Below are positions 1-64,000 of a stretch of DNA of 64,000 nucleotides, one piece after another (positions within the stretch are counted from its first letter, which is position 1; the number at the start of each line of letters is the position of its first letter). The position numbers were made by a program, and so were the translations under genes. The stretch comes from [Clostridium] celerecrescens 18A (GTDB lineage: Bacteria; Bacillota; Clostridia; Lachnospirales; Lachnospiraceae): positions 2,852,001-2,916,000 of the forward strand of contig NZ_PGET01000001.1 in the NCBI RefSeq assembly GCF_002797975.1, in the 5' to 3' direction. The notes beneath the pieces are model-generated. The model worked only from the letters and a program-made list of their open reading frames with translations. It was not told the origin of the DNA and searched no databases.

Positions 1-239
<239 letters not shown>

Positions 240-2123
240 TTACTGGAATACGATAAGGACCTCACTGGTTCCCGCCTGTGCCAGATCCATAGGGATATCC
301 AGCACATTCACATATTCGTCTGAGTTTGTTACAATTATAGGAGTGATGGGATTTAAATGGTTCTCCTTAACGAAATCTAAGTCCACCTTCATCAAAGGCT
401 CTCCCTTCTCTACCCACTGATCTTCTTTTACGAGGACTTCAAAGCCCTTTCCCTGGAGATTCACCGTATCAATCCCGATATGGATTACTACGTTAACCCC
501 CCGGTCAGAGATCAGACCGATGGCATGCTTTGTAGGTGCAATCATTTTTACCTGTCCCTGAAAGGGTGCTTTCACTATCCCTTCTTCCGGTATGATTGCG
601 ATCCCTTTGCCAAGGATACCTTCCGCAAACATTTTATCAGGAACCTGAGCAAGTCCTACCGCCTTTCCAGTCATGGGTGCAGCAACCGGTATTTTTACCA
701 TCTGCCCTTCATGATCCTGGGAGATTTTATCAACCCCCTTTGCCTTATCCTCTGCCTTTTCCTTTCCTTCCAGAGGAAGAATCATCGTTATGATAAAAGC
801 AGTAAAAAATGAAGCAGCAACACCGATACATGCCCAGATAAAGTTGTTTAACTCCCCTTCTTTCAAATAAGTAGGCAAAGCGGTAATTCCCGGAATGCTG
901 AACGCATAAGCCTTAACATGAAAAATTCCGTAAATAGCTCCGCCCACCGCCCCTCCTGTCAATGCGGCATAGAAGGGTTTTTTATACTTTAAGTTCACCC
1001 CATATATGGCAGGTTCCGTGATGCCAAACAGAGCGGAAAGCGCACTGGAAAATGCTATGGTTTTCATCTTCTTATCTTTTATTTTAAATGCAGCCCCAAG
1101 AACAGCGCCGCACTGGCCCATATTGCTTACAATACTCATGGGAAGCAGTAAAATATCGTAGCCAACGCCGCCCAGCCCGTCAAAGGTGGACGGAAAAAAT
1201 GCATAATGCATGCCGGTTATTACAATGACCGACATAAGCCCTCCCATCAGTAATCCGGCCACAGGACCAGCTACCCCAAACAGGGATATGAAAAAGGCTG
1301 CCACATATTTGCCCACATAACTTCCCAGAGGAGCGATGAATACAAGAACCACAGGGGCTGTAATCAGAAGGGAAGCTACTGGCGTCACAATCATTTTTAA
1401 AAAACTCGGTACATAACGGTCTATAAATTTATAAACGATACTCAGTAAAAGGACACCCAAAATAATTGGGATTACCGTGGAATTGTAATCCATCACGGGA
1501 ATATTCAGAAAAACGAATTTCACCGTACTGATCCCCTGCCCGCTTAAATTAACAAATGCAGGATACATGATGACTCCGGCAAGAGTCGCAGACAAATGTT
1601 CATTCACTCCGAATTTCTTTCCCGCTGAAAAAGCAACCAGAAATGGAAGGAAGTAATAGGTGGCATTGGAGATCATATCTAATACAAAATAATTGTCTGA
1701 TTCCGGATTCAGCATTTTAAGAAATATCAGCAATGCCAGGATCCCTTTTATAATTCCGGCTCCTGTTATTGCAGGTAAAATGGGATTGAAAATACCTGAG
1801 ATCACACCGAACAGGGCGTTGATCGGATTTCCCCTTTTTTTAACCTTCTTCGTCTTTTCTTCCGAAGAAACAATAAGATCACCAAGTTCTTTCTTAACCC
1901 CTTCAAATACCTTTAATACTTCATTGCCGATGATCACCTGAAACTGGTCCCCCTGAAACTGGGCTCCTAAGACACCGTTTAAAGCCTGTATGGCCTTCAC
2001 ATCCGCCTTTTCCCTGTCCTTTAAGTGAAAACGCAGTCTGGTAATGCAGTTCCAGGCCTGGGTGATATTATCCTTTCCACCACAATACTGGATAATTTCC
2101 TGAGCTAACTTTAAATGTTCCAT
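240..2123 (-). CDS. bglP: beta-glucoside-specific PTS transporter subunit EIIBCA
   Basis: Membrane phosphotransferase permease that imports and phosphorylates beta-glucosides. Domain order is EIIB (residues about 1-90, phospho-cysteine in the CITRLRF motif at residue 26), EIIC with ten or so hydrophobic segments (about 105-450), then EIIA (about 470-627) with the HIGIDTVNL phospho-histidine motif. At about 627 residues it has the usual length of BglF/BglP proteins. The start is the ATG at 2123, preceded by AGGAGA at 8 nt; an in-frame TTG 6 bp upstream is less likely. It lies between licT and a GH1 6-phospho-beta-glucosidase, the standard licT-bglP-bglA layout. Expression should depend on LicT antitermination. 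The exact sugar (salicin, arbutin, cellobiose) cannot be read from sequence. Confidence 0.93.
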   Translation of the reverse strand: MEHLKLAQEIIQYCGGKDNITQAWNCITRLRFHLKDREKADVKAIQALNGVLGAQFQGDQFQVIIGNEVLKVFEGVKKELGDLIVSSEEKTKKVKKRGNPINALFGVISGIFNPILPAITGAGIIKGILALLIFLKMLNPESDNYFVLDMISNATYYFLPFLVAFSAGKKFGVNEHLSATLAGVIMYPAFVNLSGQGISTVKFVFLNIPVMDYNSTVIPIILGVLLLSIVYKFIDRYVPSFLKMIVTPVASLLITAPVVLVFIAPLGSYVGKYVAAFFISLFGVAGPVAGLLMGGLMSVIVITGMHYAFFPSTFDGLGGVGYDILLLPMSIVSNMGQCGAVLGAAFKIKDKKMKTIAFSSALSALFGITEPAIYGVNLKYKKPFYAALTGGAVGGAIYGIFHVKAYAFSIPGITALPTYLKEGELNNFIWACIGVAASFFTAFIITMILPLEGKEKAEDKAKGVDKISQDHEGQMVKIPVAAPMTGKAVGLAQVPDKMFAEGILGKGIAIIPEEGIVKAPFQGQVKMIAPTKHAIGLISDRGVNVVIHIGIDTVNLQGKGFEVLVKEDQWVEKGEPLMKVDLDFVKENHLNPITPIIVTNSDEYVNVLDIPMDLAQAGTSEVLIVFQ

Positions 2124-2162
2124 ACACAAAGTCTCCTGTTCGTTTTATTTTTGGTAGTCAAT

Positions 2163-2310
2163 CGGATATTCGCAATCCGCTTCGCTACATGCTCATAACC
2201 TCATCTGCTATCGCAGCTTGCCAAAAGGGGCTTGCCCCTGATACAAGTAAGTCCCCACACTCCACTTATACCTTACCGGTATTGAAATGTAAGGCTTACT
2301 TGATGAGGTT
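2163..2310. repeat. Nested inverted-repeat element between licT and bglP
   Basis: The licT-bglP gap contains several nested perfect inverted repeats: AACCTCATC (2197-2205) with GATGAGGTT (2302-2310), CAAGTAAG (2244-2251) with CTTACTTG (2295-2302), CCTTAC (2271-2276) with GTAAGG (2289-2294), a compact GGGGCTTGCCCC (2227-2238) and CGGAT...ATCCG (2163-2179). The whole can fold into a multi-branched structure about 110 nt across. It encodes no visible protein. It could be a dispersed palindromic repeat inserted in the leader, or a terminator/attenuator structure; sequence alone does not decide. Confidence 0.55.
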
Positions 2311-2332
2311 AAAATAAACCCTAGTTCGCAGA

Positions 2333-2360
2333 CAATGCCTAATTGAATAGTAACACTCTT
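2333..2360 (-). promoter_or_regulatory. Second RAT-like LicT RNA site upstream of bglP
   Basis: On the minus strand the sequence GTGTTACTATTCAATTAGGC resembles the ribonucleic antiterminator (RAT) recognised by BglG/LicT proteins and aligns with the clearer RAT upstream of licT (GTGTTACTG, 7-nt gap, CAGGCAT). It lies just after the licT stop. Some bgl operons carry one antiterminator on each side of the regulator gene. No clear U-run terminator follows here; the nested repeats of 2163-2310 occupy that place. Confidence 0.55.
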
Positions 2361-2367
2361 GTTTTAA

Positions 2368-3210
2368 TTATTTGTTTGTTGCATTTGTTATTCTTTCGAT
2401 ATGAAGCAGTAAATAAATGATTTCATCGTTGGAAACGTCCCAGGCATAGGCATCAAACAGATATTTTGCAATCTTAACGGCGCATTGGTAGCTTTTTTTA
2501 TAACGGATTTTTACCGTTTCCAATAAATCTTCGTCGTTTAATCCTATGGTGTCTTTCATATGAGTTTCCTGCCGTATGATAAAATACCGCAGATGCACGA
2601 TAAACCTGGAGTAGTATAAGGAATTTTCATCCAATAACAATTGAAAATGGTAGCTGACAATATCCAGGATCCGGCTGATAATCTCTGTAATCTTTAAGGT
2701 ATCACTCATATCCTGACTTTCAAATTGTGCATTTACAAAATGAAGTGCTATAAAGGATGCCTCCTGAGGCGGCAACTTTACCTTAAGACGTTCCTCAATC
2801 AATTTCACCCCCTTTCCTCCGATTTCATACTCCCTTGGATAAAGGTGGGGGACTTCCCATTGCAGCGGATTGTCCACATTCTGATTTTTCTTCGCCCGCT
2901 CAATAGCAAAATACAGATGATCGGCAAGTATGATCATGATAGAGGCATGAAGCTGTTTTTCCAATATCCTGGAGCCATACTGTATGATTTCTTCCGTAAC
3001 GGAAACAATGTCTTCCGACAGGTTCTGAACCATGGAAGCCAGCCGTTTATTGCTGTCATTAATAAAAAGCTTACTGACAGAAGATTCTGAAACCATATCT
3101 CCCCTCTTCCGATTGAAACCGATCCCGGTTCCAAACAGCACGACTTCGTTATGATTCTCGTCGTAGGCAAGAACAATGTTATTATTCAGTGATTTAACAT
3201 ACTCGAACAT
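2368..3210 (-). CDS. licT: BglG/LicT-family transcription antiterminator
   Basis: RNA-binding antiterminator that stabilises the RAT hairpin and lets RNA polymerase read into the bgl genes. The 280 residues show an N-terminal co-antiterminator (CAT) RNA-binding domain (about 1-58, ending KRGDMVSESSVSKLF) and two PTS regulation domains. Conserved histidines are visible in PRD1 (ADHLYFA, residue 98; FIALHFVNA) and PRD2 (VHLRYF; LLHIERI). Phosphorylation by the EII permease and HPr would set its activity. The start follows AGGAGG with a 6-nt spacer. It is the first gene of the PTS operon and is itself preceded by a RAT/terminator, so it should autoregulate. Confidence 0.93.
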   Translation of the reverse strand: MFEYVKSLNNNIVLAYDENHNEVVLFGTGIGFNRKRGDMVSESSVSKLFINDSNKRLASMVQNLSEDIVSVTEEIIQYGSRILEKQLHASIMIILADHLYFAIERAKKNQNVDNPLQWEVPHLYPREYEIGGKGVKLIEERLKVKLPPQEASFIALHFVNAQFESQDMSDTLKITEIISRILDIVSYHFQLLLDENSLYYSRFIVHLRYFIIRQETHMKDTIGLNDEDLLETVKIRYKKSYQCAVKIAKYLFDAYAWDVSNDEIIYLLLHIERITNATNK

Positions 3211-3277
3211 AAAACACCTCCTTTTTTGTTAAATTCATTTCTTTTTAAGCTTTTTAAGTAACAATCATAAAAATAGG

Positions 3278-3335
3278 AAAAAAAAATCACCAAACACCAA
3301 TATCCACTATTATGCGGACATTTGCATTTGATGAT
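3278..3335 (-). terminator. Conditional terminator in the licT leader
   Basis: In the minus-strand RNA a 12-bp stem (ATCATCAAATGC at 3335-3324 with GTGTTTGGTGAT at 3297-3286, including several G-U pairs) is followed by eight or nine U residues (3286-3278). Its 5' arm overlaps the 3' end of the RAT, the arrangement needed for LicT-type antitermination. Confidence 0.85.
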
Positions 3336-3360
3336 GCCTGATCGAGTCAGTAACACTTAC
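3331..3360 (-). promoter_or_regulatory. RAT antiterminator site of the licT-bgl operon
   Basis: The minus strand reads GTGTTACTG, a 7-nt gap, then CAGGCAT, the two conserved halves of the BglG/LicT RNA target. It lies about 10-40 nt after the predicted transcription start and shares bases with the following terminator stem, so LicT binding would prevent terminator folding. Confidence 0.85.
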
Positions 3361-3375
3361 TATTAACTTGTCTTT

Positions 3376-3404
3376 AATATAGCATTATTCCGTCATATTG
3401 TCAA
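3376..3404 (-). promoter_or_regulatory. Sigma-A promoter of the licT-bglP operon
   Basis: The minus strand has TTGACA (3404-3399) and TATATT (3381-3376) separated by exactly 17 bp. Transcription would begin near 3369, directly upstream of the RAT element. Confidence 0.85.
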
Positions 3405-3482
3405 GAGAATGATTCTAAGGTTTAAATAAACTCCACAAAACGTTATTCGGCAAATGATTGGACCTGCAGTATTATTGCAGTT

Positions 3483-3947
3483 TTACCGAAATCTTCCTGT
3501 TAAACAGCCCTCCTGTAAAATATGCCCTTGCATAGCAGCCAATAAATCCCGCTTTCTGGATTTACTTGGAAGATCCAACAAGCAATCCAATACATATACA
3601 TTGAACTGATAAAGGTGAGACCAGTTGAACGGCGGTTTTGGCCCCCGGTATCTGTTTCTTCCGTATCCACGTCCCTGAGTCGCTCCATTAAGTTCTTCAA
3701 TACGGGGTCCATGAGGGATATTTGGGGGGATTGTCTCCATGACGGGAATATTCCAAATGACCCAATGATTATATGCGGGAATGGGGTGTCCCATATCATC
3801 CATTATGATAGCCACGGACTTGGCGTTTTCATTGATGGATGACAGATGCAGCTCTGGAGAAATATCCGCTCCGCGTCCTGTGTATTGAATCGGTATTATG
3901 GCTTTGTTCTTGAAAGCCGGACTGGTTACTGTTAGTTGGTTTTTCAT
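3483..3947 (-). CDS. YbhB/YbcL family PEBP-like (Raf kinase inhibitor-like) protein
   Basis: Small soluble protein of the phosphatidylethanolamine-binding protein fold. Supporting motifs are SPAFKNKAIIPIQYTGRGADISPEL near the N-terminus (cited as the family's P-E-L-x-W-like ligand-pocket region), the DDMGHPIPAYNHWVIWNIP stretch (family D-x-D-A-P...HW motif) and the RYRGPKPP segment. Length (154 residues) is normal for YbhB. The start has AAAGGATG 6-10 nt upstream. It is transcribed alone, upstream of and in the same direction as licT. Biological role of bacterial PEBP proteins is generally unclear; nothing here narrows it. Confidence 0.9.
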   Translation of the reverse strand: MKNQLTVTSPAFKNKAIIPIQYTGRGADISPELHLSSINENAKSVAIIMDDMGHPIPAYNHWVIWNIPVMETIPPNIPHGPRIEELNGATQGRGYGRNRYRGPKPPFNWSHLYQFNVYVLDCLLDLPSKSRKRDLLAAMQGHILQEGCLTGRFR

Positions 3948-4097
3948 AATATCATCCTTTTCTAAGTGAAACTCAGGGAATCCATGTGCTGTTTTTGCCT
4001 TAGGTACGGCAGCGTAGCTGATCCATGCCTTTCCTTAAGCTCATAATTAAGTCCATTTATCCATATATTATACAAACCTTCCTTTTATGAGGCTCCC

Positions 4098-4757
4098 ATG
4101 CAGATAATCTCTAAAAAAACGCTGACGGATATCATGCGATACAATGGGATCACCGTGTTTACCTATGCGATCCATTATCCCCAGTTTACCTCCTCATGCA
4201 GTTCCACCGCAGCACAGAGTATTAATAGATTCTACGAATTCCGGTCGAGACAGTCTGAGATCTACTGCCGAACCGTGCTGTATCCTCAGGCTGTAGATCA
4301 GGCAAGGTACGTACAAAAAAATCAGTTTCCATTTAATAGCTATCAATTTTTATCAGTTTTTCAGACCACATATAACAAGAACTGCATCACCAGCCTTTAT
4401 ACCGATCAATATATGTATCTCGGTGGAGCCCATGGAAATACAACCCGGGATTCCCAAACCTGGGACTTTAATACCGGAAAACAGCTGAGCCTCGAGGACT
4501 TTTTCCCTAACAATCCCCAATTTACAGAATATATTTTTAAAGGGATACAACAGCAGATAGAAGAACAGATGAAAACGGCCCCCTCGCAATATTTTGATGA
4601 CTATGCATCTCTTCTGCGGGGTAACTTTAACATCAATGGATTCTTTATTAAGCCATCGGGGATTGTCATCTACTATCAGCAGTATGATATCGCTCCCTAC
4701 GTTAGAGGAATCCCGGAATTTGTCTTTCCATTTCAAGAAGGCTCACCCAATGCCTGA
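4098..4757 (+). CDS. DUF3298 (RsiV-like C-terminal) domain protein
   Basis: The 219-residue product carries the DUF4163/DUF3298 pair typical of RsiV-like and PdaC-like proteins: an N-terminal segment (about 10-100) and the signature YLGGAHGNTTRDSQTWDFNTG followed by LSLEDFF (about 110-140). In RsiV this domain faces outward and binds lysozyme. Here there is no signal peptide or membrane helix, so the protein looks cytosolic or the N-terminal export region is missing. It is one of the few plus-strand genes and stands alone. GAGG lies 5 nt before the ATG. Function unknown. Confidence 0.8.
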   Translation: MQIISKKTLTDIMRYNGITVFTYAIHYPQFTSSCSSTAAQSINRFYEFRSRQSEIYCRTVLYPQAVDQARYVQKNQFPFNSYQFLSVFQTTYNKNCITSLYTDQYMYLGGAHGNTTRDSQTWDFNTGKQLSLEDFFPNNPQFTEYIFKGIQQQIEEQMKTAPSQYFDDYASLLRGNFNINGFFIKPSGIVIYYQQYDIAPYVRGIPEFVFPFQEGSPNA

Positions 4758-4893
4758 CCTTTCCAGCCAATGATATACATAGTGTACGTCTTCACAAAGT
4801 GTTCACAATTCTATCAAAGTTTTATCATATTTCCCCGGTATATTAATAATTGCAAAGGGCAAAACCTTTTAAATTAAACTTTTTTTCATACTT

Positions 4894-4973
4894 AGCCGGC
4901 AGGATCCCCCCATCTTGCCGGCTCCCTCCATATCTGGCCTGTCCTGAACCTCCACCATCAGCCTGGGGAGGTT
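4894..4973. terminator. Two hairpins after the TetR operon
   Basis: Between the convergent genes ending at 4757 and 4997 there are two inverted repeats: AGCCGGCA (4894-4901) with TGCCGGCT (4916-4923), and AACCTCC (4947-4953) with GGAGGTT (4967-4973). They are plausible transcription stops for the minus-strand operon, but neither has a strong U-run, so termination efficiency is uncertain. Confidence 0.5.
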
Positions 4974-4996
4974 ATTCACAGTATATTCAGCCGTAT

Positions 4997-5308
4997 TCAC
5001 GCTTCCTCATCAAATGCCTCTAAAGCTATAGGCAAGGACTTAACAATTCCATTCCCAACAGCGGGTAATCCCACCAGAATACTGCCGATAATTTCTTCTC
5101 TTGTTGCTCCTTTGGATTTTGCCATCTTAACATGGAACGGCAATCCGCTTTCAAGACCTACGGCAGCCATCACCGCAAGATAGGCAAGTTCTTTCGTCTT
5201 TTTATCCAGTGCGCTTGCACCGTCCAATGTTTGTACCATTTCCATCCAAGCCTCTTGTACCTCAGGAGCTTCTTTTGCAAATGCCTGGAATGCCGGGCTA
5301 ACCTTCAT
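4997..5308 (-). CDS. Carboxymuconolactone decarboxylase (CMD/AhpD-like) family protein lacking the CxxC
   Basis: A 103-residue all-helical CMD-family protein. The central motif ELAYLAVMAAVGLESGLPFHVKMA followed by KGATREEI aligns with the AhpD/CMD signature, in which the usual text is E-x-x-x-L-A-x-A-x-x-x-x-C-x-x-C-x-x-x-H. The two redox cysteines are replaced (ESGLP), while the histidine remains. A peroxidase-reducing role is therefore unlikely. It is the last gene of the TetR/zinc-ribbon operon. The start follows GAGGTGAT. Confidence 0.85.
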   Translation of the reverse strand: MKVSPAFQAFAKEAPEVQEAWMEMVQTLDGASALDKKTKELAYLAVMAAVGLESGLPFHVKMAKSKGATREEIIGSILVGLPAVGNGIVKSLPIALEAFDEEA

Positions 5309-5326
5309 ATCATCACCTCTCCCTTT

Positions 5327-5575
5327 CTAACTATTGAAATATCCCTTCCATGCCGGAAGCTTTCTCATGCTGCTTTCAGCCATTTGGGCCGCAGCCTTTT
5401 CATCGAACCCCTGTGTCTTGATGATAAAGTTAGTCATACCTGCCTTCTTTTCTTCAAACGACTGCATGGAGCCGTCAGGCCGGGCGCAGTGTACGCAATA
5501 ATCTTTCGTTGTGTCACCGCAGGCAAATTCAGAAGCATCTGTCATTGGCATACCGCAAGCTATACAAACTTTCAT
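5327..5575 (-). CDS. Putative zinc ribbon domain protein (PF12674-like)
   Basis: An 82-residue protein with an N-terminal zinc ribbon: CIACGMPM (residues 4-7) and YCVHC (about 26-29) supply the four metal cysteines. The rest is a short helical tail ending in KLPAWKGYF, as in the small zinc-ribbon proteins often linked to TetR or MerR regulators. It sits 15 bp downstream of the tetR gene with GGAGG before the ATG, so it is co-transcribed. Molecular role unknown. Confidence 0.85.
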   Translation of the reverse strand: MKVCIACGMPMTDASEFACGDTTKDYCVHCARPDGSMQSFEEKKAGMTNFIIKTQGFDEKAAAQMAESSMRKLPAWKGYFNS

Positions 5576-5589
5576 TATAATTCCTCCTT

Positions 5590-6165
5590 TTATTTTCTAA
5601 TCAATTTTAAAAAAGTTTCCGTAAGTTCTGAGCCATACCGCTCTAATATTGGCGTATCCGGCGAAAACAAGTCTTTGTTTAACAAATAATAATGAATAAG
5701 ACCCATCCATGTATTAAATAACAGATGAACAGGGATGTCCTTACACGTATTGTTTTCCCGCTCTAATACCTTGTTAAAATGGTAGGCAACAATGGATTGA
5801 ATATTTGAAAATGTTAACTTTGCCTCCTCCGGCAATAAACTCCTTTCAGCAATCAATCGGATATAAAACTTTTCATGTCTGGCTAAAATATCTAAATGAG
5901 CTTTCAGCAACTCCTCAATAGTATCTTTTGTTTCTGCCAGACGGTGTATCTCCGATCCTAAAGCATCACCGAAATTCTGTATCAGACAGCAAAGCAGTTC
6001 ATCCAGTGATGAGAAATGGACGAATATTGTGCCGTGAGATACGCCCGTTTCCTTAGCAATAACAGCCGTTGTAGCTGAGAAGCCTTGTTCGGAATAAATC
6101 TGATATGCTGTTTCCAGTATCTTTTTTCGAGTATTTTCTTTTTGCAATTGCCTTTTTGATTTCAA
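5590..6165 (-). CDS. TetR/AcrR family transcriptional regulator
   Basis: 191 residues. The N-terminal helix-turn-helix (about 10-55) reads ILETAYQIYSEQGFSATTAV then AKETGVSHGTIFVHFSSLDELL, the standard TetR pattern; the ligand-binding C-terminal part is divergent. It is the first gene of a three-gene operon with a zinc-ribbon protein and a CMD protein. A palindrome overlapping its own promoter (6185-6198) indicates autorepression. The inducer cannot be inferred. Confidence 0.92.
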   Translation of the reverse strand: MKSKRQLQKENTRKKILETAYQIYSEQGFSATTAVIAKETGVSHGTIFVHFSSLDELLCCLIQNFGDALGSEIHRLAETKDTIEELLKAHLDILARHEKFYIRLIAERSLLPEEAKLTFSNIQSIVAYHFNKVLERENNTCKDIPVHLLFNTWMGLIHYYLLNKDLFSPDTPILERYGSELTETFLKLIRK

Positions 6166-6184
6166 ACAATGACCTCCAGCTCAG

Positions 6185-6226
6185 TGAGTGTGTACTCATT
6201 ATATTTTATTTTGTATTGAGTGTCAA
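6185..6226 (-). promoter_or_regulatory. Consensus promoter and TetR operator
   Basis: Minus strand TTGACA (6226-6221), 17-bp spacer, TATAAT (6203-6198): a perfect sigma-A promoter. The palindrome TGAGTGTGTACTCA (6185-6198) begins at the -10 box and covers the start region, and a further TGAGT half-site (6217-6221) touches the -35. The match of perfect promoter and adjacent palindrome is what a tightly repressed TetR autoregulated operon should look like. Confidence 0.85.
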
Positions 6227-6239
6227 GATATAATTGAAT

Positions 6240-6799
6240 ATTTTTTTCAGATATAAGAACAAGCAGAATATTCTATAGAAACTATTTTATTCTCTGCTTA
6301 CCAAGGAATTAATAAAGAAGTGCGGTTGCCTTCACCGATACACAACAATTATTTACTTCAGCAGCAATTATCGTACTTTTTTGCTTCATATCCATTTAAT
6401 ATGGTGTTTGCATGACTTTTTAATTATATATACAATTTCTTATATTATTATTTAGTTATACAAAATGATCTATAATCATTTATTCAGTACTTTTAAAAAG
6501 TTCGGAGAGCAATTTAATGCTGATCCTTAAACTGTAAAGGAACATTCAAAGCCAGATGGTTAAAGCCGCATTCAGATTACTGGAGGTGATAAAATTTTAT
6601 GTATCTGCTATGGAAGAGTAAAAGAATCCCTGGATTCTTGCCTTCTGGGCATAGAGCCCTGCTTCAGAGGACGCAGTGTCCTGACCTCTTCCGCCGAAGA
6701 CAATACCTCTACAAATTCTCAAATGGTTCCAGCACTTTATCAATCTCTTCCATTGCTGTGTACTTCATCCTTGCCGACGACAGACGACAGATCCTCTTT
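6240..6799. other. 560-bp region without a convincing gene, containing four tandem hairpins
   Basis: AT-rich with stops in all frames up to about 6590. A very good ribosome-binding site (GGAGGTGAT, about 6582-6590) precedes an ATG at 6599, but the frame it opens soon runs antisense through vanY and looks non-coding. From 6624 to 6700 four compact hairpins follow one another: GAATCC/GGATTC (6624-6637), GGGC/GCCC (6647-6659), GGAC/GTCC (6669-6681), TCTTC/GAAGA (6687-6700), the first three separated by 9-nt linkers. On the minus strand 6720-6777 reads as a short peptide (MKYTAMEEIDKVLEPFENL then stop), possibly a gene remnant. Confidence 0.4.
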
Positions 6800-7594
6800 T
6801 CAATTTTTTTCTTTCAAATATTCCTCAAGGCAGAGGTTTTGATCTTGCATATCGGTGGCAGCTTTAATTCCTACATAGCGATAATGCCACGGCTCATTGC
6901 TGACACCAGTGATTTCTATTTTATCCGGCGGATAGCGGAGGATAAATCCATAACGGAAACCGTTTTTTTTCAGCCATTTATAAACTTCACCTCCGCTTGA
7001 TTTAACCCCATCTGCATTGATATCCACTGCAATTCCCAATTGATGTTCGCTTGTACCGGGAACGGCGACCCACGTTTCCGCTTCGGCTTTTGCCTTGGAA
7101 GCGGAATATCCTTCCGCTTTATATGCGGCAATTTTTTCTTCCATCAGGCTTTGTTGTTTCTCAGCCGTTCGGTATCCTGAAACGACCACGGGATATACAC
7201 CGTCAGCCCTTGCTGCATCAAACATGTTCTGAAGTGACGGGTATATCCGTGTATCAACAGTTTGTCCATTCGATAATTCGGTCAAATCCACGTCGTAATC
7301 CTCTGGAATCGCATTCCAGCGATTGACTAAAATCAGGCTCCACAAAGTCTCATCGGTATCATTTTTTTCAATGACGTCTGAACTGATGTCGAGACTGCCC
7401 GTCCCAACGGATAAAATGGGTTCAGGCGAAACTTCCTTCAAGTTTAAACCATTGATGCAGTACCAAAGCAGGCCGATGACTGCTGCCATTGAGATCAGCT
7501 GCAATATCATATGGTTCTTTCTCATGCGTGAATGTTGTTTCAATGCTCTTTTCCTTTCATAGCCGCTATAATTATTATTGCAATTTACCATCAT
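6800..7594 (-). CDS. vanY: VanY-type D,D-carboxypeptidase (peptidase M15B)
   Basis: Membrane-anchored D-alanyl-D-alanine carboxypeptidase that trims the terminal D-Ala of peptidoglycan stem peptides. A transmembrane segment (MILQLISMAAVIGLLWY, about residues 29-45) is followed by the periplasm-side M15B domain: VSGYRTAEKQQ, SEHQLGIAVD (zinc ligands His and Asp) and EPWHYRY (catalytic Glu and zinc His). Start chosen at the ATG of 7594, 12 nt after AAAGGA; a TTG at 7615 also opens the frame but overlaps that site. Its partners vanS and vanR lie upstream, and direct repeats before it suggest control by VanR. No vanH/vanX/ligase genes are present, so this is an orphan vanRSY set, not a full glycopeptide-resistance cluster. 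Confidence 0.9.
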   Translation of the reverse strand: MMVNCNNNYSGYERKRALKQHSRMRKNHMILQLISMAAVIGLLWYCINGLNLKEVSPEPILSVGTGSLDISSDVIEKNDTDETLWSLILVNRWNAIPEDYDVDLTELSNGQTVDTRIYPSLQNMFDAARADGVYPVVVSGYRTAEKQQSLMEEKIAAYKAEGYSASKAKAEAETWVAVPGTSEHQLGIAVDINADGVKSSGGEVYKWLKKNGFRYGFILRYPPDKIEITGVSNEPWHYRYVGIKAATDMQDQNLCLEEYLKEKN

Positions 7595-7629
7595 AATTAA
7601 GTTCTTTCCTTTCAATGAATCAGATGCAA

Positions 7630-7669
7630 GAAGCTCCTGCTGGTAAATATCTTACCAAACAGGAGCTTC
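7630..7669. other. Long hairpin in the vanY leader
   Basis: GAAGCTCCTG (7630-7639) pairs with CAGGAGCTTC (7660-7669), and inside it TGGTAA (7641-7646) pairs with TTACCA (7652-7657). It lies between vanS and vanY, right after the predicted vanY transcription start. No U-run follows on the minus strand, so it is more likely a leader structure or RNA-stability element than a simple terminator. Confidence 0.6.
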
Positions 7670-7676
7670 CTGTATT

Positions 7677-7715
7677 TTAATATGGAGTTGTTTAATTCCT
7701 AAGAAAAGCCTAAGA
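7677..7715 (-). promoter_or_regulatory. vanY promoter with 11-bp direct repeats (putative VanR sites)
   Basis: Reading on the minus strand, TCTTAGGCTTT (7715-7705) is followed at once by TCTTAGGAATT (7704-7694): two direct repeats at one helical turn, the usual arrangement for dimers of OmpR/PhoB-family regulators such as VanR. TATTAA (7682-7677) lies about 12 bp downstream as a -10 candidate. A single related TCTTAAGAAATT lies upstream of vanR at 9661-9650. Confidence 0.6.
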
Positions 7716-7731
7716 TCCGATTGATATCTTA

Positions 7732-8865
7732 CTAATTCGGAACCGGAAGAGATACCGTAAAGGCCGTGATACCGTCTTTGCTGTCCGCCATTATCGTTCC
7801 CTCGTGCATAGTTATGATTTCCTTTGCAATAGCCAATCCCAAACCAGCTCCACCCGTATTCGAGGCACGCGCTTTGTCCAGTCGGTAAAATTTCTCGAAA
7901 ATAGAGGATAACTCTTCCGCAGGGATTGTGGTTCCCTGATTTCGAAACGTAATCACCACCTGATGATTCCTTACACCGGCGGAAATGGAAATTTCCGAAT
8001 TGGGATTGCTGTACGCCACCGCGTTTTTCAGAATGTTATTGAACACACGCGCCAACTGTGTGGGATCTCCATAAGCGGTCAGGTTTTCATCCGCATGGAC
8101 CGCAATGGAATTTCCCTTAGGAGTGAGAACCGGATAAAATTCGTCCGCCATTTGAATCAGCATATAGTATAAATCAACTACTTGTTTTTCAAGCTTGATC
8201 TGCTGCGAGTTATAGCGGGTGATCTCAAAGAACTCATTTACCAGATTTTCCAGCCGGTATGCTTTCTCCAATGTAATATGGACATATTTTGCCCTCTGCT
8301 CCAACGGCATGTCCTGGGCCTCGTCCAACAGGCTTAGATAACCAATCACGGAAGTGAGCGGTGTCCGTATATCGTGGGCCAGATACATGATGAGGTCGCT
8401 TTTCCTCTGCTCTGCTTCCTGTGCACGGTCCGCACGGTCAGACAAAGTTTTGCGGACAGTGTTCAGCTTCTCCTCAATGGCGGCCATTTCAGGAACGAGT
8501 TGAATGAACTCATCCTGTTCAGATACAAGAGCATCAATCCCACGATTGATTATATCAAAATAGCGGGTGAACCGCTGGAGAAAAATGAACAGCAACAAGA
8601 AAAATACGATAAGCGCAGCACCGAGGAAAAATAGTCCAAAGTTATAGCGGAACACATAGTGATAGGTGGTAAATGCTTCTTCCTGCGTCATGTGTAAGAC
8701 CCTTTGGAAAAATTTTACCAGCAGGTTGCCTACTTTGCCTTTCCAAACCATCATATAGATGACTACAATCACTGAAAATGATATAACAGCCATAATAATC
8801 AGCTGCCAAAGCATCTTTTGCCTGAATTTTCTGTATCCAGATGCTTCCTGCAAATTATAGTTCAA
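7732..8865 (-). CDS. vanS: VanS-type sensor histidine kinase
   Basis: 377-residue membrane kinase. Two transmembrane segments (about 19-40 and 75-97) flank a short extracytoplasmic loop of about 35 residues. A HisKA domain with YLAHDIRTPLTSVIGYLSLL (phospho-His at 164) and an HATPase domain with NNILKNAVAYS, the EKFYRLD box and GGAGLGLAIAKEI follow. Length and motif positions resemble VanS. It starts at a TTG codon overlapping the last 11 bp of vanR; GGGG lies 7 nt upstream, which supports that start and translational coupling. It should phosphorylate the adjacent VanR. The signal (glycopeptide or cell-wall damage) is not readable. Confidence 0.88.
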   Translation of the reverse strand: MNYNLQEASGYRKFRQKMLWQLIIMAVISFSVIVVIYMMVWKGKVGNLLVKFFQRVLHMTQEEAFTTYHYVFRYNFGLFFLGAALIVFFLLLFIFLQRFTRYFDIINRGIDALVSEQDEFIQLVPEMAAIEEKLNTVRKTLSDRADRAQEAEQRKSDLIMYLAHDIRTPLTSVIGYLSLLDEAQDMPLEQRAKYVHITLEKAYRLENLVNEFFEITRYNSQQIKLEKQVVDLYYMLIQMADEFYPVLTPKGNSIAVHADENLTAYGDPTQLARVFNNILKNAVAYSNPNSEISISAGVRNHQVVITFRNQGTTIPAEELSSIFEKFYRLDKARASNTGGAGLGLAIAKEIITMHEGTIMADSKDGITAFTVSLPVPN

Positions 8866-9556
8866 TTTTATACCCCACTCCCCAGATTGTCTTAATATAT
8901 TGCGGATTCTCCACAGTATCCCCCATTTTTTCCCGTAAATGGCGGATATGGACGGTAATGGTGTTATTGCTTTTCGTATAATACTCGTCTTTCCAGATTT
9001 CGCGGAAAAGTTCTTCCGCGCTGACCACTTTTCCTTTACGTTCTAAAAGAATACGAAGAATGTAAAACTCGGTGGGCGTAAGGTCCAGTGGTTTTTCATT
9101 CAAAAGGCATTCATGGGTACTGCTGTTCAATACCAAGCCGGAATGCACGATAATACTATCTTCGGTTGTATTTGCCTGAGCTGAATTATACTTTTTATAG
9201 CGCCGAAGCTGAGCCTTTACCCGCGCTACCAGCTCCAACGGACGAAATGGTTTTGTAATATAATCATCGGCTCCCAGGGTAAGCCCGGTAATCTTATCAA
9301 TCTCCTGGTCCTTGGCTGTCAGCATGATGATAGGGTAGGCATGCATCTCCCTAATCTTCTGGCAGAGTGCAAAACCGCTCATATCCGGCAGCATGATGTC
9401 CAAAATAGCAATATCAAGCTCTGTAGTCTCAATGCAAGCAAGAGCCTCTTTTGCAGTATAAAACTTAAATACCGAATAATTTTCATTTTGTAAATAGAGT
9501 TCTACCAAATCTGTAATCTCGTGCTCGTCATCTACGACAAGTATTTTTTCCTGCAT
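8855..9556 (-). CDS. vanR: VanR-type OmpR-family response regulator
   Basis: About 233 residues from the ATG at 9556. Receiver domain (1-120): acidic pair DD at 9-10, phospho-Asp 53 in ILDIMLPDMSG, Thr/Ser in IIMLTAKD, Lys in DYITKPF. A winged-helix output domain (about 135-233) carries LDLTPTEFYILRILLERKGKVV, TITVHIRHLREKMG and IWGVGYK. The chosen start gives MQEKILVVDDE, the natural N-terminus of the family; an in-frame ATG 48 bp upstream would add an unrelated tail. It is first in the vanR-vanS operon. Confidence 0.9.
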   Translation of the reverse strand: MQEKILVVDDEHEITDLVELYLQNENYSVFKFYTAKEALACIETTELDIAILDIMLPDMSGFALCQKIREMHAYPIIMLTAKDQEIDKITGLTLGADDYITKPFRPLELVARVKAQLRRYKKYNSAQANTTEDSIIVHSGLVLNSSTHECLLNEKPLDLTPTEFYILRILLERKGKVVSAEELFREIWKDEYYTKSNNTITVHIRHLREKMGDTVENPQYIKTIWGVGYKIEL

Positions 9557-9604
9557 AGATTTTAATTCCTTTCCCTGTACGTCAGTTATGTATGATTTTA
9601 CCAT

Positions 9605-9781
9605 TTTGTATGGGGTTTATTTTGATTTTTTCCATGATAAATCATTAATAATTTCTTAAGACTATCGTTTGGGATTGGTCTTAGGCGCATACGAACGTAT
9701 TATTCCCATGTACATAGTGTATCATGCCTTTTATTGCCAAAATTATCATCGGTTTCGAAAGTCTCTGGTGAACTTGGTGCC
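9605..9781. promoter_or_regulatory. vanR upstream region
   Basis: This part of the 300-bp gap between vanR and the beta-mannosidase terminator holds no gene. Visible signals are TCTTAAGAAATT on the minus strand (9661-9650), like the repeats before vanY, and TCGTATGCGCCT (9694-9683). From memory the enterococcal VanR box is TCGTANGAAANT, which both partly match. No clear -35/-10 pair was found. Confidence 0.4.
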
Positions 9782-9836
9782 AAAAGGCAGAGCCGGATGA
9801 AACGCTATAAAAACGTCTCATCCAGCTCTGCCTTTT
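9782..9836. terminator. Strong bidirectional terminator
   Basis: AAAAGGCAGAGCCGGATGA and onward (9782-9804) pairs over about 22 bp, with one or two mismatches, with 9814-9836 (ending GCTCTGCCTTTTT) around a 9-nt loop. T-runs on both sides make it work in either direction. It ends the mannosidase operon (last stop at 9914). Confidence 0.9.
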
Positions 9837-9913
9837 TAATCATCATTTTTACTCAGGCCCAATCTTTATTCTCTTATTCGAAGCAATCCAGGCACTCCCT
9901 AAACAAGTGTTAT

Positions 9914-12367
9914 TTACCGGATATCATAGACACTTCTCAGACGCAGTCCCTTAAGCGAACCGCTGATAATGCTCACCCGCTTTTCTCCTGCCTCCATATC
10001 AAAATAATTATCGGTAAGAATCAGATCCTCATTCTCATTGAGAATCTCAACCGATTTGGCATATGCCTCTGCCGTAATGATGATGTCTGCCCCCTCCATG
10101 CGACATGAAAGCTCTGGTTGTTCGTAGCGGTAGAATTTGGGCATGGTAAAAATGGCTGTTCCCTCAGAAATCACCACATCGTCCTGTTCACAGGCAAAGT
10201 GTACATGATCCTCATAAAGACTTGCCTCCGAACAATCTACCTTATCCAGCCATATGGTGCTCATAGCAGAGACCTTCCTTTCAACGATCATTTCTTTTCC
10301 AATTATTTCTGATTTGGCATTGCGCAGAGAATACCGCACTTTCACCAGCTGCTCATTCAGCGTCTCATTGGCCACATTTAAGCGAAAGCTTTTCTTTAAT
10401 GGATAAGGACGTGTATTAATATTGGGATTCTGGGAAAGCTGCCCCTCCTCTTCACAAGAAATCATTATCGGAGCAAAAAACCTTTTCTCATAATAATGAA
10501 GCGCTTTCCAGCGTCCGAAATAATCTATGGATGACCAGGAAGTCACCGGCCAGCAATCATTTAACTGCCATACAATAGCTCCCATACAACGTCCCCGGTG
10601 ACGCCGCCAATGTTCCACCGCATACTTCATGGCTTCTCCCTGCATTAACTGGGATGCATAAACCAATGTTTTTAAATCAGTTGGATATAAAAAGGTCTGA
10701 GACATGTAGTTCATCATCTTGGCATAGCCCATATTGCTTCTTTGGTGGCGCTCCATCACATAAGAGAACAAATTCCGGTCCTCCTCGCTGGTAAAGCTTT
10801 CAATGGTCTTATACGCCGGCATTGCTTCAAAGCCAAATTCCGAAGCATAGCGAAACATCTGTTTGCGGTATTCCGTAAAAGGCTTGAAACCGTGCCATAC
10901 CGCCCAGTAATGTGCATCTCCCCGATCAGGGTCATTGGGAAAATCATAACCGCCTCCTGAGGAAGGGCTTGAAGGCCAGTAGAAGGTATCCGGATCTTCG
11001 CGCTTAATGATTTTAGGAATGATATATTCAAATATCTTGATGTAATCTGCGCGCAGAGACACAGTTTCCTCAAAGCTTCCATACTCTCCTGCAAGGATCA
11101 GTTCTTCCAGCTCATTATTTCCGCTCCAGAGCCCCAGGCAGGCGTGATGGCGCAGCCTTCTCACATTTTGAACCAGTTCTTTTGTAATATTCTCCTCAAA
11201 TTCCGGAGTCAGCAGATATGTGGAGCAGCAGAACATGCCATCCTGCCAAATGATCAGTCCCATTTCATCACAAAGATCAAAAAAGTAATCATCCGGATAA
11301 TAACCGCCGCCCCATACCCGGACTGCATTGTAGTTGGCCCGTATACACTGGGTCAGCAATTTCTTTGTTGTCTCCCTGTTTACCCGGGGAACCAGACAGT
11401 CTTCGGGTATATAATCCGCCCCCATGGCAAAAACCTTAACTCCATTTACTTCATGGGCGAAGCTCTCCCCCCACTTATCCTTCTCAACCGCCATAGTCAT
11501 GGTGCGAAGACCTATACGAGTGCTATACACATCCTGGAGTTCTCCTCCAATATAAAACTCAACCTCCACCTGGTAAAGAGGCTGATCCCCAAGACCGTTG
11601 GGCCACCAAAGTTTGGGATTTTCAATTTCTATGTTATCCGGGCTGTTCTCATAGATATTCAGCCTGCCCTCAGGGTCGGTAATCCTTACTATCGTCTCTA
11701 TCTTTTCTGCGTCTCCGGTCATCGCTTCATTGATTTCATGCTCGGTAAACAGTTTAAAGGTAACCCGCCCATCCATATGCTGCTGGCGGATATGAACATT
11801 GGATAGACGCCCCTTTTCCACCACCACAATAGATGCTTCCTTATAAATCCCCATGTCTGGCAGGCGGGGCGCCCAGTCCCATCCGGACATGCAGCTGGAT
11901 TTTCTCAGATAGGGAAATCCGTCCAAAGTATCGGTGTTGCAGGGGATTCTTCCATTTTTTGCAATTTGCTCATTCATGTAATGAATGGGGGATTCAAAAT
12001 CCACCCGCAGATGGTTCATTCCCTTTTTCAATGCGTGATTCACAGGAAACTCAAAGGTATAGAACATATTGTCGGTATATCCTACATGGATATCATTTAA
12101 GTAAACGTTAGAGATGGTGTCTACCCGGTCGAAATGTAAAAAGTACTGCTTTCTCTCGTCGATTTCTTCTATAAATGAAAAGTCATTCCGATAGGTATAA
12201 TCCTTTTCCGACAAGCTTGTCAGAAGGGTTGCATTATCCCGGTAAAAGGGATCATCCATACGCTTATGGTTCAGCAAATCGTAATAGAGGGAAAAAGGAA
12301 TCTGCGTATTTAATGTCTCTCCTTCATAATCCAGTCTCCACCCATGATTCAATAATATTTTATTCAT
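9914..12367 (-). CDS. GH2 beta-mannosidase
   Basis: Cytosolic glycosidase releasing beta-linked mannose, for example from the Man-beta-1,4-GlcNAc core of N-glycans or from mannan oligosaccharides. The 817 residues show the GH2 order: jelly-roll sugar-binding domain (about 1-190, with WDWAPRLPDMGIYK), immunoglobulin-like domain, and (beta/alpha)8 barrel. VRVWGGGYY, LWSGNNELEE (acid/base Glu 419) and YASEFGFEAMP (nucleophile Glu 510) are the beta-mannosidase signatures. No signal peptide. The start follows GGGGAGG with an 8-nt spacer. It is the last gene of the mannosidase operon, 69 bp after the GH38 gene, so the pair would act in sequence on an imported mannose-containing oligosaccharide. Confidence 0.93.
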   Translation of the reverse strand: MNKILLNHGWRLDYEGETLNTQIPFSLYYDLLNHKRMDDPFYRDNATLLTSLSEKDYTYRNDFSFIEEIDERKQYFLHFDRVDTISNVYLNDIHVGYTDNMFYTFEFPVNHALKKGMNHLRVDFESPIHYMNEQIAKNGRIPCNTDTLDGFPYLRKSSCMSGWDWAPRLPDMGIYKEASIVVVEKGRLSNVHIRQQHMDGRVTFKLFTEHEINEAMTGDAEKIETIVRITDPEGRLNIYENSPDNIEIENPKLWWPNGLGDQPLYQVEVEFYIGGELQDVYSTRIGLRTMTMAVEKDKWGESFAHEVNGVKVFAMGADYIPEDCLVPRVNRETTKKLLTQCIRANYNAVRVWGGGYYPDDYFFDLCDEMGLIIWQDGMFCCSTYLLTPEFEENITKELVQNVRRLRHHACLGLWSGNNELEELILAGEYGSFEETVSLRADYIKIFEYIIPKIIKREDPDTFYWPSSPSSGGGYDFPNDPDRGDAHYWAVWHGFKPFTEYRKQMFRYASEFGFEAMPAYKTIESFTSEEDRNLFSYVMERHQRSNMGYAKMMNYMSQTFLYPTDLKTLVYASQLMQGEAMKYAVEHWRRHRGRCMGAIVWQLNDCWPVTSWSSIDYFGRWKALHYYEKRFFAPIMISCEEEGQLSQNPNINTRPYPLKKSFRLNVANETLNEQLVKVRYSLRNAKSEIIGKEMIVERKVSAMSTIWLDKVDCSEASLYEDHVHFACEQDDVVISEGTAIFTMPKFYRYEQPELSCRMEGADIIITAEAYAKSVEILNENEDLILTDNYFDMEAGEKRVSIISGSLKGLRLRSVYDIR

Positions 12368-12436
12368 CTAAACTGCCTCCCCATCCTTATAGGCACCAGG
12401 CTTTGATTTTGAAAGGACTCGTTCATGTTTTCTTCC

Positions 12437-15400
12437 TCACTTATCCAGATTCACTCTGTATGTCTTAACCTCAAAGGGCTTGATGGTAAAGGTAAAGCCA
12501 GCCTCTGTTTTCTCTACCTCACCTTCAACCGGTTCCTCCATGAGATTGCACTCGGTCACCATCAGCAACCTGTTATCCATGCCGAAGGTAAGCGTTGCCG
12601 TAGATTTTGTGTTTTCGCTTTCGTACAGCCGGATAATGATTCCATTTTTATCTTCCGCCATTTTCACTGTCTCCACAATCACATTTTTCCGGTCTGTCCA
12701 TAAAAAGCTGTCCTGTTCCTTTGGTGCTCCAGCAAGTACAACGTGAGATGGATAATTCAGTTTATAGCCCTCCCTAATGGTATCTCCGTCGTAAAGGCTT
12801 CCCTCATGGGGATAGAGTGAGTAGGTAAAGAAATGCTCCTCCTGATCGGTGGTCTTATTCGGCTCAATACCGGATTTAATCAGCGTCAGGGATACACAGC
12901 CATTCTTTACCGAATGTCCATATTTACAGTCATTTAATACGCTGACGCCATAATGGCCTTCTGATAAATCCACCCACTTATGTCCGCAGCTTTCAAATCG
13001 CGCCTTATCCCAGCTTGTGTTTTGATGCACCTTGCGCTTCAGATTTCCAAACTGAATGTCAAATGCCGCTTCATCTGAATGAATATCCAGAGAGAACTCT
13101 GCCTTCAGCAGACACTGGCTGTCCTTCCAGTCCACATAAGTATCAAAGTCTATACGCTTTGCATGTCTGTAAAAGCTTATTTTTTGTACAATCATTGAAT
13201 TGCTTATTTTTCTCTTTATCTTAAGCACCGCGCTTACCGGACCGTTGGTCATCCATTCAAACTCATCCGCCTCATCAGCAATCCAGCTTTTTTCCGTATG
13301 GAATATGTCAATATCCCAGTTATCATAATAGATAGGCTTATCTTCAAACATCCGGAACTGATTTGCGCGCCTGCCCTCCTGGACCAGCTCACGCCCGGCA
13401 GCTTTGTCATAAATGGAGGTAAACATTCCCGCCTGATCCATCTCCACCCGGTAAAATGGCGTTTCAAAATGGGAACCATCACCGGAAATCCGAGCGGTAA
13501 CGTCCCCGCTTTTTTCCGGCTCATTCGTATAGGTGTTATACCCTTTTGAGCTAAGACGCTCCAGATATACGAAGTTAGTACTTTCTCCTTCCTGAATGGG
13601 ATAAGTATGTCCCCCTGCATCCTTAAGGCTTCCTGTCACCTCTTTGGGCAGACTTACTATATCACTACGTTCAAAGGACAGCGTATTAAACACGGTTATT
13701 TTACCTTTTTGCCTGCACAAAGAATCAAGGCTTTGCTGAATCAACTGACCACCAATTTGCTTAATTTCCTCATACTCTTTCCGGGTTACTTCGTACACTT
13801 CCTTAATGGAAGTTCCCGGTAAAATATCATGGAACTGATTTAGGAGTATTGTCATCCACAACTGATCCAGCGCTTCAGACGGATAGTTCCCCTCCTTCAG
13901 AGCGCATAAGGTCAGGAAAAATTCAGCATCCATCATCATCACTTCACTTTTGCGGTTAGCCCGCTTATTTCGTGCCATGGAGGTGTAGGTTCCCCGATGA
14001 TACTCAAAATAAAGTTCTCCTTCCCAGGTCTCCAGACGGCAGTTATCTTTTACCCGCTCATACAGCTCATCAAAGTACTGTCTGGTAAATTTCTGTTCCA
14101 CTTTGGGAATTCCTTTGATTCCTTTTTCCATGCGCTTAGAGGTTTCTAACATTTCCCTTGTGGGGCCTCCTCCTCCGTCTCCGTAGCCATAAGAAATTAG
14201 AATATCATGATTGAATTCCTTATTTTGATAACGTTTCCACCCACCCATAATGGCATCAGGATGCAAAATTCCATTGTAGGTAGTAAAAAAATCGTCTTCA
14301 TTCTGGCCCACACCGAGGGTTGTAATGAGGTGGGTGAATACCTCGCTTCCGTCAATTCCTCTCCACATAAAGGTATCATTGGGAACCTTATCCACCTGAT
14401 TCCAGGAAAGCTTCGTGGTCATAAAATAATCAATACCGCTCTTCTTCATAATCTGAGGCAGGGAACCGGAATACCCAAACACATCCGGCAGCCACAGTTC
14501 CCGGCATTCAATGCCGAACTCTTCCCGAAAGAAACGCTTCCCGTACAGAAACTGACGGACCAGAGATTCGCCGGAGGTCAGATTTGTGTCGGCTTCCACC
14601 CACATGCCGCCCTCCACTTCCCAGCGCCCCTCCCTGACTTTGGCTTTCACCTTTTCATACAAATCCGGATACCGCTCTTTTAAAAACGCATAAAGCTGAG
14701 GCTGGCTGGACATAAATTTATAGTTTGGATATTCGTCCATTAATTTAAGTACCGTAGAAAAACTCCTTGCCACCTTTTCTCTGGTCTGCTCCACCGTCCA
14801 CCACCAGGCAACGTCTATATGGGTATGTCCGATGCAACTTGCAATCACATCATGATAACCGGACATCTTAACATACAGAGCCTGTTCAATATAATTGACT
14901 GCCTTGTGTACAGAAGTATAAAATTCCGCGGAATAAGGCGTCCTTAAATCCAGCAGGTTGATGGAGTTGTTTAAAACCGTCTCAAGGTCGAGCCGTATTT
15001 TGTCATCCTTGTCCATCCGGGTAAACGCCTGCAACGGGACTAAAAGATCAAAATACAACTGTTCAATTAACAAATCAACCTGCTGCATCTCAAGAAACAG
15101 GTTAAATTCCGAATGAAGTGTCCCTGTATACGCCTGCAAATCAAAGATGTAGTTATCCCCCCGAATGGCATGATCGATAAGATGAACCACCCGGTGATTC
15201 ATATCCAGCCCTTGGATTGCTGTTTTATTCAGAAACAACAAAAACTGAGGGTTTTTCCCATCATCCCACTCGTCAACCTGGGTTTTTACCCCCAGCCGAA
15301 GAGTCTTTCCTTCCTGTTCATCTTCCACCCGATAATTCGCCCTGAACCAATAATGGGCGTCGGGGCCATACCATTTCATTTTCTGCTGGTCAAATTTCTC

Positions 15401-15547
15401 CCATGGCTGCACACTTGCTTCTGCATCCTCCGGGTAGAAAAATCTCCCTTTTTTATATTCAATCTCTTTGATAGGCTCTTTTTTTACAATTGCCAGCTCT
15501 TTCAGCTGATTGCAAATAACCTCAATCCGTTTATCAATAAACCACAT
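12437..15547 (-). CDS. GH38 alpha-mannosidase
   Basis: Zinc-dependent retaining alpha-mannosidase of 1036 residues, the long bacterial form. An N-terminal beta domain (about 1-225) leads to the catalytic domain: CIGHTHIDVAWWWT supplies zinc ligands (His 241, Asp 245), LPDVFGYSGSLPQIM has the nucleophile (Asp 355), followed by the three-helix bundle and the C-terminal beta domains. No signal peptide, so it works on imported sugar. GGGAG lies 5 nt before the ATG. It lies between the binding-protein gene and the GH2 beta-mannosidase, after a hairpin that may lower its expression relative to the transporter. Confidence 0.95.
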   Translation of the reverse strand: MWFIDKRIEVICNQLKELAIVKKEPIKEIEYKKGRFFYPEDAEASVQPWEKFDQQKMKWYGPDAHYWFRANYRVEDEQEGKTLRLGVKTQVDEWDDGKNPQFLLFLNKTAIQGLDMNHRVVHLIDHAIRGDNYIFDLQAYTGTLHSEFNLFLEMQQVDLLIEQLYFDLLVPLQAFTRMDKDDKIRLDLETVLNNSINLLDLRTPYSAEFYTSVHKAVNYIEQALYVKMSGYHDVIASCIGHTHIDVAWWWTVEQTREKVARSFSTVLKLMDEYPNYKFMSSQPQLYAFLKERYPDLYEKVKAKVREGRWEVEGGMWVEADTNLTSGESLVRQFLYGKRFFREEFGIECRELWLPDVFGYSGSLPQIMKKSGIDYFMTTKLSWNQVDKVPNDTFMWRGIDGSEVFTHLITTLGVGQNEDDFFTTYNGILHPDAIMGGWKRYQNKEFNHDILISYGYGDGGGGPTREMLETSKRMEKGIKGIPKVEQKFTRQYFDELYERVKDNCRLETWEGELYFEYHRGTYTSMARNKRANRKSEVMMMDAEFFLTLCALKEGNYPSEALDQLWMTILLNQFHDILPGTSIKEVYEVTRKEYEEIKQIGGQLIQQSLDSLCRQKGKITVFNTLSFERSDIVSLPKEVTGSLKDAGGHTYPIQEGESTNFVYLERLSSKGYNTYTNEPEKSGDVTARISGDGSHFETPFYRVEMDQAGMFTSIYDKAAGRELVQEGRRANQFRMFEDKPIYYDNWDIDIFHTEKSWIADEADEFEWMTNGPVSAVLKIKRKISNSMIVQKISFYRHAKRIDFDTYVDWKDSQCLLKAEFSLDIHSDEAAFDIQFGNLKRKVHQNTSWDKARFESCGHKWVDLSEGHYGVSVLNDCKYGHSVKNGCVSLTLIKSGIEPNKTTDQEEHFFTYSLYPHEGSLYDGDTIREGYKLNYPSHVVLAGAPKEQDSFLWTDRKNVIVETVKMAEDKNGIIIRLYESENTKSTATLTFGMDNRLLMVTECNLMEEPVEGEVEKTEAGFTFTIKPFEVKTYRVNLDK

Positions 15548-15593
15548 AATGTCTCCCTGCGTCTTCGCTCACTCTCAGCTTTATCATTTTACA

Positions 15594-15620
15594 AAAGGGG
15601 CATATTCCACATGCCCCTTT
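15594..15620 (-). terminator. Intra-operon hairpin between binding protein and alpha-mannosidase
   Basis: AAAGGGGCAT (15594-15603) and ATGCCCCTTT (15611-15620) form a 10-bp stem with a 7-nt loop. On the minus strand it is followed by TTGTAAAA. It lies downstream of the solute-binding protein stop and upstream of the GH38 gene; if transcription enters from above, it would stop part of it or protect the upstream mRNA. Confidence 0.
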
Positions 15621-15627
15621 CATCTCT

Positions 15628-17100
15628 TTATTTTGCAGCATTAACCTGTGCCTGGGCTGTAGCAAGAATCTTTTCATATCCTGCTTTATTCAGCTCCTCC
15701 CTCATGGTCTTTACCAATTCACGGGGTTCCCTGGCACCCGTCCAGAGTTCAGCCTTATATTTCTCATATACTGCCGTACAATTTGCAATTTCTGTTTTTA
15801 CCTCACTGGTATCCATATCAAATCCAAGCATAACCGAAGGAGCCGCGTCACTATTTAATTCCTTTACCTCATCCCACTGGTTAAATTCATCACTAACCAG
15901 CTGACCCACAATAAAGAAGGTTCCCTGAGTATACCCGGCCATGCCCCAATTTGAATTCAGTTTGTTAATCTTTTCACCTTCATAGACAAAGTTTTCACCT
16001 TCCACACCATAGAAGAACCAGTTTCTTACCTTTGGATCTGTGTTCACAAGATTAAGAAGCTGCAGCGCTTTCTCCGGATGTTCACAACCTGCAGAAATGC
16101 CGTTTAATGAACCTCTAACAGTGGTGTTGGACACAACGGTTTCGCCAAATTTGACTGCCACACAGTCATCAATACCATTCTGAGGACCCCATATGTTCTT
16201 TGCAGCGCCGCTCCAGCCCTGAGCAGTAAAAAATGTTCTGTATTTGTTTGCATCATCCGCATTTGGCGCATCACCATTGATGATGCCTTCTATGTACATC
16301 TTGTGGATAATATCCAGGTCTTTCAGCACCGCTTCATCTTCCAGCGGATTTACCACCGTCCTGGTCTCATCATTGTACTTTACACCCAAAGGCACAAGGC
16401 CTGCACCTATCTGATCGAAGAAGTTGGTAGCAAGGAATTCTGCTCCGTTCTTGGACATATAATAGGGGGCTGAACCCTCACCTGTCTTAACCGCCTTTAA
16501 GGCTTCATACAGCTTTTCATAATCTGTTACATGTTCAAAATCAATCTTATATTTATCTGCAATGGCTTTATCCCAGATAAAATACTGGGAAGACGAGCTG
16601 TCTTTGTAGGTTGGCACTGCATAAACCCTGCCGCCAATGGAGGTGGCCTTCCAGTAATCCTCCGGCACCATTTGATACAGGTCAGGAGTCTTTTCCTTCA
16701 GCAAATCTGTAATATCCAGAAATGCTCCGGTATTTACCTCTGAATTATAACGATTCATATCCGTAAAAAGAATATCATACTTTTCGCCCGAGTTGACGAT
16801 TACGCTTCGCCGTTTATCCCAGTCACCCCAAGGAACAATCTCCATCTCAACATTTACACCGATTTTTTCTTCCAGGTAAGGATTCAACTGTTGAAGCCAA
16901 GAGTCATAATTTTCCGGCATTCCATTTCCAACCTGAATCCATTTAATCGTTACTACTTCGCCATCAGCAGTTTCTTCTTTCGCTTCCGTTACTTTTGTCT
17001 CTTTGCCACTCATTACCGCACTGTTTCCTCCGCATCCGGCCAGCATGGATATCCCCAAAACCGATACTGTAAAAAGCCCCAATATTTTTTTCTTTTTCAT
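15628..17100 (-). CDS. ABC transporter sugar-binding lipoprotein (LipO/LplA-like)
   Basis: Extracellular substrate-binding protein, 490 residues. A signal peptide ends in the lipobox SMLAGC (Cys 23), after which the mature protein is tethered to the membrane. The long form (about 490) and partner permeases of the LplB/LplC type mark the family that binds complex oligosaccharides. Encoded after the two permease genes and before the mannosidase genes; no ATPase gene is nearby, so a shared MsmX/UgpC-type ATPase is expected. The likely ligand is a mannose-containing oligosaccharide. Confidence 0.9.
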   Translation of the reverse strand: MKKKKILGLFTVSVLGISMLAGCGGNSAVMSGKETKVTEAKEETADGEVVTIKWIQVGNGMPENYDSWLQQLNPYLEEKIGVNVEMEIVPWGDWDKRRSVIVNSGEKYDILFTDMNRYNSEVNTGAFLDITDLLKEKTPDLYQMVPEDYWKATSIGGRVYAVPTYKDSSSSQYFIWDKAIADKYKIDFEHVTDYEKLYEALKAVKTGEGSAPYYMSKNGAEFLATNFFDQIGAGLVPLGVKYNDETRTVVNPLEDEAVLKDLDIIHKMYIEGIINGDAPNADDANKYRTFFTAQGWSGAAKNIWGPQNGIDDCVAVKFGETVVSNTTVRGSLNGISAGCEHPEKALQLLNLVNTDPKVRNWFFYGVEGENFVYEGEKINKLNSNWGMAGYTQGTFFIVGQLVSDEFNQWDEVKELNSDAAPSVMLGFDMDTSEVKTEIANCTAVYEKYKAELWTGAREPRELVKTMREELNKAGYEKILATAQAQVNAAK

Positions 17101-17131
17101 AATACCTCTCCCTTCTTTTTTTGAATAAATT

Positions 17132-18067
17132 CTATCCTTTCACTGCCCCAACCGTAAGTCCTGAAATAAAATATCTCTGGAAAAACGGATAGGTGCAGGC
17201 AATTGGTACAATAATTATAATCGCCATCGCCATTCTCGCCCCTTCTTTAGGCATGTTATTCATATACTGCTGTAAAGTCACACCTAACGAAGGGTTCTTT
17301 GCCATCATCTCCATATTTCTCTGAATATGATCCAGTAAAGATTGGATGGAAAATAATTTGGTATCTGTTATGTACAGGGAAGACTGAAACCAGTCATTCC
17401 AATAGGCGAAAGACAAAAACAATGCAATGGTGGCAACAATGGGCTTGGACAGCGGGAATGCAATCCGTGCAAAGATGGTGAAATGACTGGCTCCGTCTAT
17501 CTGGGCGGATTCTACAATGGATTCCGGAATATTCAGCTTAAAAAATGTTTTACAGATAATTACATGAAACGAACTGACACACAGGGGCAGAATAAGCGCC
17601 CACAGTGTATTTTTCAGATGTAGAAACTGGGTGTTGATTACATAAGAGGAAATCATACCACCATTAAAAATCATGGGAATGAATACCACCATGGTAAAAA
17701 ATGAGTTAAATTTAAATTTTCGGATTGACAGAACATAGCCCATAAGAGTGGTCAGAATAACCCCAAAAGCTGTTCCTGCCACCGTTACTGCTGCCGATAT
17801 GCCCAGTGCCCTCATGATCATCTTTCCTTCCTTCCACAAAAAGAGGTAGGATTCCAACGAAAACTCTTGAGGCCAGAAGCGGTATCCGTTCAATTTTATA
17901 GACTGCTCAGATGAGATAGAAATAATAAACACAAAAACAACCGGGATAATACAAATCAACGCAAACAGAATGAACAGGACGTTAAAGCTGATGTTGATTG
18001 CGGGTGATATGCGGTTAAGTGTTGAGCTGTCGGCCATATCCATATTTTTTACTGCTCGTTTTCTCAT
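17132..18067 (-). CDS. Carbohydrate ABC transporter permease (LplC-like)
   Basis: 311-residue inner-membrane protein with six predicted helices. The EAA loop that docks the ATPase is visible (ESAQIDGASHFTIFARIAFPLSKP), and the C-terminus SGLTVGAVKG is typical of LplC/YtcP permeases. Start has AAAGGA 8 nt upstream, 15 bp after the partner permease. Forms the membrane channel with the 18082-19041 gene for the mannoside importer. Confidence 0.92.
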   Translation of the reverse strand: MRKRAVKNMDMADSSTLNRISPAINISFNVLFILFALICIIPVVFVFIISISSEQSIKLNGYRFWPQEFSLESYLFLWKEGKMIMRALGISAAVTVAGTAFGVILTTLMGYVLSIRKFKFNSFFTMVVFIPMIFNGGMISSYVINTQFLHLKNTLWALILPLCVSSFHVIICKTFFKLNIPESIVESAQIDGASHFTIFARIAFPLSKPIVATIALFLSFAYWNDWFQSSLYITDTKLFSIQSLLDHIQRNMEMMAKNPSLGVTLQQYMNNMPKEGARMAMAIIIIVPIACTYPFFQRYFISGLTVGAVKG

Positions 18068-18081
18068 TTCAGTTTTCCTTT

Positions 18082-19041
18082 CTAAATGATTGAACTTTCG
18101 TTATCAATCTTTTTCACAATCGCATTTGCCACCAGAATGGTAATACAACATGCCACCGACTGGAAGAAGGATGCCGCCGATGTCATCCCGATTGGAGTCG
18201 CTGACTTCAATGCATTAAACACATAGGTGTCAATGGTGGCAACCGAATTGAAAATCGAGCCCTTAGCCCCCTGTGACAACTGGTAAAAAAGTCCGAAATC
18301 AGAATAGAAAATCTTGCCAACATTCAAAATGAACATCATAATAATTACATTTTTCAGGCTGGGAAGCGTAATATATCTGGTCTGCTGCCATTTGCCCGCG
18401 CCATCAATCACCGCCGCTTCATAGAGCGTTTGGTCAATTCCCGAGATACTGGACAAATAAATAACCATGTTATATCCTGTACTCTTCCACAAATACATAA
18501 TAACCAGAATAAATGGCCATACATTTTTATTCATGTACCACTGATTTGCCGTCTTTCCTACATCTCGCATCATATTATTCATCAGACCGTTGTCATAATT
18601 TAAAAACGCATCCAGAAAATATGCTGCAACAACCCACGACATAAAATAAGGGAAAAACATCAGCGTCTGATAGACTTTGGATCTTTTTCTGCTATGGAGC
18701 ATATTCATCATAATGGCAAGTATCACTGCAAGTGCAGTGCCCATAACAATAAAAATAAGATTGTAAACAATCGTGTTTCTTAATATCACATACAAATCAT
18801 TGGATTTAATCAGAAACTCAAAGTTCTTAAAGCCCGCCCATTCGCTATGGATAACATTGTAGATGAAACCTTTCCCAGGCTGAATTTTATAATCCTTAAA
18901 AGCGATAATAAGTCCAAACATGGGCATAAAGCAAAATAAAATATACCAAATGGTTGTGGGCACCGCCATCAGGGTAAGTTCCCAGTCACCTTTTGTAGCC
19001 TTTCTCTTTTTTGCCTTTGTGTAACTATCTAATGTTTTCAA
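18082..19041 (-). CDS. ABC transporter permease (LplB-like)
   Basis: About 319 residues with six transmembrane helices after a basic N-terminal tail; EAA motif in YEAAVIDGAGKWQQTRYITLPSLK. Two starts are possible: GTG at 19071, overlapping the regulator by 47 bp, or TTG at 19041 with GAGG 7 nt upstream, preferred here. Either way it overlaps the end of the LacI gene, implying translational coupling. Partner of the LplC-like permease and the binding lipoprotein downstream. Confidence 0.9.
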   Translation of the reverse strand: MKTLDSYTKAKKRKATKGDWELTLMAVPTTIWYILFCFMPMFGLIIAFKDYKIQPGKGFIYNVIHSEWAGFKNFEFLIKSNDLYVILRNTIVYNLIFIVMGTALAVILAIMMNMLHSRKRSKVYQTLMFFPYFMSWVVAAYFLDAFLNYDNGLMNNMMRDVGKTANQWYMNKNVWPFILVIMYLWKSTGYNMVIYLSSISGIDQTLYEAAVIDGAGKWQQTRYITLPSLKNVIIMMFILNVGKIFYSDFGLFYQLSQGAKGSIFNSVATIDTYVFNALKSATPIGMTSAASFFQSVACCITILVANAIVKKIDNESSII

Positions 19042-20080
19042 CCCTATCCCTCTTTTCAATTCTTTCCTCACCGTCCAAATTCAGATTTTTCACTGAATTC
19101 CGATAGATAATTTCGCCTTCAATCCGTCTTGTCTCGGGTTTCTTATTAGGTCTCTCAATGGTTTCGATTATCTGCCTGACAGATACTTTTCCGATTAATG
19201 AAGCATTCACTGCTACGGTAGTAAGCTGGGGATCCGTCAGCTTGGCATAAATATCATCATCAAAACTGCCTATGGAAATATCATCCGGCACTGTATACCC
19301 ATGATTATTCAGAGTTCGTGTCAGCCGAAAGGCGGTTTCATCACAGTTACAGATAAAAGCAGTGGGCATCTCTTTTGGCAGCTCTATATCAACAGCTTTT
19401 CCCTCCAGACTCCGGTCAGGAATAACCCAATCGTCTCTTAACTGCATGTTTTTTTCCAGCATAGCCCGCAAAAATCCAAGATAACGGTCGGTAATACTTG
19501 TAGTGGAATTAATGGTTCCTACAAATCCAATCTTTCTGTGACCCATCCGGATAAGATACCGGGTCATGTCGTACATACTGTAAATATTCTCGGACACCAC
19601 CGAATCCGAACGGTGCGTCCGGTCATAAATATCCACGTAAACCTTGGGAATATCAATTTCCTTAACCTGTTCACGTACCTCTTGATCTAAAAGACCCAAA
19701 ACGAGAATCCCCTTAAAAAGATTCTCTTTCTTCATCATAGAAATATCATCGCAAATAGTCGCAGGGCTGGGTGTGAGCATCATGGCGGAATAGTTATAGC
19801 GGCCAAGCTCCCTGACAATTTTCTCATACATGCGCATATAAATAGCCCCGCCGCCACCTTCTGAGATAAAGCGGCTATTCATAATGATGCCAATCTTTTT
19901 TCGTTCAGTTTCCTCTTGGACCGGCATAATATAACCCTGTCTGGCAGCAGCCTCTTTAATCTTATTCTTTAATTCCTCGCCCACTCCTTCTTTATCATTC
20001 AGAGCTTTAGATACCGTTACCTTACTGATTTTCAGTTCATCTGCAATATTTTGCATGGAAACCTTACGTTTTTTCATCAT
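19025..20080 (-). CDS. LacI-family transcriptional regulator of the mannosidase operon
   Basis: About 351 residues. The N-terminal HTH and hinge read SMQNIADELKISKVTVSKALND (helix-turn-helix) followed by KEAAARQGYIM; the rest is a periplasmic-binding-protein-like sensor domain ending around an IGSFDDDIYA motif. Start set at the ATG of 20080, 6 nt after GGAG; further upstream in-frame codons have no ribosome site. It is the first gene of its operon, so it controls its own synthesis with that of the transporter and mannosidases. Ligand unknown. Confidence 0.9.
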   Translation of the reverse strand: MMKKRKVSMQNIADELKISKVTVSKALNDKEGVGEELKNKIKEAAARQGYIMPVQEETERKKIGIIMNSRFISEGGGGAIYMRMYEKIVRELGRYNYSAMMLTPSPATICDDISMMKKENLFKGILVLGLLDQEVREQVKEIDIPKVYVDIYDRTHRSDSVVSENIYSMYDMTRYLIRMGHRKIGFVGTINSTTSITDRYLGFLRAMLEKNMQLRDDWVIPDRSLEGKAVDIELPKEMPTAFICNCDETAFRLTRTLNNHGYTVPDDISIGSFDDDIYAKLTDPQLTTVAVNASLIGKVSVRQIIETIERPNKKPETRRIEGEIIYRNSVKNLNLDGEERIEKRDRVENIR

Positions 20081-20096
20081 CTTCTTCTCCAAAACC

Positions 20097-20154
20097 TTAA
20101 CTTTAGTTAACTTTAACCAATTGTAACTTAACATATTTTTGTATAATTTGTCAA
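20097..20154 (-). promoter_or_regulatory. Promoter and putative operator of the mannosidase operon
   Basis: Minus-strand TTGACA (20154-20149) is followed after 17 bp by TTAAGT (20131-20126), a poor -10. Downstream lie two copies of TTAACTTTA (plus-strand reading) with the palindrome AGTTAACT (20105-20112) and a third related TAACTTAAC, just ahead of the lacI ribosome site. The cluster is a reasonable autoregulatory operator, although it lacks the central CG of most LacI sites. Confidence 0.5.
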
Positions 20155-20268
20155 TTATATTTTTGTTTTTAATATATTTTTGTATTATTTAGATAATTTC
20201 ATAATTGTATTTTGGTAAATTTTTCCTTCGCTTTTCTTCATCTTAAAATATTAACTTTTACTGTAAGG

Positions 20269-20418
20269 TTACAATATGTGCATACCCATATGCCAATCAG
20301 CCTCTGCTTTACACCACTCCTCTTTTGCTTCATCATAGCAGCCAGCCTGAATGTGTTCTTTGACAGTCCTGCATGCAGTGATGGCAGCTGATAAAGCATA
20401 CATACAAAAAAGAGACAA
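20269..20418 (-). CDS. Possible small protein (49 aa), unknown
   Basis: An open frame with GGAGG followed after 6 nt by a TTG start (20418). It encodes about 49 residues: a short hydrophobic start, then ACRTVKEHIQAG and YDEAKEEWCKAEADW, a strongly helical, protein-like composition, ending at TAA 20269. It lies about 100 bp downstream of the secreted GH31 gene on the same strand. No family recognised; could be the remnant of a longer gene. The remaining 110 bp up to the lacI promoter is AT-rich and holds nothing clear. Confidence 0.35.
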   Translation of the reverse strand: MSLFCMYALSAAITACRTVKEHIQAGCYDEAKEEWCKAEADWHMGMHIL

Positions 20419-20522
20419 TTTCACCCTCCAAAATGTTCTGTAATCCATTCATGTTCAAAATGCAACGGCACATCGGAAGACTTTTCACAAGACCTTCTCC
20501 ATGTGCCGCCGCAGGTAAATTG

Positions 20523-23500
20523 TTAATTCTTATACAATCTCACATCATCAATATGTACCGAGGTCCCGCCGCTGGAGGAACAATAGAATCCAACATCAAT
20601 GGTACCATTTGTGACCAAAACATTGCTTGCCTCTATTTTGTGCCACCCGCTCCCCGGCTTTGGCATATCCACGTAAACCGCATTGCCACCGTAGTTTGTG
20701 ATCTCCATGCGCCCGACGCCCGGAGAAGTATTTAACACCTTCACAAACGCTTCCACCCGGTAGCTTCCGTTTTCCACGTTAAGCCCCTGATGAATACTCT
20801 GCTCATAAGCAGCCGCATGGTAAAAATACGCCCGTTTGTCGCCTTCCACCGGAGATTCCGGTGGATTCGTGCCGGAACCGGAATCAATGCCGTAAGCTAA
20901 TACCTGGCCGTTTGGATGCCACTCCGTCCAATTTGAATGAAAGGTAGTGGAACGCTCAAAATCTCCATTGTCCAAAAGATTTTCCGGATAAGTACCGGAA
21001 GCGGCGGCAGACAAGGTCAATTTGTCAAGGTTGACGTTGCCGGAATTGCCTGCATCATAACGAAGGGATATCCGGTTTCTTCCCTTTGAAAGCGCCACAT
21101 TTGTGCTCACGGTCTTCCAGATGTTCCAGTTTCCGCCTGAAGCGGGAAATTGAAGGTTGCCTGCATAGCTTCCATTTACGTATAAATTTAAATCTTTCGT
21201 GCTTTGATTTCCGTTGCTGTAGCGGAAATCTGCGGTATAGGCTCCGCCTTGTTCCATATCGACCTCAAAGGCTACTTCCGCATTCTGTGAAACCATGGAA
21301 TCCACAAAGCCGCTGCCGCTGTAGAACCAATGATCCTGGTTTGACTTAGCAGCCCCGTAAAGCGGGGAGTTTTCTGCTTCTATTACCATCCGTTCCGGTT
21401 CGAAAGGAACTGCCAGATAGTCAATATTTACAAAGCCTGTATCCCCTGCCTTCGGATCATATTTGAACGTGATGCTGTTACTGCCTGCGGTAAGAGGAAG
21501 GAGTATCTTCACATCTCCCCAGGAATCCCAGCTTCCGCTAGAAGCTATATCCGCCTGGCCGCAGTATGCGCCGTTGACGTATGCAGATAAGGTTTTTGCG
21601 GCCTTCGCGCCGTTGGAACAACGCAGGGTCACCTCATAATCTCCCGGATTTGCTGTTTTGGCATAAAAAGTCACTGCCGCCTGCTCCGTTTCCATACCGT
21701 TCACAAAACCGGTACCGGAAAATCCTGTATGATCCCTGCCCACCTGTGGCTGGCCTGCCACCGTTTTACCGGAAAGAGAGGCGTATTCCGCTTCGTACTT
21801 TTGATCGGAATGTGTGACAGCCGGATTACCTGATAATACCAGTGTATCAGCATTTGACAAACCCGCCTGGGTTTTTATATAAGTAACTTCCCCGTAAATG
21901 TCCCTGGAGTTTGCAAATCCCCCGCCATTTGCGGCTATAAGGGCATTTAAATCGGCGTATTCCTGTAACTGGGCGGCATTTTTTGTCACCTGTCCGGCGG
22001 CGCTGCCATGAACAGCCAGGTAATAGTAATCCACACCGTTTTTGTAGCTTCCGGATTTGGCCGATATACCGACGTTCACCTGGCCGGAACCTTTCTGACC
22101 GGATATGGTCTGAGAGAAATATGTTCCGTTTTCGTAGTCATAGGTAATTCCGTCATCGTCATAATACTGAAACTCGGTCTTCTGGGATGAAGGGAATATG
22201 TCTACGAAAATTCGTTCCGTTTCCTTCTGCCCTATGTAGTCCTCTACATCCTGTGAAGGGATAATGGCCCCTTCCTTTATAAAGAGCGGCAGGTCGGACC
22301 AGGACTGGGTATCCAGACTGTAGGGAATATATTGTCCCCCCATATATGCAGTCCCCCTGTTGTAGTCAATCCAGTTTCCCTCCGGGAGGTAAATCCACTT
22401 GCAGGACTGTCCGCGTTCTGTAACCGGAGCCGTAAGGAGCCAGTCTCCCAGCATCCATGCGTCGGAGTAATCCTTTACTTTATCATCCTGGGGATAATCA
22501 AACAGCAGGGGACGCACCAGACCCAGACCGCTTTCGTAAGCCTCTCTTTCATAGGTATAGAAATAAGGCAGCAGGGAGTAGCGCAAGTGAATGGCTGCTT
22601 TTACATTTTCCTCTGCCGTATAGCCATAATACCAGGGCTGGCGCTGTTGGTTTAAGTTGCCGTGCACCCGGAACACAGGCACAACGGATTCAAATTGAAG
22701 CCAGCGGGTGTAAAGCTCTGGACTTGGATTTTCAATGTTTCCGGAATTTTGATTAAAGCCGCCTCCGTCGGACCCCCATTTCGGCTGTCCGTTGTTTACG
22801 GTAGAAAGCAGGGCGGCCTTCTGTTCATTTAAACCGGCGGCCCAGGAAACCCGCTCCCCCTTGTAAAACTGAGTGGCAACGTCTCCTGACCATATACTGG
22901 TGGCAAAGCGCTGGGTACCTGGATAGTAGTTTCTTCCCGTCTGCCACACACGGGTATTATTCCTGGCATAGTCCCGCTGTCCCTCATAAATAGACTGGGC
23001 AAGGTGCAAGGTATTATAGTTCCCGAACCAGTACTCAGCCCCATTAGAGGAAACCTTATCTGTTTCATCATTCCACCAGCCCACGATACCCTTTGTAAAT
23101 GCATCAATGGAATGGTTCCACCACCAGGCCCGCTCTCCGGATTTGTAAGGGTCAATGCTGCGTACCGTGACAGGATAGAAATAATCCACATATTCATTGT
23201 GGCCCGGATAGAAATATCCGTTATTTGCTGCATCCTGTCCCTGTGCGGTAGTTGTACCGCCGGAAATCTTTGTTACAATCCGGGGCTTGGTAATCCCGAT
23301 CATTTTCACGCCCTTTGCGTCCATGGTGTTTTTTAAGGCACCGCTTCCTGCAGAGGGGAAATTCCCCGTATTCCACTTAAATTCCCCATAGTTGTCCTGT
23401 CCATAAAGCTTCCAGTCGTAGTCAAAAGCATAGCTGTCCAAGGGAATGTTTTTTGCCCGGTAGGTATCAATCATTTCCATCAGTTCCTGTTCGTTGATTC

Positions 23501-24353
23501 CCCACTCAAAATTGGAAAAGCCCTGTGCCCACTTGGGAAGCATGGGAGAGGTTCCGGTGATTTTGGAATAGCCTTTCATAATCTCTTTTGGCTCTCCCAG
23601 TAAAATAAAATATTCCACATTGTCTTTTTCATACCTGCGGCCTTCCACCGGAGTTCCCCCATAGTAAAATTCCATTTTCTTATCCCTGGAATTGGTATAA
23701 GGGTAGCCGCCGTCTGAATCCACCAGCAAACCATAGCCTGCAGTGGACCAGAGGAAGGGACCGCCTGAATTGCCCTGCTGGCCTGCCCTGGCCGCCTGTG
23801 TATTGTCATTGCGAAGCAGATTGCCGTTTTCATCAAAACAGTCAAAGCTGTGGATTCCGTACAGGTTCGTGGAATCCTGGCGGACAAAGCGAACGCCATC
23901 GTGGTTAACTCCACCGCTTTGAGGTTCCCAAAACAAGGTCGTGCCATCGGCTTTCTTCACCGTCATCCGGCAGGGCTTTTTGTTAATTTCAACCTGCATT
24001 TCGTCTGTCTTTATGGTTATGGGATCAGAAGCCGTATTAATGACGGCGGTACTTGCATCCCATTTCAGACCTGGATCGATCATGGGGGTCCGCTCACTGG
24101 ATACAACTCCATCAGGCTGGTAATTCACCCGCAGAATGTCCTCGTCACAAACTTCCAGCGTTAATTTATCCGAAGGAGAGGAACCGCTGTCCACAGTGAG
24201 GACCAGTGTGGTTCCATTGACCTGCGTACCAATTACGTCACCTAAAGCAGATACTGCCGCCCTGGCCGGGACCGGCACAAAGGCCGGCCACAGAGCGGTG
24301 AACAATAAGGTAAATACTAAACTTAATGATAGAAAACGTTTTCTTTGTTTCAT
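20523..24353 (-). CDS. Secreted GH31 enzyme with CBM35-type modules, 6-alpha-glucosyltransferase (CtsZ)-like
   Basis: 1276 residues with a signal peptide (cleavage near ARA-AVS, about 32). The GH31 barrel (about 270-620) has nucleophile Asp 429 in GIVGWWNDE and acid/base Asp 491 in SIWSGDVATQ. Two CBM35-like domains follow (about 852-983 and 990-1117, each starting with an E-A-E-[YN] motif), then a CBM4/9-like domain (about 1125-1276, LLDNGDFERS). Family knowledge, from memory: the 6-alpha-glucosyltransferase CtsZ of the cycloalternan pathway is a GH31 protein of about 1284 residues encoded next to a 1093-residue GH31 isomaltosyltransferase; here the neighbours are 1276 and 1079 residues. Role inferred: transfer of glucosyl units to make alpha-1,6 ends on extracellular maltodextrin. 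Plain alpha-glucosidase is the alternative. Confidence 0.8.
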   Translation of the reverse strand: MKQRKRFLSLSLVFTLLFTALWPAFVPVPARAAVSALGDVIGTQVNGTTLVLTVDSGSSPSDKLTLEVCDEDILRVNYQPDGVVSSERTPMIDPGLKWDASTAVINTASDPITIKTDEMQVEINKKPCRMTVKKADGTTLFWEPQSGGVNHDGVRFVRQDSTNLYGIHSFDCFDENGNLLRNDNTQAARAGQQGNSGGPFLWSTAGYGLLVDSDGGYPYTNSRDKKMEFYYGGTPVEGRRYEKDNVEYFILLGEPKEIMKGYSKITGTSPMLPKWAQGFSNFEWGINEQELMEMIDTYRAKNIPLDSYAFDYDWKLYGQDNYGEFKWNTGNFPSAGSGALKNTMDAKGVKMIGITKPRIVTKISGGTTTAQGQDAANNGYFYPGHNEYVDYFYPVTVRSIDPYKSGERAWWWNHSIDAFTKGIVGWWNDETDKVSSNGAEYWFGNYNTLHLAQSIYEGQRDYARNNTRVWQTGRNYYPGTQRFATSIWSGDVATQFYKGERVSWAAGLNEQKAALLSTVNNGQPKWGSDGGGFNQNSGNIENPSPELYTRWLQFESVVPVFRVHGNLNQQRQPWYYGYTAEENVKAAIHLRYSLLPYFYTYEREAYESGLGLVRPLLFDYPQDDKVKDYSDAWMLGDWLLTAPVTERGQSCKWIYLPEGNWIDYNRGTAYMGGQYIPYSLDTQSWSDLPLFIKEGAIIPSQDVEDYIGQKETERIFVDIFPSSQKTEFQYYDDDGITYDYENGTYFSQTISGQKGSGQVNVGISAKSGSYKNGVDYYYLAVHGSAAGQVTKNAAQLQEYADLNALIAANGGGFANSRDIYGEVTYIKTQAGLSNADTLVLSGNPAVTHSDQKYEAEYASLSGKTVAGQPQVGRDHTGFSGTGFVNGMETEQAAVTFYAKTANPGDYEVTLRCSNGAKAAKTLSAYVNGAYCGQADIASSGSWDSWGDVKILLPLTAGSNSITFKYDPKAGDTGFVNIDYLAVPFEPERMVIEAENSPLYGAAKSNQDHWFYSGSGFVDSMVSQNAEVAFEVDMEQGGAYTADFRYSNGNQSTKDLNLYVNGSYAGNLQFPASGGNWNIWKTVSTNVALSKGRNRISLRYDAGNSGNVNLDKLTLSAAASGTYPENLLDNGDFERSTTFHSNWTEWHPNGQVLAYGIDSGSGTNPPESPVEGDKRAYFYHAAAYEQSIHQGLNVENGSYRVEAFVKVLNTSPGVGRMEITNYGGNAVYVDMPKPGSGWHKIEASNVLVTNGTIDVGFYCSSSGGTSVHIDDVRLYKN

Positions 24354-24364
24354 ACTGCTCCCCC

Positions 24365-27300
24365 TTATTTAACCAGAATACAGTCCAGATTGATACCGGC
24401 GAAATCCCCGTTTTCATAGGAAATCCGGACAGTATTTCTGCCGCTGTTTAAGTTAACAGGAATGTCTGCGGTATTCCAGTCACCCCACCCGGAAGTTACC
24501 GGCAGGGCCAAAGCGCTGATGCTTCCCCCATTGACCTTTACGGATCGCTGTCCGGCAGTCACTCCGGCAGAGTAACGGACTGACAGGGAAGCCTTGCGTT
24601 TTTCTTTCGAATACACCTCAAATTCTACCCAGTCGCCCTTATCCGCAAACTGGTCCACAAAGCCTTCCCCGTAATAGCCGCTGTAATCCGTGTTGGTGGA
24701 AACCTGATTAAGGGATGCATGTTCGGCTTCGTAAGGAGCTTTGTTCACGCCATTTAATTCGATCTTCTTAGCCGGACCGGACGGGGTTTTGATATAGGTC
24801 AGTTTTTCATTTTCGTTGTAGTAGAATGCACTTTGTGCCTTTCTAAAGCTATCCAGAGTTTTCACTTCCTGTAATGTCTGACCGTCTGCTTTTACACCGC
24901 CGGGTCTGGTTCCAAAGACCTGCGTGGTGATTGGAATCTGGCAGTCAGGCAGATGAACGGTTACAGTACCTGCAGCAAAATTCTCGGTTGCCCGGACTGT
25001 CATGGTGCTCCGGTCACTGTGAGACAAGGTATAGGTACTTTCCCCTTCAGGATAGACACGGAACGTGAGGTTTTCGTATTTCTCCACATCATTGCCTATG
25101 GATCCGCCGATCTCATAATTTTTGTTTAAGTTAAGGGGCAGAATACTGCCAGACTTTACGTAAACAGGGATAGAGTTCATATCTGTATAATAGTCTTTCG
25201 CCATGCCGCCTGCGGTAAGGGCGTTGTGCCAGAAATCGATCCATTCCCCTTCGGGCAGGTATACGCTCTTTACTGTCTGTCCCTCCTGGACAACAGGGGC
25301 CACCAAAAGACTGCGCCCAAACATATACTGTTCTTCCAAGTCATAAGTATTGGAATCCTCCGGATTATCTAAGAACATGGCCCTCATCATGGGCGTTCCG
25401 CCCTGTGCACTGGTTTGTGCCTCGCTGAAAATATAGGGCAGCAAGTTCATGCGGGTATTGGTGTATTTGCGGAACATGGGTACGATGCTGCTGTCACCTG
25501 TACGGCTTTGAACATTCCATGGGGAGCGTTCCTCACTGGGAGAAGGGTTAGCCTTCTCGGAGTGGAACTGCATGATCGGGGCAAAAGCAGCCATTTGGGT
25601 ACTGCGCTTATAAAGCTCGGCAGAGGGGAAATTCCCCGTAAAACCGGCCAAATCCCAGCTCCAGTAAGGTACACCTGATATACCGGCGCTTAAACCGGCA
25701 CTGAGAGCATCCCGGAAAGCGGAAAAGCTGGAGGTCTGATCTCCTGCCCAAAAGGCTCCGGTGGTCTGAACGCCTGCGGTCCCCGACCGGCTGAAGGTAA
25801 TTCCTTCCCCTGTCTTTTTCTTCACAAAGTCGTTATAACCCTTTATGTAGGCGTTAGGGTATGCATTACGCATGGAAAGGTCCGTACTGCCGTTATGGAA
25901 GGAAGTGTCTTTACGCCAAACCATTTCCCCGCCGTCTGTTTTTACACCGTCTATCTTAATGTCATCAAAAAGGTAGGAGCGCTTGTTCATCCACCAATCA
26001 ACTGCCTCGGGATTGGTGAAATCCAACAGCAGACTGTTTCCGAACCACCCTGATTCGGGTATGCGGTAGGGCCCATTATGTCCGTCGGAAACGGCATATC
26101 CCTTCTGGAGCATATAGGCTTCGTCATTGTCCTTTTGTGCATAGGAGTAAGGCGTGTATTTTAAAACAGGTATCTGCCACAGCACCAGTTTTATGCCATT
26201 TTCATGAAGAGTATCTGACATGGCCTTTGGATCGGGCCATTTAGAGCCGTAGGTAAAATCCGAATTGCGGAAAGCGGACGAGCCTGAAACGGGCGTATAG
26301 GTGGCTTCATTCCAGACATAAAAGGTGTTTTCGTCGCTCCACTGTTCCAGGACTAAAACCGTAGCCGGTATGTCGTTGTTTTTAGACTGGTTCATGGCTT
26401 CCAGCGCTTCTGATTGGGTATCCCATTCATTGGCTGACATCCAAAGTCCGAAGGCCCACTTGGGCAGTTCCTGGGGCAGACCGGAAATTGTGTTGTATTT
26501 GCCCACCACTTTCGCAGCCGTACTTGCGCTGATCAGGTAGTAATCCAAAAGGGGCGAATCCACATGTTCCGTGTCAGCTTCAAATACATACCGGTCTTTA
26601 TCGGATGCTGCCATATCGAACCTGGAATAACAGGTGGTATTTAAGTAAATTCCGTAACCTTTGCTGGTAACGAAAAAGGGAACCGACAAATAGGTTTTGC
26701 TGCCCTGGTTCTGGTATTGGTTGTAAATGTAGGTTTCAACCACCTCTCCCCGTTTCTCAGCACCATTATAGTGCTCTCCGAAACCATAGAAGTGCTCATC
26801 CGAAGGGGAGAAATACCCGTCCCGGAACTGCCCGATCACGTCCTTTCCATCGGTCAGCCAGGACATCTCTTTGCCCATTCCTCCGTTCGAAGTTAAAACC
26901 CTTTTGTGTTCGTAGCTGTACACCTCTAAGGCATATGGGTTCTTTGTGACGGTAACCCGCAGTTTTCCGGTATCTATCTCCACCTTTTGGGCATTTTCCG
27001 TCACGGTATAGCCGGTAATCCCGGAAGCAAATTTCCCATTTCCTTTTGGTGAAAGCTGGAAACGCACTGTTTCCTCGTCCGTAAAGCTAAGTGCCAGCTT
27101 TGGAGAGAAATTCCCCGTATCCGCTGTCACATCAAAAAGGACGGTTCCATTTTTATAGTTATTTAAAGATACGGACTTTACTTTTTCCCAGTCGGCCACG
27201 TGAAAGGTAAAGGGACCGATGGCTTTGGCGTTCGTGCCATTTACATCCCCGTGTACCGTATACTCCACAGTATCTCCTTTTGCAAAGGAGCCCAGATCCG

Positions 27301-27604
27301 CCTCCCAATAAGAATTGTTCCCGCTGTTATAGGACCAGCCTGCGCCTACGTCCGCTTTCCTGACACCGTTTACGGTGTAGGAAATCCAAACCGTCTGGCC
27401 GGATTCCACAGGCCAGGTGGTGCTGTGTATCCGCACAGACTGACCTGCTATTGGATTTCTGGGTGAACGCTCGGTAGGTTCTATTTCATAAATATCATTT
27501 AATCCATAAGGATTGTGCCACGTTCCTTCAAGCGCAAAGGCTGGTGAAACGTTGAGCAAAATACAGCATATGCTCAGTAAAATGGCCATTAGCTTCTTTC
27601 TCAT
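24365..27604 (-). CDS. Secreted GH31 enzyme with C-terminal CBM35, 3-alpha-isomaltosyltransferase (CtsY)-like
   Basis: 1079 residues, signal peptide ending near AFA (24). An N-terminal Ig/CBM-like domain (about 30-140), the GH31 N-terminal beta-sandwich, a barrel with nucleophile Asp 557 (DGVKTDGGE) and acid/base Asp 622 (FWAGDQTS), and a C-terminal CBM35-like domain (about 955-1079). Size and order fit the recalled 3-alpha-isomaltosyltransferase that joins isomaltosyl units by alpha-1,3 bonds and closes the ring of cycloalternan. It lies 11 bp upstream of the CtsZ-like gene. GGAGGGG precedes the ATG. The close sequence resemblance of its barrel to the cytosolic GH31 upstream suggests one acts on what the other makes. 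An alpha-xylosidase or alpha-glucosidase is the alternative. Confidence 0.8.
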   Translation of the reverse strand: MRKKLMAILLSICCILLNVSPAFALEGTWHNPYGLNDIYEIEPTERSPRNPIAGQSVRIHSTTWPVESGQTVWISYTVNGVRKADVGAGWSYNSGNNSYWEADLGSFAKGDTVEYTVHGDVNGTNAKAIGPFTFHVADWEKVKSVSLNNYKNGTVLFDVTADTGNFSPKLALSFTDEETVRFQLSPKGNGKFASGITGYTVTENAQKVEIDTGKLRVTVTKNPYALEVYSYEHKRVLTSNGGMGKEMSWLTDGKDVIGQFRDGYFSPSDEHFYGFGEHYNGAEKRGEVVETYIYNQYQNQGSKTYLSVPFFVTSKGYGIYLNTTCYSRFDMAASDKDRYVFEADTEHVDSPLLDYYLISASTAAKVVGKYNTISGLPQELPKWAFGLWMSANEWDTQSEALEAMNQSKNNDIPATVLVLEQWSDENTFYVWNEATYTPVSGSSAFRNSDFTYGSKWPDPKAMSDTLHENGIKLVLWQIPVLKYTPYSYAQKDNDEAYMLQKGYAVSDGHNGPYRIPESGWFGNSLLLDFTNPEAVDWWMNKRSYLFDDIKIDGVKTDGGEMVWRKDTSFHNGSTDLSMRNAYPNAYIKGYNDFVKKKTGEGITFSRSGTAGVQTTGAFWAGDQTSSFSAFRDALSAGLSAGISGVPYWSWDLAGFTGNFPSAELYKRSTQMAAFAPIMQFHSEKANPSPSEERSPWNVQSRTGDSSIVPMFRKYTNTRMNLLPYIFSEAQTSAQGGTPMMRAMFLDNPEDSNTYDLEEQYMFGRSLLVAPVVQEGQTVKSVYLPEGEWIDFWHNALTAGGMAKDYYTDMNSIPVYVKSGSILPLNLNKNYEIGGSIGNDVEKYENLTFRVYPEGESTYTLSHSDRSTMTVRATENFAAGTVTVHLPDCQIPITTQVFGTRPGGVKADGQTLQEVKTLDSFRKAQSAFYYNENEKLTYIKTPSGPAKKIELNGVNKAPYEAEHASLNQVSTNTDYSGYYGEGFVDQFADKGDWVEFEVYSKEKRKASLSVRYSAGVTAGQRSVKVNGGSISALALPVTSGWGDWNTADIPVNLNSGRNTVRISYENGDFAGINLDCILVK

Positions 27605-27663
27605 ATGTCCCCTCCATTTTTCATAAGTATTATTTCCTTGTGAAATGGTTTCTTTTTGTTAAA

Positions 27664-29274
27664 CTAGTTCAGTCGCCAGACCAAAAGTTCTCCCGCCCGG
27701 CATTCTTTGTACAAACGGCATGGACCCGCTGTTTGTTCTCCTGTCCAATAATCGCTCCAATTTCCTTTTGGCAGATATACCTGCCGTCCTATCACTCCTT
27801 CCTCTAAAACCGGAGCCACTAGAAGCTGCGAACCGAACATATACTCGTCGTCCACTGCGCATGCTTCCTTATCCTCCGGCCAGTCAGTCACCAATGCGGC
27901 CATCAGTGGGCGGCCCGTATTTGCGCTTACGCTTGCTTCCTTAAGAATATAAGGCAGCAGCCTCTCCCTTTCTTTTGTAAATTTCCGGCAAATGTCAATG
28001 ATTTCCGGTCTGCCTGTCACCTTAGCCATGTTCCATGGACTTCTGTCGTTGATTTCTTCTTCTGAAGCCGCCAGAAGCTCAGAAAACTGGCCGGAAGCCG
28101 GCTCCGAGTGCCACTGCATGACCGGTGCAAAGCAGGCCAGGCAGAAGGATCGCAGATACAATTCGGCGGAAGGCATTTTTCCGGCAAAGCCCGCCAGGTC
28201 AAAGCCCCAGAAGGGCAGCCCCGACAATCCGGCATTTAAACCTGCCGTCACCACATGGCGCAGTTCTTCCCAAGTGGACTGCTGATCCCCGGCCCAGTGC
28301 ATAGGCGTGGTCTGAGCTCCCGTATATCCGGCCCTTGAAAAAAGCATCCGGTCTTCTTTTATAAAGTCCGTATAAGCTCTGGTGTAAACCATGGCATACC
28401 CATTTTTCATCTGGGCACCGGTCCGTCCGTCAAAAAAGCGGGCGCCGTCGTCGTATACAAACTCACCGCCGTCGGTCTTAAAGCCGTCCACTCCCATATC
28501 AAGCAGATATTGCCGTTTCCCAAACCACCAGTCACAGGCAGCCGGGTTGGTGAAGTCCGGTATCATGGAACCTCCGAACCAGCGCCCCTCCGGAATCAGA
28601 TAGGGGGATCCGTCGGCATTGGTAACGACATAGCCCTTTTGCACCGCTTCTGCGCAGTCCGCCTCATGTTCCGGACAGACGCGCCAAGGCTCCAGCTTTT
28701 TCAAAACCGGTATCTGCCAGAGAATAAGGCGGATTCCTTTTTCGTGAAGATCCCGGATCATCCCTTCCGGATTGGGAAAACGTTCCTTGTCAAAGCGGTA
28801 AAAGGTAGCTTCATCGCTCCAGGCTTCGATTACCACCACAGCAGGCTTCATCCCCTGCCTGACAGCTTCCTCCACCACTTCTTCCACCACCGCCTGACTA
28901 TCCCATCGGTTGGCAGACATCCAAAGGCCAAAGGCCCAGTCCGGCGGCACTCTGGGCCGGCCCGTAAGCGCTGTAAACTCTTTAAGAACTTCCAGGGGCT
29001 TTCCCGTAAATGTCCGCACATCGTATTGGTCCGGAAGCGTAAAGACGATCCCATCAGCGGTCTTTTCCGTGAATACGGTAAACTTCTCCATTGTGTCCAC
29101 ATAAAGGCCCCCTCCCCCGTCTGTCAATGCAAAGGGAATGGGCAAATAGGTGGAAGCCCCCTGATTGGTAAAGGTTTCGTATACATGGTTTTCGCGGACC
29201 AGCCCCTCCTGATTCAATGCGTCAAACCGTTCTCCAAATCCGTAAACAGCCTGACCTGCAAGTAGACATTTCAT
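27664..29274 (-). CDS. Cytosolic GH31 alpha-glycosidase lacking the usual N-terminal domain
   Basis: 536 residues, no signal peptide. The barrel is intact: nucleophile Asp 268 in DGFKTDGGEF and acid/base Asp 330 in MHWAGDQQS. The protein begins at VYGFGERFDALNQ, late in the GH31 N-terminal beta-sandwich, so about 150-200 residues found in typical relatives are missing. This is not a sequencing gap: the ATG overlaps the stop of the permease gene (ATGA) and has AGGAGG at 9 nt. The C-terminal beta domain is also short, ending soon after YLPKGNWSDYWTGE. It closely resembles the secreted enzyme at 24365-27604 and would hydrolyse the imported glucan, as a cycloalternan-degrading GH31 would. Confidence 0.88.
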   Translation of the reverse strand: MKCLLAGQAVYGFGERFDALNQEGLVRENHVYETFTNQGASTYLPIPFALTDGGGGLYVDTMEKFTVFTEKTADGIVFTLPDQYDVRTFTGKPLEVLKEFTALTGRPRVPPDWAFGLWMSANRWDSQAVVEEVVEEAVRQGMKPAVVVIEAWSDEATFYRFDKERFPNPEGMIRDLHEKGIRLILWQIPVLKKLEPWRVCPEHEADCAEAVQKGYVVTNADGSPYLIPEGRWFGGSMIPDFTNPAACDWWFGKRQYLLDMGVDGFKTDGGEFVYDDGARFFDGRTGAQMKNGYAMVYTRAYTDFIKEDRMLFSRAGYTGAQTTPMHWAGDQQSTWEELRHVVTAGLNAGLSGLPFWGFDLAGFAGKMPSAELYLRSFCLACFAPVMQWHSEPASGQFSELLAASEEEINDRSPWNMAKVTGRPEIIDICRKFTKERERLLPYILKEASVSANTGRPLMAALVTDWPEDKEACAVDDEYMFGSQLLVAPVLEEGVIGRQVYLPKGNWSDYWTGEQTAGPCRLYKECRAGELLVWRLN

Positions 29275-30095
29275 CCTTTCACACCTCCTACCTGTAATCC
29301 TGCTGCAAAATACTTCTGTGCAAAAGCATATACCACCAGGATCGGGAGCATGGAAACCAGCGCTCCCGCCATAAGTAAGTTGTATTCACTTTTGTACTGC
29401 CCGTTTAAGGAGCTTAGAATAATGGGCAGGGTAAACTTTGTCTTTGTGGTCAGCATGACCAGCGGCAGTAAATAGTCATTCCATGCGTCCATAAAGCAGA
29501 TAATTGCCAAAGTGGCAAGGCTGGACTTGCACATGGGACATATGATCCGTACAAAGACAGTAAAGATTTCCGCGCCGTCAATGGCGGGCGCTTCCATATA
29601 GACATTAGGAATCGTCATCATACGCTGTCGCAGCATAAACACCGCAAACACCTTGAACATACTGGGCAGCACCAAAGCTCCCAGACTATCCACCAGCTTC
29701 AGTTCTCCCATAAGTAAGTAAAGGGGGATGAACAGCACCTGGGAAGGAATCATCATGGTGGCCAGGTAAACCAAAAAAATAACGTTTTTCCCCCTAAAAT
29801 CCAGTTTCGCAAAGGCAAAAGCGGCCATAGCGGAACTGATGATCGTCACGGCTACGGAACTGACAGAGACCACAAGAGAATTAAGCATGGAAACGGTCAT
29901 TCCCTCTTTGCGGAACAAATCTGAGAAATTCTTAAGGGTCGGGTTTTTGGGTATCCACTGTATGGGCAGAGCCATGATTGCTCCGTAGTTCTTGAAAGAA
30001 GTGGACAGCATCCAGAAAAACGGAAGCAAGGTTACGGCCGACAGCAAAACAGCCGTCAAATGGTATAAAACTCCGGATGCCGCTTTACGACTCAT
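29271..30095 (-). CDS. Carbohydrate ABC transporter permease (MalG/AraQ-like)
   Basis: 274 residues with six transmembrane helices; EAA loop at EAPAIDGAEIFTVFVRIICPMCKS, C-terminus AGLQVGGVKG. The start is the ATG at 30095, which overlaps the end of the partner permease by 11 bp and gives the normal N-terminus (MSRKAASGVLYHL). A longer frame upstream lies inside the preceding gene and is not used. Works with the 30085-31002 permease and the 31040-32305 binding protein. Confidence 0.92.
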   Translation of the reverse strand: MSRKAASGVLYHLTAVLLSAVTLLPFFWMLSTSFKNYGAIMALPIQWIPKNPTLKNFSDLFRKEGMTVSMLNSLVVSVSSVAVTIISSAMAAFAFAKLDFRGKNVIFLVYLATMMIPSQVLFIPLYLLMGELKLVDSLGALVLPSMFKVFAVFMLRQRMMTIPNVYMEAPAIDGAEIFTVFVRIICPMCKSSLATLAIICFMDAWNDYLLPLVMLTTKTKFTLPIILSSLNGQYKSEYNLLMAGALVSMLPILVVYAFAQKYFAAGLQVGGVKG

Positions 30096-31002
30096 AGTAC
30101 ACCCACTTTCTTTGCAGCACGTTTTGCAGTACGGTAAAACCAAAAATAATGACAAACAACACCCAGGACCAGGCCGCCGCATAACCCATTCGGCCAAATT
30201 TAAAGGCGTATTTGTAAATCCGCTCCACCATGACCATGGTGGCTCCATTGGGTCCTGCGTCGCCGTTCTTGGTCATGACCATGATCTGCGGAAAAAGCTG
30301 AAAGGCATTGATCAGGGACAGCATAATGACGTAGAACAAAATCGGGGACAGCAGGGGCAGAGTGATGCTTTTAAACTTTTGAAAATATCCCGCCCCGTCA
30401 ATCTCGGCGGCCTCGTAGTACTCTGGATTTATGGCCAAAAGGCCGCTAAGCAGAATCATTCCGTAAAATCCCATGTCCTTCCATACACTGGCCAGGACGA
30501 TGGAGGGCATTGCCCAGCTCTCGCTCTGGAGCCACAAAGGCCCCTTAATACCGATGGCTGACAAGGCATTGTTGATCGGCCCGTACTCCGGACTTAACAT
30601 CCATTTCCAGATCAAGGCACCCGCCACCCAGCTGGTCAGCACCGGTATGTAATAAAGCATCCGGTAAATACCGGCCATGCGGCTCTTCCTCTGAATAATC
30701 AGGGCGACCATGAAAGAAAACAGCAGTACAAGCGGAAGGTAAAGCAGAATAAAATAGGCGTTATGCCTCAATACCATCCAAAATTCAGGATCTTTGACAA
30801 GTTGGGAATAATTAGAAAAACCCACGAACTTGTCACCGACAAATTGAAAAAAACCGTGGAACAGCCTTACCCTGCTTAACCCCGACCAATCGGTGAGACT
30901 AAGCAGCAGCGAGGCAAAAATAGGAATCAGATTAAACAGCACAAGTCCGGCCATACTTGGCAAAAGAAAGATAAAGGCTCTTATCCCCTGTTTTTTATAC
31001 AT
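30085..31002 (-). CDS. Carbohydrate ABC transporter permease (MalF/UgpA-like)
   Basis: 305 residues, six membrane helices beginning with FIFLLPSMAGLVLFNLIPIF; EAA motif YYEAAEIDGAGYFQKFKSITLPLLSP. GGAGGG lies 8 nt before the ATG. Second gene of the importer, 37 bp after the binding-protein gene. No ATPase is encoded in the operon, so a shared MsmX-type subunit is expected. Confidence 0.92.
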   Translation of the reverse strand: MYKKQGIRAFIFLLPSMAGLVLFNLIPIFASLLLSLTDWSGLSRVRLFHGFFQFVGDKFVGFSNYSQLVKDPEFWMVLRHNAYFILLYLPLVLLFSFMVALIIQRKSRMAGIYRMLYYIPVLTSWVAGALIWKWMLSPEYGPINNALSAIGIKGPLWLQSESWAMPSIVLASVWKDMGFYGMILLSGLLAINPEYYEAAEIDGAGYFQKFKSITLPLLSPILFYVIMLSLINAFQLFPQIMVMTKNGDAGPNGATMVMVERIYKYAFKFGRMGYAAAWSWVLFVIIFGFTVLQNVLQRKWVYYES

Positions 31003-31039
31003 AGCAGTTCCCTCCTGTCAGGCTCGATAAATGTCAGTC

Positions 31040-32305
31040 TCATTTGATTTTCTGTTCCAGTTCTGCCTGACATGCATCCAGCGCGTCTTTAGCGGTAACG
31101 TTACCGGAAATAGCGTTGTTTAAGTGCTTGGTGATGATCTCCTGCATTTCAGACTGCTGTTTCACCACCGGCGGCGTTACAAGATAATCCAGGGATTTAA
31201 ATACCGCTTCCCGGTTCTCCGGCGGGGTGACCTTTCGATAGGAATCAAGAACATCCTGATAGATAACAGGCGGAAGTTCCCAGCTTGAATCCACCCTGAT
31301 TTGTGCGGCTTCCTTGCTTCCTGCCAGAAAAGCAGCCAAAGCGGCGGCAGCTTCAGGATTAGGGGTTTCTTTGTTTACCACATAGGCATTTGAGAAAAAG
31401 TGTGTGGCTTTTACGGTATTCCCAGGCTCCACCGCCACGTCCCAGTCAAAATCGCAGTTATCGGTAAAGTCACTGAAGGCCCAGATTCCGGTTATAATCA
31501 TGCCCAGACGTCCGGATTTAAACAAATCCCAGTCGCCCATGCCCCCCATTTGTGCGTCCGAAGGCATGACATTGCTGTCCGTCACCCAACCGGACATAAT
31601 TTCCAGGGTTTCCACATTCTGCGGCAAATTAATCGTAAACTTCCTGCCATCTTCGCTCAACAAGCTTCCGCCGTTCTGCTTCACCCCTTTGTAAAATTCA
31701 TGGAAACTTACGGGACGGTATAAACCATAGGTGTCTCCGGAGAGAGCACGGATCTTCTTTGCGGCTTCTAACATTTCCGTCCAGGTCCAGTCGTCGGTGG
31801 GATAGGCGGCTCCTGCCTTGTCAAATAAATCCTTGTTATATACAAGCACTACGTTGGAGAAGGAATTGGGAATTCCAAATTGTTTCCCCTCGTACTGGAA
31901 GGCTTCCAAAGCCGTCTGGTTAAAGCCTGATGTATCCCCTATCAAAGAGCCGATGTCCAAAAGAACATCTTCCGACGCATAGGCCACGAAATTCTCAAAA
32001 TTCAGTTCAAATACGTCTGCCGCACTGCCGCCGACGATTTTAGACTGTAACTGAGTGAAATAATCATCATAGCCAAAGCTTTGCAGTTCCACCTTGATGT
32101 CTGGGTACTGCTCATTGAATTTTGCAATCATTTCTTTCAGTGCCCCCTCAGACGCACCGCTGCCCGAAAACTGGTCCAGACGGATTGTGACTGCTTCTCC
32201 GGCCTTGGGTTTTTCTGCAGTTTTGGAACTGCAGCCTGAAAGTAAAACTGCGGTACATACCATTGCACTTACGGCCCATTTACATTTTTTTGCTAACTTC
32301 ATCAT
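31040..32305 (-). CDS. ABC transporter sugar-binding lipoprotein
   Basis: 421-residue extracellular solute-binding protein (family 1). Lipobox VLLSGC (Cys about 26) after a basic and hydrophobic signal segment; the mature part has the usual NEQYPDIKVELQSFGYDDYF and PNSFSNVVLVYNKDLFDKAG signatures of maltose/oligosaccharide-binding proteins. Two tandem ATG codons follow GGAG. It lies directly downstream of the LacI gene. By context it captures the product of the two secreted GH31 enzymes. Confidence 0.92.
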   Translation of the reverse strand: MMKLAKKCKWAVSAMVCTAVLLSGCSSKTAEKPKAGEAVTIRLDQFSGSGASEGALKEMIAKFNEQYPDIKVELQSFGYDDYFTQLQSKIVGGSAADVFELNFENFVAYASEDVLLDIGSLIGDTSGFNQTALEAFQYEGKQFGIPNSFSNVVLVYNKDLFDKAGAAYPTDDWTWTEMLEAAKKIRALSGDTYGLYRPVSFHEFYKGVKQNGGSLLSEDGRKFTINLPQNVETLEIMSGWVTDSNVMPSDAQMGGMGDWDLFKSGRLGMIITGIWAFSDFTDNCDFDWDVAVEPGNTVKATHFFSNAYVVNKETPNPEAAAALAAFLAGSKEAAQIRVDSSWELPPVIYQDVLDSYRKVTPPENREAVFKSLDYLVTPPVVKQQSEMQEIITKHLNNAISGNVTAKDALDACQAELEQKIK

Positions 32306-32359
32306 AATAAACTGTCTCCTTAATAGAAAGAATGGGTGTTGCTTTTTTTCGTAAAAGGA

Positions 32360-33364
32360 TCAGCGCACTGATCCCCTTTCTACCAAAGTTAATGGAAATA
32401 CCTTGTTCTGTAGTGTGTGGTTCTCATTTATCAGAAGTTTCACCGCTTCCGCCCCCTTTGCCGCCACATCCTGATGTATGGTGGTAAGAGGCGGATCACA
32501 GGTTTTGGAAAGCAGCGAATCATCAAAACCTATGACCGAAATGTCCTTTGGAACCTTTACGCCCCTCCCGCGCAGTCCCATACATAAGCCCACCGCCAGA
32601 ATGTCTGCAGAAACAAACACTCCGTCGGGCCGTTCGTCCATTCCAGCCAGATATTCCCCCATTTCACAGCCGTATTCAAAGGACACCTCCCCCGACAATA
32701 GCAAGGATTTCACCGGGCTCACCCCGTACTCTCCCAGAGCCTTTTCATACCCCTTATGACGCAGAAAATTCACGCCCCTGTCATTGACATGCCCGGTCAC
32801 GTGGGCAATTCTTCTAAGCCCCTTTTCCAACAGGTACTTAGTCGCCATATACCCGCCCTGCATATCGTCCACGCCGACCCTGTGAAAGCCGGAAACTTCG
32901 CAGTAACTGTCCACCAGTACCACTGGGATGTTTAAGGTTTTTAACTGACGGCATTCCTCGTCGTCATTCATTCCCACCACGATCACGCCGTCCAGTCCCC
33001 GGGTTCTGGCCACTTCCGCGTAAGTCTGGCCGGAATCGGCACCGGAAATCATGATGTGATAACCGCTTTTTCTGGCAGTATACTCCGCCGCCGACATGAA
33101 ATCACCATAAAAGGGATTAGAGAACATTAATTCTTTTCCTGATTCCGTCTGTGGTATCAGAACTCCTAATAAATTGCTTTTGTTGTTTACCAGGGTGCGG
33201 GCTGCCAGGTTGGGAATGTATCCCAGTTCCTTTATGGCGTCATTCACCCGCTTAATTGTTTCAGGGCTTAAGCTTTGCGAGGGCGTATTATTGATTACAT
33301 AAGACACCGTGGCTATAGAAACCCCCGCTTTTTCAGCCACATCCTTTAAACCAGGCCGCTTCAT
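32360..33364 (-). CDS. LacI-family regulator of the GH31/GH65 operon
   Basis: 334 residues. HTH: GLKDVAEKAGVSIATVSYVIN, hinge NLAARTLV, then a PBP-like effector domain with GVFVSADILAVGL and VIGFDDS. It is encoded inside the operon between GH65 and the binding protein, so it is self-regulated. Its probable target is the ACTGAAACGTTTAAGT palindrome at 37352-37367 in front of the first gene. The inducer is presumably an imported gluco-oligosaccharide or its breakdown product. Confidence 0.92.
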   Translation of the reverse strand: MKRPGLKDVAEKAGVSIATVSYVINNTPSQSLSPETIKRVNDAIKELGYIPNLAARTLVNNKSNLLGVLIPQTESGKELMFSNPFYGDFMSAAEYTARKSGYHIMISGADSGQTYAEVARTRGLDGVIVVGMNDDEECRQLKTLNIPVVLVDSYCEVSGFHRVGVDDMQGGYMATKYLLEKGLRRIAHVTGHVNDRGVNFLRHKGYEKALGEYGVSPVKSLLLSGEVSFEYGCEMGEYLAGMDERPDGVFVSADILAVGLCMGLRGRGVKVPKDISVIGFDDSLLSKTCDPPLTTIHQDVAAKGAEAVKLLINENHTLQNKVFPLTLVERGSVR

Positions 33365-33390
33365 AAAATCACCTTCCTTCTGATCATTTT

Positions 33391-35526
33391 TTATTCCTCT
33401 TCTGCTTCTATCTTTCCGCCTTTTTCGTCAATAACTGCCAGGTACCACTTTCCTTTTATATAAAAGTGAAACGATAAACGTTCCCAGTCCTTCGGAAGTC
33501 TGGGAGATAGCTGCGGCCTGCCGCCGGTTCCCAGTGCCAGACCTGCGAAACCAAAAACAACCGCCTGCCAGGTGGCGCCTGCCGCTGCCAAATGAATGCC
33601 TTCCCGTCCCGTATTCTTCATCCGGTTCTCCAGATCCAGAAACAGGCTTTTGTCAAAATATTCATAAGCTTTCTGCTCCAGGCCCAGTTTCGCCGCCGCC
33701 CATGCATGAATCCCAAAGCTTAAGCTGGAATCATGAAGTGTAAGCGGTTCATAAAAATCCCAGATAGCTTTTTGTTCCCGATCGGTAAAACAGTCTGGCT
33801 TTAAGACCATGAGCAGTACCAGATCTGCCTGTTTTAACACCTGATACCTTTGGAGCCAGTCAAAATCGTACTGATGATAGGCTGCGCTTCCATCTCCGGC
33901 CTTTTGTCCGGGAAAAGCTTCCAGCCGGAGGAAATTGTCGTCCTGTATGTACAAGTCTCTGTCAGAATCGTACTCAATCCGGCTTTTTTCTATGATGTCC
34001 CGCCACTTTTTCATTTCCGGAATGCTTGCTTCCGCTTCCTTCCTCCGGACTGCCTGCAAAGCCAGCCGTAGATTATGGCGGGCCAAAAGTACCGTATAGG
34101 CGTTGTTTCCCGAAACGCCGCAGTATTCGTCGGGTCCCTTAACAAAGAGCAGGTTATATGTGTCCTTTCTCTTGTCATAGGAAAACCTTCCGGCCCAATA
34201 CCTGGCGGTTTCCACATACAGCTGTGCTGAACGGCTATCCAGGGTTTCATCTCCTGAAACCTTTAAGTAGTTTTCAACCGCATAGGCTACGTCTGCGGTA
34301 ATGTGAATCTCACAGCGCCCGATGTCCCAGCTTTGGCATTGTTCTATGCCTCCTATGGCACACATCCAGGGATACCTTGCTCCTGGCAGATTCAGCGCTT
34401 TTGCGTTCTTCTTTGCATCCGGCAGAGTGTTTAACCGGAACAGGATCAGATTTCTTGCAGCCTGTGGGTCCGTATACAGGTAAAACGGAAGCAGGAAAAT
34501 GTCCGTATCCCAAAAGCAGCAGCCTTTGTACCGTCCATGGGTCAAGCCCCTTGCGCCAATGCTGACCGTCGGGTCCTCCCATGGGCAATTCTGAATGAGC
34601 TGGAATAAGTTATATCGCAGGGCGGACTGAAGGGAACTATCGTTTCCTTTTTGGGTGATTTGTATATCGGCTTGGTTCCAGCGGGTTTTCCAGGCCGCTT
34701 CACTGTCTTTTAACAGTTCTGCAAACGAACGTTTTATAACGTGGGGACGCAAGTCATGCCCGCCGTGAGGGAATGTTTCCGGATCCGTTAAAACTGCTTC
34801 CGTATAGATGATCTTTTCGATCCTCACCATTTCCCCTTCTACCAGAGGAATGTTCAGTTCTTTCGCCGGACAGTCAGGCACCGAAGCGTCCTTTGCCGTA
34901 CCCCGGTTCTGAATCATGCGGGCGGTCATGGCTACGTGCAAACGGCTGGAAGCTTTGCTGTCAGCCTTCAAAAAACAGTAGTCTTCTGCCGTTTCCGTTT
35001 CTGAAACGGTGAGCAAAGACACGGTATCCAAGTTATCCTTGGTCTGGTCGTCATCCACTGGGAGGTTTACGGTTTTCCCGTCAATGCCCATGAAAACAGC
35101 TGCATTCCCGCTGTAGTTTAAGGCCGTTAATTCCAGTGAAAGGGCCGATAAGTGTTTATTGTCCATGCTGATAAAGCGGGAAATATCAATTTGTGTTTCT
35201 CTTCCTTCCTTATCTTTCCACACCGACTTCCTCTCAAAAAGGCCGTTTCGCATATCCAGGGATTGGGAGAAGGTCCGGTACTCCCCTTTCCCCAGGGAAA
35301 GCTGGAAATGAAACAGATCCGGTAAGTTCACCATATCCGTAACACCGGGGCTGATATACTCAAACCCCCCTGCCAGATAGCTGCAGCGCTCATGAGCCTT
35401 TGCCCCGTCCAAGAAAAACGCACAGCGGGAACCCAGATAGCCGTTTGCCTGGCTGAATATGCTTTCCAAAAATGTTGGATCTTCTTTGCCCTCACACCGA
35501 ATCATCCATGGTTCATACTGGATCAT
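33391..35526 (-). CDS. GH65 disaccharide phosphorylase
   Basis: 711 residues from the ATG at 35526 (GGAGG at 8 nt), overlapping the preceding gene by 14 bp. GH65 inverting phosphorylases split alpha-glucosides with phosphate to beta-glucose 1-phosphate. Domains: N-terminal super-beta-sandwich (about 1-265), linker helices, (alpha/alpha)6 barrel with CFWDTDIFLLPF and the general acid Glu 467 in VKGPDEYCG, then a C-terminal beta-sheet. Specificity among maltose, kojibiose, nigerose or trehalose phosphorylases cannot be read. In this operon an alpha-1,3 (nigerose) substrate would fit, since alternating alpha-1,3/alpha-1,6 glucan is the proposed carbon source. Confidence 0.9.
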   Translation of the reverse strand: MIQYEPWMIRCEGKEDPTFLESIFSQANGYLGSRCAFFLDGAKAHERCSYLAGGFEYISPGVTDMVNLPDLFHFQLSLGKGEYRTFSQSLDMRNGLFERKSVWKDKEGRETQIDISRFISMDNKHLSALSLELTALNYSGNAAVFMGIDGKTVNLPVDDDQTKDNLDTVSLLTVSETETAEDYCFLKADSKASSRLHVAMTARMIQNRGTAKDASVPDCPAKELNIPLVEGEMVRIEKIIYTEAVLTDPETFPHGGHDLRPHVIKRSFAELLKDSEAAWKTRWNQADIQITQKGNDSSLQSALRYNLFQLIQNCPWEDPTVSIGARGLTHGRYKGCCFWDTDIFLLPFYLYTDPQAARNLILFRLNTLPDAKKNAKALNLPGARYPWMCAIGGIEQCQSWDIGRCEIHITADVAYAVENYLKVSGDETLDSRSAQLYVETARYWAGRFSYDKRKDTYNLLFVKGPDEYCGVSGNNAYTVLLARHNLRLALQAVRRKEAEASIPEMKKWRDIIEKSRIEYDSDRDLYIQDDNFLRLEAFPGQKAGDGSAAYHQYDFDWLQRYQVLKQADLVLLMVLKPDCFTDREQKAIWDFYEPLTLHDSSLSFGIHAWAAAKLGLEQKAYEYFDKSLFLDLENRMKNTGREGIHLAAAGATWQAVVFGFAGLALGTGGRPQLSPRLPKDWERLSFHFYIKGKWYLAVIDEKGGKIEAEEE

Positions 35527-37330
35527 TTTCCGCACCTCCCTCATTCATCCCTTCCATCAAACAATAGGACAAAAATCCTGCACAGGTCGCAAACGCGGCT
35601 CCTGTGCTACATTCGCCTGTCATTTCATCTACGCTTTCACAGGCGATTCCATTATCCATGGAAGCCCTGCGTAGAAAGTCTAAAGACGCTTCCTTTCTGC
35701 CGCTGATCAGTCCGTTGGCGACGCTCAGTATCCAGGGATGAGGCGCATGGGGGCAGCCAATGTCAGAAAAAGGCTTTCCTGCAAAAGAATATGGATAATC
35801 CGGACTTCTTATCATCTCAACAGTATTTTGCCAAACAGAATCATCCTTGCCGCAAAAACCTAAATAGGGCAACAGCTCCAGGCTGCCCGGCGGTTCATCG
35901 TATACATCCCAGTTCCCAGCCTCATCTACGGACCAGGCAAAAATCGTTTTACCCTGATACACCTTTACACAATGGGTTCTAATGGCATCAAACAAGCTCA
36001 AAACTTCCTCTTCCAGCCACTTAAGCGTTTCAGTAGGCCACAAATTATGATACAGTTTCCCCAAATCCCGCAGGCACCGCCAAGTTAAAACATTGTTATA
36101 CGTACCATAAGGATAAACCCGCATGTCGTCCGTGGGCTGTAAAAAAGTTTCATACAAATGAAGGGCCTTGCTTCGCTTGGACTGTAGTATCGAAAGGATT
36201 TTCTTTACTCCTTTCTCAATATGGCTTTCCTGTAAAAGGTCAGTCTCTCCCGTGTCATTGACGTAACGGCTAAGAGCCATTAAGGGGGCGCACAGTTCAT
36301 CCAGTTCAAATCCCGGTTCCAGCACTGTCCCGTCTATGTAACGGCTGTGAATGCCAATTTGTTTGATTTGACGGGTAAATACGTAATCCAGAAGTTCCTT
36401 TGCATACTGCGGATCCGCCTTTAGAATGGAAGGAAAACTCCAAAGCAGGCTGTCCCTGTCCCAATAGGCTGCGCTGACGTAATACCTGGGGCTTCTGGAG
36501 GTGACCATGACCACTTCCTCCGTATCCATGGTCATACCCGTTGCATAAAAGAAGTTAAAAAACAAGTTCCGGTTTAACAGGGAATCCACTGACCGTATGC
36601 CTACGGTTTTCTGACGCTTTGACAGCCAGCACAGGGTTTCCTCATAAACCGCGTCAAAACTCTGCCGCAAAAGCTCCTTAGCCGCCGTGGCCGCAGCCAC
36701 CTCTTCAAAGCCCACGCCCCAGAAAATGTCCAGTACCACGGATTCTCCGGATTTTAACAAGCAATCATGGGTCCCTATGTAGCGTATTTCCTCCCCCTGT
36801 TCAAATTCCCATTTAACCGGCAATGCCGTCATAGGTGCAAATGCCATAACCGGCATTCCAATGGACAAATCAAAGACCGGGCCGTCATTCCAGCCGGAAT
36901 GGTAAACCTTTCTCTCTCCCGTAACCGTCTTATCCTCGTTGACGCTGTGAGTCACTTTTCCCCACGCCCCGCTGAAACCACAGGATAGCTCCCGTTCTTT
37001 GCCGGAATGATTCACAACGGTCAACCGTATGGCAAAGGCCTTCTGGCCTATAGGAGCCAGAAAAACACCTTCTGTACGAATACCGTCCTTCACCGACTCA
37101 AACCTGGGAATCCAGTCCCGTTCCCGCTTCCATTCCAAATCACAGAGCAGATCCCCTTCCTCCGCCTGCACAAAAGGCCGTATGAGGGGTTCGCTTTCGC
37201 CACCCCAAAAAGCCAGCATCCCTTTATAGCCCATATGCAGCACCGTAAAGCTTTCTATCGAAGCCGTAGTCTGGTTCAATGTCGGCAGGCTGACAAATTC
37301 GTTCCCCGTGGGCATATAGCAATCTTGCAT
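35513..37330 (-). CDS. Six-hairpin glycosidase, GH125-like, with an N-terminal beta domain
   Basis: 605 residues, cytosolic. The C-terminal 360 residues look like an (alpha/alpha)6 barrel: AAYWDRDSLLWSFPSIL, LEPGFELDELCAPLMALSRY, FAWSVDEAGNWDVYDEPPGS, LELLPYLGF, then SFAGKPFSDIGCPHAPHPW. The order and several motifs (D-R-D-S; E-x-D-x-L-C-x-P; L-L-P-Y-L-G; G-C/S-P-H-x-P) recall GH125 exo-alpha-mannosidases, which are only about 430 residues; here about 220 extra N-terminal residues form a probable beta-sandwich, more like GH15/GH65/debranching enzymes. It is the first gene of the GH31/GH65 operon, so an alpha-glucosidic substrate seems likelier than mannose. GGGAGG precedes the ATG. Family call tentative. 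Confidence 0.65.
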   Translation of the reverse strand: MQDCYMPTGNEFVSLPTLNQTTASIESFTVLHMGYKGMLAFWGGESEPLIRPFVQAEEGDLLCDLEWKRERDWIPRFESVKDGIRTEGVFLAPIGQKAFAIRLTVVNHSGKERELSCGFSGAWGKVTHSVNEDKTVTGERKVYHSGWNDGPVFDLSIGMPVMAFAPMTALPVKWEFEQGEEIRYIGTHDCLLKSGESVVLDIFWGVGFEEVAAATAAKELLRQSFDAVYEETLCWLSKRQKTVGIRSVDSLLNRNLFFNFFYATGMTMDTEEVVMVTSRSPRYYVSAAYWDRDSLLWSFPSILKADPQYAKELLDYVFTRQIKQIGIHSRYIDGTVLEPGFELDELCAPLMALSRYVNDTGETDLLQESHIEKGVKKILSILQSKRSKALHLYETFLQPTDDMRVYPYGTYNNVLTWRCLRDLGKLYHNLWPTETLKWLEEEVLSLFDAIRTHCVKVYQGKTIFAWSVDEAGNWDVYDEPPGSLELLPYLGFCGKDDSVWQNTVEMIRSPDYPYSFAGKPFSDIGCPHAPHPWILSVANGLISGRKEASLDFLRRASMDNGIACESVDEMTGECSTGAAFATCAGFLSYCLMEGMNEGGAENDPV

Positions 37331-37351
37331 AAAAACACCTCCCCAATTTTT

Positions 37352-37430
37352 ACTGAAACGTTTAAGTAGTCAGTATAAAATTATTGATATTGTATTGGTA
37401 ATTATATACTCTGTTCTCTTTTTTTGTCAA
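37352..37430 (-). promoter_or_regulatory. Promoter and LacI-type operator of the nine-gene GH31/GH65 operon
   Basis: Minus strand TTGACA (37430-37425), 18-bp spacer, TATAAT (37406-37401). About 35 bp downstream is the near-perfect palindrome ACTTAAACGTTTCAGT (37367-37352) with the central CG of LacI-family operators, placed to block elongation or start. The GH125-like gene begins at 37330. No other promoter was seen down to 20523, so the whole 17-kb set may be one transcript. Confidence 0.8.
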
Positions 37431-37492
37431 TATGTTTTAATAAAAATTTCCTAGTTTCAAATGATGTTTTGTGCTTATAGCTGATGGACAAT

Positions 37493-37529
37493 AGCCCTCC
37501 CATTTATGCAATCTAAAAATGGGAGGGCT
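37493..37529. terminator. Terminator after the Gfo/Idh gene
   Basis: AGCCCTCCCATTT (37493-37505) pairs perfectly over 13 bp with AAATGGGAGGGCT (37517-37529). It closes the operon of 37.6-46.2 kb and isolates it from the promoter of the GH31/GH65 operon. Confidence 0.8.
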
Positions 37530-37535
37530 TTCTGC

Positions 37536-37631
37536 CTAAATCCGGAACATTTCCAGATCCTCTGCCTGATACTTTTCCCTGATCTGCCTTAATTTTATTT
37601 TCAAACAGGCCAGCTCCGCTAATCTAAAAAC
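37536..37631 (-). pseudogene. Short coding-like remnant downstream of the oxidoreductase gene
   Basis: A frame of 32 codons, overlapping the end of the Gfo/Idh gene, reads LAELACLKIKLRQIREKYQA then EDLEMFRI and stop, a clearly protein-like helical sequence with no start codon of its own except a TTG inside. It may be the 3' end of a deleted gene or the C-terminus of a longer relative lost by frameshift. No family recognised. Confidence 0.3.
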
Positions 37632-38766
37632 TCAATGCTCCCTCCGGCTGGTTCTGCGCATAATTCCCGCCCAGATATCCTCTTGGCAGCATAGGCTGTC
37701 TCTCAAATCCGGATTTCATCTCATAAAACCCTTTTGTTTCCCCGCTTTCAATGATTCCCGTAAGAATTTCCAAAGCATGAAATGCCATATCGCCATTTGT
37801 CCTGGGCACGCGCCCTTTTCTTAAGGCCCAGGCCATCTCTGCAACTCCAAGCCCTCTGTCATCGCCATCGTATCCATGGGTATGCGGGAATACGATAGGT
37901 TCTGCCCGGCCTTTTAAGATAACCTTCACATCGCCGCCAAAAAAGTTGGGATCCTCCAGGAATATGATACCTTCCGTGCCGTAGAATGACACATAAGGTT
38001 TTTCCGTGCGGATGCTTCTGGAATTAAAGTGGAGCGTTCCCATACAGCCGCTTTTAAAACGCAGGTTACCCATAAGGTATGTCTCTGATTCCTGGGAATA
38101 AGTCTCCCCAAAATTATCATTCTTTACAAAGTAATGCTTCTGCTCCGGCATGGAAACACCGGACATTCCGCACACTTCCATTACTTCTCCCAGCACGTTA
38201 ATCATGGCTGTGGTATAATAAATTCCCACATCAATCCCGATTCCGCCTCCTGATTTAGCGGTGTAGGGAAATTTCTCAGCCAAAAGGCGGGCATCCCGTT
38301 GAAGGACTGCCACGCTGGAAGTCACGGTTCCAATCATGCCCGATTCCACCAGATACCTGGCAGTCTGCACAGCCGCCCCCAGAAATGTGTCCGGTGCGCT
38401 GCAAAGCAGCTTTCCCTTCACAGCGGCCAGGGCTGTCAGCTCTTTTGCCTGGGTAATGTCAGCAGACAGCACCTTTTCCGTATACACATGCTTCCCATGC
38501 TCCAGAAGATTCTTTATCACCTGGTAGTGAGCAGCAGGATTGGTCAGATTCACCACGATTTCAATTTCCGTATCCCCCAGAATTTCTTCCATTGTCATAG
38601 CGCGAATACCGTAAGCAGCCGCTGTTTCTTCTGCCAACTGACGGTTTAAATCGCAGCATCCTACCAATTCCAGGATTTCAAAGGTCTTTGCCATATTTTC
38701 AATATAGATCCGGCTAATGGCTCCGCACCCGATTACCGCTGTCTTTACTTTCTTTATTCCTTTCAT
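37624..38766 (-). CDS. Gfo/Idh/MocA-family oxidoreductase
   Basis: 380-residue NAD(P)-dependent sugar dehydrogenase. N-terminal Rossmann fold with VIGCGAISRIYIENM (residues about 10-24; G-x-G-x-x-S) and the EKVLS motif (family E-K-P, lysine in catalysis), then the alpha/beta dimerisation domain with GGIGIDVGIYYTTAM. It would oxidise or epimerise a sugar or sugar acid. It is the last gene of the operon, 12 bp after the GH1 gene; GGGAGG precedes its ATG. Substrate not deducible. Confidence 0.9.
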   Translation of the reverse strand: MKGIKKVKTAVIGCGAISRIYIENMAKTFEILELVGCCDLNRQLAEETAAAYGIRAMTMEEILGDTEIEIVVNLTNPAAHYQVIKNLLEHGKHVYTEKVLSADITQAKELTALAAVKGKLLCSAPDTFLGAAVQTARYLVESGMIGTVTSSVAVLQRDARLLAEKFPYTAKSGGGIGIDVGIYYTTAMINVLGEVMEVCGMSGVSMPEQKHYFVKNDNFGETYSQESETYLMGNLRFKSGCMGTLHFNSRSIRTEKPYVSFYGTEGIIFLEDPNFFGGDVKVILKGRAEPIVFPHTHGYDGDDRGLGVAEMAWALRKGRVPRTNGDMAFHALEILTGIIESGETKGFYEMKSGFERQPMLPRGYLGGNYAQNQPEGALSF

Positions 38767-38778
38767 GCGAAAGCCTCC

Positions 38779-40603
<1,825 letters not shown>

Positions 40604-40623
40604 ATTATTCTCATCCTTTCAAT

Positions 40624-41637
40624 TTACGCATTTTCAATTGTTTTTAATTTCTCTATCGCTTCCATCAAACCTTTTATGTAAGCAGTATCCGCATAGCGCA
40701 CCTTGTGGCCCCAGTCTCTGTCACCTTCAATGCCAGGCACGTGGTCACTGACGATAAAGCCGTCAAATCCTGAATGCATCAGTGCATACACCACCTGGAA
40801 GGGATCGAAATTCCCTTCTCCCAGGAAACATTCCTGGAATTTAGGCACCGTACCTTGTACATCCCTCATGTGGGTATAAATCAGCTTTTTCCTTGGCCCG
40901 AAATATTCAATGGCATCAAAAATGTTCTTTGCCCCGTCTTTCATCTGGGAAAAGGTTCCGATACAGAACAGCAATCCCCAATTCGGGCTGTCGATCATGG
41001 CTTCCGCCCGTTTATAGCTATCCACATCAATAAACATCCTTGCAATTCCAGACAGGCTTTCGATCGGCGGGTCGTCCGGGTGAAGCGCCATGGTCACATG
41101 GTATTCCTCCGCCACCGGTATGACTCGTTTCATAAAATATTCAAAATTCTCCCACAGCGTTTCCACGTCAGGCATCTTCACATCTCTTCTCTGGCCAAAA
41201 TCCGCCATATCATCAATGCCCTGCTTCTGTTTTTCTAAGTCAAAGGCCTGCACAGAAGCACCATATCTTCCTACGGGAGCGTGATTTTCCGTTCTCCAGA
41301 CAAAGGATGGTGAAAAGTGATACCCCAACACGGGGATCCTGACACGGCCCAGGCTGCGGATGGATTCACAGACATTTTCAATCTGCTTATCTCTTCCCTC
41401 CAGACCCAGCATCGCTTTGTCATAAAAAGAAATTGGCATGTTTTCCATTGCTTCCACGATAACACCGTACCGGTCGCACCGTTCTTTAAAACGAGCCAAA
41501 TCATCGTACTTCCAGTACTCATCCGCAGGCAGATCATAAGGGAGGTTGAACTGTACCCTGTCAATCCCCATCTGCCTTGCGTTGGTCAGGATCTCCTGAT
41601 CCACGCTCCGAATCTGTCCATATGCTAATCTCATCAT
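40624..41637 (-). CDS. Mannonate dehydratase, UxuA family
   Basis: 337-residue TIM-barrel enzyme that dehydrates D-mannonate to 2-keto-3-deoxy-D-gluconate. UxuA features are visible: FYDKAMLGLEGRDKQIEN, IPVLGYHFSPSFVWR, MALHPDDPP (metal His/Asp region), LLFCIGTFSQM (metal Cys), YTHMRDVQGTVPKF (metal His region) and IVSDHVP. It follows the enolase-type gene by 6 bp. Two tandem ATG codons start it. With the neighbouring dehydratase it implies that the imported glycoside carries, or is converted to, an aldonic or uronic acid. Confidence 0.88.
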   Translation of the reverse strand: MMRLAYGQIRSVDQEILTNARQMGIDRVQFNLPYDLPADEYWKYDDLARFKERCDRYGVIVEAMENMPISFYDKAMLGLEGRDKQIENVCESIRSLGRVRIPVLGYHFSPSFVWRTENHAPVGRYGASVQAFDLEKQKQGIDDMADFGQRRDVKMPDVETLWENFEYFMKRVIPVAEEYHVTMALHPDDPPIESLSGIARMFIDVDSYKRAEAMIDSPNWGLLFCIGTFSQMKDGAKNIFDAIEYFGPRKKLIYTHMRDVQGTVPKFQECFLGEGNFDPFQVVYALMHSGFDGFIVSDHVPGIEGDRDWGHKVRYADTAYIKGLMEAIEKLKTIENA

Positions 41638-41643
41638 TATCTA

Positions 41644-43053
41644 TCAGCTCCATATCCGGTCCAGAGAGGTCTCCTGGTTCCATTCATCGGTAGATACCCA
41701 TACATCTTTGTCCTTCATAGGCCCATGCTCCCGGATCAGTTCCTCGTTTAGGGACTCAATTCCAAGACCAGGTGCATCCGTCACTGCCGTAAAGCCCTCC
41801 TGCACAATAGGCTTCACCGGTCCTATGATCAAATCCTGCCACCACTCAGAATCAAAAGCGTCATGCTCCTGCACAAAGAAATTCTCACTGGCAGTAGCCA
41901 TATGGGCACCAGCCAAGGCTGATATGGGGCTTTCACACATATGGAGTGCCATAGATACCCCATACCTGGCCGCCATATCACCCAATTTCTTGGTTTCCAG
42001 GATTCCTCCGGAAGTCAGGAGGTCCGGATGCACCACATCCAAGGCACCTGCCTCAAAAAGAGGTTCAAAGGTCTCTGTCAGGTACATATCCTCTCCCGTT
42101 GCAAGGGGAGAAGTCGTCGAGTGCTTTAGTTCCTTGTATTGATCCGTCAGATACCATGGGAGCATATCCTCCAGCCATGCCAGGTTATATTTTTCAAGCC
42201 TTCTTGCAATCTTGATCATATCCGGAAGGGGAAAATGCCCGAAATGGTCAATCGCCAGTGGTACTTTTGTACCAATTACGTCCCTCACCCTTCCAATGTA
42301 TTCATCCAGATGCGCCAGCCCTTGTTCGGTCACATGCATATTGGTAAAGGGGTGAGAAATCCGGTTAAAATCATACAATGCCGCATTGGCTGCAGATACC
42401 TCGGCTCTTGTTCCGGTTCTTGAAACCCGGCGTACTTCTTCCTCCACAGTCCGCAGCTCATTGACCCAGTCTAAGGGGCCGGAATAATTCCCCTCCTGTG
42501 CCATAAGGAGCTCCACACTAAGAATCTTTACTGCCGTAAATCCCTGATCCATATATCCTTTTAAGATTTGTCCCACTTTCTCTGGCTCCATTAAGATGCC
42601 GGTGGCCCTGCCTTCCTCAATATGGGTATCTGCATAGAGCCTGACCTTATCCCGGAACCTTCCTCCCAAAAGCTGATACACCGGAACCCCGTACGCCTTA
42701 CCAGCCAGATCCCAGAGGGCCAGTTCAATGGCACAAACGCCTGCAGACTGTCTGGACTGACCACCGAATTGCTTGATTTTTCTAAAAATACGATCTACAT
42801 CACAGGGATTTTCGCCAATGATCCTGCTCTTTAACTGTTTTAAATAAGTGGCGCTGGCGCCGTCACGCATTTCCCCATATCCGCTGATTCCCTGGTTGGT
42901 GTCGATTCTCACCAGATAACAGCCCCAGGGAGGAAGATCCACCTTGGTGAATTTTACATCCGTGATCCGTAACATAGACGGATTGGAGCTTTGCCTTACA
43001 AAATTCAAACACTCTTCATAATTTATATCTGTCCGACCGCTCTTATGTTCCAT
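41644..43053 (-). CDS. Enolase-superfamily (mandelate racemase / RspA-like) sugar acid dehydratase
   Basis: 469 residues from the ATG at 43053 (AGGAGG at 6 nt). N-terminal capping domain and C-terminal barrel; probable metal ligands lie in PLAIDHFGHF, LAWLEDMLPW and ATGEDMYLTE, a base Lys in GFTAVKILSV, and a His in MALHMCESP. The pattern is that of acid-sugar dehydratases (mannonate/gluconate and galactarate types). It is the first enzyme gene after the importer. Together with UxuA it would give two dehydratases in one operon, perhaps for two epimeric acids. It is somewhat longer than most relatives (about 400-420), with an extra N-terminal 30 residues. Confidence 0.85.
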   Translation of the reverse strand: MEHKSGRTDINYEECLNFVRQSSNPSMLRITDVKFTKVDLPPWGCYLVRIDTNQGISGYGEMRDGASATYLKQLKSRIIGENPCDVDRIFRKIKQFGGQSRQSAGVCAIELALWDLAGKAYGVPVYQLLGGRFRDKVRLYADTHIEEGRATGILMEPEKVGQILKGYMDQGFTAVKILSVELLMAQEGNYSGPLDWVNELRTVEEEVRRVSRTGTRAEVSAANAALYDFNRISHPFTNMHVTEQGLAHLDEYIGRVRDVIGTKVPLAIDHFGHFPLPDMIKIARRLEKYNLAWLEDMLPWYLTDQYKELKHSTTSPLATGEDMYLTETFEPLFEAGALDVVHPDLLTSGGILETKKLGDMAARYGVSMALHMCESPISALAGAHMATASENFFVQEHDAFDSEWWQDLIIGPVKPIVQEGFTAVTDAPGLGIESLNEELIREHGPMKDKDVWVSTDEWNQETSLDRIWS

Positions 43054-43121
43054 CGTCAACCTCCTGTCCATTCCAACTCTAATCAACTATTTCCTATTCA
43101 TTACTGCTCAGCCAGCTGCTG

Positions 43122-43976
43122 TTAACCTTTTACCGCACCGTCTGCCATACCCTTGACAAAATACCTGTTGCATGAAAGGAAAATAAGGAGTACCGGAAAA
43201 GCTACAATGGCCGATGCAGCCATCGTGGAACCCCAGTCTACCGCAAACTCTCCTGCAAACATGTGGATAGCAATGGGAAGTGTTCTTGTCTTAGTCGATG
43301 TGCTTAAGTTCAGTGCAAAAAGGAATTCTTCCCATGCATGGATGTAGGTGTAAATAGCCACGGAAATCAATCCTGGTTTCGCAATAGGCAAAACCACCCG
43401 AAACAGCGCCCCGATTCCCGTACAACCATCAATTTTGGCTGCTTCCTCCAGTTCCTTTGGCACTGTCTCAAAAAAAGAACTGAGCATGATAACACCCATA
43501 GGAATCGTCAGTGCCAGATCTGCCAGGATCAGTGAAAAATGAGTATCCAAAAGCCCTGTTTTTGCAACCAGGAAATACAAGGGGATGATGATTACCACAC
43601 TGGGTATCATCTGTCCGAACAGAAGGGCAATCTTAAGCACTCCATGTCCCCTAAACTTATATCTGCTTAAGCCGTAACCTGCCAGGATGGAAATAAGCAA
43701 TGTAATTACAACCACACTGACCGTAATAATGATGCTGTTGACAAAAGCATCAAACATCTTGGAATTAGTAAGTACATTAATATAATTGCCCAATGTAGGT
43801 GTGTCTGGGATGATCTGAGGAGGGATATCGTACTGCTCCGTAGGAAGCTTGATGGATGTGGACAGCATCCAGATTGCCGGGAACACGGCTGCCAGAATCA
43901 CAAGAAATAAGATTGCGTAGGTGCAAATCTGCCAGACAATATTCGTTCTTGTTACAGATTTTTTCAGTTTCACCAT
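43122..43976 (-). CDS. Carbohydrate ABC transporter permease (MalG-like)
   Basis: 284 residues from the ATG at 43976 (GGAGG at 9 nt, directly after the stop of the partner). Six helices, EAA loop EEAAKIDGCTGIGALFRVVLPIAKP, C-terminus GMADGAVKG. Pairs with 43978-44856 and the binding protein at 44929. Confidence 0.92.
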   Translation of the reverse strand: MVKLKKSVTRTNIVWQICTYAILFLVILAAVFPAIWMLSTSIKLPTEQYDIPPQIIPDTPTLGNYINVLTNSKMFDAFVNSIIITVSVVVITLLISILAGYGLSRYKFRGHGVLKIALLFGQMIPSVVIIIPLYFLVAKTGLLDTHFSLILADLALTIPMGVIMLSSFFETVPKELEEAAKIDGCTGIGALFRVVLPIAKPGLISVAIYTYIHAWEEFLFALNLSTSTKTRTLPIAIHMFAGEFAVDWGSTMAASAIVAFPVLLIFLSCNRYFVKGMADGAVKG

Positions 43977-43977
43977 G

Positions 43978-44856
43978 TTAGTTCCCCTCCTTTTCTCTTG
44001 TAAGATAGAGATATACAAGACTTACGAACATAGATAATGCAAACAAGACCGCGCTGGCTGCACTGGCTATTCCGAAATCATAATCCATGAATGCCCGTTT
44101 ATAAATGTACATGGCCATTACTTCTGTCTTATGAGCCGGTCCGCCCTCTGTCATTGCATAAATAAAGGTAAATGCATTCAGGGTCCAGATGATCATTAAC
44201 AAGATCGTTGAATAGCAGGTTGCCGCAATCGATGGCCAGGTCACATTTTTAAAGATGCCTAATACATTTGCTCCATCAATAACCGCAGCCTCTTTTAAAT
44301 CCTTGGATACACTCTGAAGGGATGCCTCGATCATCAGCAGGATGAAGGGGAACATCTTCCATGTGTTGACTGCAATGACAGACCACAAGGCGATCTTGGG
44401 ATTGGACAGCCATGTCTGGTTCTTTTCAATGATTCCCAGAGAGCTGAAAATGAAGTTGATAATACCATAATCAGCATTGTACATCCACTTCCATACAGCG
44501 GAACCGATGATGCTGGGTGTTACCCATGGGATCATTAACAGGATACGAATAAGAGTCTTCCCTTTTACAAATGGCTGGTGAAGGATCAAAGCCATGATAA
44601 AGCCCAGACCAAACTGGAAGAAAACACTTCCAAACGTCCATACTAACGTATTTGTGATAGAACCAAGGAACACCTTATCCTCAAACAACTTTTTGTACTG
44701 GGAAATGCCGCAGAAAACAGGAGCTTCCAGGAACAGGGTGTTGTTAAAGAACCCCATGACCAACGTATAAAGCAACGGATATATCATGACTACTGCAACG
44801 GTAATCACAGCAGGAAGTACATATCCGGCTCCTGAACGTTTGATTTTTCTAAGCAT
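43978..44856 (-). CDS. Sugar ABC transporter permease (MalF-like)
   Basis: 292 residues, six helices starting GYVLPAVITVAVVMIYPLLY; EAA motif LKEAAVIDGANVLGIFKNVTWPSI. Its ribosome site is modest (AAAGG), and a hairpin lies just upstream, so it is probably made at a lower level than the binding protein. Confidence 0.92.
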   Translation of the reverse strand: MLRKIKRSGAGYVLPAVITVAVVMIYPLLYTLVMGFFNNTLFLEAPVFCGISQYKKLFEDKVFLGSITNTLVWTFGSVFFQFGLGFIMALILHQPFVKGKTLIRILLMIPWVTPSIIGSAVWKWMYNADYGIINFIFSSLGIIEKNQTWLSNPKIALWSVIAVNTWKMFPFILLMIEASLQSVSKDLKEAAVIDGANVLGIFKNVTWPSIAATCYSTILLMIIWTLNAFTFIYAMTEGGPAHKTEVMAMYIYKRAFMDYDFGIASAASAVLFALSMFVSLVYLYLTREKEGN

Positions 44857-44884
44857 ACTTTCATTTTACCTTTCTCTTTTAAAA

Positions 44885-44914
44885 GGCAGGCCCCGCCTGT
44901 AAACGGAGCCTGCC
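44885..44914 (-). terminator. Attenuating hairpin between binding protein and permease
   Basis: GGCAGGC (44885-44891) and GCCTGCC (44908-44914) form the base of a GC-rich stem, followed on the minus strand by TTTTAAAAG. Such partial terminators after the binding-protein gene are common in sugar ABC operons and raise the ratio of binding protein to permease. Confidence 0.75.
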
Positions 44915-44928
44915 TGCCCCACTTCGGA

Positions 44929-46215
44929 TTACTTTAACAGTTTCGTTGTTGCCTGATCTAACAGTCCGCTGGCTTCCTCGGCAGACATATCCTCAGAAAG
45001 CATCAGCTGAAGGTTATCCATGATAGCCTGGCGGATACCTACAATGTTCTCAACTGCCGGAAGTGCATTCGCATACTGCAAAGCGTCAGCATTTGGCTTG
45101 ATGATTTCTTCCGGATAGTCCGTGTAACGGGCCGCTACTTCTGCCGTACCCGTGAAAGTATTTGTATAGATAGCCGCAATATCAGGCCTGCTAAGGAATT
45201 TCACAAATTCCCACGCCGCTTCTTTCTCCTTGCTGGACTCTGCAACCGCTACAGACCAGCCTCCTAAAATGGTGTTCCTCTCTGCACCGTTTGCAGTTGG
45301 AACCATGGTGCATGCAAAATTTAAATCCGGATTTGCTTTCACAATTTCTGCCAAGTCATAGATGCCGCTTAAGTACATAGCAATTTTGCCGCTGGCAAAC
45401 AGGGTACGGTTTGCAATGTTGTCATTCTCCAGTAAGGATGCAGGTGCATAAGCTGCCAGATCCTTATAAAGCTGTGCCGTCTGAATCGCCACATCACTTC
45501 CAAGCGCAGATGCAGTATTGTCAGCATTTAAAATATCACCACCGGAAGAACGGAGCATGGTTATGTACTGGAAAGAGAAATTCGAGTAATTTGTTCCGCA
45601 AAGACCATAACCATACACATCACCGTTCGTACATGCAGCCGCTGCCCCTTTCACCTCATCCCAGGTAGCAGGAGGTGTTTGATATCCTGCTGCCGACAGG
45701 ATGTCCTTGTTATAGAACATGACATATGTTTCACTGCGGAATGGAAGGCCATAGAGTTTTCCGTTCACAGTGGAGGCATCGTTAGCACCTTTGACGAACT
45801 GATTCACATCCAGGGAATCCTTTGCCACGTATTCATCAAGTGGTGCAAGCAAACCTGCATTACCGAACGTGGTAACCCAGTCCAGCGCGCAGGACAGGAC
45901 ATCTGGTGCCGTGCCATTTTTAAGTGCCAGCATGTATTTATCATTTGCAAGATCTGCCTGGAACTCTGCTTCAATCTTAATATCAGGGTGTTCCTTGTTC
46001 CATATAGCCTCTACCTCCGGCCAAACAGCCTCCTGCCAGTTGCCATCCCAAAATTTAATGGTAACCGGTTTTCCTGAAGCCTCTGTTTTTTGATCAGACT
46101 GGGGAGCCGTCTCAGATTTTTGTTCTCCCTTTGCTGAAGAGCATCCGACCATAAGACCTAATGCCATTGTTGCTGCCATAGTCATACTTAATGTTCTCTT
46201 TACTACCTTTTTCAT
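44929..46215 (-). CDS. ABC transporter sugar-binding lipoprotein
   Basis: 428 residues; lipobox LMVGC (Cys 25) after a typical signal peptide; family 1 extracellular binding protein with IKFWDGNWQEAVWPEVEAIWN and LYGLPFRSETYVMFYNKDIL. AGGAGG lies 6 nt before the ATG. First gene of the operon that ends with the Gfo/Idh gene; it defines the substrate range of the importer, presumably a beta-glycoside with a uronic or aldonic acid part. Confidence 0.92.
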   Translation of the reverse strand: MKKVVKRTLSMTMAATMALGLMVGCSSAKGEQKSETAPQSDQKTEASGKPVTIKFWDGNWQEAVWPEVEAIWNKEHPDIKIEAEFQADLANDKYMLALKNGTAPDVLSCALDWVTTFGNAGLLAPLDEYVAKDSLDVNQFVKGANDASTVNGKLYGLPFRSETYVMFYNKDILSAAGYQTPPATWDEVKGAAAACTNGDVYGYGLCGTNYSNFSFQYITMLRSSGGDILNADNTASALGSDVAIQTAQLYKDLAAYAPASLLENDNIANRTLFASGKIAMYLSGIYDLAEIVKANPDLNFACTMVPTANGAERNTILGGWSVAVAESSKEKEAAWEFVKFLSRPDIAAIYTNTFTGTAEVAARYTDYPEEIIKPNADALQYANALPAVENIVGIRQAIMDNLQLMLSEDMSAEEASGLLDQATTKLLK

Positions 46216-46250
46216 GTTTTTCCTCCTTGCTCTTTTTACCCTTTTTCTAA

Positions 46251-46310
46251 AATGTTAACGTTTTCATTTTATTACAACTACATACTAGCAAATAGTTGTG
46301 CATTTTGCAA
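46251..46310 (-). promoter_or_regulatory. Promoter and operator of the binding-protein operon
   Basis: Minus strand TTGCAA (46310-46305), 17-bp spacer, TAGTAT (46287-46282). Downstream, TGTTAACGTTTTCA (46253-46266, plus-strand reading) is a LacI/CcpA-type palindrome around a central CG, placed to block this promoter. It is one mismatch from the CcpA cre consensus TGWAAACGNTWNCA, so both the local LacI protein and CcpA are candidate binders. Confidence 0.75.
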
Positions 46311-46361
46311 GCTTTTTTTTAATTTATATATTATTTTTAATCGATTTTGATCATTTTAATT

Positions 46362-46425
46362 TTATAAACGTTTTCATTTTTAGCCATTTTCCTGCCTTGA
46401 AAGTGATTTTCAGATATGATATAAT
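46362..46425 (+). promoter_or_regulatory. Promoter and operator of the divergent lacI gene
   Basis: Plus strand TTGAAA (46397-46402), 17-bp spacer, TATAAT (46420-46425). Upstream, TATAAACGTTTTCA (46364-46377) shares AACGTTTTCATTTT with the site at 46251-46270. The two copies, about 110 bp apart, could be bridged by a tetrameric or looping regulator. Confidence 0.8.
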
Positions 46426-46463
46426 GAAAAAAGTACAAATATTTTCATAAGAAGGGATTAAAA

Positions 46464-47483
46464 ATGAAAACCATAAAAGATGTAGCAGCTTACTCTGGCG
46501 TATCTTTAACCACTGTATCCCGAGTAGTTAATGGCTCTGATAAAGTCTCTCCCAAAACCAAAGCCAAGGTTGACCAGGCCATAAAGGAACTGGGATATTT
46601 TCCTAATAATGCAGCCCGCTCACTGGTAAAGAAGCATACAGATTCCATTGCTATCCTGCTGCGTAATATACATGATCCTTTTTTCACCGATCTTATTCGT
46701 GGCATTGAGGACGCCTCCGCTCTCCTTGGGCGTAACGTCATATTTTGCAGTCCGGGAAGAGATGAGAAAGTCAGGGACCGCTATATCGAATACCTGACAA
46801 ACGGTATTTCAGACGCCATCATCTTATACGGTTCACTTTTTTCAGACAAAGCAATGATTGAGCATCTGCAAGAAGTGGGATTTCCCTTTCTGTTGATTGA
46901 AAATAACTTTCAGATGATGCCGGTTAACCAGTTCCTTATTGATAATGTAACCGGAGCAAAGGATGCGGTGAATTATTTAATCAGACATAATCATAAGCGA
47001 ATCGCCCATGTGATGGGCAACCCAAATAAAAAAGTCATCCTGGAGCGTTTCAGCGGCTACATGGAGACCATGCAGGACAACGGTCTGCTGATCCAGGATT
47101 ATTATATCCAGAATACCCTTAATGACTCCTCACTCTCCCTGCCCAATTTCAGGGAAATGATGGCCCATCCAGAAGGCGAACGGCCCACCGCTATTTTCTG
47201 CAGCAATGACAAGATTGCCATGCAGGTAATCAACGAGCTGCAGCAGTCTGGCTTTAAGGTGCCTGAAGATGTTTCTGTCGTAGGTTTTGACAATCTGATT
47301 ACATACGGCTTTTCCTACCGGGGACCGCGGATCACCAGCATTCAACAGCCTTTGTATCAGATTGGGTATGACAGCATCCTGTCCATAGATGGGATGCTTC
47401 AGGGCAGTATCACAACTCCTATTAACAAATTTTATCAGACTACTTTGGAGGAACATGAGACAGTGTGCTTTTGCCCGGAATAA
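46464..47483 (+). CDS. LacI-family regulator, divergent from the binding-protein operon
   Basis: 339 residues. HTH TIKDVAAYSGVSLTTVSRVVN, hinge NNAARSLV, then a PBP-like sensor domain with PTAIFCSNDKIAMQVINEL and VVGFDNLITYG. AAGAAGGG precedes the ATG. It faces away from the transporter operon it presumably controls, through the paired AACGTTTTCA sites between them. Its ligand is probably an intermediate of the uronate/beta-glucoside pathway. Confidence 0.93.
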   Translation: MKTIKDVAAYSGVSLTTVSRVVNGSDKVSPKTKAKVDQAIKELGYFPNNAARSLVKKHTDSIAILLRNIHDPFFTDLIRGIEDASALLGRNVIFCSPGRDEKVRDRYIEYLTNGISDAIILYGSLFSDKAMIEHLQEVGFPFLLIENNFQMMPVNQFLIDNVTGAKDAVNYLIRHNHKRIAHVMGNPNKKVILERFSGYMETMQDNGLLIQDYYIQNTLNDSSLSLPNFREMMAHPEGERPTAIFCSNDKIAMQVINELQQSGFKVPEDVSVVGFDNLITYGFSYRGPRITSIQQPLYQIGYDSILSIDGMLQGSITTPINKFYQTTLEEHETVCFCPE

Positions 47484-47504
47484 TGATATTATTCAGCCAA
47501 CACC

Positions 47505-47570
47505 AGGGCATGCATTTTCATCTAGTTTCTGAATTATTGGATTCAAACTCCAGTGTTTTCAACATGCCCT
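47505..47570 (+). terminator. Inverted repeat after lacI
   Basis: AGGGCATG (47505-47512) pairs with CATGCCCT (47563-47570) across a 50-nt loop. Weak terminator candidate, no U-run. The rest of the 200-bp gap to 47687 shows nothing else. Confidence 0.35.
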
Positions 47571-47686
47571 TGGGTTGCCAGAAATTTATTGCTTATTAAT
47601 CCAACTATATTTTGGTATCAATACCATTTTCAATTGCTAATTTACATTGGCAGTATCTTATATTTCGATCCTACTGGCTGGATTGC

Positions 47687-48229
47687 TTAATCTACAAGTA
47701 TCCTGCGTTTTTCCTTCCTGATGCTTATGCCCTTTTCCTCACCCTTCTGTATGTCATCAATTAAGGAACACATGGATTGGTAAACAGACAGGTTATCCAT
47801 TGCTTTATCCCATCCGCCTCCACTCCGGTGTCTGGCATAGGCAGTTAAGGCTTGGGCCGGTACTGCTCCTGGCTGGCTTAAGCACAGATACGCAAATGAC
47901 CGGTCCTCAGGTTGACTGTTCCCACTTTCCAGAACAGTTCTGGCAAAATATCTGGTAACTGCAAGAGCCATACTTCCTCCTCCCAGACCTCCCCAGCTCC
48001 CATAAATCAGATTGATGGTATCATACTCGGTTATCATGTCTGAAAAGCCTTTGTACTGACTCCTTAACTGCGCCCCTTTCCTTAAATGAAAACGGCAGAG
48101 TTCAAATTCATCTTCGTCTTTTGCTTCATTTTGATCCAGTAAAAGCATTGTACGGTACGCGATATAATCAGGAGAAGACCGGTCAATCTCTGCTTTTATT
48201 TTCAAAATACTCTCAGGAGCAATTGGCAC
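47687..48229 (-). pseudogene. Unknown protein, probably 5'-truncated
   Basis: An open frame of about 180 codons. Its inside is protein-like (LCRFHLRKGAQLRSQYKGF, NLIYGSWGGLGGGSMALAVTR, AYLCLSQPGAVPAQALTAYA) but belongs to no family recognised here. The only start is a GTG (48229) with no ribosome site, and its first eight or so codons are the antisense of a conserved part of the XRE gene (YSQEQLA). The true 5' end has therefore probably been lost at the junction near 48210. Confidence 0.5.
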
Positions 48230-48525
48230 AAAAGATCAATAAAAGTAAATCGCTGATAAGCAAATACGAAAACAATCAAAAATTGCCTACCTTAGAGACA
48301 TTAATTGATTTATCTATTTTTGATGTAAGCCTGGATTTTCTGGCAGGAAAAGAAAAAGGGAAAACAATTATGGTCAATAACTTAACTGCCAGTCAGATCG
48401 ATATCATAAATGCATTAATGAAGGAGTTTCATAGCAGTAAACCCAAATATGTAACCAGAGGACTGACTACAAGGCAGCTTGATATTTTCAACGGACTTAT
48501 CATCGAATTTACAAAAATTGAATGA
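48206..48525 (+). pseudogene. XRE-family HTH regulator lacking its N-terminus
   Basis: The frame reads YSQEQLAQKINKSKSLISKY then ENNQKLPTLETLIDLSIFDVSLDFLAG, a clear XRE helix-turn-helix, followed by a short tail with NNLTASQIDIINALMKEF and a diverged second copy, RGLTTRQLDIFNGLIIEF. The first helix (about 15 residues, with the start codon) is missing: upstream of YSQEQ the sequence changes to that of the antisense gene, and no ATG or ribosome site exists. IDLSIFDV also lacks a residue usual here. Inactive remnant, unless an unusual start is used. Confidence 0.6.
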
Positions 48526-48566
48526 CGCAGCGAAAAAGTCTCCCAACCCTTTCACTGCGTCATTCA
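48519..48566 (-). terminator. Terminator of the ydj/ynj-like operon
   Basis: TGAATGACGCAG (48519-48530) pairs perfectly over 12 bp with CTGCGTCATTCA (48555-48566), and GAAA/TTTC extends the stem. On the minus strand ATTTTTG follows. It overlaps the XRE stop codon on the plus strand. Confidence 0.85.
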
Positions 48567-48620
48567 TCGTCTTCACAAACCAATATTCCAAGAATACAAA
48601 GTATCATCTCAAACCCACTG

Positions 48621-49490
48621 CTATTCCATGGGAACCCGCATCCACGCATCATAAATATGATTTTTATACACCTTATCTTCACCAATCACCGGAAGATTGC
48701 ACACACAGTTGCCTTCTTTGGACTCCTGCAAATGCCCCCGTTTCAAATACTCCTCTGAAATCAGCAGCGTTTTTCTCTCATCCACAAACAACTCCGGATG
48801 CATCAGATATACTGCCGCTGTCACATCCCAGTTATAAAATCCACCGATTCCATAGTCCTCCTCATTATACCCAAACCAATAATCCGTCTTCTCCCGAATG
48901 TATGCAGCGGCCCTGTTGTCCAAGCTGAATAAACGTTCCTTATATTCCTCCCTTGTAAACAGCACCTTCAGGCAATGATTCCCTGTGATCACTGAGACAT
49001 TTCTACCTTTCGTAAGCACCGTCCACGTGGCAAATGGATCGCAGGAGAAATTCAGCTCATTCATCACCTTTTTCTCAAACACAAGCGGGCTTGTAATTCC
49101 TCCCATTACCACAATATCCTTTACTTTCTCAAAAAAATGATTGTCCCTTTCATAAGCCCCCCGGAGATTTGTAAGGGAACCGGTTGCAAGAATTGATAAA
49201 GATCCTGCATACTTATCCGCCATCTCTGCAAGGTAATCTGCCGCCTCACTTTTGTATGCTCCACATCTTTCCCCACCCATTTTCACCGGAATATCCTCAC
49301 GTCCCAGGTCCTTTAACATGGTTCGGCAGGTGTTGTATACAATATCCAGCCGGTTATTCCCATAAGTTGCAGTGATTCCATGTACCATCGCTTCCGGGCA
49401 GCCAAGAAGATACATGAGCGCAAGTCCGTCATCCACATCACAGTCCTTCACCCCAAACGTATTGTCACAGTCAAATACTACATGCTTCAT
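48621..49490 (-). CDS. Inosine-uridine preferring nucleoside hydrolase family protein
   Basis: 289 residues. The calcium-binding N-terminal region reads VVFDCDNTFG and then DCDVDDGLALMYLL, a variant of the family D-x-D-x-G-x-D-D-x-x-A; later motifs are ILATGSLTNL, VVMGG and NFSCDPFATWTVL (family N-x-x-x-D-P-x-A), and YNWDVTAAVYL (family H/W-D-x-x-A). Family members hydrolyse the N-glycosidic bond of ribonucleosides. Last gene of the operon, next to the ABC ATPase gene. Its presence suggests a nucleoside-like or ribosylated substrate for the transporter, or a repair role. Confidence 0.88.
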   Translation of the reverse strand: MKHVVFDCDNTFGVKDCDVDDGLALMYLLGCPEAMVHGITATYGNNRLDIVYNTCRTMLKDLGREDIPVKMGGERCGAYKSEAADYLAEMADKYAGSLSILATGSLTNLRGAYERDNHFFEKVKDIVVMGGITSPLVFEKKVMNELNFSCDPFATWTVLTKGRNVSVITGNHCLKVLFTREEYKERLFSLDNRAAAYIREKTDYWFGYNEEDYGIGGFYNWDVTAAVYLMHPELFVDERKTLLISEEYLKRGHLQESKEGNCVCNLPVIGEDKVYKNHIYDAWMRVPME

Positions 49491-49496
49491 CTGATT

Positions 49497-50519
49497 TTAC
49501 GCTCCCTTCCGAAACCAAGTCACTCCGTTTTCCTCGATATAAATACCGGCCCGGTCTCCTTCTACCAGTCCCAGCTTCTCCAGCTCCTGACTAATGACCT
49601 GACTTAATATGATACCTTCCGGAACTTCTATCTTCACTTCCGCCATCTCTCCCATAAATGAGATTCCGGTAATTGTATAGGCTCCTTCTCTTACAAGCTT
49701 TACGGAAAATGGCCGGATCATCGCCTCATAATTCCCGTCTTCCAGCTCTGCACTCATCTCAAACAGTCTGCTGCTGAACCTGTGGTTTTCCATTCTTCCC
49801 TTCACATAGTTCACCCTGCCGAAATATTCCGCCACTGCCTTTGAAACCGGATGACGGAACATATTCCTTGGCGTGTCGTACTGTAAAATCCGTCCCTCAC
49901 TCATGAGCGCAATCCTGTCAGACATCTGCATCGCTTCTCTTTTCTCATGGGTCACAAGAATCGTGGTAATCTTCCGCTCACGGTGAAGCTTCTTCACAAG
50001 ATTTCCCATCTCCAGCCTTAAGCACTCATCCAGTCCTGAAAACGGTTCATCCAAAAGCAGCACTCTTGGATTTGCAGCAAGGGCTCTTGCCAGCGCAACT
50101 CTCTGCATCTGTCCCCCGGACATTTCTTTTATTTTCCGTTTCTCAAATCCCGTAAGCTGTACTTCCTCCAGCAGCTTTTTCACCGTTTTCTTCCGAACAT
50201 CTTTCGGCACTTTTTGAAGCTCCATGGGAAATGCAATGTTTTGTTCCACAGTCAAGTGGGGAAATAGTCTTAAATCCTGAAATACGATGACCGTCCCTCT
50301 TTTCTCAGGCGGAATCCCAACAACCGATGCATTCTGGATCCGTATATCACCCTGTTGGATTTCCAGAAGTCCCGCTATGCATTTCAAAAGTGTTGTCTTC
50401 CCACACCCGGATGCACCAAGAAGCGAGAGGAATTCCCCTTCCCGTATATTAAGGCTGATCCCATGAAGAATCTCTTTTTTCTGCAGTACTACTTTTAAAT
50501 TTTCAACCATAAGGCTCAT
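49497..50519 (-). CDS. ABC transporter ATP-binding protein (PotA/FbpC-like, YnjD-like)
   Basis: 340 residues. Walker A GASGCGKTTLL (about 34-44), Q-loop VFQDLRLFPH, signature MSGGQMQRVALARAL, Walker B VLLLDEPFSGLD, switch His in LVTHEKREA; C-terminal beta domain (about 235-340) of the TOBE type. It powers the importer made of the two permeases and YnjB-like binding protein upstream. E. coli YnjD, as recalled, is shorter and lacks the long C-terminal domain. Confidence 0.9.
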   Translation of the reverse strand: MSLMVENLKVVLQKKEILHGISLNIREGEFLSLLGASGCGKTTLLKCIAGLLEIQQGDIRIQNASVVGIPPEKRGTVIVFQDLRLFPHLTVEQNIAFPMELQKVPKDVRKKTVKKLLEEVQLTGFEKRKIKEMSGGQMQRVALARALAANPRVLLLDEPFSGLDECLRLEMGNLVKKLHRERKITTILVTHEKREAMQMSDRIALMSEGRILQYDTPRNMFRHPVSKAVAEYFGRVNYVKGRMENHRFSSRLFEMSAELEDGNYEAMIRPFSVKLVREGAYTITGISFMGEMAEVKIEVPEGIILSQVISQELEKLGLVEGDRAGIYIEENGVTWFRKGA

Positions 50520-50548
50520 TGTTTATCTCACCCTTTTCTCTAGTCATC

Positions 50549-51370
50549 TTATTCCGATGTATAAAATTCTCCGCCTCCATGTTTCATAAAACGGCATGCC
50601 GCCCATTCAAACACTCCAAACACGAGCAATGTCACGCCTAGAAACAGGGTACTGTAAATACAGGCAATGTTTCTATTTCCGCTTTGCAGATAAGGAACCA
50701 TAAGGATCGTAAAGGTTTTTACATTTCCCCCTCCTATCATCAGCGTGAGAAAATACTGACTGAAGGAAACGATATAGGACATGCTCACCGCCGAAAGAAT
50801 CACAGGCATTAACATCGGCAGAGACGTTTTGTAAAAGGCTTGAAAAGGAGAGGCTCCCAGGACTCTGGCCTGTTCTTCCAGCCTGCTGCCAACAGCCGCC
50901 GTCCCATCCATGATGAGGCGCACCGCATAAGGGAGTGAACAGATCAGATGAGCAATGATGACTCCTGTAATCCTGTTGTTTAAGCCCATTTTAATAAACG
51001 TAATCTGTATCCCCATTGCAAATACGGTGGCAGGAACCATAAATGGAAGGATCGTAAAAAAATACACCATCTGTTTTCCAGGGAATCGGTAAAACAGTAT
51101 AGCTCTCGCCGTCATAATGCCGATCACCGCAGATAAGGCTGCTACAACCGAGGAAATAAAAATGCTTGACCAGAGGATTTTTAAAAGCTCCTTTTTTCTT
51201 CCTGCTATCTCTAAAACCGCTCTCCCTGAAAACACCTGAGGCACCAGATCCGGCCATGTCCACCGCTCCGTGAAAATCCATAGAAACAGAGTGGCAGCCG
51301 GAATAAGAATGGCAGCCAGCATAATGAACCGTGTCATACTTATAAATATTGACTTTCTTTTTTTCTTCAT
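50549..51370 (-). CDS. ABC transporter permease (second half of a YnjC-like channel)
   Basis: 273 residues, six helices, with the inner-membrane component motif EEQARVLGASPFQAFYKTSLPMLMP. It lies 3 bp after the other permease. E. coli YnjC is one protein of about 511 residues with two such halves; here each half is a separate gene. Confidence 0.88.
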   Translation of the reverse strand: MKKKRKSIFISMTRFIMLAAILIPAATLFLWIFTERWTWPDLVPQVFSGRAVLEIAGRKKELLKILWSSIFISSVVAALSAVIGIMTARAILFYRFPGKQMVYFFTILPFMVPATVFAMGIQITFIKMGLNNRITGVIIAHLICSLPYAVRLIMDGTAAVGSRLEEQARVLGASPFQAFYKTSLPMLMPVILSAVSMSYIVSFSQYFLTLMIGGGNVKTFTILMVPYLQSGNRNIACIYSTLFLGVTLLVFGVFEWAACRFMKHGGGEFYTSE

Positions 51371-51373
51371 GGT

Positions 51374-52243
51374 CTATTGTTCTTCCGTTAAACATTTCAC
51401 ATTTTTCCGAATCATCAAAAAATATAACAGAGCACTGATAAGGGAGATTATAATAATAATTCCATTTAAAGCCATGGCATAAGGCCGGTGTCTTAAATCC
51501 GGATGAATATACTCATGATACGCAAGAACCGGCAATGCTTTGGGAACCGTGGCCCCAAGCAAAAGGGGAAGCTCATATGCACCCAGGGAGAATACAAAAA
51601 TAATCAAAAATCCGCTTATAATTGTATTTCTGCACAAGGGCAGCGTCACCCTCCAGAACACCGTCCACGTTTTCGCTCCAAGGTTCGTCGCCGCTTCTCC
51701 AAGACTTCCGTTTATATTAGCCATCAGTGCGATGATGAAATAAATAATAAAGGGAATTTCCTTCCACAGATATGCCATGATGATTCCTAACCCGTGAGAA
51801 TCATAGATAAGCATTGGAAACTGTTGCTGTTCCTGTATCATGCCAAGCGCATAGGCAGCCCTGGCCAGGATTCCATTCCTGGAAAAAATATTGATAATAA
51901 AAAGCGCCGCAACCACATGAGGCACGATGATCGGAAGCTGGATGATACGCATAACTGCTCCCTGAGTTTTCTTTCCCATGATGCATACGCCGCAAAAAAA
52001 TACTCCGCCTGCCGTTGCAAGAGCCGATGAAAGCAGTGCAATCCTAAGGCTGTACAGCACCGATCTCATCATATCCGGCCGTGACAGAACCTCCTTATAA
52101 TAAAAAAGCGTTGGCTTCTTTAACCCAAAAGCTGGAATTACCCCTAAGCTTTGGGTAATTCCAGTTACTAATCCAATCATAAACAAAATGGTAAGCAATA
52201 TTTGGGGAGCCAAAAGCAAGTATGGCATCAGCTTATCTTTCAT
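51374..52243 (-). CDS. ABC transporter permease (first half of a YnjC-like channel)
   Basis: 289 residues from the ATG at 52243, which overlaps the stop of the binding-protein gene (TAATG). Six helices; EAA-type loop LGEAATNLGAKTWTVFWRVTLPLCRN. AGGA lies 5 nt upstream. Works with 50549-51370 as a heterodimeric channel. Confidence 0.88.
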   Translation of the reverse strand: MKDKLMPYLLLAPQILLTILFMIGLVTGITQSLGVIPAFGLKKPTLFYYKEVLSRPDMMRSVLYSLRIALLSSALATAGGVFFCGVCIMGKKTQGAVMRIIQLPIIVPHVVAALFIINIFSRNGILARAAYALGMIQEQQQFPMLIYDSHGLGIIMAYLWKEIPFIIYFIIALMANINGSLGEAATNLGAKTWTVFWRVTLPLCRNTIISGFLIIFVFSLGAYELPLLLGATVPKALPVLAYHEYIHPDLRHRPYAMALNGIIIIISLISALLYFLMIRKNVKCLTEEQ

Positions 52244-53487
52244 TATTTTCCTGCCACTTCTTCTGTCCATATTTCTTCAATAATGGGAACCAGCTCAGCC
52301 GGCATTTCCGGAAGACGTTTTGATAACAGCTCATCCTGGGGAATCGTTCCCTTTCCAAGCTCCACCTCATCAAATGATGCTTTCTGTTCCTTTGAAAGCT
52401 TTGAATTGTCAAGAACCGGGATGACCTTCAATGTATCATAACGGTCTGCCTGGATTTCCGGAGACAGCATTTCATTGATTGCCACCATTGCTCCTGTCTT
52501 ATTCCCGGAATTTGCTGCAATGGCCATAAAGTTGGTATTTCCGATGGTCCCTTTCTCAAACTGGAACGACTGTGTTGTCTGTGTAAATGCTCCGTCCGCG
52601 ATCTTGACAGCAGTTCCGTAGGCATCATATGTCATGCTCAGCACAACCTCTCCGTCTGAAAACATATTGTCCAGGGTCGTTGAGGAATCCGGGAAAGTTT
52701 TTCCTTCATTCCATAAGTACGGATTCAGCTCCCTTAAGTATGTCATTGCAGGTTCCACAGCAGTTTTTACCGTTTCCTTATCCCCTTTCATATCCAGAAA
52801 CTGTTCGTATCCGCAGATCTCATAGATCATATTTCTGACAAACGCACTTCCTGTAAAATCCGGAAGCGCCGGATAAGTCACCTTTCCAGGATACTTCCGG
52901 ACAAACTCCTTAAAGTCTTCAGCGCTTTTGGGCATGTCCGGAGTTACAGCCGTATCCGCAATCATAACGATCTGCGCTTTTCCATAAGGAGCTTCAAATC
53001 CCTCAATGGGGTACGCAAAATCAAGCGTTACATCTTCGGACGTTGCATCTACATAATCCTGAAAATTGGGAAGTTTATCCACGAAAGGCCCATAGAGCAT
53101 ATTGTTTTCTTTTGCAGAACGGAAATTTTCTCCATTGATCCAGATCATGTCAATGCTTCCGTCCTTTTCGCCTGCCTGGATTTCTCCTGACAATTGGCTT
53201 AACACCTGATCAATATCCATTGGAACACGTTCCATGGTAATGTCATACTTTTCCTTCATTACCGGTGCGAAGGTATTGTCCAGCCATTCATTCAGCTTCT
53301 CATCTCCGCCCCATCCATAAAATGTAACGGTAGTGCCCTTTGCTTCCTCCTTCATTCTGACGAAGGACAGCTCCTCTGTTTCTATAGCCGTTTTTTTCTC
53401 TACTTTTTGTCCTTCATTGTTCCCGCAGGCTGTCATGGAAAAAGCTATAACAACCGTCAGAAGCGCTGCCGTAATTCTTTTTTTCAT
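52243..53487 (-). CDS. YnjB-like ABC transporter substrate-binding lipoprotein
   Basis: 414 residues with lipobox FSMTAC (Cys 21). The mature protein begins VTFYGWGGDEKLNEWLDNTF and has MIWINGENFRSAKENNMLYGP, GFEAPYGKAQIVMIAD and NPYLWNEGKTFPDSS, a pattern of the YnjB family (extracellular binding protein type with the W-I-N-G-x-N-F motif). The ligand of YnjB proteins is not established. It follows the double-rhodanese lipoprotein gene by 38 bp. Confidence 0.85.
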   Translation of the reverse strand: MKKRITAALLTVVIAFSMTACGNNEGQKVEKKTAIETEELSFVRMKEEAKGTTVTFYGWGGDEKLNEWLDNTFAPVMKEKYDITMERVPMDIDQVLSQLSGEIQAGEKDGSIDMIWINGENFRSAKENNMLYGPFVDKLPNFQDYVDATSEDVTLDFAYPIEGFEAPYGKAQIVMIADTAVTPDMPKSAEDFKEFVRKYPGKVTYPALPDFTGSAFVRNMIYEICGYEQFLDMKGDKETVKTAVEPAMTYLRELNPYLWNEGKTFPDSSTTLDNMFSDGEVVLSMTYDAYGTAVKIADGAFTQTTQSFQFEKGTIGNTNFMAIAANSGNKTGAMVAINEMLSPEIQADRYDTLKVIPVLDNSKLSKEQKASFDEVELGKGTIPQDELLSKRLPEMPAELVPIIEEIWTEEVAGK

Positions 53488-53525
53488 ATCTTTTCTCCGT
53501 CTTTCACTGCTTTACTGCAGGCTTT

Positions 53526-54428
53526 TTATTTTACAAATGCCGCCTGAACGTCACCGTCTTTTGCCCCGTTTTCAATGATAAACAGATTCTTTTCATCAAA
53601 GCCGGCATCCTTTAACACGGAAATCGCTGTCTTTGCGCATTTATTTCCGCTATAGCATAAGAAATATACCGGTTCTTCCTTATCAAGCTTTTCTGCTGCC
53701 AGTTCATACATTGCCGTCTGTGCATCGGCACTTTCAAAATCTTTTAAATTAACCTGAAGAGAATTTTCCAAATGGCCTCCTGCATATGTATCATTATCAC
53801 GAACATCAACGATCTGGGCATCTTTCTTTGCAATCACATCTGCTGCTTTTGCATACTGCCAGTCTATACTTTCTTCCGCACGGTTTGATGTCAGCGCACC
53901 TTTTTCTTTTGCCAGGGCTTTTGCTCCCCCTTCAACTGTATAGATAAGACCTGCATCGATTCCGGCTTCTTCTAACACCTGCGTAGACTTCTGGGCTCCT
54001 CTTTGCCCGCTGTTGCAGATAATATAGATTTTCTCTCCATCCTTTAAATTTTCTTCCGCATATGCTTTCATCTGATCAGCCAGGGATTCGTCTTCCAGCG
54101 GGAAAATGGGACACCATTCTGAATTGGCAACTCTTCCCGCCCCGTAATTTGACCACTCTCTTACATCAAGGACATGTGTTTTTCCATCAGCCGCTGCTTT
54201 TACTGCATCCCCGGCAGATACAAACTGGTATTCTTCTTTCCCTGTTTTTTCCGCTACTGATGTACTTTCTGCTGCCGCTGTACTCTCTGCTCCCAAAGTG
54301 CTTTCTGCTGCTGTACTTTCCACTGCTGTTGTTTCTTTCTTCTCTGCTCCATTACCAGAGCTGCATCCCGCAATCATGGATACCGTCATTGCTGACACTA
54401 AAACAGCTGATAAAAACTTCTTTTTCAT
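53526..54428 (-). CDS. Two-domain rhodanese (sulfurtransferase) lipoprotein
   Basis: 300 residues, exported and lipid-anchored: lipobox MIAGC (Cys 22), then a low-complexity linker rich in A-E-S-T (residues 30-60, several AEST repeats). Rhodanese domain 1 (about 65-175) has Cys 138 in IICNSGQRG, domain 2 (about 190-295) Cys 258 in FLCYSGNKC. Both domains keep the catalytic cysteine at the head of the six-residue loop, unlike classic rhodaneses where one domain is inactive. AGGAGG precedes the ATG. It probably carries sulfur (or selenium) as persulfide on the outer face of the membrane, beside the importer. Confidence 0.9.
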   Translation of the reverse strand: MKKKFLSAVLVSAMTVSMIAGCSSGNGAEKKETTAVESTAAESTLGAESTAAAESTSVAEKTGKEEYQFVSAGDAVKAAADGKTHVLDVREWSNYGAGRVANSEWCPIFPLEDESLADQMKAYAEENLKDGEKIYIICNSGQRGAQKSTQVLEEAGIDAGLIYTVEGGAKALAKEKGALTSNRAEESIDWQYAKAADVIAKKDAQIVDVRDNDTYAGGHLENSLQVNLKDFESADAQTAMYELAAEKLDKEEPVYFLCYSGNKCAKTAISVLKDAGFDEKNLFIIENGAKDGDVQAAFVK

Positions 54429-54449
54429 TGTATTTCCTCCTTGGTTTTC

Positions 54450-54492
54450 CGGTGCTAGTATATTTTTTCAGCACCGTGATATGGTGATTATA
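54450..54492 (-). promoter_or_regulatory. Internal promoter and hairpin before the rhodanese-ABC half of the operon
   Basis: The 138-bp gap before the rhodanese gene holds a TATAAT (54492-54487) on the minus strand, with a weak TTAAAT -35 at 16 bp, then a 7-bp hairpin CGGTGCT/AGCACCG (54450-54476). It could restart transcription for the ABC half of the operon, or mark a leader structure. Confidence 0.45.
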
Positions 54493-54566
54493 AAGGCTTT
54501 TCCACTTCATTTAAGCAGAATCGCCATAGTTACCGATTATTTCATTTCATATATTATAGGTGTTTT

Positions 54567-55574
54567 CTAACAGCCAACAAATCCTGCTATTTTATCCAGG
54601 AATCCATGGCTTAAATACGCCTCCAGTTTACGGGCTGTTGACTCATTGATTATTTCTTTGTCCGGCTGATTATATTCCACCCAGGCCATTGCACACCAGG
54701 TGATCCCCCTCAGGCATGTAATGGGAATATACGCCCAGGTCCGTTCTTTCAGACCGTCAATATTAAATCTCCCTGCTGCCTTTTTAATATACGAATCTGC
54801 AAACTTCTCCATCTGTTCACTTTCCAGAATCACATCTGTCTTCCAGAAGGTTGTGGTTGGTGCAAGAAAGTGCCCAAGGTCCTGTGCCGGATCACCGTAA
54901 ATCGGCTTTTCCCAGTCAATCAGGTAATTCCCTTTTCCTTCTCCGTTAATAAGAAAATTTGTAGAATTCAGCTCCGTGTTAATGCAGCACCGGTACGCTG
55001 GTCTTGGAAGGCTGTCTGCCCTTCCCCAGCCACGGTCCAGCATCCTGCGTATTTTTCTTTTCTTTCCTTCGTCTCCAAGAGCAGACTCTTCATACGTCCG
55101 GAACATCTCCTCGCATTCTTCCAGAATTGCTTTTAAAGGATTATCCGGTGCCACCAGCGGCGTCTCCCTTCCAACAGAAATGCTGTGTATATCAGCCAGA
55201 CAATCTGCCGCATAAAGCAGTTCTTTTTCATAATCCAAGGCATGTCCGGGAAGATACTCCATTACCATTACTCCAAAGGGAAGCTTCTCCTTCGTTCCAT
55301 CCACATATAAGGGGCTTGGTGTGCGTCCCGAATCCTTTAACAGCTCCAATGCATGAAATTCATACCCAATCTGATCTTCAAGATGCATCTGGCTTCCAAT
55401 GTTTACCCTCAGAATTAGCTTCTTCCCAGTCACCGGGTGAAGAAACAGGTAGTTTCTGTTATACTCACCCTGAGCCAGCATCCGGTATTCTTCTGTAACC
55501 TCCTCCAAAAGCCCCAGCGATTCCCGGTATCCCTTCCATTTAATGTATTCACCTAATCCCTGTACCTGATCCAT
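54567..55574 (-). CDS. Aminoglycoside phosphotransferase (APH)-family kinase-like protein
   Basis: About 335 residues from the ATG at 55574 (GGTGGAG upstream). APH/choline-kinase fold: nucleotide-binding N-lobe with NRNYLFLHPVTGKKLILRVN, hinge GVMVMEYLPGHALD, then CCINTELNSTNFLI where the catalytic loop H-x-D-x-x-x-x-N is expected, and LIDWEKPIYGDPAQDLGHFL supplying the metal-binding Asp. The usual His and catalytic Asp appear as Asn and Glu, so activity may be altered. Similar to thiamine-, choline- or homoserine-kinase-like members; small-molecule substrate unknown. Lies between the fused transferase and rhodanese genes. Confidence 0.82.
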   Translation of the reverse strand: MDQVQGLGEYIKWKGYRESLGLLEEVTEEYRMLAQGEYNRNYLFLHPVTGKKLILRVNIGSQMHLEDQIGYEFHALELLKDSGRTPSPLYVDGTKEKLPFGVMVMEYLPGHALDYEKELLYAADCLADIHSISVGRETPLVAPDNPLKAILEECEEMFRTYEESALGDEGKKRKIRRMLDRGWGRADSLPRPAYRCCINTELNSTNFLINGEGKGNYLIDWEKPIYGDPAQDLGHFLAPTTTFWKTDVILESEQMEKFADSYIKKAAGRFNIDGLKERTWAYIPITCLRGITWCAMAWVEYNQPDKEIINESTARKLEAYLSHGFLDKIAGFVGC

Positions 55575-55585
55575 ATCTCCACCCC

Positions 55586-56923
55586 CTATCTGATATCCCG
55601 GTACATATCCGAGATTCTTTCTATGGAAACTCCGTCCCGGTACATCTTTCGAAGCCGGTTCATTTTCCACATGAGCTTCAGCTTAGGTACAGTCCCTTTT
55701 GGAAAGCGCCTGTCTGATGTATAAATTCTTCTCCCTGTCATCCCAAGCTTCACCCGTTTTTCTTTTAATGTAAGTGAGAACTGGTAGTCTTCCATGATAG
55801 GAATCTGAGGAAACATTCCGACTTCAAAAAATAACTCCCGGTCCACAAAAATCCCCTGATCTCCAAACATGATCTTCCGGTCCTTAACTCTGTGGTTGGA
55901 AATCACTCTGCATGTGAACATGAAAAAATTGTGGGAGTGAAATGCTATCCCAAAACAGCCTGCCTGATGATCCCTCATCACCCGCCTGATTTCCGCCAGT
56001 GGCTTTGGCGGAAGCTCACTGTCACAATGGAGGAAAAACAGGATGTCTCCGCAGCTTGCCTTCGCTCCTGCGTTCATCTGCCTTCCCCTGCCTTTTTCAC
56101 TGTGCAGCACGGTATATCCGGGATCTATTAATTCCAATGTACGGTCTGAGCTTCCCCCATCCACGAACAATATTTCACATGTTCCCTGCAGTTCCCTTAA
56201 CTGCTCCTGAAACATTACAACTCTTTTTTCTTCATTATATATAGGGATAATGATAGAGATCGGAGCGATTCCAGCCGCATACCGCCCAGTTTCCGTCTGC
56301 TTCAGCTCTTTCCTTACGCGCATCCGTTTCCGATACTCTTTTAAATCCGATGGAGTGTCCATATCCCAAAGCTTTTTCGAATAGCCTACCGTAATTCCGG
56401 CCTGGGAAAGAGCCTTTATGGTTTCCTCTAAGACAGCTCCATGTCCATACCGGTCAAGACCAAAGGCTTCCCTCCGGGCTTTCTTCATACCCACGAGATA
56501 ATATCCTCCGTCATGGGTCTTCCCGAACACCACCTCCTGGGTTTTAAGCACTTCAAATGCCTGCATTAGATCACCGGACCGCAGCTCCGGCACATCGGTT
56601 CCAATCAGAATGCATTCTTCATACCCCATAGCAAATACTTCTTCAAATGCCCGGAACATCCGTTCCCCCAGATGATCCCCCCGCTGTGGTAAGTAACCAT
56701 ACTGAATTCCCAATACTTCTTTTAGATACCTTTTTTGTTTATCTTCATCCGGAGTGTAACAGACAAAAATATTTGCCTTACACTTTTCGCATTCTTTTAT
56801 AATGTCTTTTAAAAAACAAATATGAAGTTTTGCACATTGCTGCGGACTTAGCAGGGGCATCATCCTGGTCTTCGTCCTTCCCGGTATTGGTGCTCTTGTA
56901 AATATGATAATTGCCTGTTTCAT
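55586..56923 (-). CDS. Fused selenodomain-associated transferases 1 and 2 (TIGR04282-TIGR04283)
   Basis: 445 residues, two domains usually found as separate proteins. Residues 1-200 (FTRAPIPGRTKTRMMPLLS, ECILIGTDVPEL, KTHDGGYYLVGM) match the nucleotidyltransferase-like transferase 1, GT-A fold, related to MobA/LpxK-independent sugar-nucleotide enzymes. Residues 215-445 (ISIIIPIYNEE, ILFVDGGSSDRT, HCDSELPP, FGDQGIFVDRELF) match transferase 2, a GT2 glycosyltransferase with a D-x-D-like HCDSE. Both families were named for co-occurrence with radical-SAM/selenodomain genes; reactions unknown. It could make an activated sugar and attach it to the operon's substrate. Confidence 0.85.
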   Translation of the reverse strand: MKQAIIIFTRAPIPGRTKTRMMPLLSPQQCAKLHICFLKDIIKECEKCKANIFVCYTPDEDKQKRYLKEVLGIQYGYLPQRGDHLGERMFRAFEEVFAMGYEECILIGTDVPELRSGDLMQAFEVLKTQEVVFGKTHDGGYYLVGMKKARREAFGLDRYGHGAVLEETIKALSQAGITVGYSKKLWDMDTPSDLKEYRKRMRVRKELKQTETGRYAAGIAPISIIIPIYNEEKRVVMFQEQLRELQGTCEILFVDGGSSDRTLELIDPGYTVLHSEKGRGRQMNAGAKASCGDILFFLHCDSELPPKPLAEIRRVMRDHQAGCFGIAFHSHNFFMFTCRVISNHRVKDRKIMFGDQGIFVDRELFFEVGMFPQIPIMEDYQFSLTLKEKRVKLGMTGRRIYTSDRRFPKGTVPKLKLMWKMNRLRKMYRDGVSIERISDMYRDIR

Positions 56924-57376
56924 TTATAAAATCTTTCCTAAAATTTCTATTGTATCTTCCACTACCTTGGGGCAGAACTGAAGAAGCAGCCCCTTCTCCA
57001 TCACCTCTGTCAGTTCTTCCTTCCTGGAAATATCATGCCCCAGTAAATCACGGCAGATACAGGAAGGATATCGCTCCCCAAACAGTCTCTTAAATTCCCC
57101 GGTTTTCTGCATCATTACCTGCTTCTGCCCGGGATCTCCCTCTTCACTGTGTCCGTATTTCATTCCAAGCACCATCAGAGCCCCCGTAACAGCGCCGCAT
57201 GTTTCCCCGCACTGCATACCTCCCCCAAAGCAGGCGGAAACCTTCCTAAGCAGTACCTTATCTGTTTCTAATTCTCCCGCAAACGCCCCTGCAACTACCT
57301 GAGAACAGTCAATTCCCTGGAGGAATAGTTCCTGGATTTCTTTAAAGGTAATATTCTGTCTTTCATAAATGCCCAT
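56924..57376 (-). CDS. C_GCAxxG_C_C family putative redox protein
   Basis: 150 residues with the cysteine pattern that names the family: DCSQVVAGAF, VSACFGGGMQCGETCGAVTGA and later SCICRDLLG and FCPKVV. Such proteins probably bind an Fe-S cluster or metal, and occur with redox and metal systems; no activity is established. It overlaps neither neighbour (3 bp and 1 bp gaps), so it is tightly co-translated with the VTT and transferase genes. Confidence 0.85.
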   Translation of the reverse strand: MGIYERQNITFKEIQELFLQGIDCSQVVAGAFAGELETDKVLLRKVSACFGGGMQCGETCGAVTGALMVLGMKYGHSEEGDPGQKQVMMQKTGEFKRLFGERYPSCICRDLLGHDISRKEELTEVMEKGLLLQFCPKVVEDTIEILGKIL

Positions 57377-57378
57377 TC

Positions 57379-58083
57379 TTACTTCTCCCCTTTTTGCTTT
57401 TGTTTTTCCACGTATATTCTTCTTCCCATCACAATTAAAGCTGACAATGCAAACAAGATCATAAGCCCTGTTACAAATAATTTTGCGCCACCTGTCAGCA
57501 TTCCTCCCACATAGGAATACACAATGGTCGCCGGAAGCTGACCAATTCCAGTTGCAAGAAAGAAGGAACCAAAGGGCATGGAAGTAAGTCCCGCCCCATA
57601 ACTTATAAGGTCAAAGGATACAAAGGGCAAGAGACGGCAGACCAGAACCGTACTTTTTCCATACTTTTCAAAGAACGCATCCACCTGTTTTAATCCCGCC
57701 TTGCTTGTAAACTTTTCTGCCGCATCTCTACCCAGAACTCTTGCAATATAAAAGCACAGCGCAGCTCCCGCCATGGCACTTGTCCATGAAAGGATCGCTC
57801 CCTGCCACCAACCGAACAGATTGGCATTTGCAAAGGTAATGAGAAAGGCTGGCAGAGGAGCCGCTATTGACTGAAATATCATAAGCCCAAAGGATATTAC
57901 GGCCGCATACGCCCCCCAGGACTCTATAAAATCTTTCATCACACCAAAATCGCCGCTAGCAAACATTTTAAATACCTGATTTATGGTTTCTTTTACTGAT
58001 GGTATCCCATAATAACTAGCTATCGCGACCCCAATTCCTGATATCAACACGAATTTCTTAATCCATTTACTATTTTTAACCAT
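57379..58083 (-). CDS. VTT-domain (TVP38/TMEM64, DedA-like) membrane protein, YdjX/YdjZ-like
   Basis: 234 residues with five or six membrane segments. Signature of the VTT domain: FGWWQGAILSWTSAMAGAALCFYIARVLGRDAAEKF then VCRLLPFVSFDLISYGAGLTSMPFGSFFLATGIGQLPAT. A short basic N-terminus precedes the first helix. Start overlaps the stop of the Fe-S gene (TAATG). DedA-superfamily proteins move lipids or ions; for YdjX/YdjZ the substrate is unknown. Confidence 0.9.
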   Translation of the reverse strand: MVKNSKWIKKFVLISGIGVAIASYYGIPSVKETINQVFKMFASGDFGVMKDFIESWGAYAAVISFGLMIFQSIAAPLPAFLITFANANLFGWWQGAILSWTSAMAGAALCFYIARVLGRDAAEKFTSKAGLKQVDAFFEKYGKSTVLVCRLLPFVSFDLISYGAGLTSMPFGSFFLATGIGQLPATIVYSYVGGMLTGGAKLFVTGLMILFALSALIVMGRRIYVEKQKQKGEK

Positions 58084-59075
58084 TATTTTTCTCTCCGGTA
58101 TTTCGTTATGATTCGGTTTACCACAGACCTGCCTGTGTCCGGCCCCTCGTTTCTCTCTAATATTTCTAAAAGAATATGCTTTGTATCCCTGTATCCCTTT
58201 CTCACAAAATTCCCCGAACAGGAAGCGCAGTAAGTATAAATGGTCTTCTCATACTCCTGTCCGATGCTGCATACCATCTGTCTTGCCAGATCCTTTTCTT
58301 TGCTCCCGGCGCAGCCTCCAAGCCCGCAGCACTGCACATGAGAAATCAGATCCGGTTCTTCCTTTAAGAATGTACGAATGAAGCCCAACAACTCCTGATT
58401 TTCCCTGTCCGGGCATGGGGGAAATATAGTGAGCCTTCCCTCAATCATCTTCCCGATTCCAAACTCCCGAAGTTTTTCATATATACTCACTACGTTTACG
58501 TTCAGACGGGGTCTTAAATAAGCGTAACAGTTTGGACAAAGGGTAATTACTTCCTCTACACCGTTTTCTCTTAGCTTTCTCTCCACTCTTCCAATAATCT
58601 CTTTTTCCCGTTTCTCCATTCCCAGTTCTGCAATGGGCTTTCCGCAGCAGTCAAATACTGTCCCTGCATCCGCTATTTCCCGAAACAGTTCCATCAGGTA
58701 CCTGGTCGTCTTGGGATAATAGGCCGGGAAATTACAGCCCGGAAAAAGGACGCTCTTTTTCGCCCCAAGACCGTAGTTCTGAAATAAATAGTTCTGTTTT
58801 TCCCTTACAAGCATTCCGTAGCCTTTTTCACGAAGCTGCCCATCATTCCTGCGAACCTGCTTCTTTCGCATCCCTAAAACGACTTCTCTTCCGTCGATTC
58901 CCTTGGGACAGACTTCAGAACACCTGCCGCATAAAAAGCAGTGATAAGAAAGCTCCTCCAGCTTTTCTTTATCACCGATATCTATGTTATATTTCTCCAG
59001 AAAGAGACAGTGCTGCCGGCAGATATGGCAATGAACGCATGCATCCGGATCCATGATTCTCGGCTTATCTTCCAT
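58083..59075 (-). CDS. (Fe-S)-binding protein with two CCG domains (HdrB/GlpC-like)
   Basis: 330 residues. Two 4Fe-4S ferredoxin motifs (CVHCHICRQHC, about 13-23, and CFLCGRCSEVC, about 46-56) are followed by two cysteine-rich CCG-type domains: LFPGCNFPAYYP ... VFDCCGKP, then LCPNCYAY ... VQCCGLGGC and YCASC. This is the architecture of the electron-transfer subunits GlpC/HdrD/LutA. No membrane segment. Sandwiched between two VTT genes, overlapping each by a few bases, as is the ferredoxin-like ydjY between ydjX and ydjZ in E. coli. It probably passes electrons to or from a membrane or thiol partner. Confidence 0.88.
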   Translation of the reverse strand: MEDKPRIMDPDACVHCHICRQHCLFLEKYNIDIGDKEKLEELSYHCFLCGRCSEVCPKGIDGREVVLGMRKKQVRRNDGQLREKGYGMLVREKQNYLFQNYGLGAKKSVLFPGCNFPAYYPKTTRYLMELFREIADAGTVFDCCGKPIAELGMEKREKEIIGRVERKLRENGVEEVITLCPNCYAYLRPRLNVNVVSIYEKLREFGIGKMIEGRLTIFPPCPDRENQELLGFIRTFLKEEPDLISHVQCCGLGGCAGSKEKDLARQMVCSIGQEYEKTIYTYCASCSGNFVRKGYRDTKHILLEILERNEGPDTGRSVVNRIITKYRREK

Positions 59076-59745
59076 CTTGCTCCTCCTGTATGTATCTCCT
59101 CTTTAAGAATACCCCCATTCCCAGCACCCCAATTGCCAATACCGCCGCGATCCCCATATACAGCAGCCGGTTTTCTTTGTCCGCAAGCCCGGCCGTTCCA
59201 ACTGTGTACATTGCGGTACCCGGAAGCATGAAAACCAGAGAACCGATCATATATGTGCTGAATTTAATATCTGTAATACCGTAGGCAAAGTTTTGAAGGT
59301 TATAAGGAAATACTGGCACAAGCCTTGTAATGATGAGGACAAACAACTGGTTTTTTCCCGAATTGTCAAACAACCATTTATTCAGATATTTGTTCTTTAC
59401 AACCATAGGTCTGACAGTGTCTTTCAAAAAGAACCTGCCTGCCGAAAATGCAAGAACCGCCCCGATTGTGGTAGCCGCGGAACAACATACCGTACCCAGA
59501 ACGGGGCCAAATAACAGACCGGCAAATATTGCAAATGTGACACCTGGAAGTGCCAGAAAGGCACAGCCTGCAATGGTGAGCAGCATATAGATTGCAATGG
59601 CATAGGGGAGATTAACCTCTACCGCCTGTTTTAGAAAACCCAGATTATCCATATTACTGATATAGGAAGACCACCCAAATACATGATTAAAGCTAAGAAT
59701 CATAACGATGATTCCTGCAAATACCCACACTTTTTTATTATTCAT
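59065..59745 (-). CDS. VTT-domain (TVP38/TMEM64) membrane protein, YdjX/YdjZ-like
   Basis: 226 residues, about five membrane segments. VTT motif: LLFGPVLGTVCCSAATTIGAVLAFSAGRFFLKDTV then IITRLVPVFPYNLQNFAYGITDIKFSTYMIGSLVFMLPGT, with the F/P-Y-N-L-x-N-Y/F-x-x-G-x-T signature strong. Second VTT paralogue of this operon, overlapping the Fe-S gene by 11 bp. The pair may form one membrane complex. Confidence 0.9.
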   Translation of the reverse strand: MNNKKVWVFAGIIVMILSFNHVFGWSSYISNMDNLGFLKQAVEVNLPYAIAIYMLLTIAGCAFLALPGVTFAIFAGLLFGPVLGTVCCSAATTIGAVLAFSAGRFFLKDTVRPMVVKNKYLNKWLFDNSGKNQLFVLIITRLVPVFPYNLQNFAYGITDIKFSTYMIGSLVFMLPGTAMYTVGTAGLADKENRLLYMGIAAVLAIGVLGMGVFLKRRYIQEEQDGR

Positions 59746-60169
59746 CCTTTTTCTTTCTCCGCATCACATGTACCGCTCCTGTTTTTATGATTTGCAACAG
59801 CGCCGCTGCTCCAAGCATCAGGCTGATAAAATAGTACGCTCTCATCGTCTTTGTGGAGCCGATATAAGTAAAAATTCCATACACCGCTGTGAGCATAACC
59901 ATGGCAACATGCATTGCAGTCTCCAGTCTTCCCTTTTGTCCGCGCCGGATAACCAAAGCTGCCAAAAGCAGAAGTGTCAATGCTGTTAAAGCTGAAATAG
60001 CAGTGTATTTCAATGTCTCTATCGGAAACGAGCTCTCCCAGCCTTGACTTTTATAAATCACATATCTTGCCATCCCCATTTTTTTACGGGTAAAATATTG
60101 GATGATGTATGCACCCGCTAAAAATAGAATTTCTGCAAAGGTCATAATAAAATATCCAAACTTTTTCAT
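59738..60169 (-). CDS. Four-helix membrane protein, unknown
   Basis: About 143 residues from the ATG at 60169 (weak GGGAAG upstream); another ATG at 60223 would add 18 unlikely residues. Four hydrophobic segments (FGYFIMTFAEILFLAGAYII; ISALTALTLLLLAALVI; HVAMVMLTAVYGIFTYI; AYYFISLMLGAAALLQII) separated by short charged loops, and a basic C-terminal tail. No family recognised. Overlaps the VTT gene by 8 bp and follows the YnjE-like gene, so it belongs to the system. Confidence 0.7.
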   Translation of the reverse strand: MKKFGYFIMTFAEILFLAGAYIIQYFTRKKMGMARYVIYKSQGWESSFPIETLKYTAISALTALTLLLLAALVIRRGQKGRLETAMHVAMVMLTAVYGIFTYIGSTKTMRAYYFISLMLGAAALLQIIKTGAVHVMRRKKKDE

Positions 60170-60233
60170 TTTGCATCTTCCCATGTTAAAATAAGCGCTG
60201 CCGCTTCCGCGTCCAGCGCTCATATACTTATTG

Positions 60234-61313
60234 TTATTTTGCTGCTTTGTCCTTGGAAAGATTTCCTACCGTGGTATATTCACATTTACCGCTTCCAGGA
60301 TCTCCCACCTGAACTGGCAGGCTGTCATCCATCTGCCACTGATACCAGCCTCCGTCATAAAGCTTTGCGTTGGTATAGCCGTTTTCGTAGCAGATCAAAA
60401 ATGGGATTGTGGCTCTCCAGCCCGTTCCACAGTAAAATGCCAGTTCATTGTCAAGAGAGGCTCCTGTTTCTTTTAAATATCCTTCCAGCACATCTATACC
60501 GACGGTCGTACCATCTGCCTTATTATAAGAACCATCGTCCGTATCATGTCCCCAAATCGCGCCTTTGGGTTCTCCTGCCTTATCGATATATCCATATCCA
60601 CTGGTTTCCCCAGAGAATTCTGCCTTGCTCCTGATACTCACTAATTTGAAATTGTTGTCACTTTCAAGTTTTTCTTTAACATTATCAATGGAAATAACAT
60701 ATTCCGGATGGGCAGGTACTGTTGTTCCAAATCCCTGGTCTGTTGCTTTCGGCTTATTGCTGCCTTTTTCCGTGCTATATCCGGCTTTTGTCCAGGCCTC
60801 GAACCCGCCATCTAAGCATTTTACATTTTCTACTCCTGCCCAGAGCAGAGTAAATGCGACTCTGTCATCTGCAGAATTTATTCCATCAGCTCCATAGCAG
60901 ATGACTGTTGTATCTTTTGTAATACCGTAATCAGCCATCAGCTTTTCAATTTCCTCCGGTGTGCGGATGTTCCAATATTCTTCTGATTCTATATAATCCG
61001 TATTCATATGATAAGCGCCCTTGATATGTCCTTCTGTGTATGCAGGATTATCTGCTTCCTCACCCCACGCACATTCCAGAATCACATAATCCGATGACTC
61101 TTCCTGATTCCCGTCAATTACGCTCTGCACCCAGTCCGGTGATACGTACACCTTTTTTTTATCCACCGGATTAGCGTTTACATCAATTTTTTCTTCCTTC
61201 TCTGCCTTCTTTTCGCCGTCAGCAGGTTTACTTTCAGACTTTGCTGCACATCCTGCTGTCAGTGATACTGCCATGGAAAGACACAGCAATGCACCCAGTA
61301 CCCTTTTTTTCAT
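60234..61313 (-). CDS. YnjE-like sulfurtransferase (rhodanese) lipoprotein
   Basis: 359 residues, exported: lipobox SLTAGC (Cys 22), then a Lys/Glu-rich linker. Rhodanese domain 1 (about 55-180) has a Cys 139 in VICYGADG but a variant loop, domain 2 (about 200-335) has the active loop CGTGWRA with Cys 295; that loop is as recalled for E. coli YnjE. EGHIKGAYHMN and CLDGGFEAW are other rhodanese marks. First gene of the operon, with a good promoter upstream. Expected to transfer sulfane sulfur, or possibly selenium, outside the cytoplasm. Confidence 0.9.
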   Translation of the reverse strand: MKKRVLGALLCLSMAVSLTAGCAAKSESKPADGEKKAEKEEKIDVNANPVDKKKVYVSPDWVQSVIDGNQEESSDYVILECAWGEEADNPAYTEGHIKGAYHMNTDYIESEEYWNIRTPEEIEKLMADYGITKDTTVICYGADGINSADDRVAFTLLWAGVENVKCLDGGFEAWTKAGYSTEKGSNKPKATDQGFGTTVPAHPEYVISIDNVKEKLESDNNFKLVSIRSKAEFSGETSGYGYIDKAGEPKGAIWGHDTDDGSYNKADGTTVGIDVLEGYLKETGASLDNELAFYCGTGWRATIPFLICYENGYTNAKLYDGGWYQWQMDDSLPVQVGDPGSGKCEYTTVGNLSKDKAAK

Positions 61314-61354
61314 AATACTTCTTCTCCCAATATGTATAATTTTTTGCTATATTA

Positions 61355-61416
61355 ATTATAAGTAGGTACTGCTTTTGAGTCCAATTGATTTAATCGATAA
61401 GTAACCGGTTATTTAT
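61355..61416 (-). promoter_or_regulatory. Promoter and palindromic activator site of the ydj/ynj-like operon
   Basis: Minus strand TTGGAC (61384-61379), 18-bp spacer, TATAAT (61360-61355). Twelve bp upstream of the -35 lies ATAAGTAACCGGTTATTTAT (61397-61416), with a perfect 10-bp core TAACCGGTTA. The position suits an activator dimer. The remaining upstream sequence to 61568 is AT-rich, without a gene. Confidence 0.7.
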
Positions 61417-61568
61417 AGATTACATCTATATATCTTTTTTATCTGTATTACCACGAATCAGAATCTTTTCATAGAATAAACGTTCAAGCTGCTGTAATTA
61501 GAAGTCCATCATAAATATATTATAAGAGTTAATTTTTATCTATGGAGCATCGATCATATTTACTGCCC

Positions 61569-61606
61569 AAAAAAAAGACCATTGCAAATCACTTTGCAAC
61601 AGCCCT
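61569..61606 (-). terminator. Terminator after the BFD gene
   Basis: TTGCAAA (61582-61588) and TTTGCAA (61593-61599) form a stem extended by G-U pairs; on the minus strand eight U residues follow (61576-61569). Typical intrinsic terminator, about 20-50 nt after the BFD stop at 61627. Confidence 0.9.
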
Positions 61607-61626
61607 TTATTCGTTGGGTCATAAAA

Positions 61627-61842
61627 TCAATGCGGATTTTCATCTTCCCAATTATCCAGAATCTGCCGGATTTTTTCTCCGCATCGTTTTCCTTTACAGC
61701 TGCCATTGCCAGTATTCGTCATACTCCATACCTTTTCAACGGTGTCTGCACCTTCTGAAATTGCCTTTTTTATTGTTTGCTTAGAAACTCCCTTGCAGAT
61801 ACATACCTTTGTTAATTTGTCAATTATTTCCTGATTGTCCAT
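61627..61842 (-). CDS. BFD-type [2Fe-2S] binding domain protein
   Basis: 71-residue protein with the four cysteines of the bacterioferritin-associated-ferredoxin fold: VCICKGV (Cys 14 and 16) and GSCKGKRCGEKI (Cys 49 and 54), with the intervening helix KQTIKKAISEGADTVEKVW. Such domains carry one [2Fe-2S] cluster for electron or iron transfer. Here it stands alone, 18 bp after the LysM-GH18 gene and probably on its transcript. Confidence 0.88.
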   Translation of the reverse strand: MDNQEIIDKLTKVCICKGVSKQTIKKAISEGADTVEKVWSMTNTGNGSCKGKRCGEKIRQILDNWEDENPH

Positions 61843-61859
61843 TGTTTGCTTTTTCCTTC

Positions 61860-63155
61860 CTAACTAATTCCCAAACGTCTCTCTATGTAATATTGATTAT
61901 TAATAATAAGCCACATTTGGGCATCGAATCTCATAACAGTCCAAAGAGATAAACCTTGTAGATTATATTCTCCTGCCAGCGCTGCCCGTGCATCAAAGCT
62001 TCTCGCATCTTTAAACCATATTACATGCATAATTTCACTACTGTCCTTATAATAGAAATAAGGTGATTGTGCTGCTTCATTAAATTGTATTGGTATATTA
62101 TTTTCCGCTGCAATCAGTACTGCATTTTCAGTGGTTATTACAGTGGCTTCCGTGGCGCCGGGAACATAGGGAAGTGTCCAATCATAACCAAGTGTGGTGA
62201 TACCTAGAAAAATTAATTCAGAAGGAATAATACTAACCGCATAATCTAACAAGCCTCTCAAAAAATCAACCGGAAAGATTGAGCTTGGATAGCTGTAAGA
62301 CCTTGCCCAGTCATAAGATGAAAATATAATACCATCCACATATTCAGCAAATTTTGAATAGTCTAATTTTTCAAAACTGGCATATGGGACTTCACTATCC
62401 GTAACCGGTGTTGTGGTGATCACGATCCTGACACCTTCTGAATGAAATATCTCTGAAGCTTTTTTCAAATATTCTGCAATATTATTTATATTGTCTAAGG
62501 TGATGTCTTCGACATATATGTTGATACCATAATAACCTTTTGATTTTACTATTTGGAGAGCATTATTAATAAGGCTATCCTGTATAGAAGGATTATTTAA
62601 AATTTCATAGTTCACTTCACGGCTGGCTATTCCCTCTCCCGAAATCGTGGAAACAAACAGCATGGGTGCAACACCATATGATTTCGCCAGCTGGATAAGT
62701 TCCGTGTCGTCAGCAGTTGCGATGATCTCTCCTAAACTTGTAGCTCTATAATTGAAAATAGTCAAATACGTTAAAAAAGGAAGAGTTTTTATTAAAACAG
62801 ATTTATCTATATAGGAAAAGATATAACCACTGGTGGCAATTGTTTTTGATTTATTCGTTTGATATTTTATAACAATCGTTTCACCGGAGTACAAATATTC
62901 TCTATCAGAGAGATAGGGATTGTTTCTTAATAATTCCATTGTTGAAACACCATGCTGCTCTGCAATACTTTCTAAAGTATCACCAGCCTGGACGGTATAA
63001 ATTGTTTCAGGTTGAACAATCACAATCGTTTGACCTACTGCTAAATTGTCTGGGTTAATAATTCCGTTTTCCAATATTAGTCTGTCTATAGGGATTTTGT
63101 AATACTCTGATATTGTAAAGATGGTTTCACCAGGTTGGACAACGTGTATGATCAT
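61860..63155 (-). CDS. LysM-GH18 spore cortex-lytic-type protein (SleL/YaaH-like)
   Basis: 431 residues from the ATG at 63155 (GAGG at 6 nt). Two LysM peptidoglycan-binding domains (about 1-48, IHVVQPGETIFTISEYYKIP; 51-98, YTVQAGDTLESIAEQHGV) precede a GH18 barrel (about 105-431). SleL/YaaH enzymes are spore-located N-acetylglucosaminidases that act on cortex muropeptides in germination. The GH18 catalytic motif D-x-x-D-x-D-x-E appears reduced to YGINIYVEDITLDN: the Glu is kept but the Asp residues are replaced, also seen in several SleL-type enzymes. No signal peptide, as expected for a spore-coat protein made in the mother cell. This supports a spore-forming host. Confidence 0.88.
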   Translation of the reverse strand: MIIHVVQPGETIFTISEYYKIPIDRLILENGIINPDNLAVGQTIVIVQPETIYTVQAGDTLESIAEQHGVSTMELLRNNPYLSDREYLYSGETIVIKYQTNKSKTIATSGYIFSYIDKSVLIKTLPFLTYLTIFNYRATSLGEIIATADDTELIQLAKSYGVAPMLFVSTISGEGIASREVNYEILNNPSIQDSLINNALQIVKSKGYYGINIYVEDITLDNINNIAEYLKKASEIFHSEGVRIVITTTPVTDSEVPYASFEKLDYSKFAEYVDGIIFSSYDWARSYSYPSSIFPVDFLRGLLDYAVSIIPSELIFLGITTLGYDWTLPYVPGATEATVITTENAVLIAAENNIPIQFNEAAQSPYFYYKDSSEIMHVIWFKDARSFDARAALAGEYNLQGLSLWTVMRFDAQMWLIINNQYYIERRLGIS

Positions 63156-63167
63156 AGCTATCCTCAA

Positions 63168-63420
63168 ATGATCTTATTAATTCTATTATATGCCAACCCT
63201 ACCTGTTCATAACAATATGTTACAAACAATTACATGATTTTTTGATAATCAAAATCAATACCGGTTCTGAACAGTCCTGCTTCTGTTCCGGCAACCTTCT
63301 GGATTCCGAAACCACATAGTGTGGATCTGTCCGTCTATCCATACGCCGGCATAGATCCTCGCTGTGATTGCCAGCATGACATTTTCCGTTGCACTTTCGT
63401 GGTCCTCGAAAATTGAATGG
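63168..63420. other. Intergenic stretch with a coding-like remnant
   Basis: On the minus strand 63420-63255 is open and reads HSIFEDHESATENVMLAITA then RIYAGVWIDGQIHTMWFRNP and a stop; composition is protein-like, but there is no start codon or ribosome site and no family was recognised. It may be the C-terminus of a decayed gene. The rest is AT-rich. Confidence 0.3.
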
Positions 63421-64000
63421 TTATTTTTGAATAATAAAGAGCCTGTTCATACCTTTCTGCCAAGTATATTGGAATTCTAAATAAGCAATAATCTCACCAA
63501 ATTTTGATAACTGTTTCTTCCAATATTCTGTAGTGACCTGTCGAAGATGAAGAATCCCATCTTCTTCATATAGATTTCCCCCTTTTTTCTGATAGCCAAA
63601 CGAATCAAGTTCTTCTTTAGAATAATAAGGGTTCATCTTGATAAACCAGCAGCCGTCATGTTTCAAGAGACTGTTTAACTTAAGCATTGTTTCAGTGGAG
63701 ACATCTTTAGGCATTATATCCAAAACATTTGATAAAATAATTCCGTCAAACTCCTCTTTCTCAAACTGATCTAAGAATTTCTCTCCTCCAATAAAAAAAT
63801 GGGTTCTTCTATAATGACTCAGCTTGGCTGTTTCTTTTGCAAATCTAATACCTGTTTCCGCCTTATCTACTCCAACAATCTGATGATCCGGTTGATACTG
63901 CAGGTATTGAAATGAAACATCACCAGTTCCGCATCCAAAGTCCAATACTCGTTTTGTTCTGCCGGCAAACAGTTTCAACGCCTCGTCAAACATTGGTTCA
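63421..64000 (-). CDS. Class I SAM-dependent methyltransferase (partial)
   Basis: The reading frame is open to the right edge, so the N-terminus may lie outside; the first ATG inside is at 63993. Motif I VLDFGCGTGDVSF binds S-adenosylmethionine, GVDKAETGI gives the acidic ribose contact, and DGIILSNVLDIMP is motif IV of the family. About 190 residues are visible, ending with KGMNRLFIIQK. Substrate unknown; no neighbour in the window hints at it. Confidence 0.85.
   Translation of the reverse strand, partial: EPMFDEALKLFAGRTKRVLDFGCGTGDVSFQYLQYQPDHQIVGVDKAETGIRFAKETAKLSHYRRTHFFIGGEKFLDQFEKEEFDGIILSNVLDIMPKDVSTETMLKLNSLLKHDGCWFIKMNPYYSKEELDSFGYQKKGGNLYEEDGILHLRQVTTEYWKKQLSKFGEIIAYLEFQYTWQKGMNRLFIIQK

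Follow-up and report, generated by a model that had tools for sequence, protein, structure and literature searches.

The 14 genes described here lie in a 64,000-nucleotide stretch of the [Clostridium] celerecrescens 18A genome (the window), and we propose that they represent one version of a widespread uptake-and-processing system of the envelope, with a role in supplying selenium and perhaps sulfur. We put the probability of this reading at roughly 0.44. The compound that is imported and recycled would be small, glycoside-like and probably chalcogen-bearing.

Gene content and layout of the operon

An ORF check and family profiles confirmed the 14 co-directional genes, their order and their families as given in a preliminary description of this DNA. 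The minus-strand open reading frames run from 48621 to 61313 and are tightly packed (Table 1). Neighbouring genes are -85 to +138 bases apart, and the distance is at most 38 bases in 12 of 13 cases. The overlap of 85 bases vanishes with a start of the APH-fold kinase at Met33 (55574). This start is likely because residues 1–31 of the long version mostly have a pLDDT below 50 in the structure model. The promoter and terminator that the same description had assigned to the operon were both located by scanning, but such sites were barely above the level of shuffled sequence: there were 40 promoter-like sites versus 32 in shuffled sequence (sd 5.1), and the 11 terminator-like hairpins were no excess over the 12.7 in shuffles. 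Therefore, a single transcript for the 14 genes is predicted only as likely. Vitamin riboswitch control was rejected, as no Rfam match came near the gathering score within positions 46000–64000.

Table 1. Features of the operon in the order of transcription (positions in the window)
Feature	Position	Strand	Support
Sigma-70-like promoter site, upstream of Rho1	61355..61383	-	10/12 positions, consensus match only
Double-rhodanese lipoprotein Rho1 (YnjE role)	60234..61313	-	PF00581, two stretches; NF008557 71 bits, under cut-off
TM4, 161-aa protein, about four hydrophobic segments	59738..60223	-	hydropathy peaks
VTT/DedA-type membrane protein 1	59065..59745	-	PF09335 78.6 bits
Fe-S protein, HdrBC/HdrD-like, two 4Fe-4S-type and two complete CCG motifs	58083..59075	-	PF02754, two stretches
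VTT/DedA-type membrane protein 2 (YdjX/YdjZ role)	57379..58083	-	PF09335 97.6 bits
C_GCAxxG_C_C redox protein	56924..57376	-	PF09719 99.9 bits; TIGR01909 60.8 bits (cut-off 47.4)
Fused TIGR04282 (nucleotidyltransferase-like, GT82)-TIGR04283 (family-2 glycosyltransferase, GT83)	55586..56923	-	201 bits (cut-off 134) and 235 bits (cut-off 182)
APH-fold kinase, likely start 55574	54567..55670	-	PF01636 63 bits; model pLDDT 88.9
Double-rhodanese lipoprotein Rho2	53526..54428	-	PF00581, two stretches
YnjB-type substrate-binding lipoprotein	52243..53487	-	NF008633 474 bits (cut-off 203); lipobox MTAC in sequence
Permease A	51374..52270	-	PF00528 62.1 bits
Permease B	50549..51370	-	PF00528 56.8 bits
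ABC ATPase (YnjD role)	49497..50519	-	PF00005 131.6 bits
Nucleoside-hydrolase-family protein	48621..49490	-	PF01156 127.5 vs 34.2 bits
Terminator-like hairpin at operon end, 20 pairs, loop 8	48519..48566	-	scan

The set for a binding-protein-dependent ABC importer is complete in the operon, with the binding lipoprotein, two permeases and the ATPase. The YnjB-type protein shares 37% identity with YnjB of E. coli, and the best NCBIfam match of the ATPase is PhnT2 (288 bits, under the cut-off of 458). By sequence, 4edp is the only solved relative of YnjB, and the fold matches are ambiguous as a guide to the ligand: in one ranking the structure model resembles glycoside and glycerophosphodiester binders, and in a Foldseek ranking polyamine, iron, phosphonate and sugar-phosphate binders are on top. 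Binding proteins for glycosides, sulfoquinovosyl glycerol and glycerophosphocholine show 8–16% identity.

Nucleoside hydrolases usually carry a catalytic histidine before the last aspartate. In the hydrolase-family protein of the operon, D9, D20, D21, N45, E145, N147 and D222 are conserved at at least 85% among 34 aligned rows, and we take these positions to be the calcium and ribose ligands of inosine-uridine nucleoside hydrolase. In the same rows, the expected histidine is absent and a conserved W221 precedes D222. For APH-type kinases, the usual catalytic loop is HxD. At this place, 41 of 43 rows (three of the 43 being query rows) have NTE(L/V)N, and the remaining two have NYDLN and STELN; the kinase of the operon thus lacks HxD and has a glutamate for the usual catalytic aspartate. 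5-Methylthioribose kinase and choline kinase were considered as the closest fold, but the fold matches are generic; as HxD is absent, methylthioribose kinase was set aside as the identity of this protein. In the fused transferase, the GT82 half matches PDB 3CGX by alignment (7e-40), while the GT83 half is assigned by a profile that catches ordinary family-2 transferases too.

The VTT pair are the sole VTT matches in the 5.27-Mb genome (E 0.001). The Fe-S protein between them has 18 cysteines conserved at at least 85% among 29 aligned rows, and it contains two complete five-cysteine sets like those of HdrB/HdrD, which we read as CCG motifs. TM4 matched no Pfam or NCBIfam family.

Relatives in E. 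coli and other genomes

The operon shares the VTT pair, YnjB, permease, ATPase and double rhodanese with E. coli ydjXYZ-ynjABCD, ynjE and ynjF (NC_000913). It has two separate permeases where E. coli has a 511-residue YnjC, and a CCG Fe-S protein where E. coli has YdjY. The hydrolase, the kinase, GT82-GT83, the C_GCAxxG_C_C protein, the four-helix protein and the second rhodanese are all additional to the E. coli set. Profiles of YdjY, AhpD (YnjA-like) and YnjF gave no match at E 1e-6 within positions 46000–64000, and thus the operon is a variant of the E. coli operon and not the same one. According to the accessible text of PMC7888660, the E. coli genes of this system are grouped with yedEF and yjiLM in a single expression module, and the accessible text of PMC3688515 describes anaerobic (FNR) regulation of the E. 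coli operon. Moreover, ynjABCDEFI cluster genetically with suf genes (PMC3930520, accessible part).

The gene families of the operon recur around YnjB. Among 87 YnjB loci, the kinase was found in 37, VTT in 37, the nucleoside hydrolase in 33 and the transferases in 25–26, while the same families were found in 0–2 of 77 control windows, set by hand at even steps in 9 genomes, and in 0–1 of 20 random windows, taken from 80 drawn by a seeded script. The genome loci were the best 80 of at least 558 and were 3.7 to 21 kb long; L055, which stems from the genome that also gave L090, was removed ahead of the count. The selection of the 34 'class' genomes was manual, on the basis of record titles and taxonomy. 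YnjF and the hydrolase/kinase/transferase module occurred together in none of the 87 loci, and thus they look like mutual replacements. YnjF was accompanied by VTT in 14 of 15 loci. The neighbourhood comparison bears out the preliminary view of one conserved machine related to ydjXYZ-ynjABCDE; the word 'undescribed', which had also been used for the system, does not wholly apply.

Association with selenium genes

As a check, co-occurrence with selD had been suggested beforehand, and SelD was indeed far above background in genomes with the system. Within one family, SelD was found in 10 of 10 genomes with the TIGR04283 transferase versus 67 of 200 overall. It was also found in 43 of the 50 YnjB genomes taken from the 80 loci for the SelD and ArsS searches (seven were without it); the genomes under comparison vary in their relatedness, and anaerobes, among which selenium use is common, are numerous. 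G045, a YnjB-only genome, had no SelD over the cut-off. The genome of the operon has two selD genes, about 160 kb and 1.5 Mb away from YnjB. One of them contains an in-frame TGA, and this Sec-type selD adjoins the glycine reductase gene GrdA. In E. coli, selD is 6 kb from ynjE.

In single loci from several groups, selD, selA, selB, yedF, the Se/S-carrier family PF11823 (DUF3343) or LysR_Sec are neighbours of the system. Using a gene list fixed after such genes had already been noticed in L077, L085 and L087, we counted selenium neighbours in 6 of 80 loci, including a Facklamia island with selA-selB-selD; L096, which has a double-cubane protein only, was not counted. None of the 77 hand-set windows had such a neighbour (p 0.016), but these windows skipped known YnjB/selD places in G208, G215, G217, G247 and G248, which biases the comparison toward a selenium reading. 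When two avoided selD spots were included, the controls rose to 2 of 79 (p 0.14), and yedF was present in 1 of 20 random windows. With these fair controls, selenium genes lie near YnjB loci at a frequency no higher than chance, although the closeness is evident in individual loci. Of the preliminary proposals, the selenium link is supported by the co-occurrence of SelD and more weakly by selenium neighbours, and an imported compound that is glycosyl-, phospho- or nucleoside-linked and carries sulfur or selenium is a hypothesis.

Nine seed sets of selenium genes gave no match in the window, and none was found in L050–L063. A hidden selenoprotein in the operon was also rejected, as TGA read-through revealed none at E 1e-8. 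Sec was found in ArsS only (L057/L066, L074 and G208), and an ATPase match crossing a TGA in L142 was taken as frame overrun. In the F. lactis island, the presence of the Sec genes may need no other explanation than the PrdB-like selenoprotein encoded there.

Proposed working and alternative readings

What follows is inference as regards the substrate, all of the catalytic steps, the direction of flow and the hand-over to SelD. The YnjB-type lipoprotein would capture the compound, which would be small, resemble a glycoside and bear a chalcogen, and the ABC transporter would import it. The hydrolase-family enzyme would cleave the glycosidic bond and the APH-fold kinase would phosphorylate the freed sugar. 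The TIGR04282 half would then activate the sugar as a nucleotide sugar, its onward transfer would fall to the TIGR04283 half, and in this way the carrier would be recycled. E. coli-type relatives carry the phosphatidyltransferase YnjF instead of the hydrolase-kinase-transferase module. A redox/chalcogen relay, made up of both VTT proteins, the HdrBC-like Fe-S protein and the rhodanese lipoproteins outside the cytoplasm, would hand reduced selenium or sulfur to SelD-dependent pathways.

The same genes might instead build a lipid or glycolipid without a direct role for selenium. YnjBCD would import a head-group precursor, YnjF or the kinase and GT82-GT83 (as a glycoside) would load it on a lipid, VTT would flip the product, and the SelD correlation would come only from both being traits of similar bacteria or from the system accompanying selenoprotein reductases. 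YnjF has a sub-threshold match to archaetidylinositol-phosphate synthase (63 bits, cut-off 180), and the mutual exclusion of YnjF and the module, the company of YnjF and VTT, and the likeness of the YnjB model to glycoside and glycerophosphodiester binders argue in the same direction, as do the GrdA gene beside the Sec-type selD and the chance-level frequency of selenium neighbours. Alone, however, a lipid builder explains neither how strong the SelD association is within a single family nor the E. coli module with yedEF and yjiLM, and it leaves the rhodaneses and the HdrBC-like protein without explanation. We consider it doubtful. The rhodaneses could also be a sulfur relay into molybdopterin or Fe-S assembly, as part of a supply of sulfane sulfur and molybdenum cofactor. 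Cofactor synthesis is cytosolic, whereas the rhodaneses of the operon carry lipoprotein signals in their sequences and thus should sit outside the cytosol. Such a supply seems quite improbable, even though E. coli YnjE is annotated as a molybdopterin synthase sulfurtransferase, the ynj genes group with suf genes, and the iModulon authors mention molybdenum too (PMC7888660, accessible text).

Both transferase halves are now named 'arsenosugar biosynthesis glycosyltransferase' in NCBIfam, and an organoarsenic pathway has to be weighed as well. The hydrolase, kinase, nucleotidyltransferase and glycosyltransferase would carry out what is left of arsenosugar synthesis once ArsS, a radical SAM enzyme, has acted, and without ArsS, as here, an arsenic nucleoside or glycoside would be imported; a 5'-substituted adenosine would suit this series of steps. 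The ArsS/arsenosugar clusters (TIGR04167, TIGR04169, TIGR04282, TIGR04283) have two transferase families that are over the cut-off in the operon too, and the ArsS clusters of relatives (L052, L057–L059) also share VTT, the Fe-S/CCG protein and partly the C_GCAxxG_C_C protein with it. TIGR04283 was over the cut-off in all six ArsS genomes (of 200), YnjB was present in 4 of 4 TIGR04283 genomes without ArsS, and L074 has ArsS, AhpD, YnjBCD, the hydrolase, the glycosyltransferase and the kinase in one row. In contrast, the operon has no AhpD, and its genome has neither ArsS (best 48 bits, cut-off 300) nor ArsM (NF008823 alone, best 40 bits, cut-off 263) over the cut-off; thus, arsenosugar synthesis in this genome was rejected. 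Furthermore, ArsS was found in just 5 of the 50 YnjB genomes, and ArsM was over the cut-off in 1 of 11 genomes checked. Our literature search found no paper with TIGR04283, so the basis of the 'arsenosugar' name was not traced. An organoarsenic role for the operon is unlikely in our view.

For an envelope system that serves selenium supply, as we prefer to read the operon, the wider setting is that two reviews, in their accessible text, state that a specific transport system with high affinity for selenium has yet to be identified in prokaryotes (PMC9312934, PMC13188914). The words ynj and DedA are absent from the accessible text of PMC13188914 and DedA from that of PMC9312934, and ynjB and DedA are absent from PMC5322559. 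As the system seems to accompany the selenium machinery, it is a candidate for a bacterial selenium uptake route. More tentatively, YnjBCD and its VTT, Fe-S and rhodanese partners might be the dedicated system, so far missing, by which many bacteria acquire selenium. Its import substrate would be an organic selenium glycoside, either a selenosugar or a seleno-nucleoside, the hydrolase-kinase-GT82-GT83 module or YnjF would interchangeably handle the carrier part, and the selenium would go to SelD; the ArsS clusters would be an arsenic/selenium-handling offshoot. The system tracks SelD across the tested genomes and also exists in laboratory E. coli. If true, this would provide a function for ydjXYZ-ynjABCDE and a verdict on the 'arsenosugar' label of the two transferase families.

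The window operon and its relatives

The genome holding the window is a single contig of 5.27 Mb. The 14 minus-strand genes of the preliminary description were recovered in the order it gave, with spacings of -85 to +138 bases, and its family assignments agreed with Pfam and NCBIfam. Lipoprotein signals could be read from the sequence on the binding lipoprotein YnjB and on both rhodaneses. In an alignment of 29 rows, the eight ferredoxin-type cysteines and the two complete CCG motifs of the Fe-S protein are at least 85% conserved; this is the HdrB/HdrD pattern of disulfide handling. Immediately upstream, past a promoter-like site, lies a gene for a BFD-type [2Fe-2S] protein, possibly an electron-transfer partner of the operon, and next to it a LysM and GH18 protein gene, unrelated by appearance.

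Among 200 genomes of the host's family, one per genus, YnjB was over the cut-off in seven, TIGR04283 in ten and both in six (p 2e-8), while weaker family-2 transferase matches occurred in all 200. The kinase profile at E 1e-20 matched 8/200, every one TIGR04283-positive. In one of these eight, the ArsS-positive relative G005, the kinase gene is seemingly in decay. In the relatives' loci, the nucleoside hydrolase (NH), if present, adjoins the YnjBCD importer genes, and the VTT pair and the Fe-S protein are mostly close to the transferase; gene order is variable.

The window, these relatives, E. coli and the best 80 of at least 558 loci in named genomes gave 87 YnjB loci after removal of one duplicate; families were counted there and in control windows with profiles built from the first loci. 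The preliminary description had claimed one conserved machine, and this claim held: the same families recur in these loci and are nearly absent from control windows. The window operon is a variant of the ydj/ynj kind.

Gene families in YnjB loci and in control windows (hand-set windows: 20 kb, nine genomes)
Family	YnjB loci (87)	Hand-set (77)	Random (20)
VTT	37	1	0
Fe-S/CCG	29	1	0
Rhodanese	24	2	1
NH	33	2	0
APH-fold kinase (APH)	37	0	0
TIGR04282	25	0	0
TIGR04283	26	2	1
YnjF	15	0	0

YnjF, the E. coli-type phosphatidyltransferase, was never found in a locus with NH, APH, TIGR04282 or TIGR04283 (0/87): 47 loci have only members of the latter set, 15 only YnjF and 25 neither (p 1.5e-6, descent ignored). 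VTT accompanies YnjF in 14 of its 15 loci. Desulfobacterota loci such as L116, L119, L122 and L129 have the kinase ahead of ATPase-YnjB-permeases, without the other enzymes of the set, and L131 has the kinase and both transferases. Since the modules swap, both are suggested to act on one shared carrier moiety of the substrate taken up.

Selenium genes and the arsenic alternative

Co-occurrence with selD, proposed as a check, was found. SelD was over the cut-off in 67/200 family genomes and in all ten with TIGR04283 (p 1e-5); for selD with an in-frame TGA, counted by eye, the figures were 28/200 and 10/10 (p 6e-10). Six of the seven YnjB-positive family genomes have SelD (p 0.006), and in G045 it was not found over the cut-off. 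Among the 50 genomes with YnjB loci in which SelD was sought, we assigned 34 to the window genome's class; SelD was present in 29 of these versus 89/391 class draws (p 4e-13; draws not independent by descent).

The system might instead serve an arsenic pathway, a rival kept on the striking either/or pattern of YnjB and ArsS, the radical SAM enzyme of the arsenosugar pathway: 6/200 family genomes carry ArsS, each together with TIGR04283, and YnjB is present in every one of the four TIGR04283 genomes that lack ArsS. TIGR04282 and TIGR04283 are now named arsenosugar glycosyltransferases in NCBIfam. However, neither ArsS nor ArsM was over the cut-off in the window genome, and in 50 genomes with YnjB loci (50 of the 80 named) ArsS was found in only five versus SelD in 43.

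Nine seed sets of selenium genes were applied to the 80 named loci, the window and loci L050-L063. Matches were obtained in six named loci, apart from L096, which has a double-cubane protein only; none were obtained in the window or L050-L063. The Facklamia lactis contig carries, with a few further genes interspersed, selA, selB, a yedF-like gene, selD, two short genes, rhodanese, YdjY, a small membrane protein, NH and VTT-VTT; then one unassigned gene, a DsbD-like protein, ArsS, a PrdB-like selenoprotein, TIGR04283 and kinase-TIGR04282; and finally rhodanese, YnjBCD, rhodanese, desulfurase and LysR_Sec. The PrdB-like selenoprotein alone could explain the Sec genes of this island. In F. hominis, selA-selB-selD, YdjY and NH lie within 20 kb. 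The YciW-related match of YnjA is a faint selenium tie.

The 6/80 compare with 0/77 hand-set windows (p 0.016), for a gene list settled only once the first neighbour cases had been seen. Because these windows omitted some selD and YnjB places, the controls become 2/79 (p 0.14) when two avoided selD spots are added, and 1/20 random windows has yedF, the neighbour cases are suggestive, short of statistical proof. The observation in the preliminary description stands, and its interpretation is partly supported.

Features of the window, of compared YnjB loci (L), of compared genomes (G) and of E. coli K-12
Source	Position (strand)	Feature	Remark
Window	46464-47483 (+)	LacI-family regulator	convergent with operon end; RbsR/CytR-like, scores below cut-offs
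Window	48621-61313 (-)	14-gene operon	
Window	61627-61842 (-)	BFD-type protein, 71 aa	PF04324, 51.5 bits
Window	61860-63167 (-)	LysM and GH18 protein	
G005, C37	69998-71010	kinase gene broken by stops	apart from transferase at 93012-93683
L057	10399-11397 (-)	ArsS	TGA-coded residue near C-terminus, context SSUGG
L074	8172-9221 (+)	ArsS	TGA-coded residue near C-terminus, context SSUGG
G208		ArsS	TGA present as well
L063	6016-6564 (+)	E. coli YnjA	best match YciW-related (seleno)protein model, 101 bits (cut-off 310)
L095, L097, L098	about 8906-9971 (+)	351-aa protein immediately ahead of YnjB	no other modules; weak radical SAM (PylB/BioB) matches (L098); no SelD match in genomes of L095 and L097
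L118	14357-16651 (+)	VTT fused with two SDR-type domains	near YnjBCD
L130	3819-5960 (+)	VTT fused with MerA/lipoamide-dehydrogenase-like reductase	near YnjBCD
L152 (F. lactis)	17649-18368 (-)	PrdB-like selenoprotein, 239 aa	one in-frame TGA
E. coli K-12	1840774	ynjE end	
E. coli K-12	1846965-1848008	selD	
L124		selD, 348 bits (cut-off 125)	ahead of kinase-ATPase-YnjB
L074		desulfurase, 423 (377); yedF, 221 (110)	ahead of VTT-VTT
L103		yedF, 211	shortly past ATPase
L077		yedF, 202; PF11823 Se/S carrier, 85 (25); double-cubane protein, 458 (350)	
L085, L087		selenium LysR regulator, 306 and 302 (250); desulfurase	adjoining rhodanese-YnjBCD

Published context

PMC7888660 assigns the E. coli genes to an expression module that also contains yedEF. 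An FNR table in PMC3688515 lists ydjXYZ-ynjABCD, and ynjE is reported there as directly activated. A passage of PMC3930520 groups ynjABCDEFI with suf genes, and one expression table in PMC9068703 holds ydjY, ynjE and yjiL. A selenium trait occurs in one third of bacteria, and genes near orphan selD include an ABC ATPase family, according to sections of PMC5029168. Candidates named in PMC5322559 are YedE, YedF, LysR_Se and DUF3343; excerpts of PMC3836016, PMC12042036, PMC12159101 and PMC10418091 provide background only. Beyond the papers cited, our literature search found none tying ydj/ynj genes to selenium. Passages of PMC9312934 and PMC13188914 know of no high-affinity transporter for selenium. 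The window operon, as a ydj/ynj variant, offers a testable hypothesis on selenium uptake.
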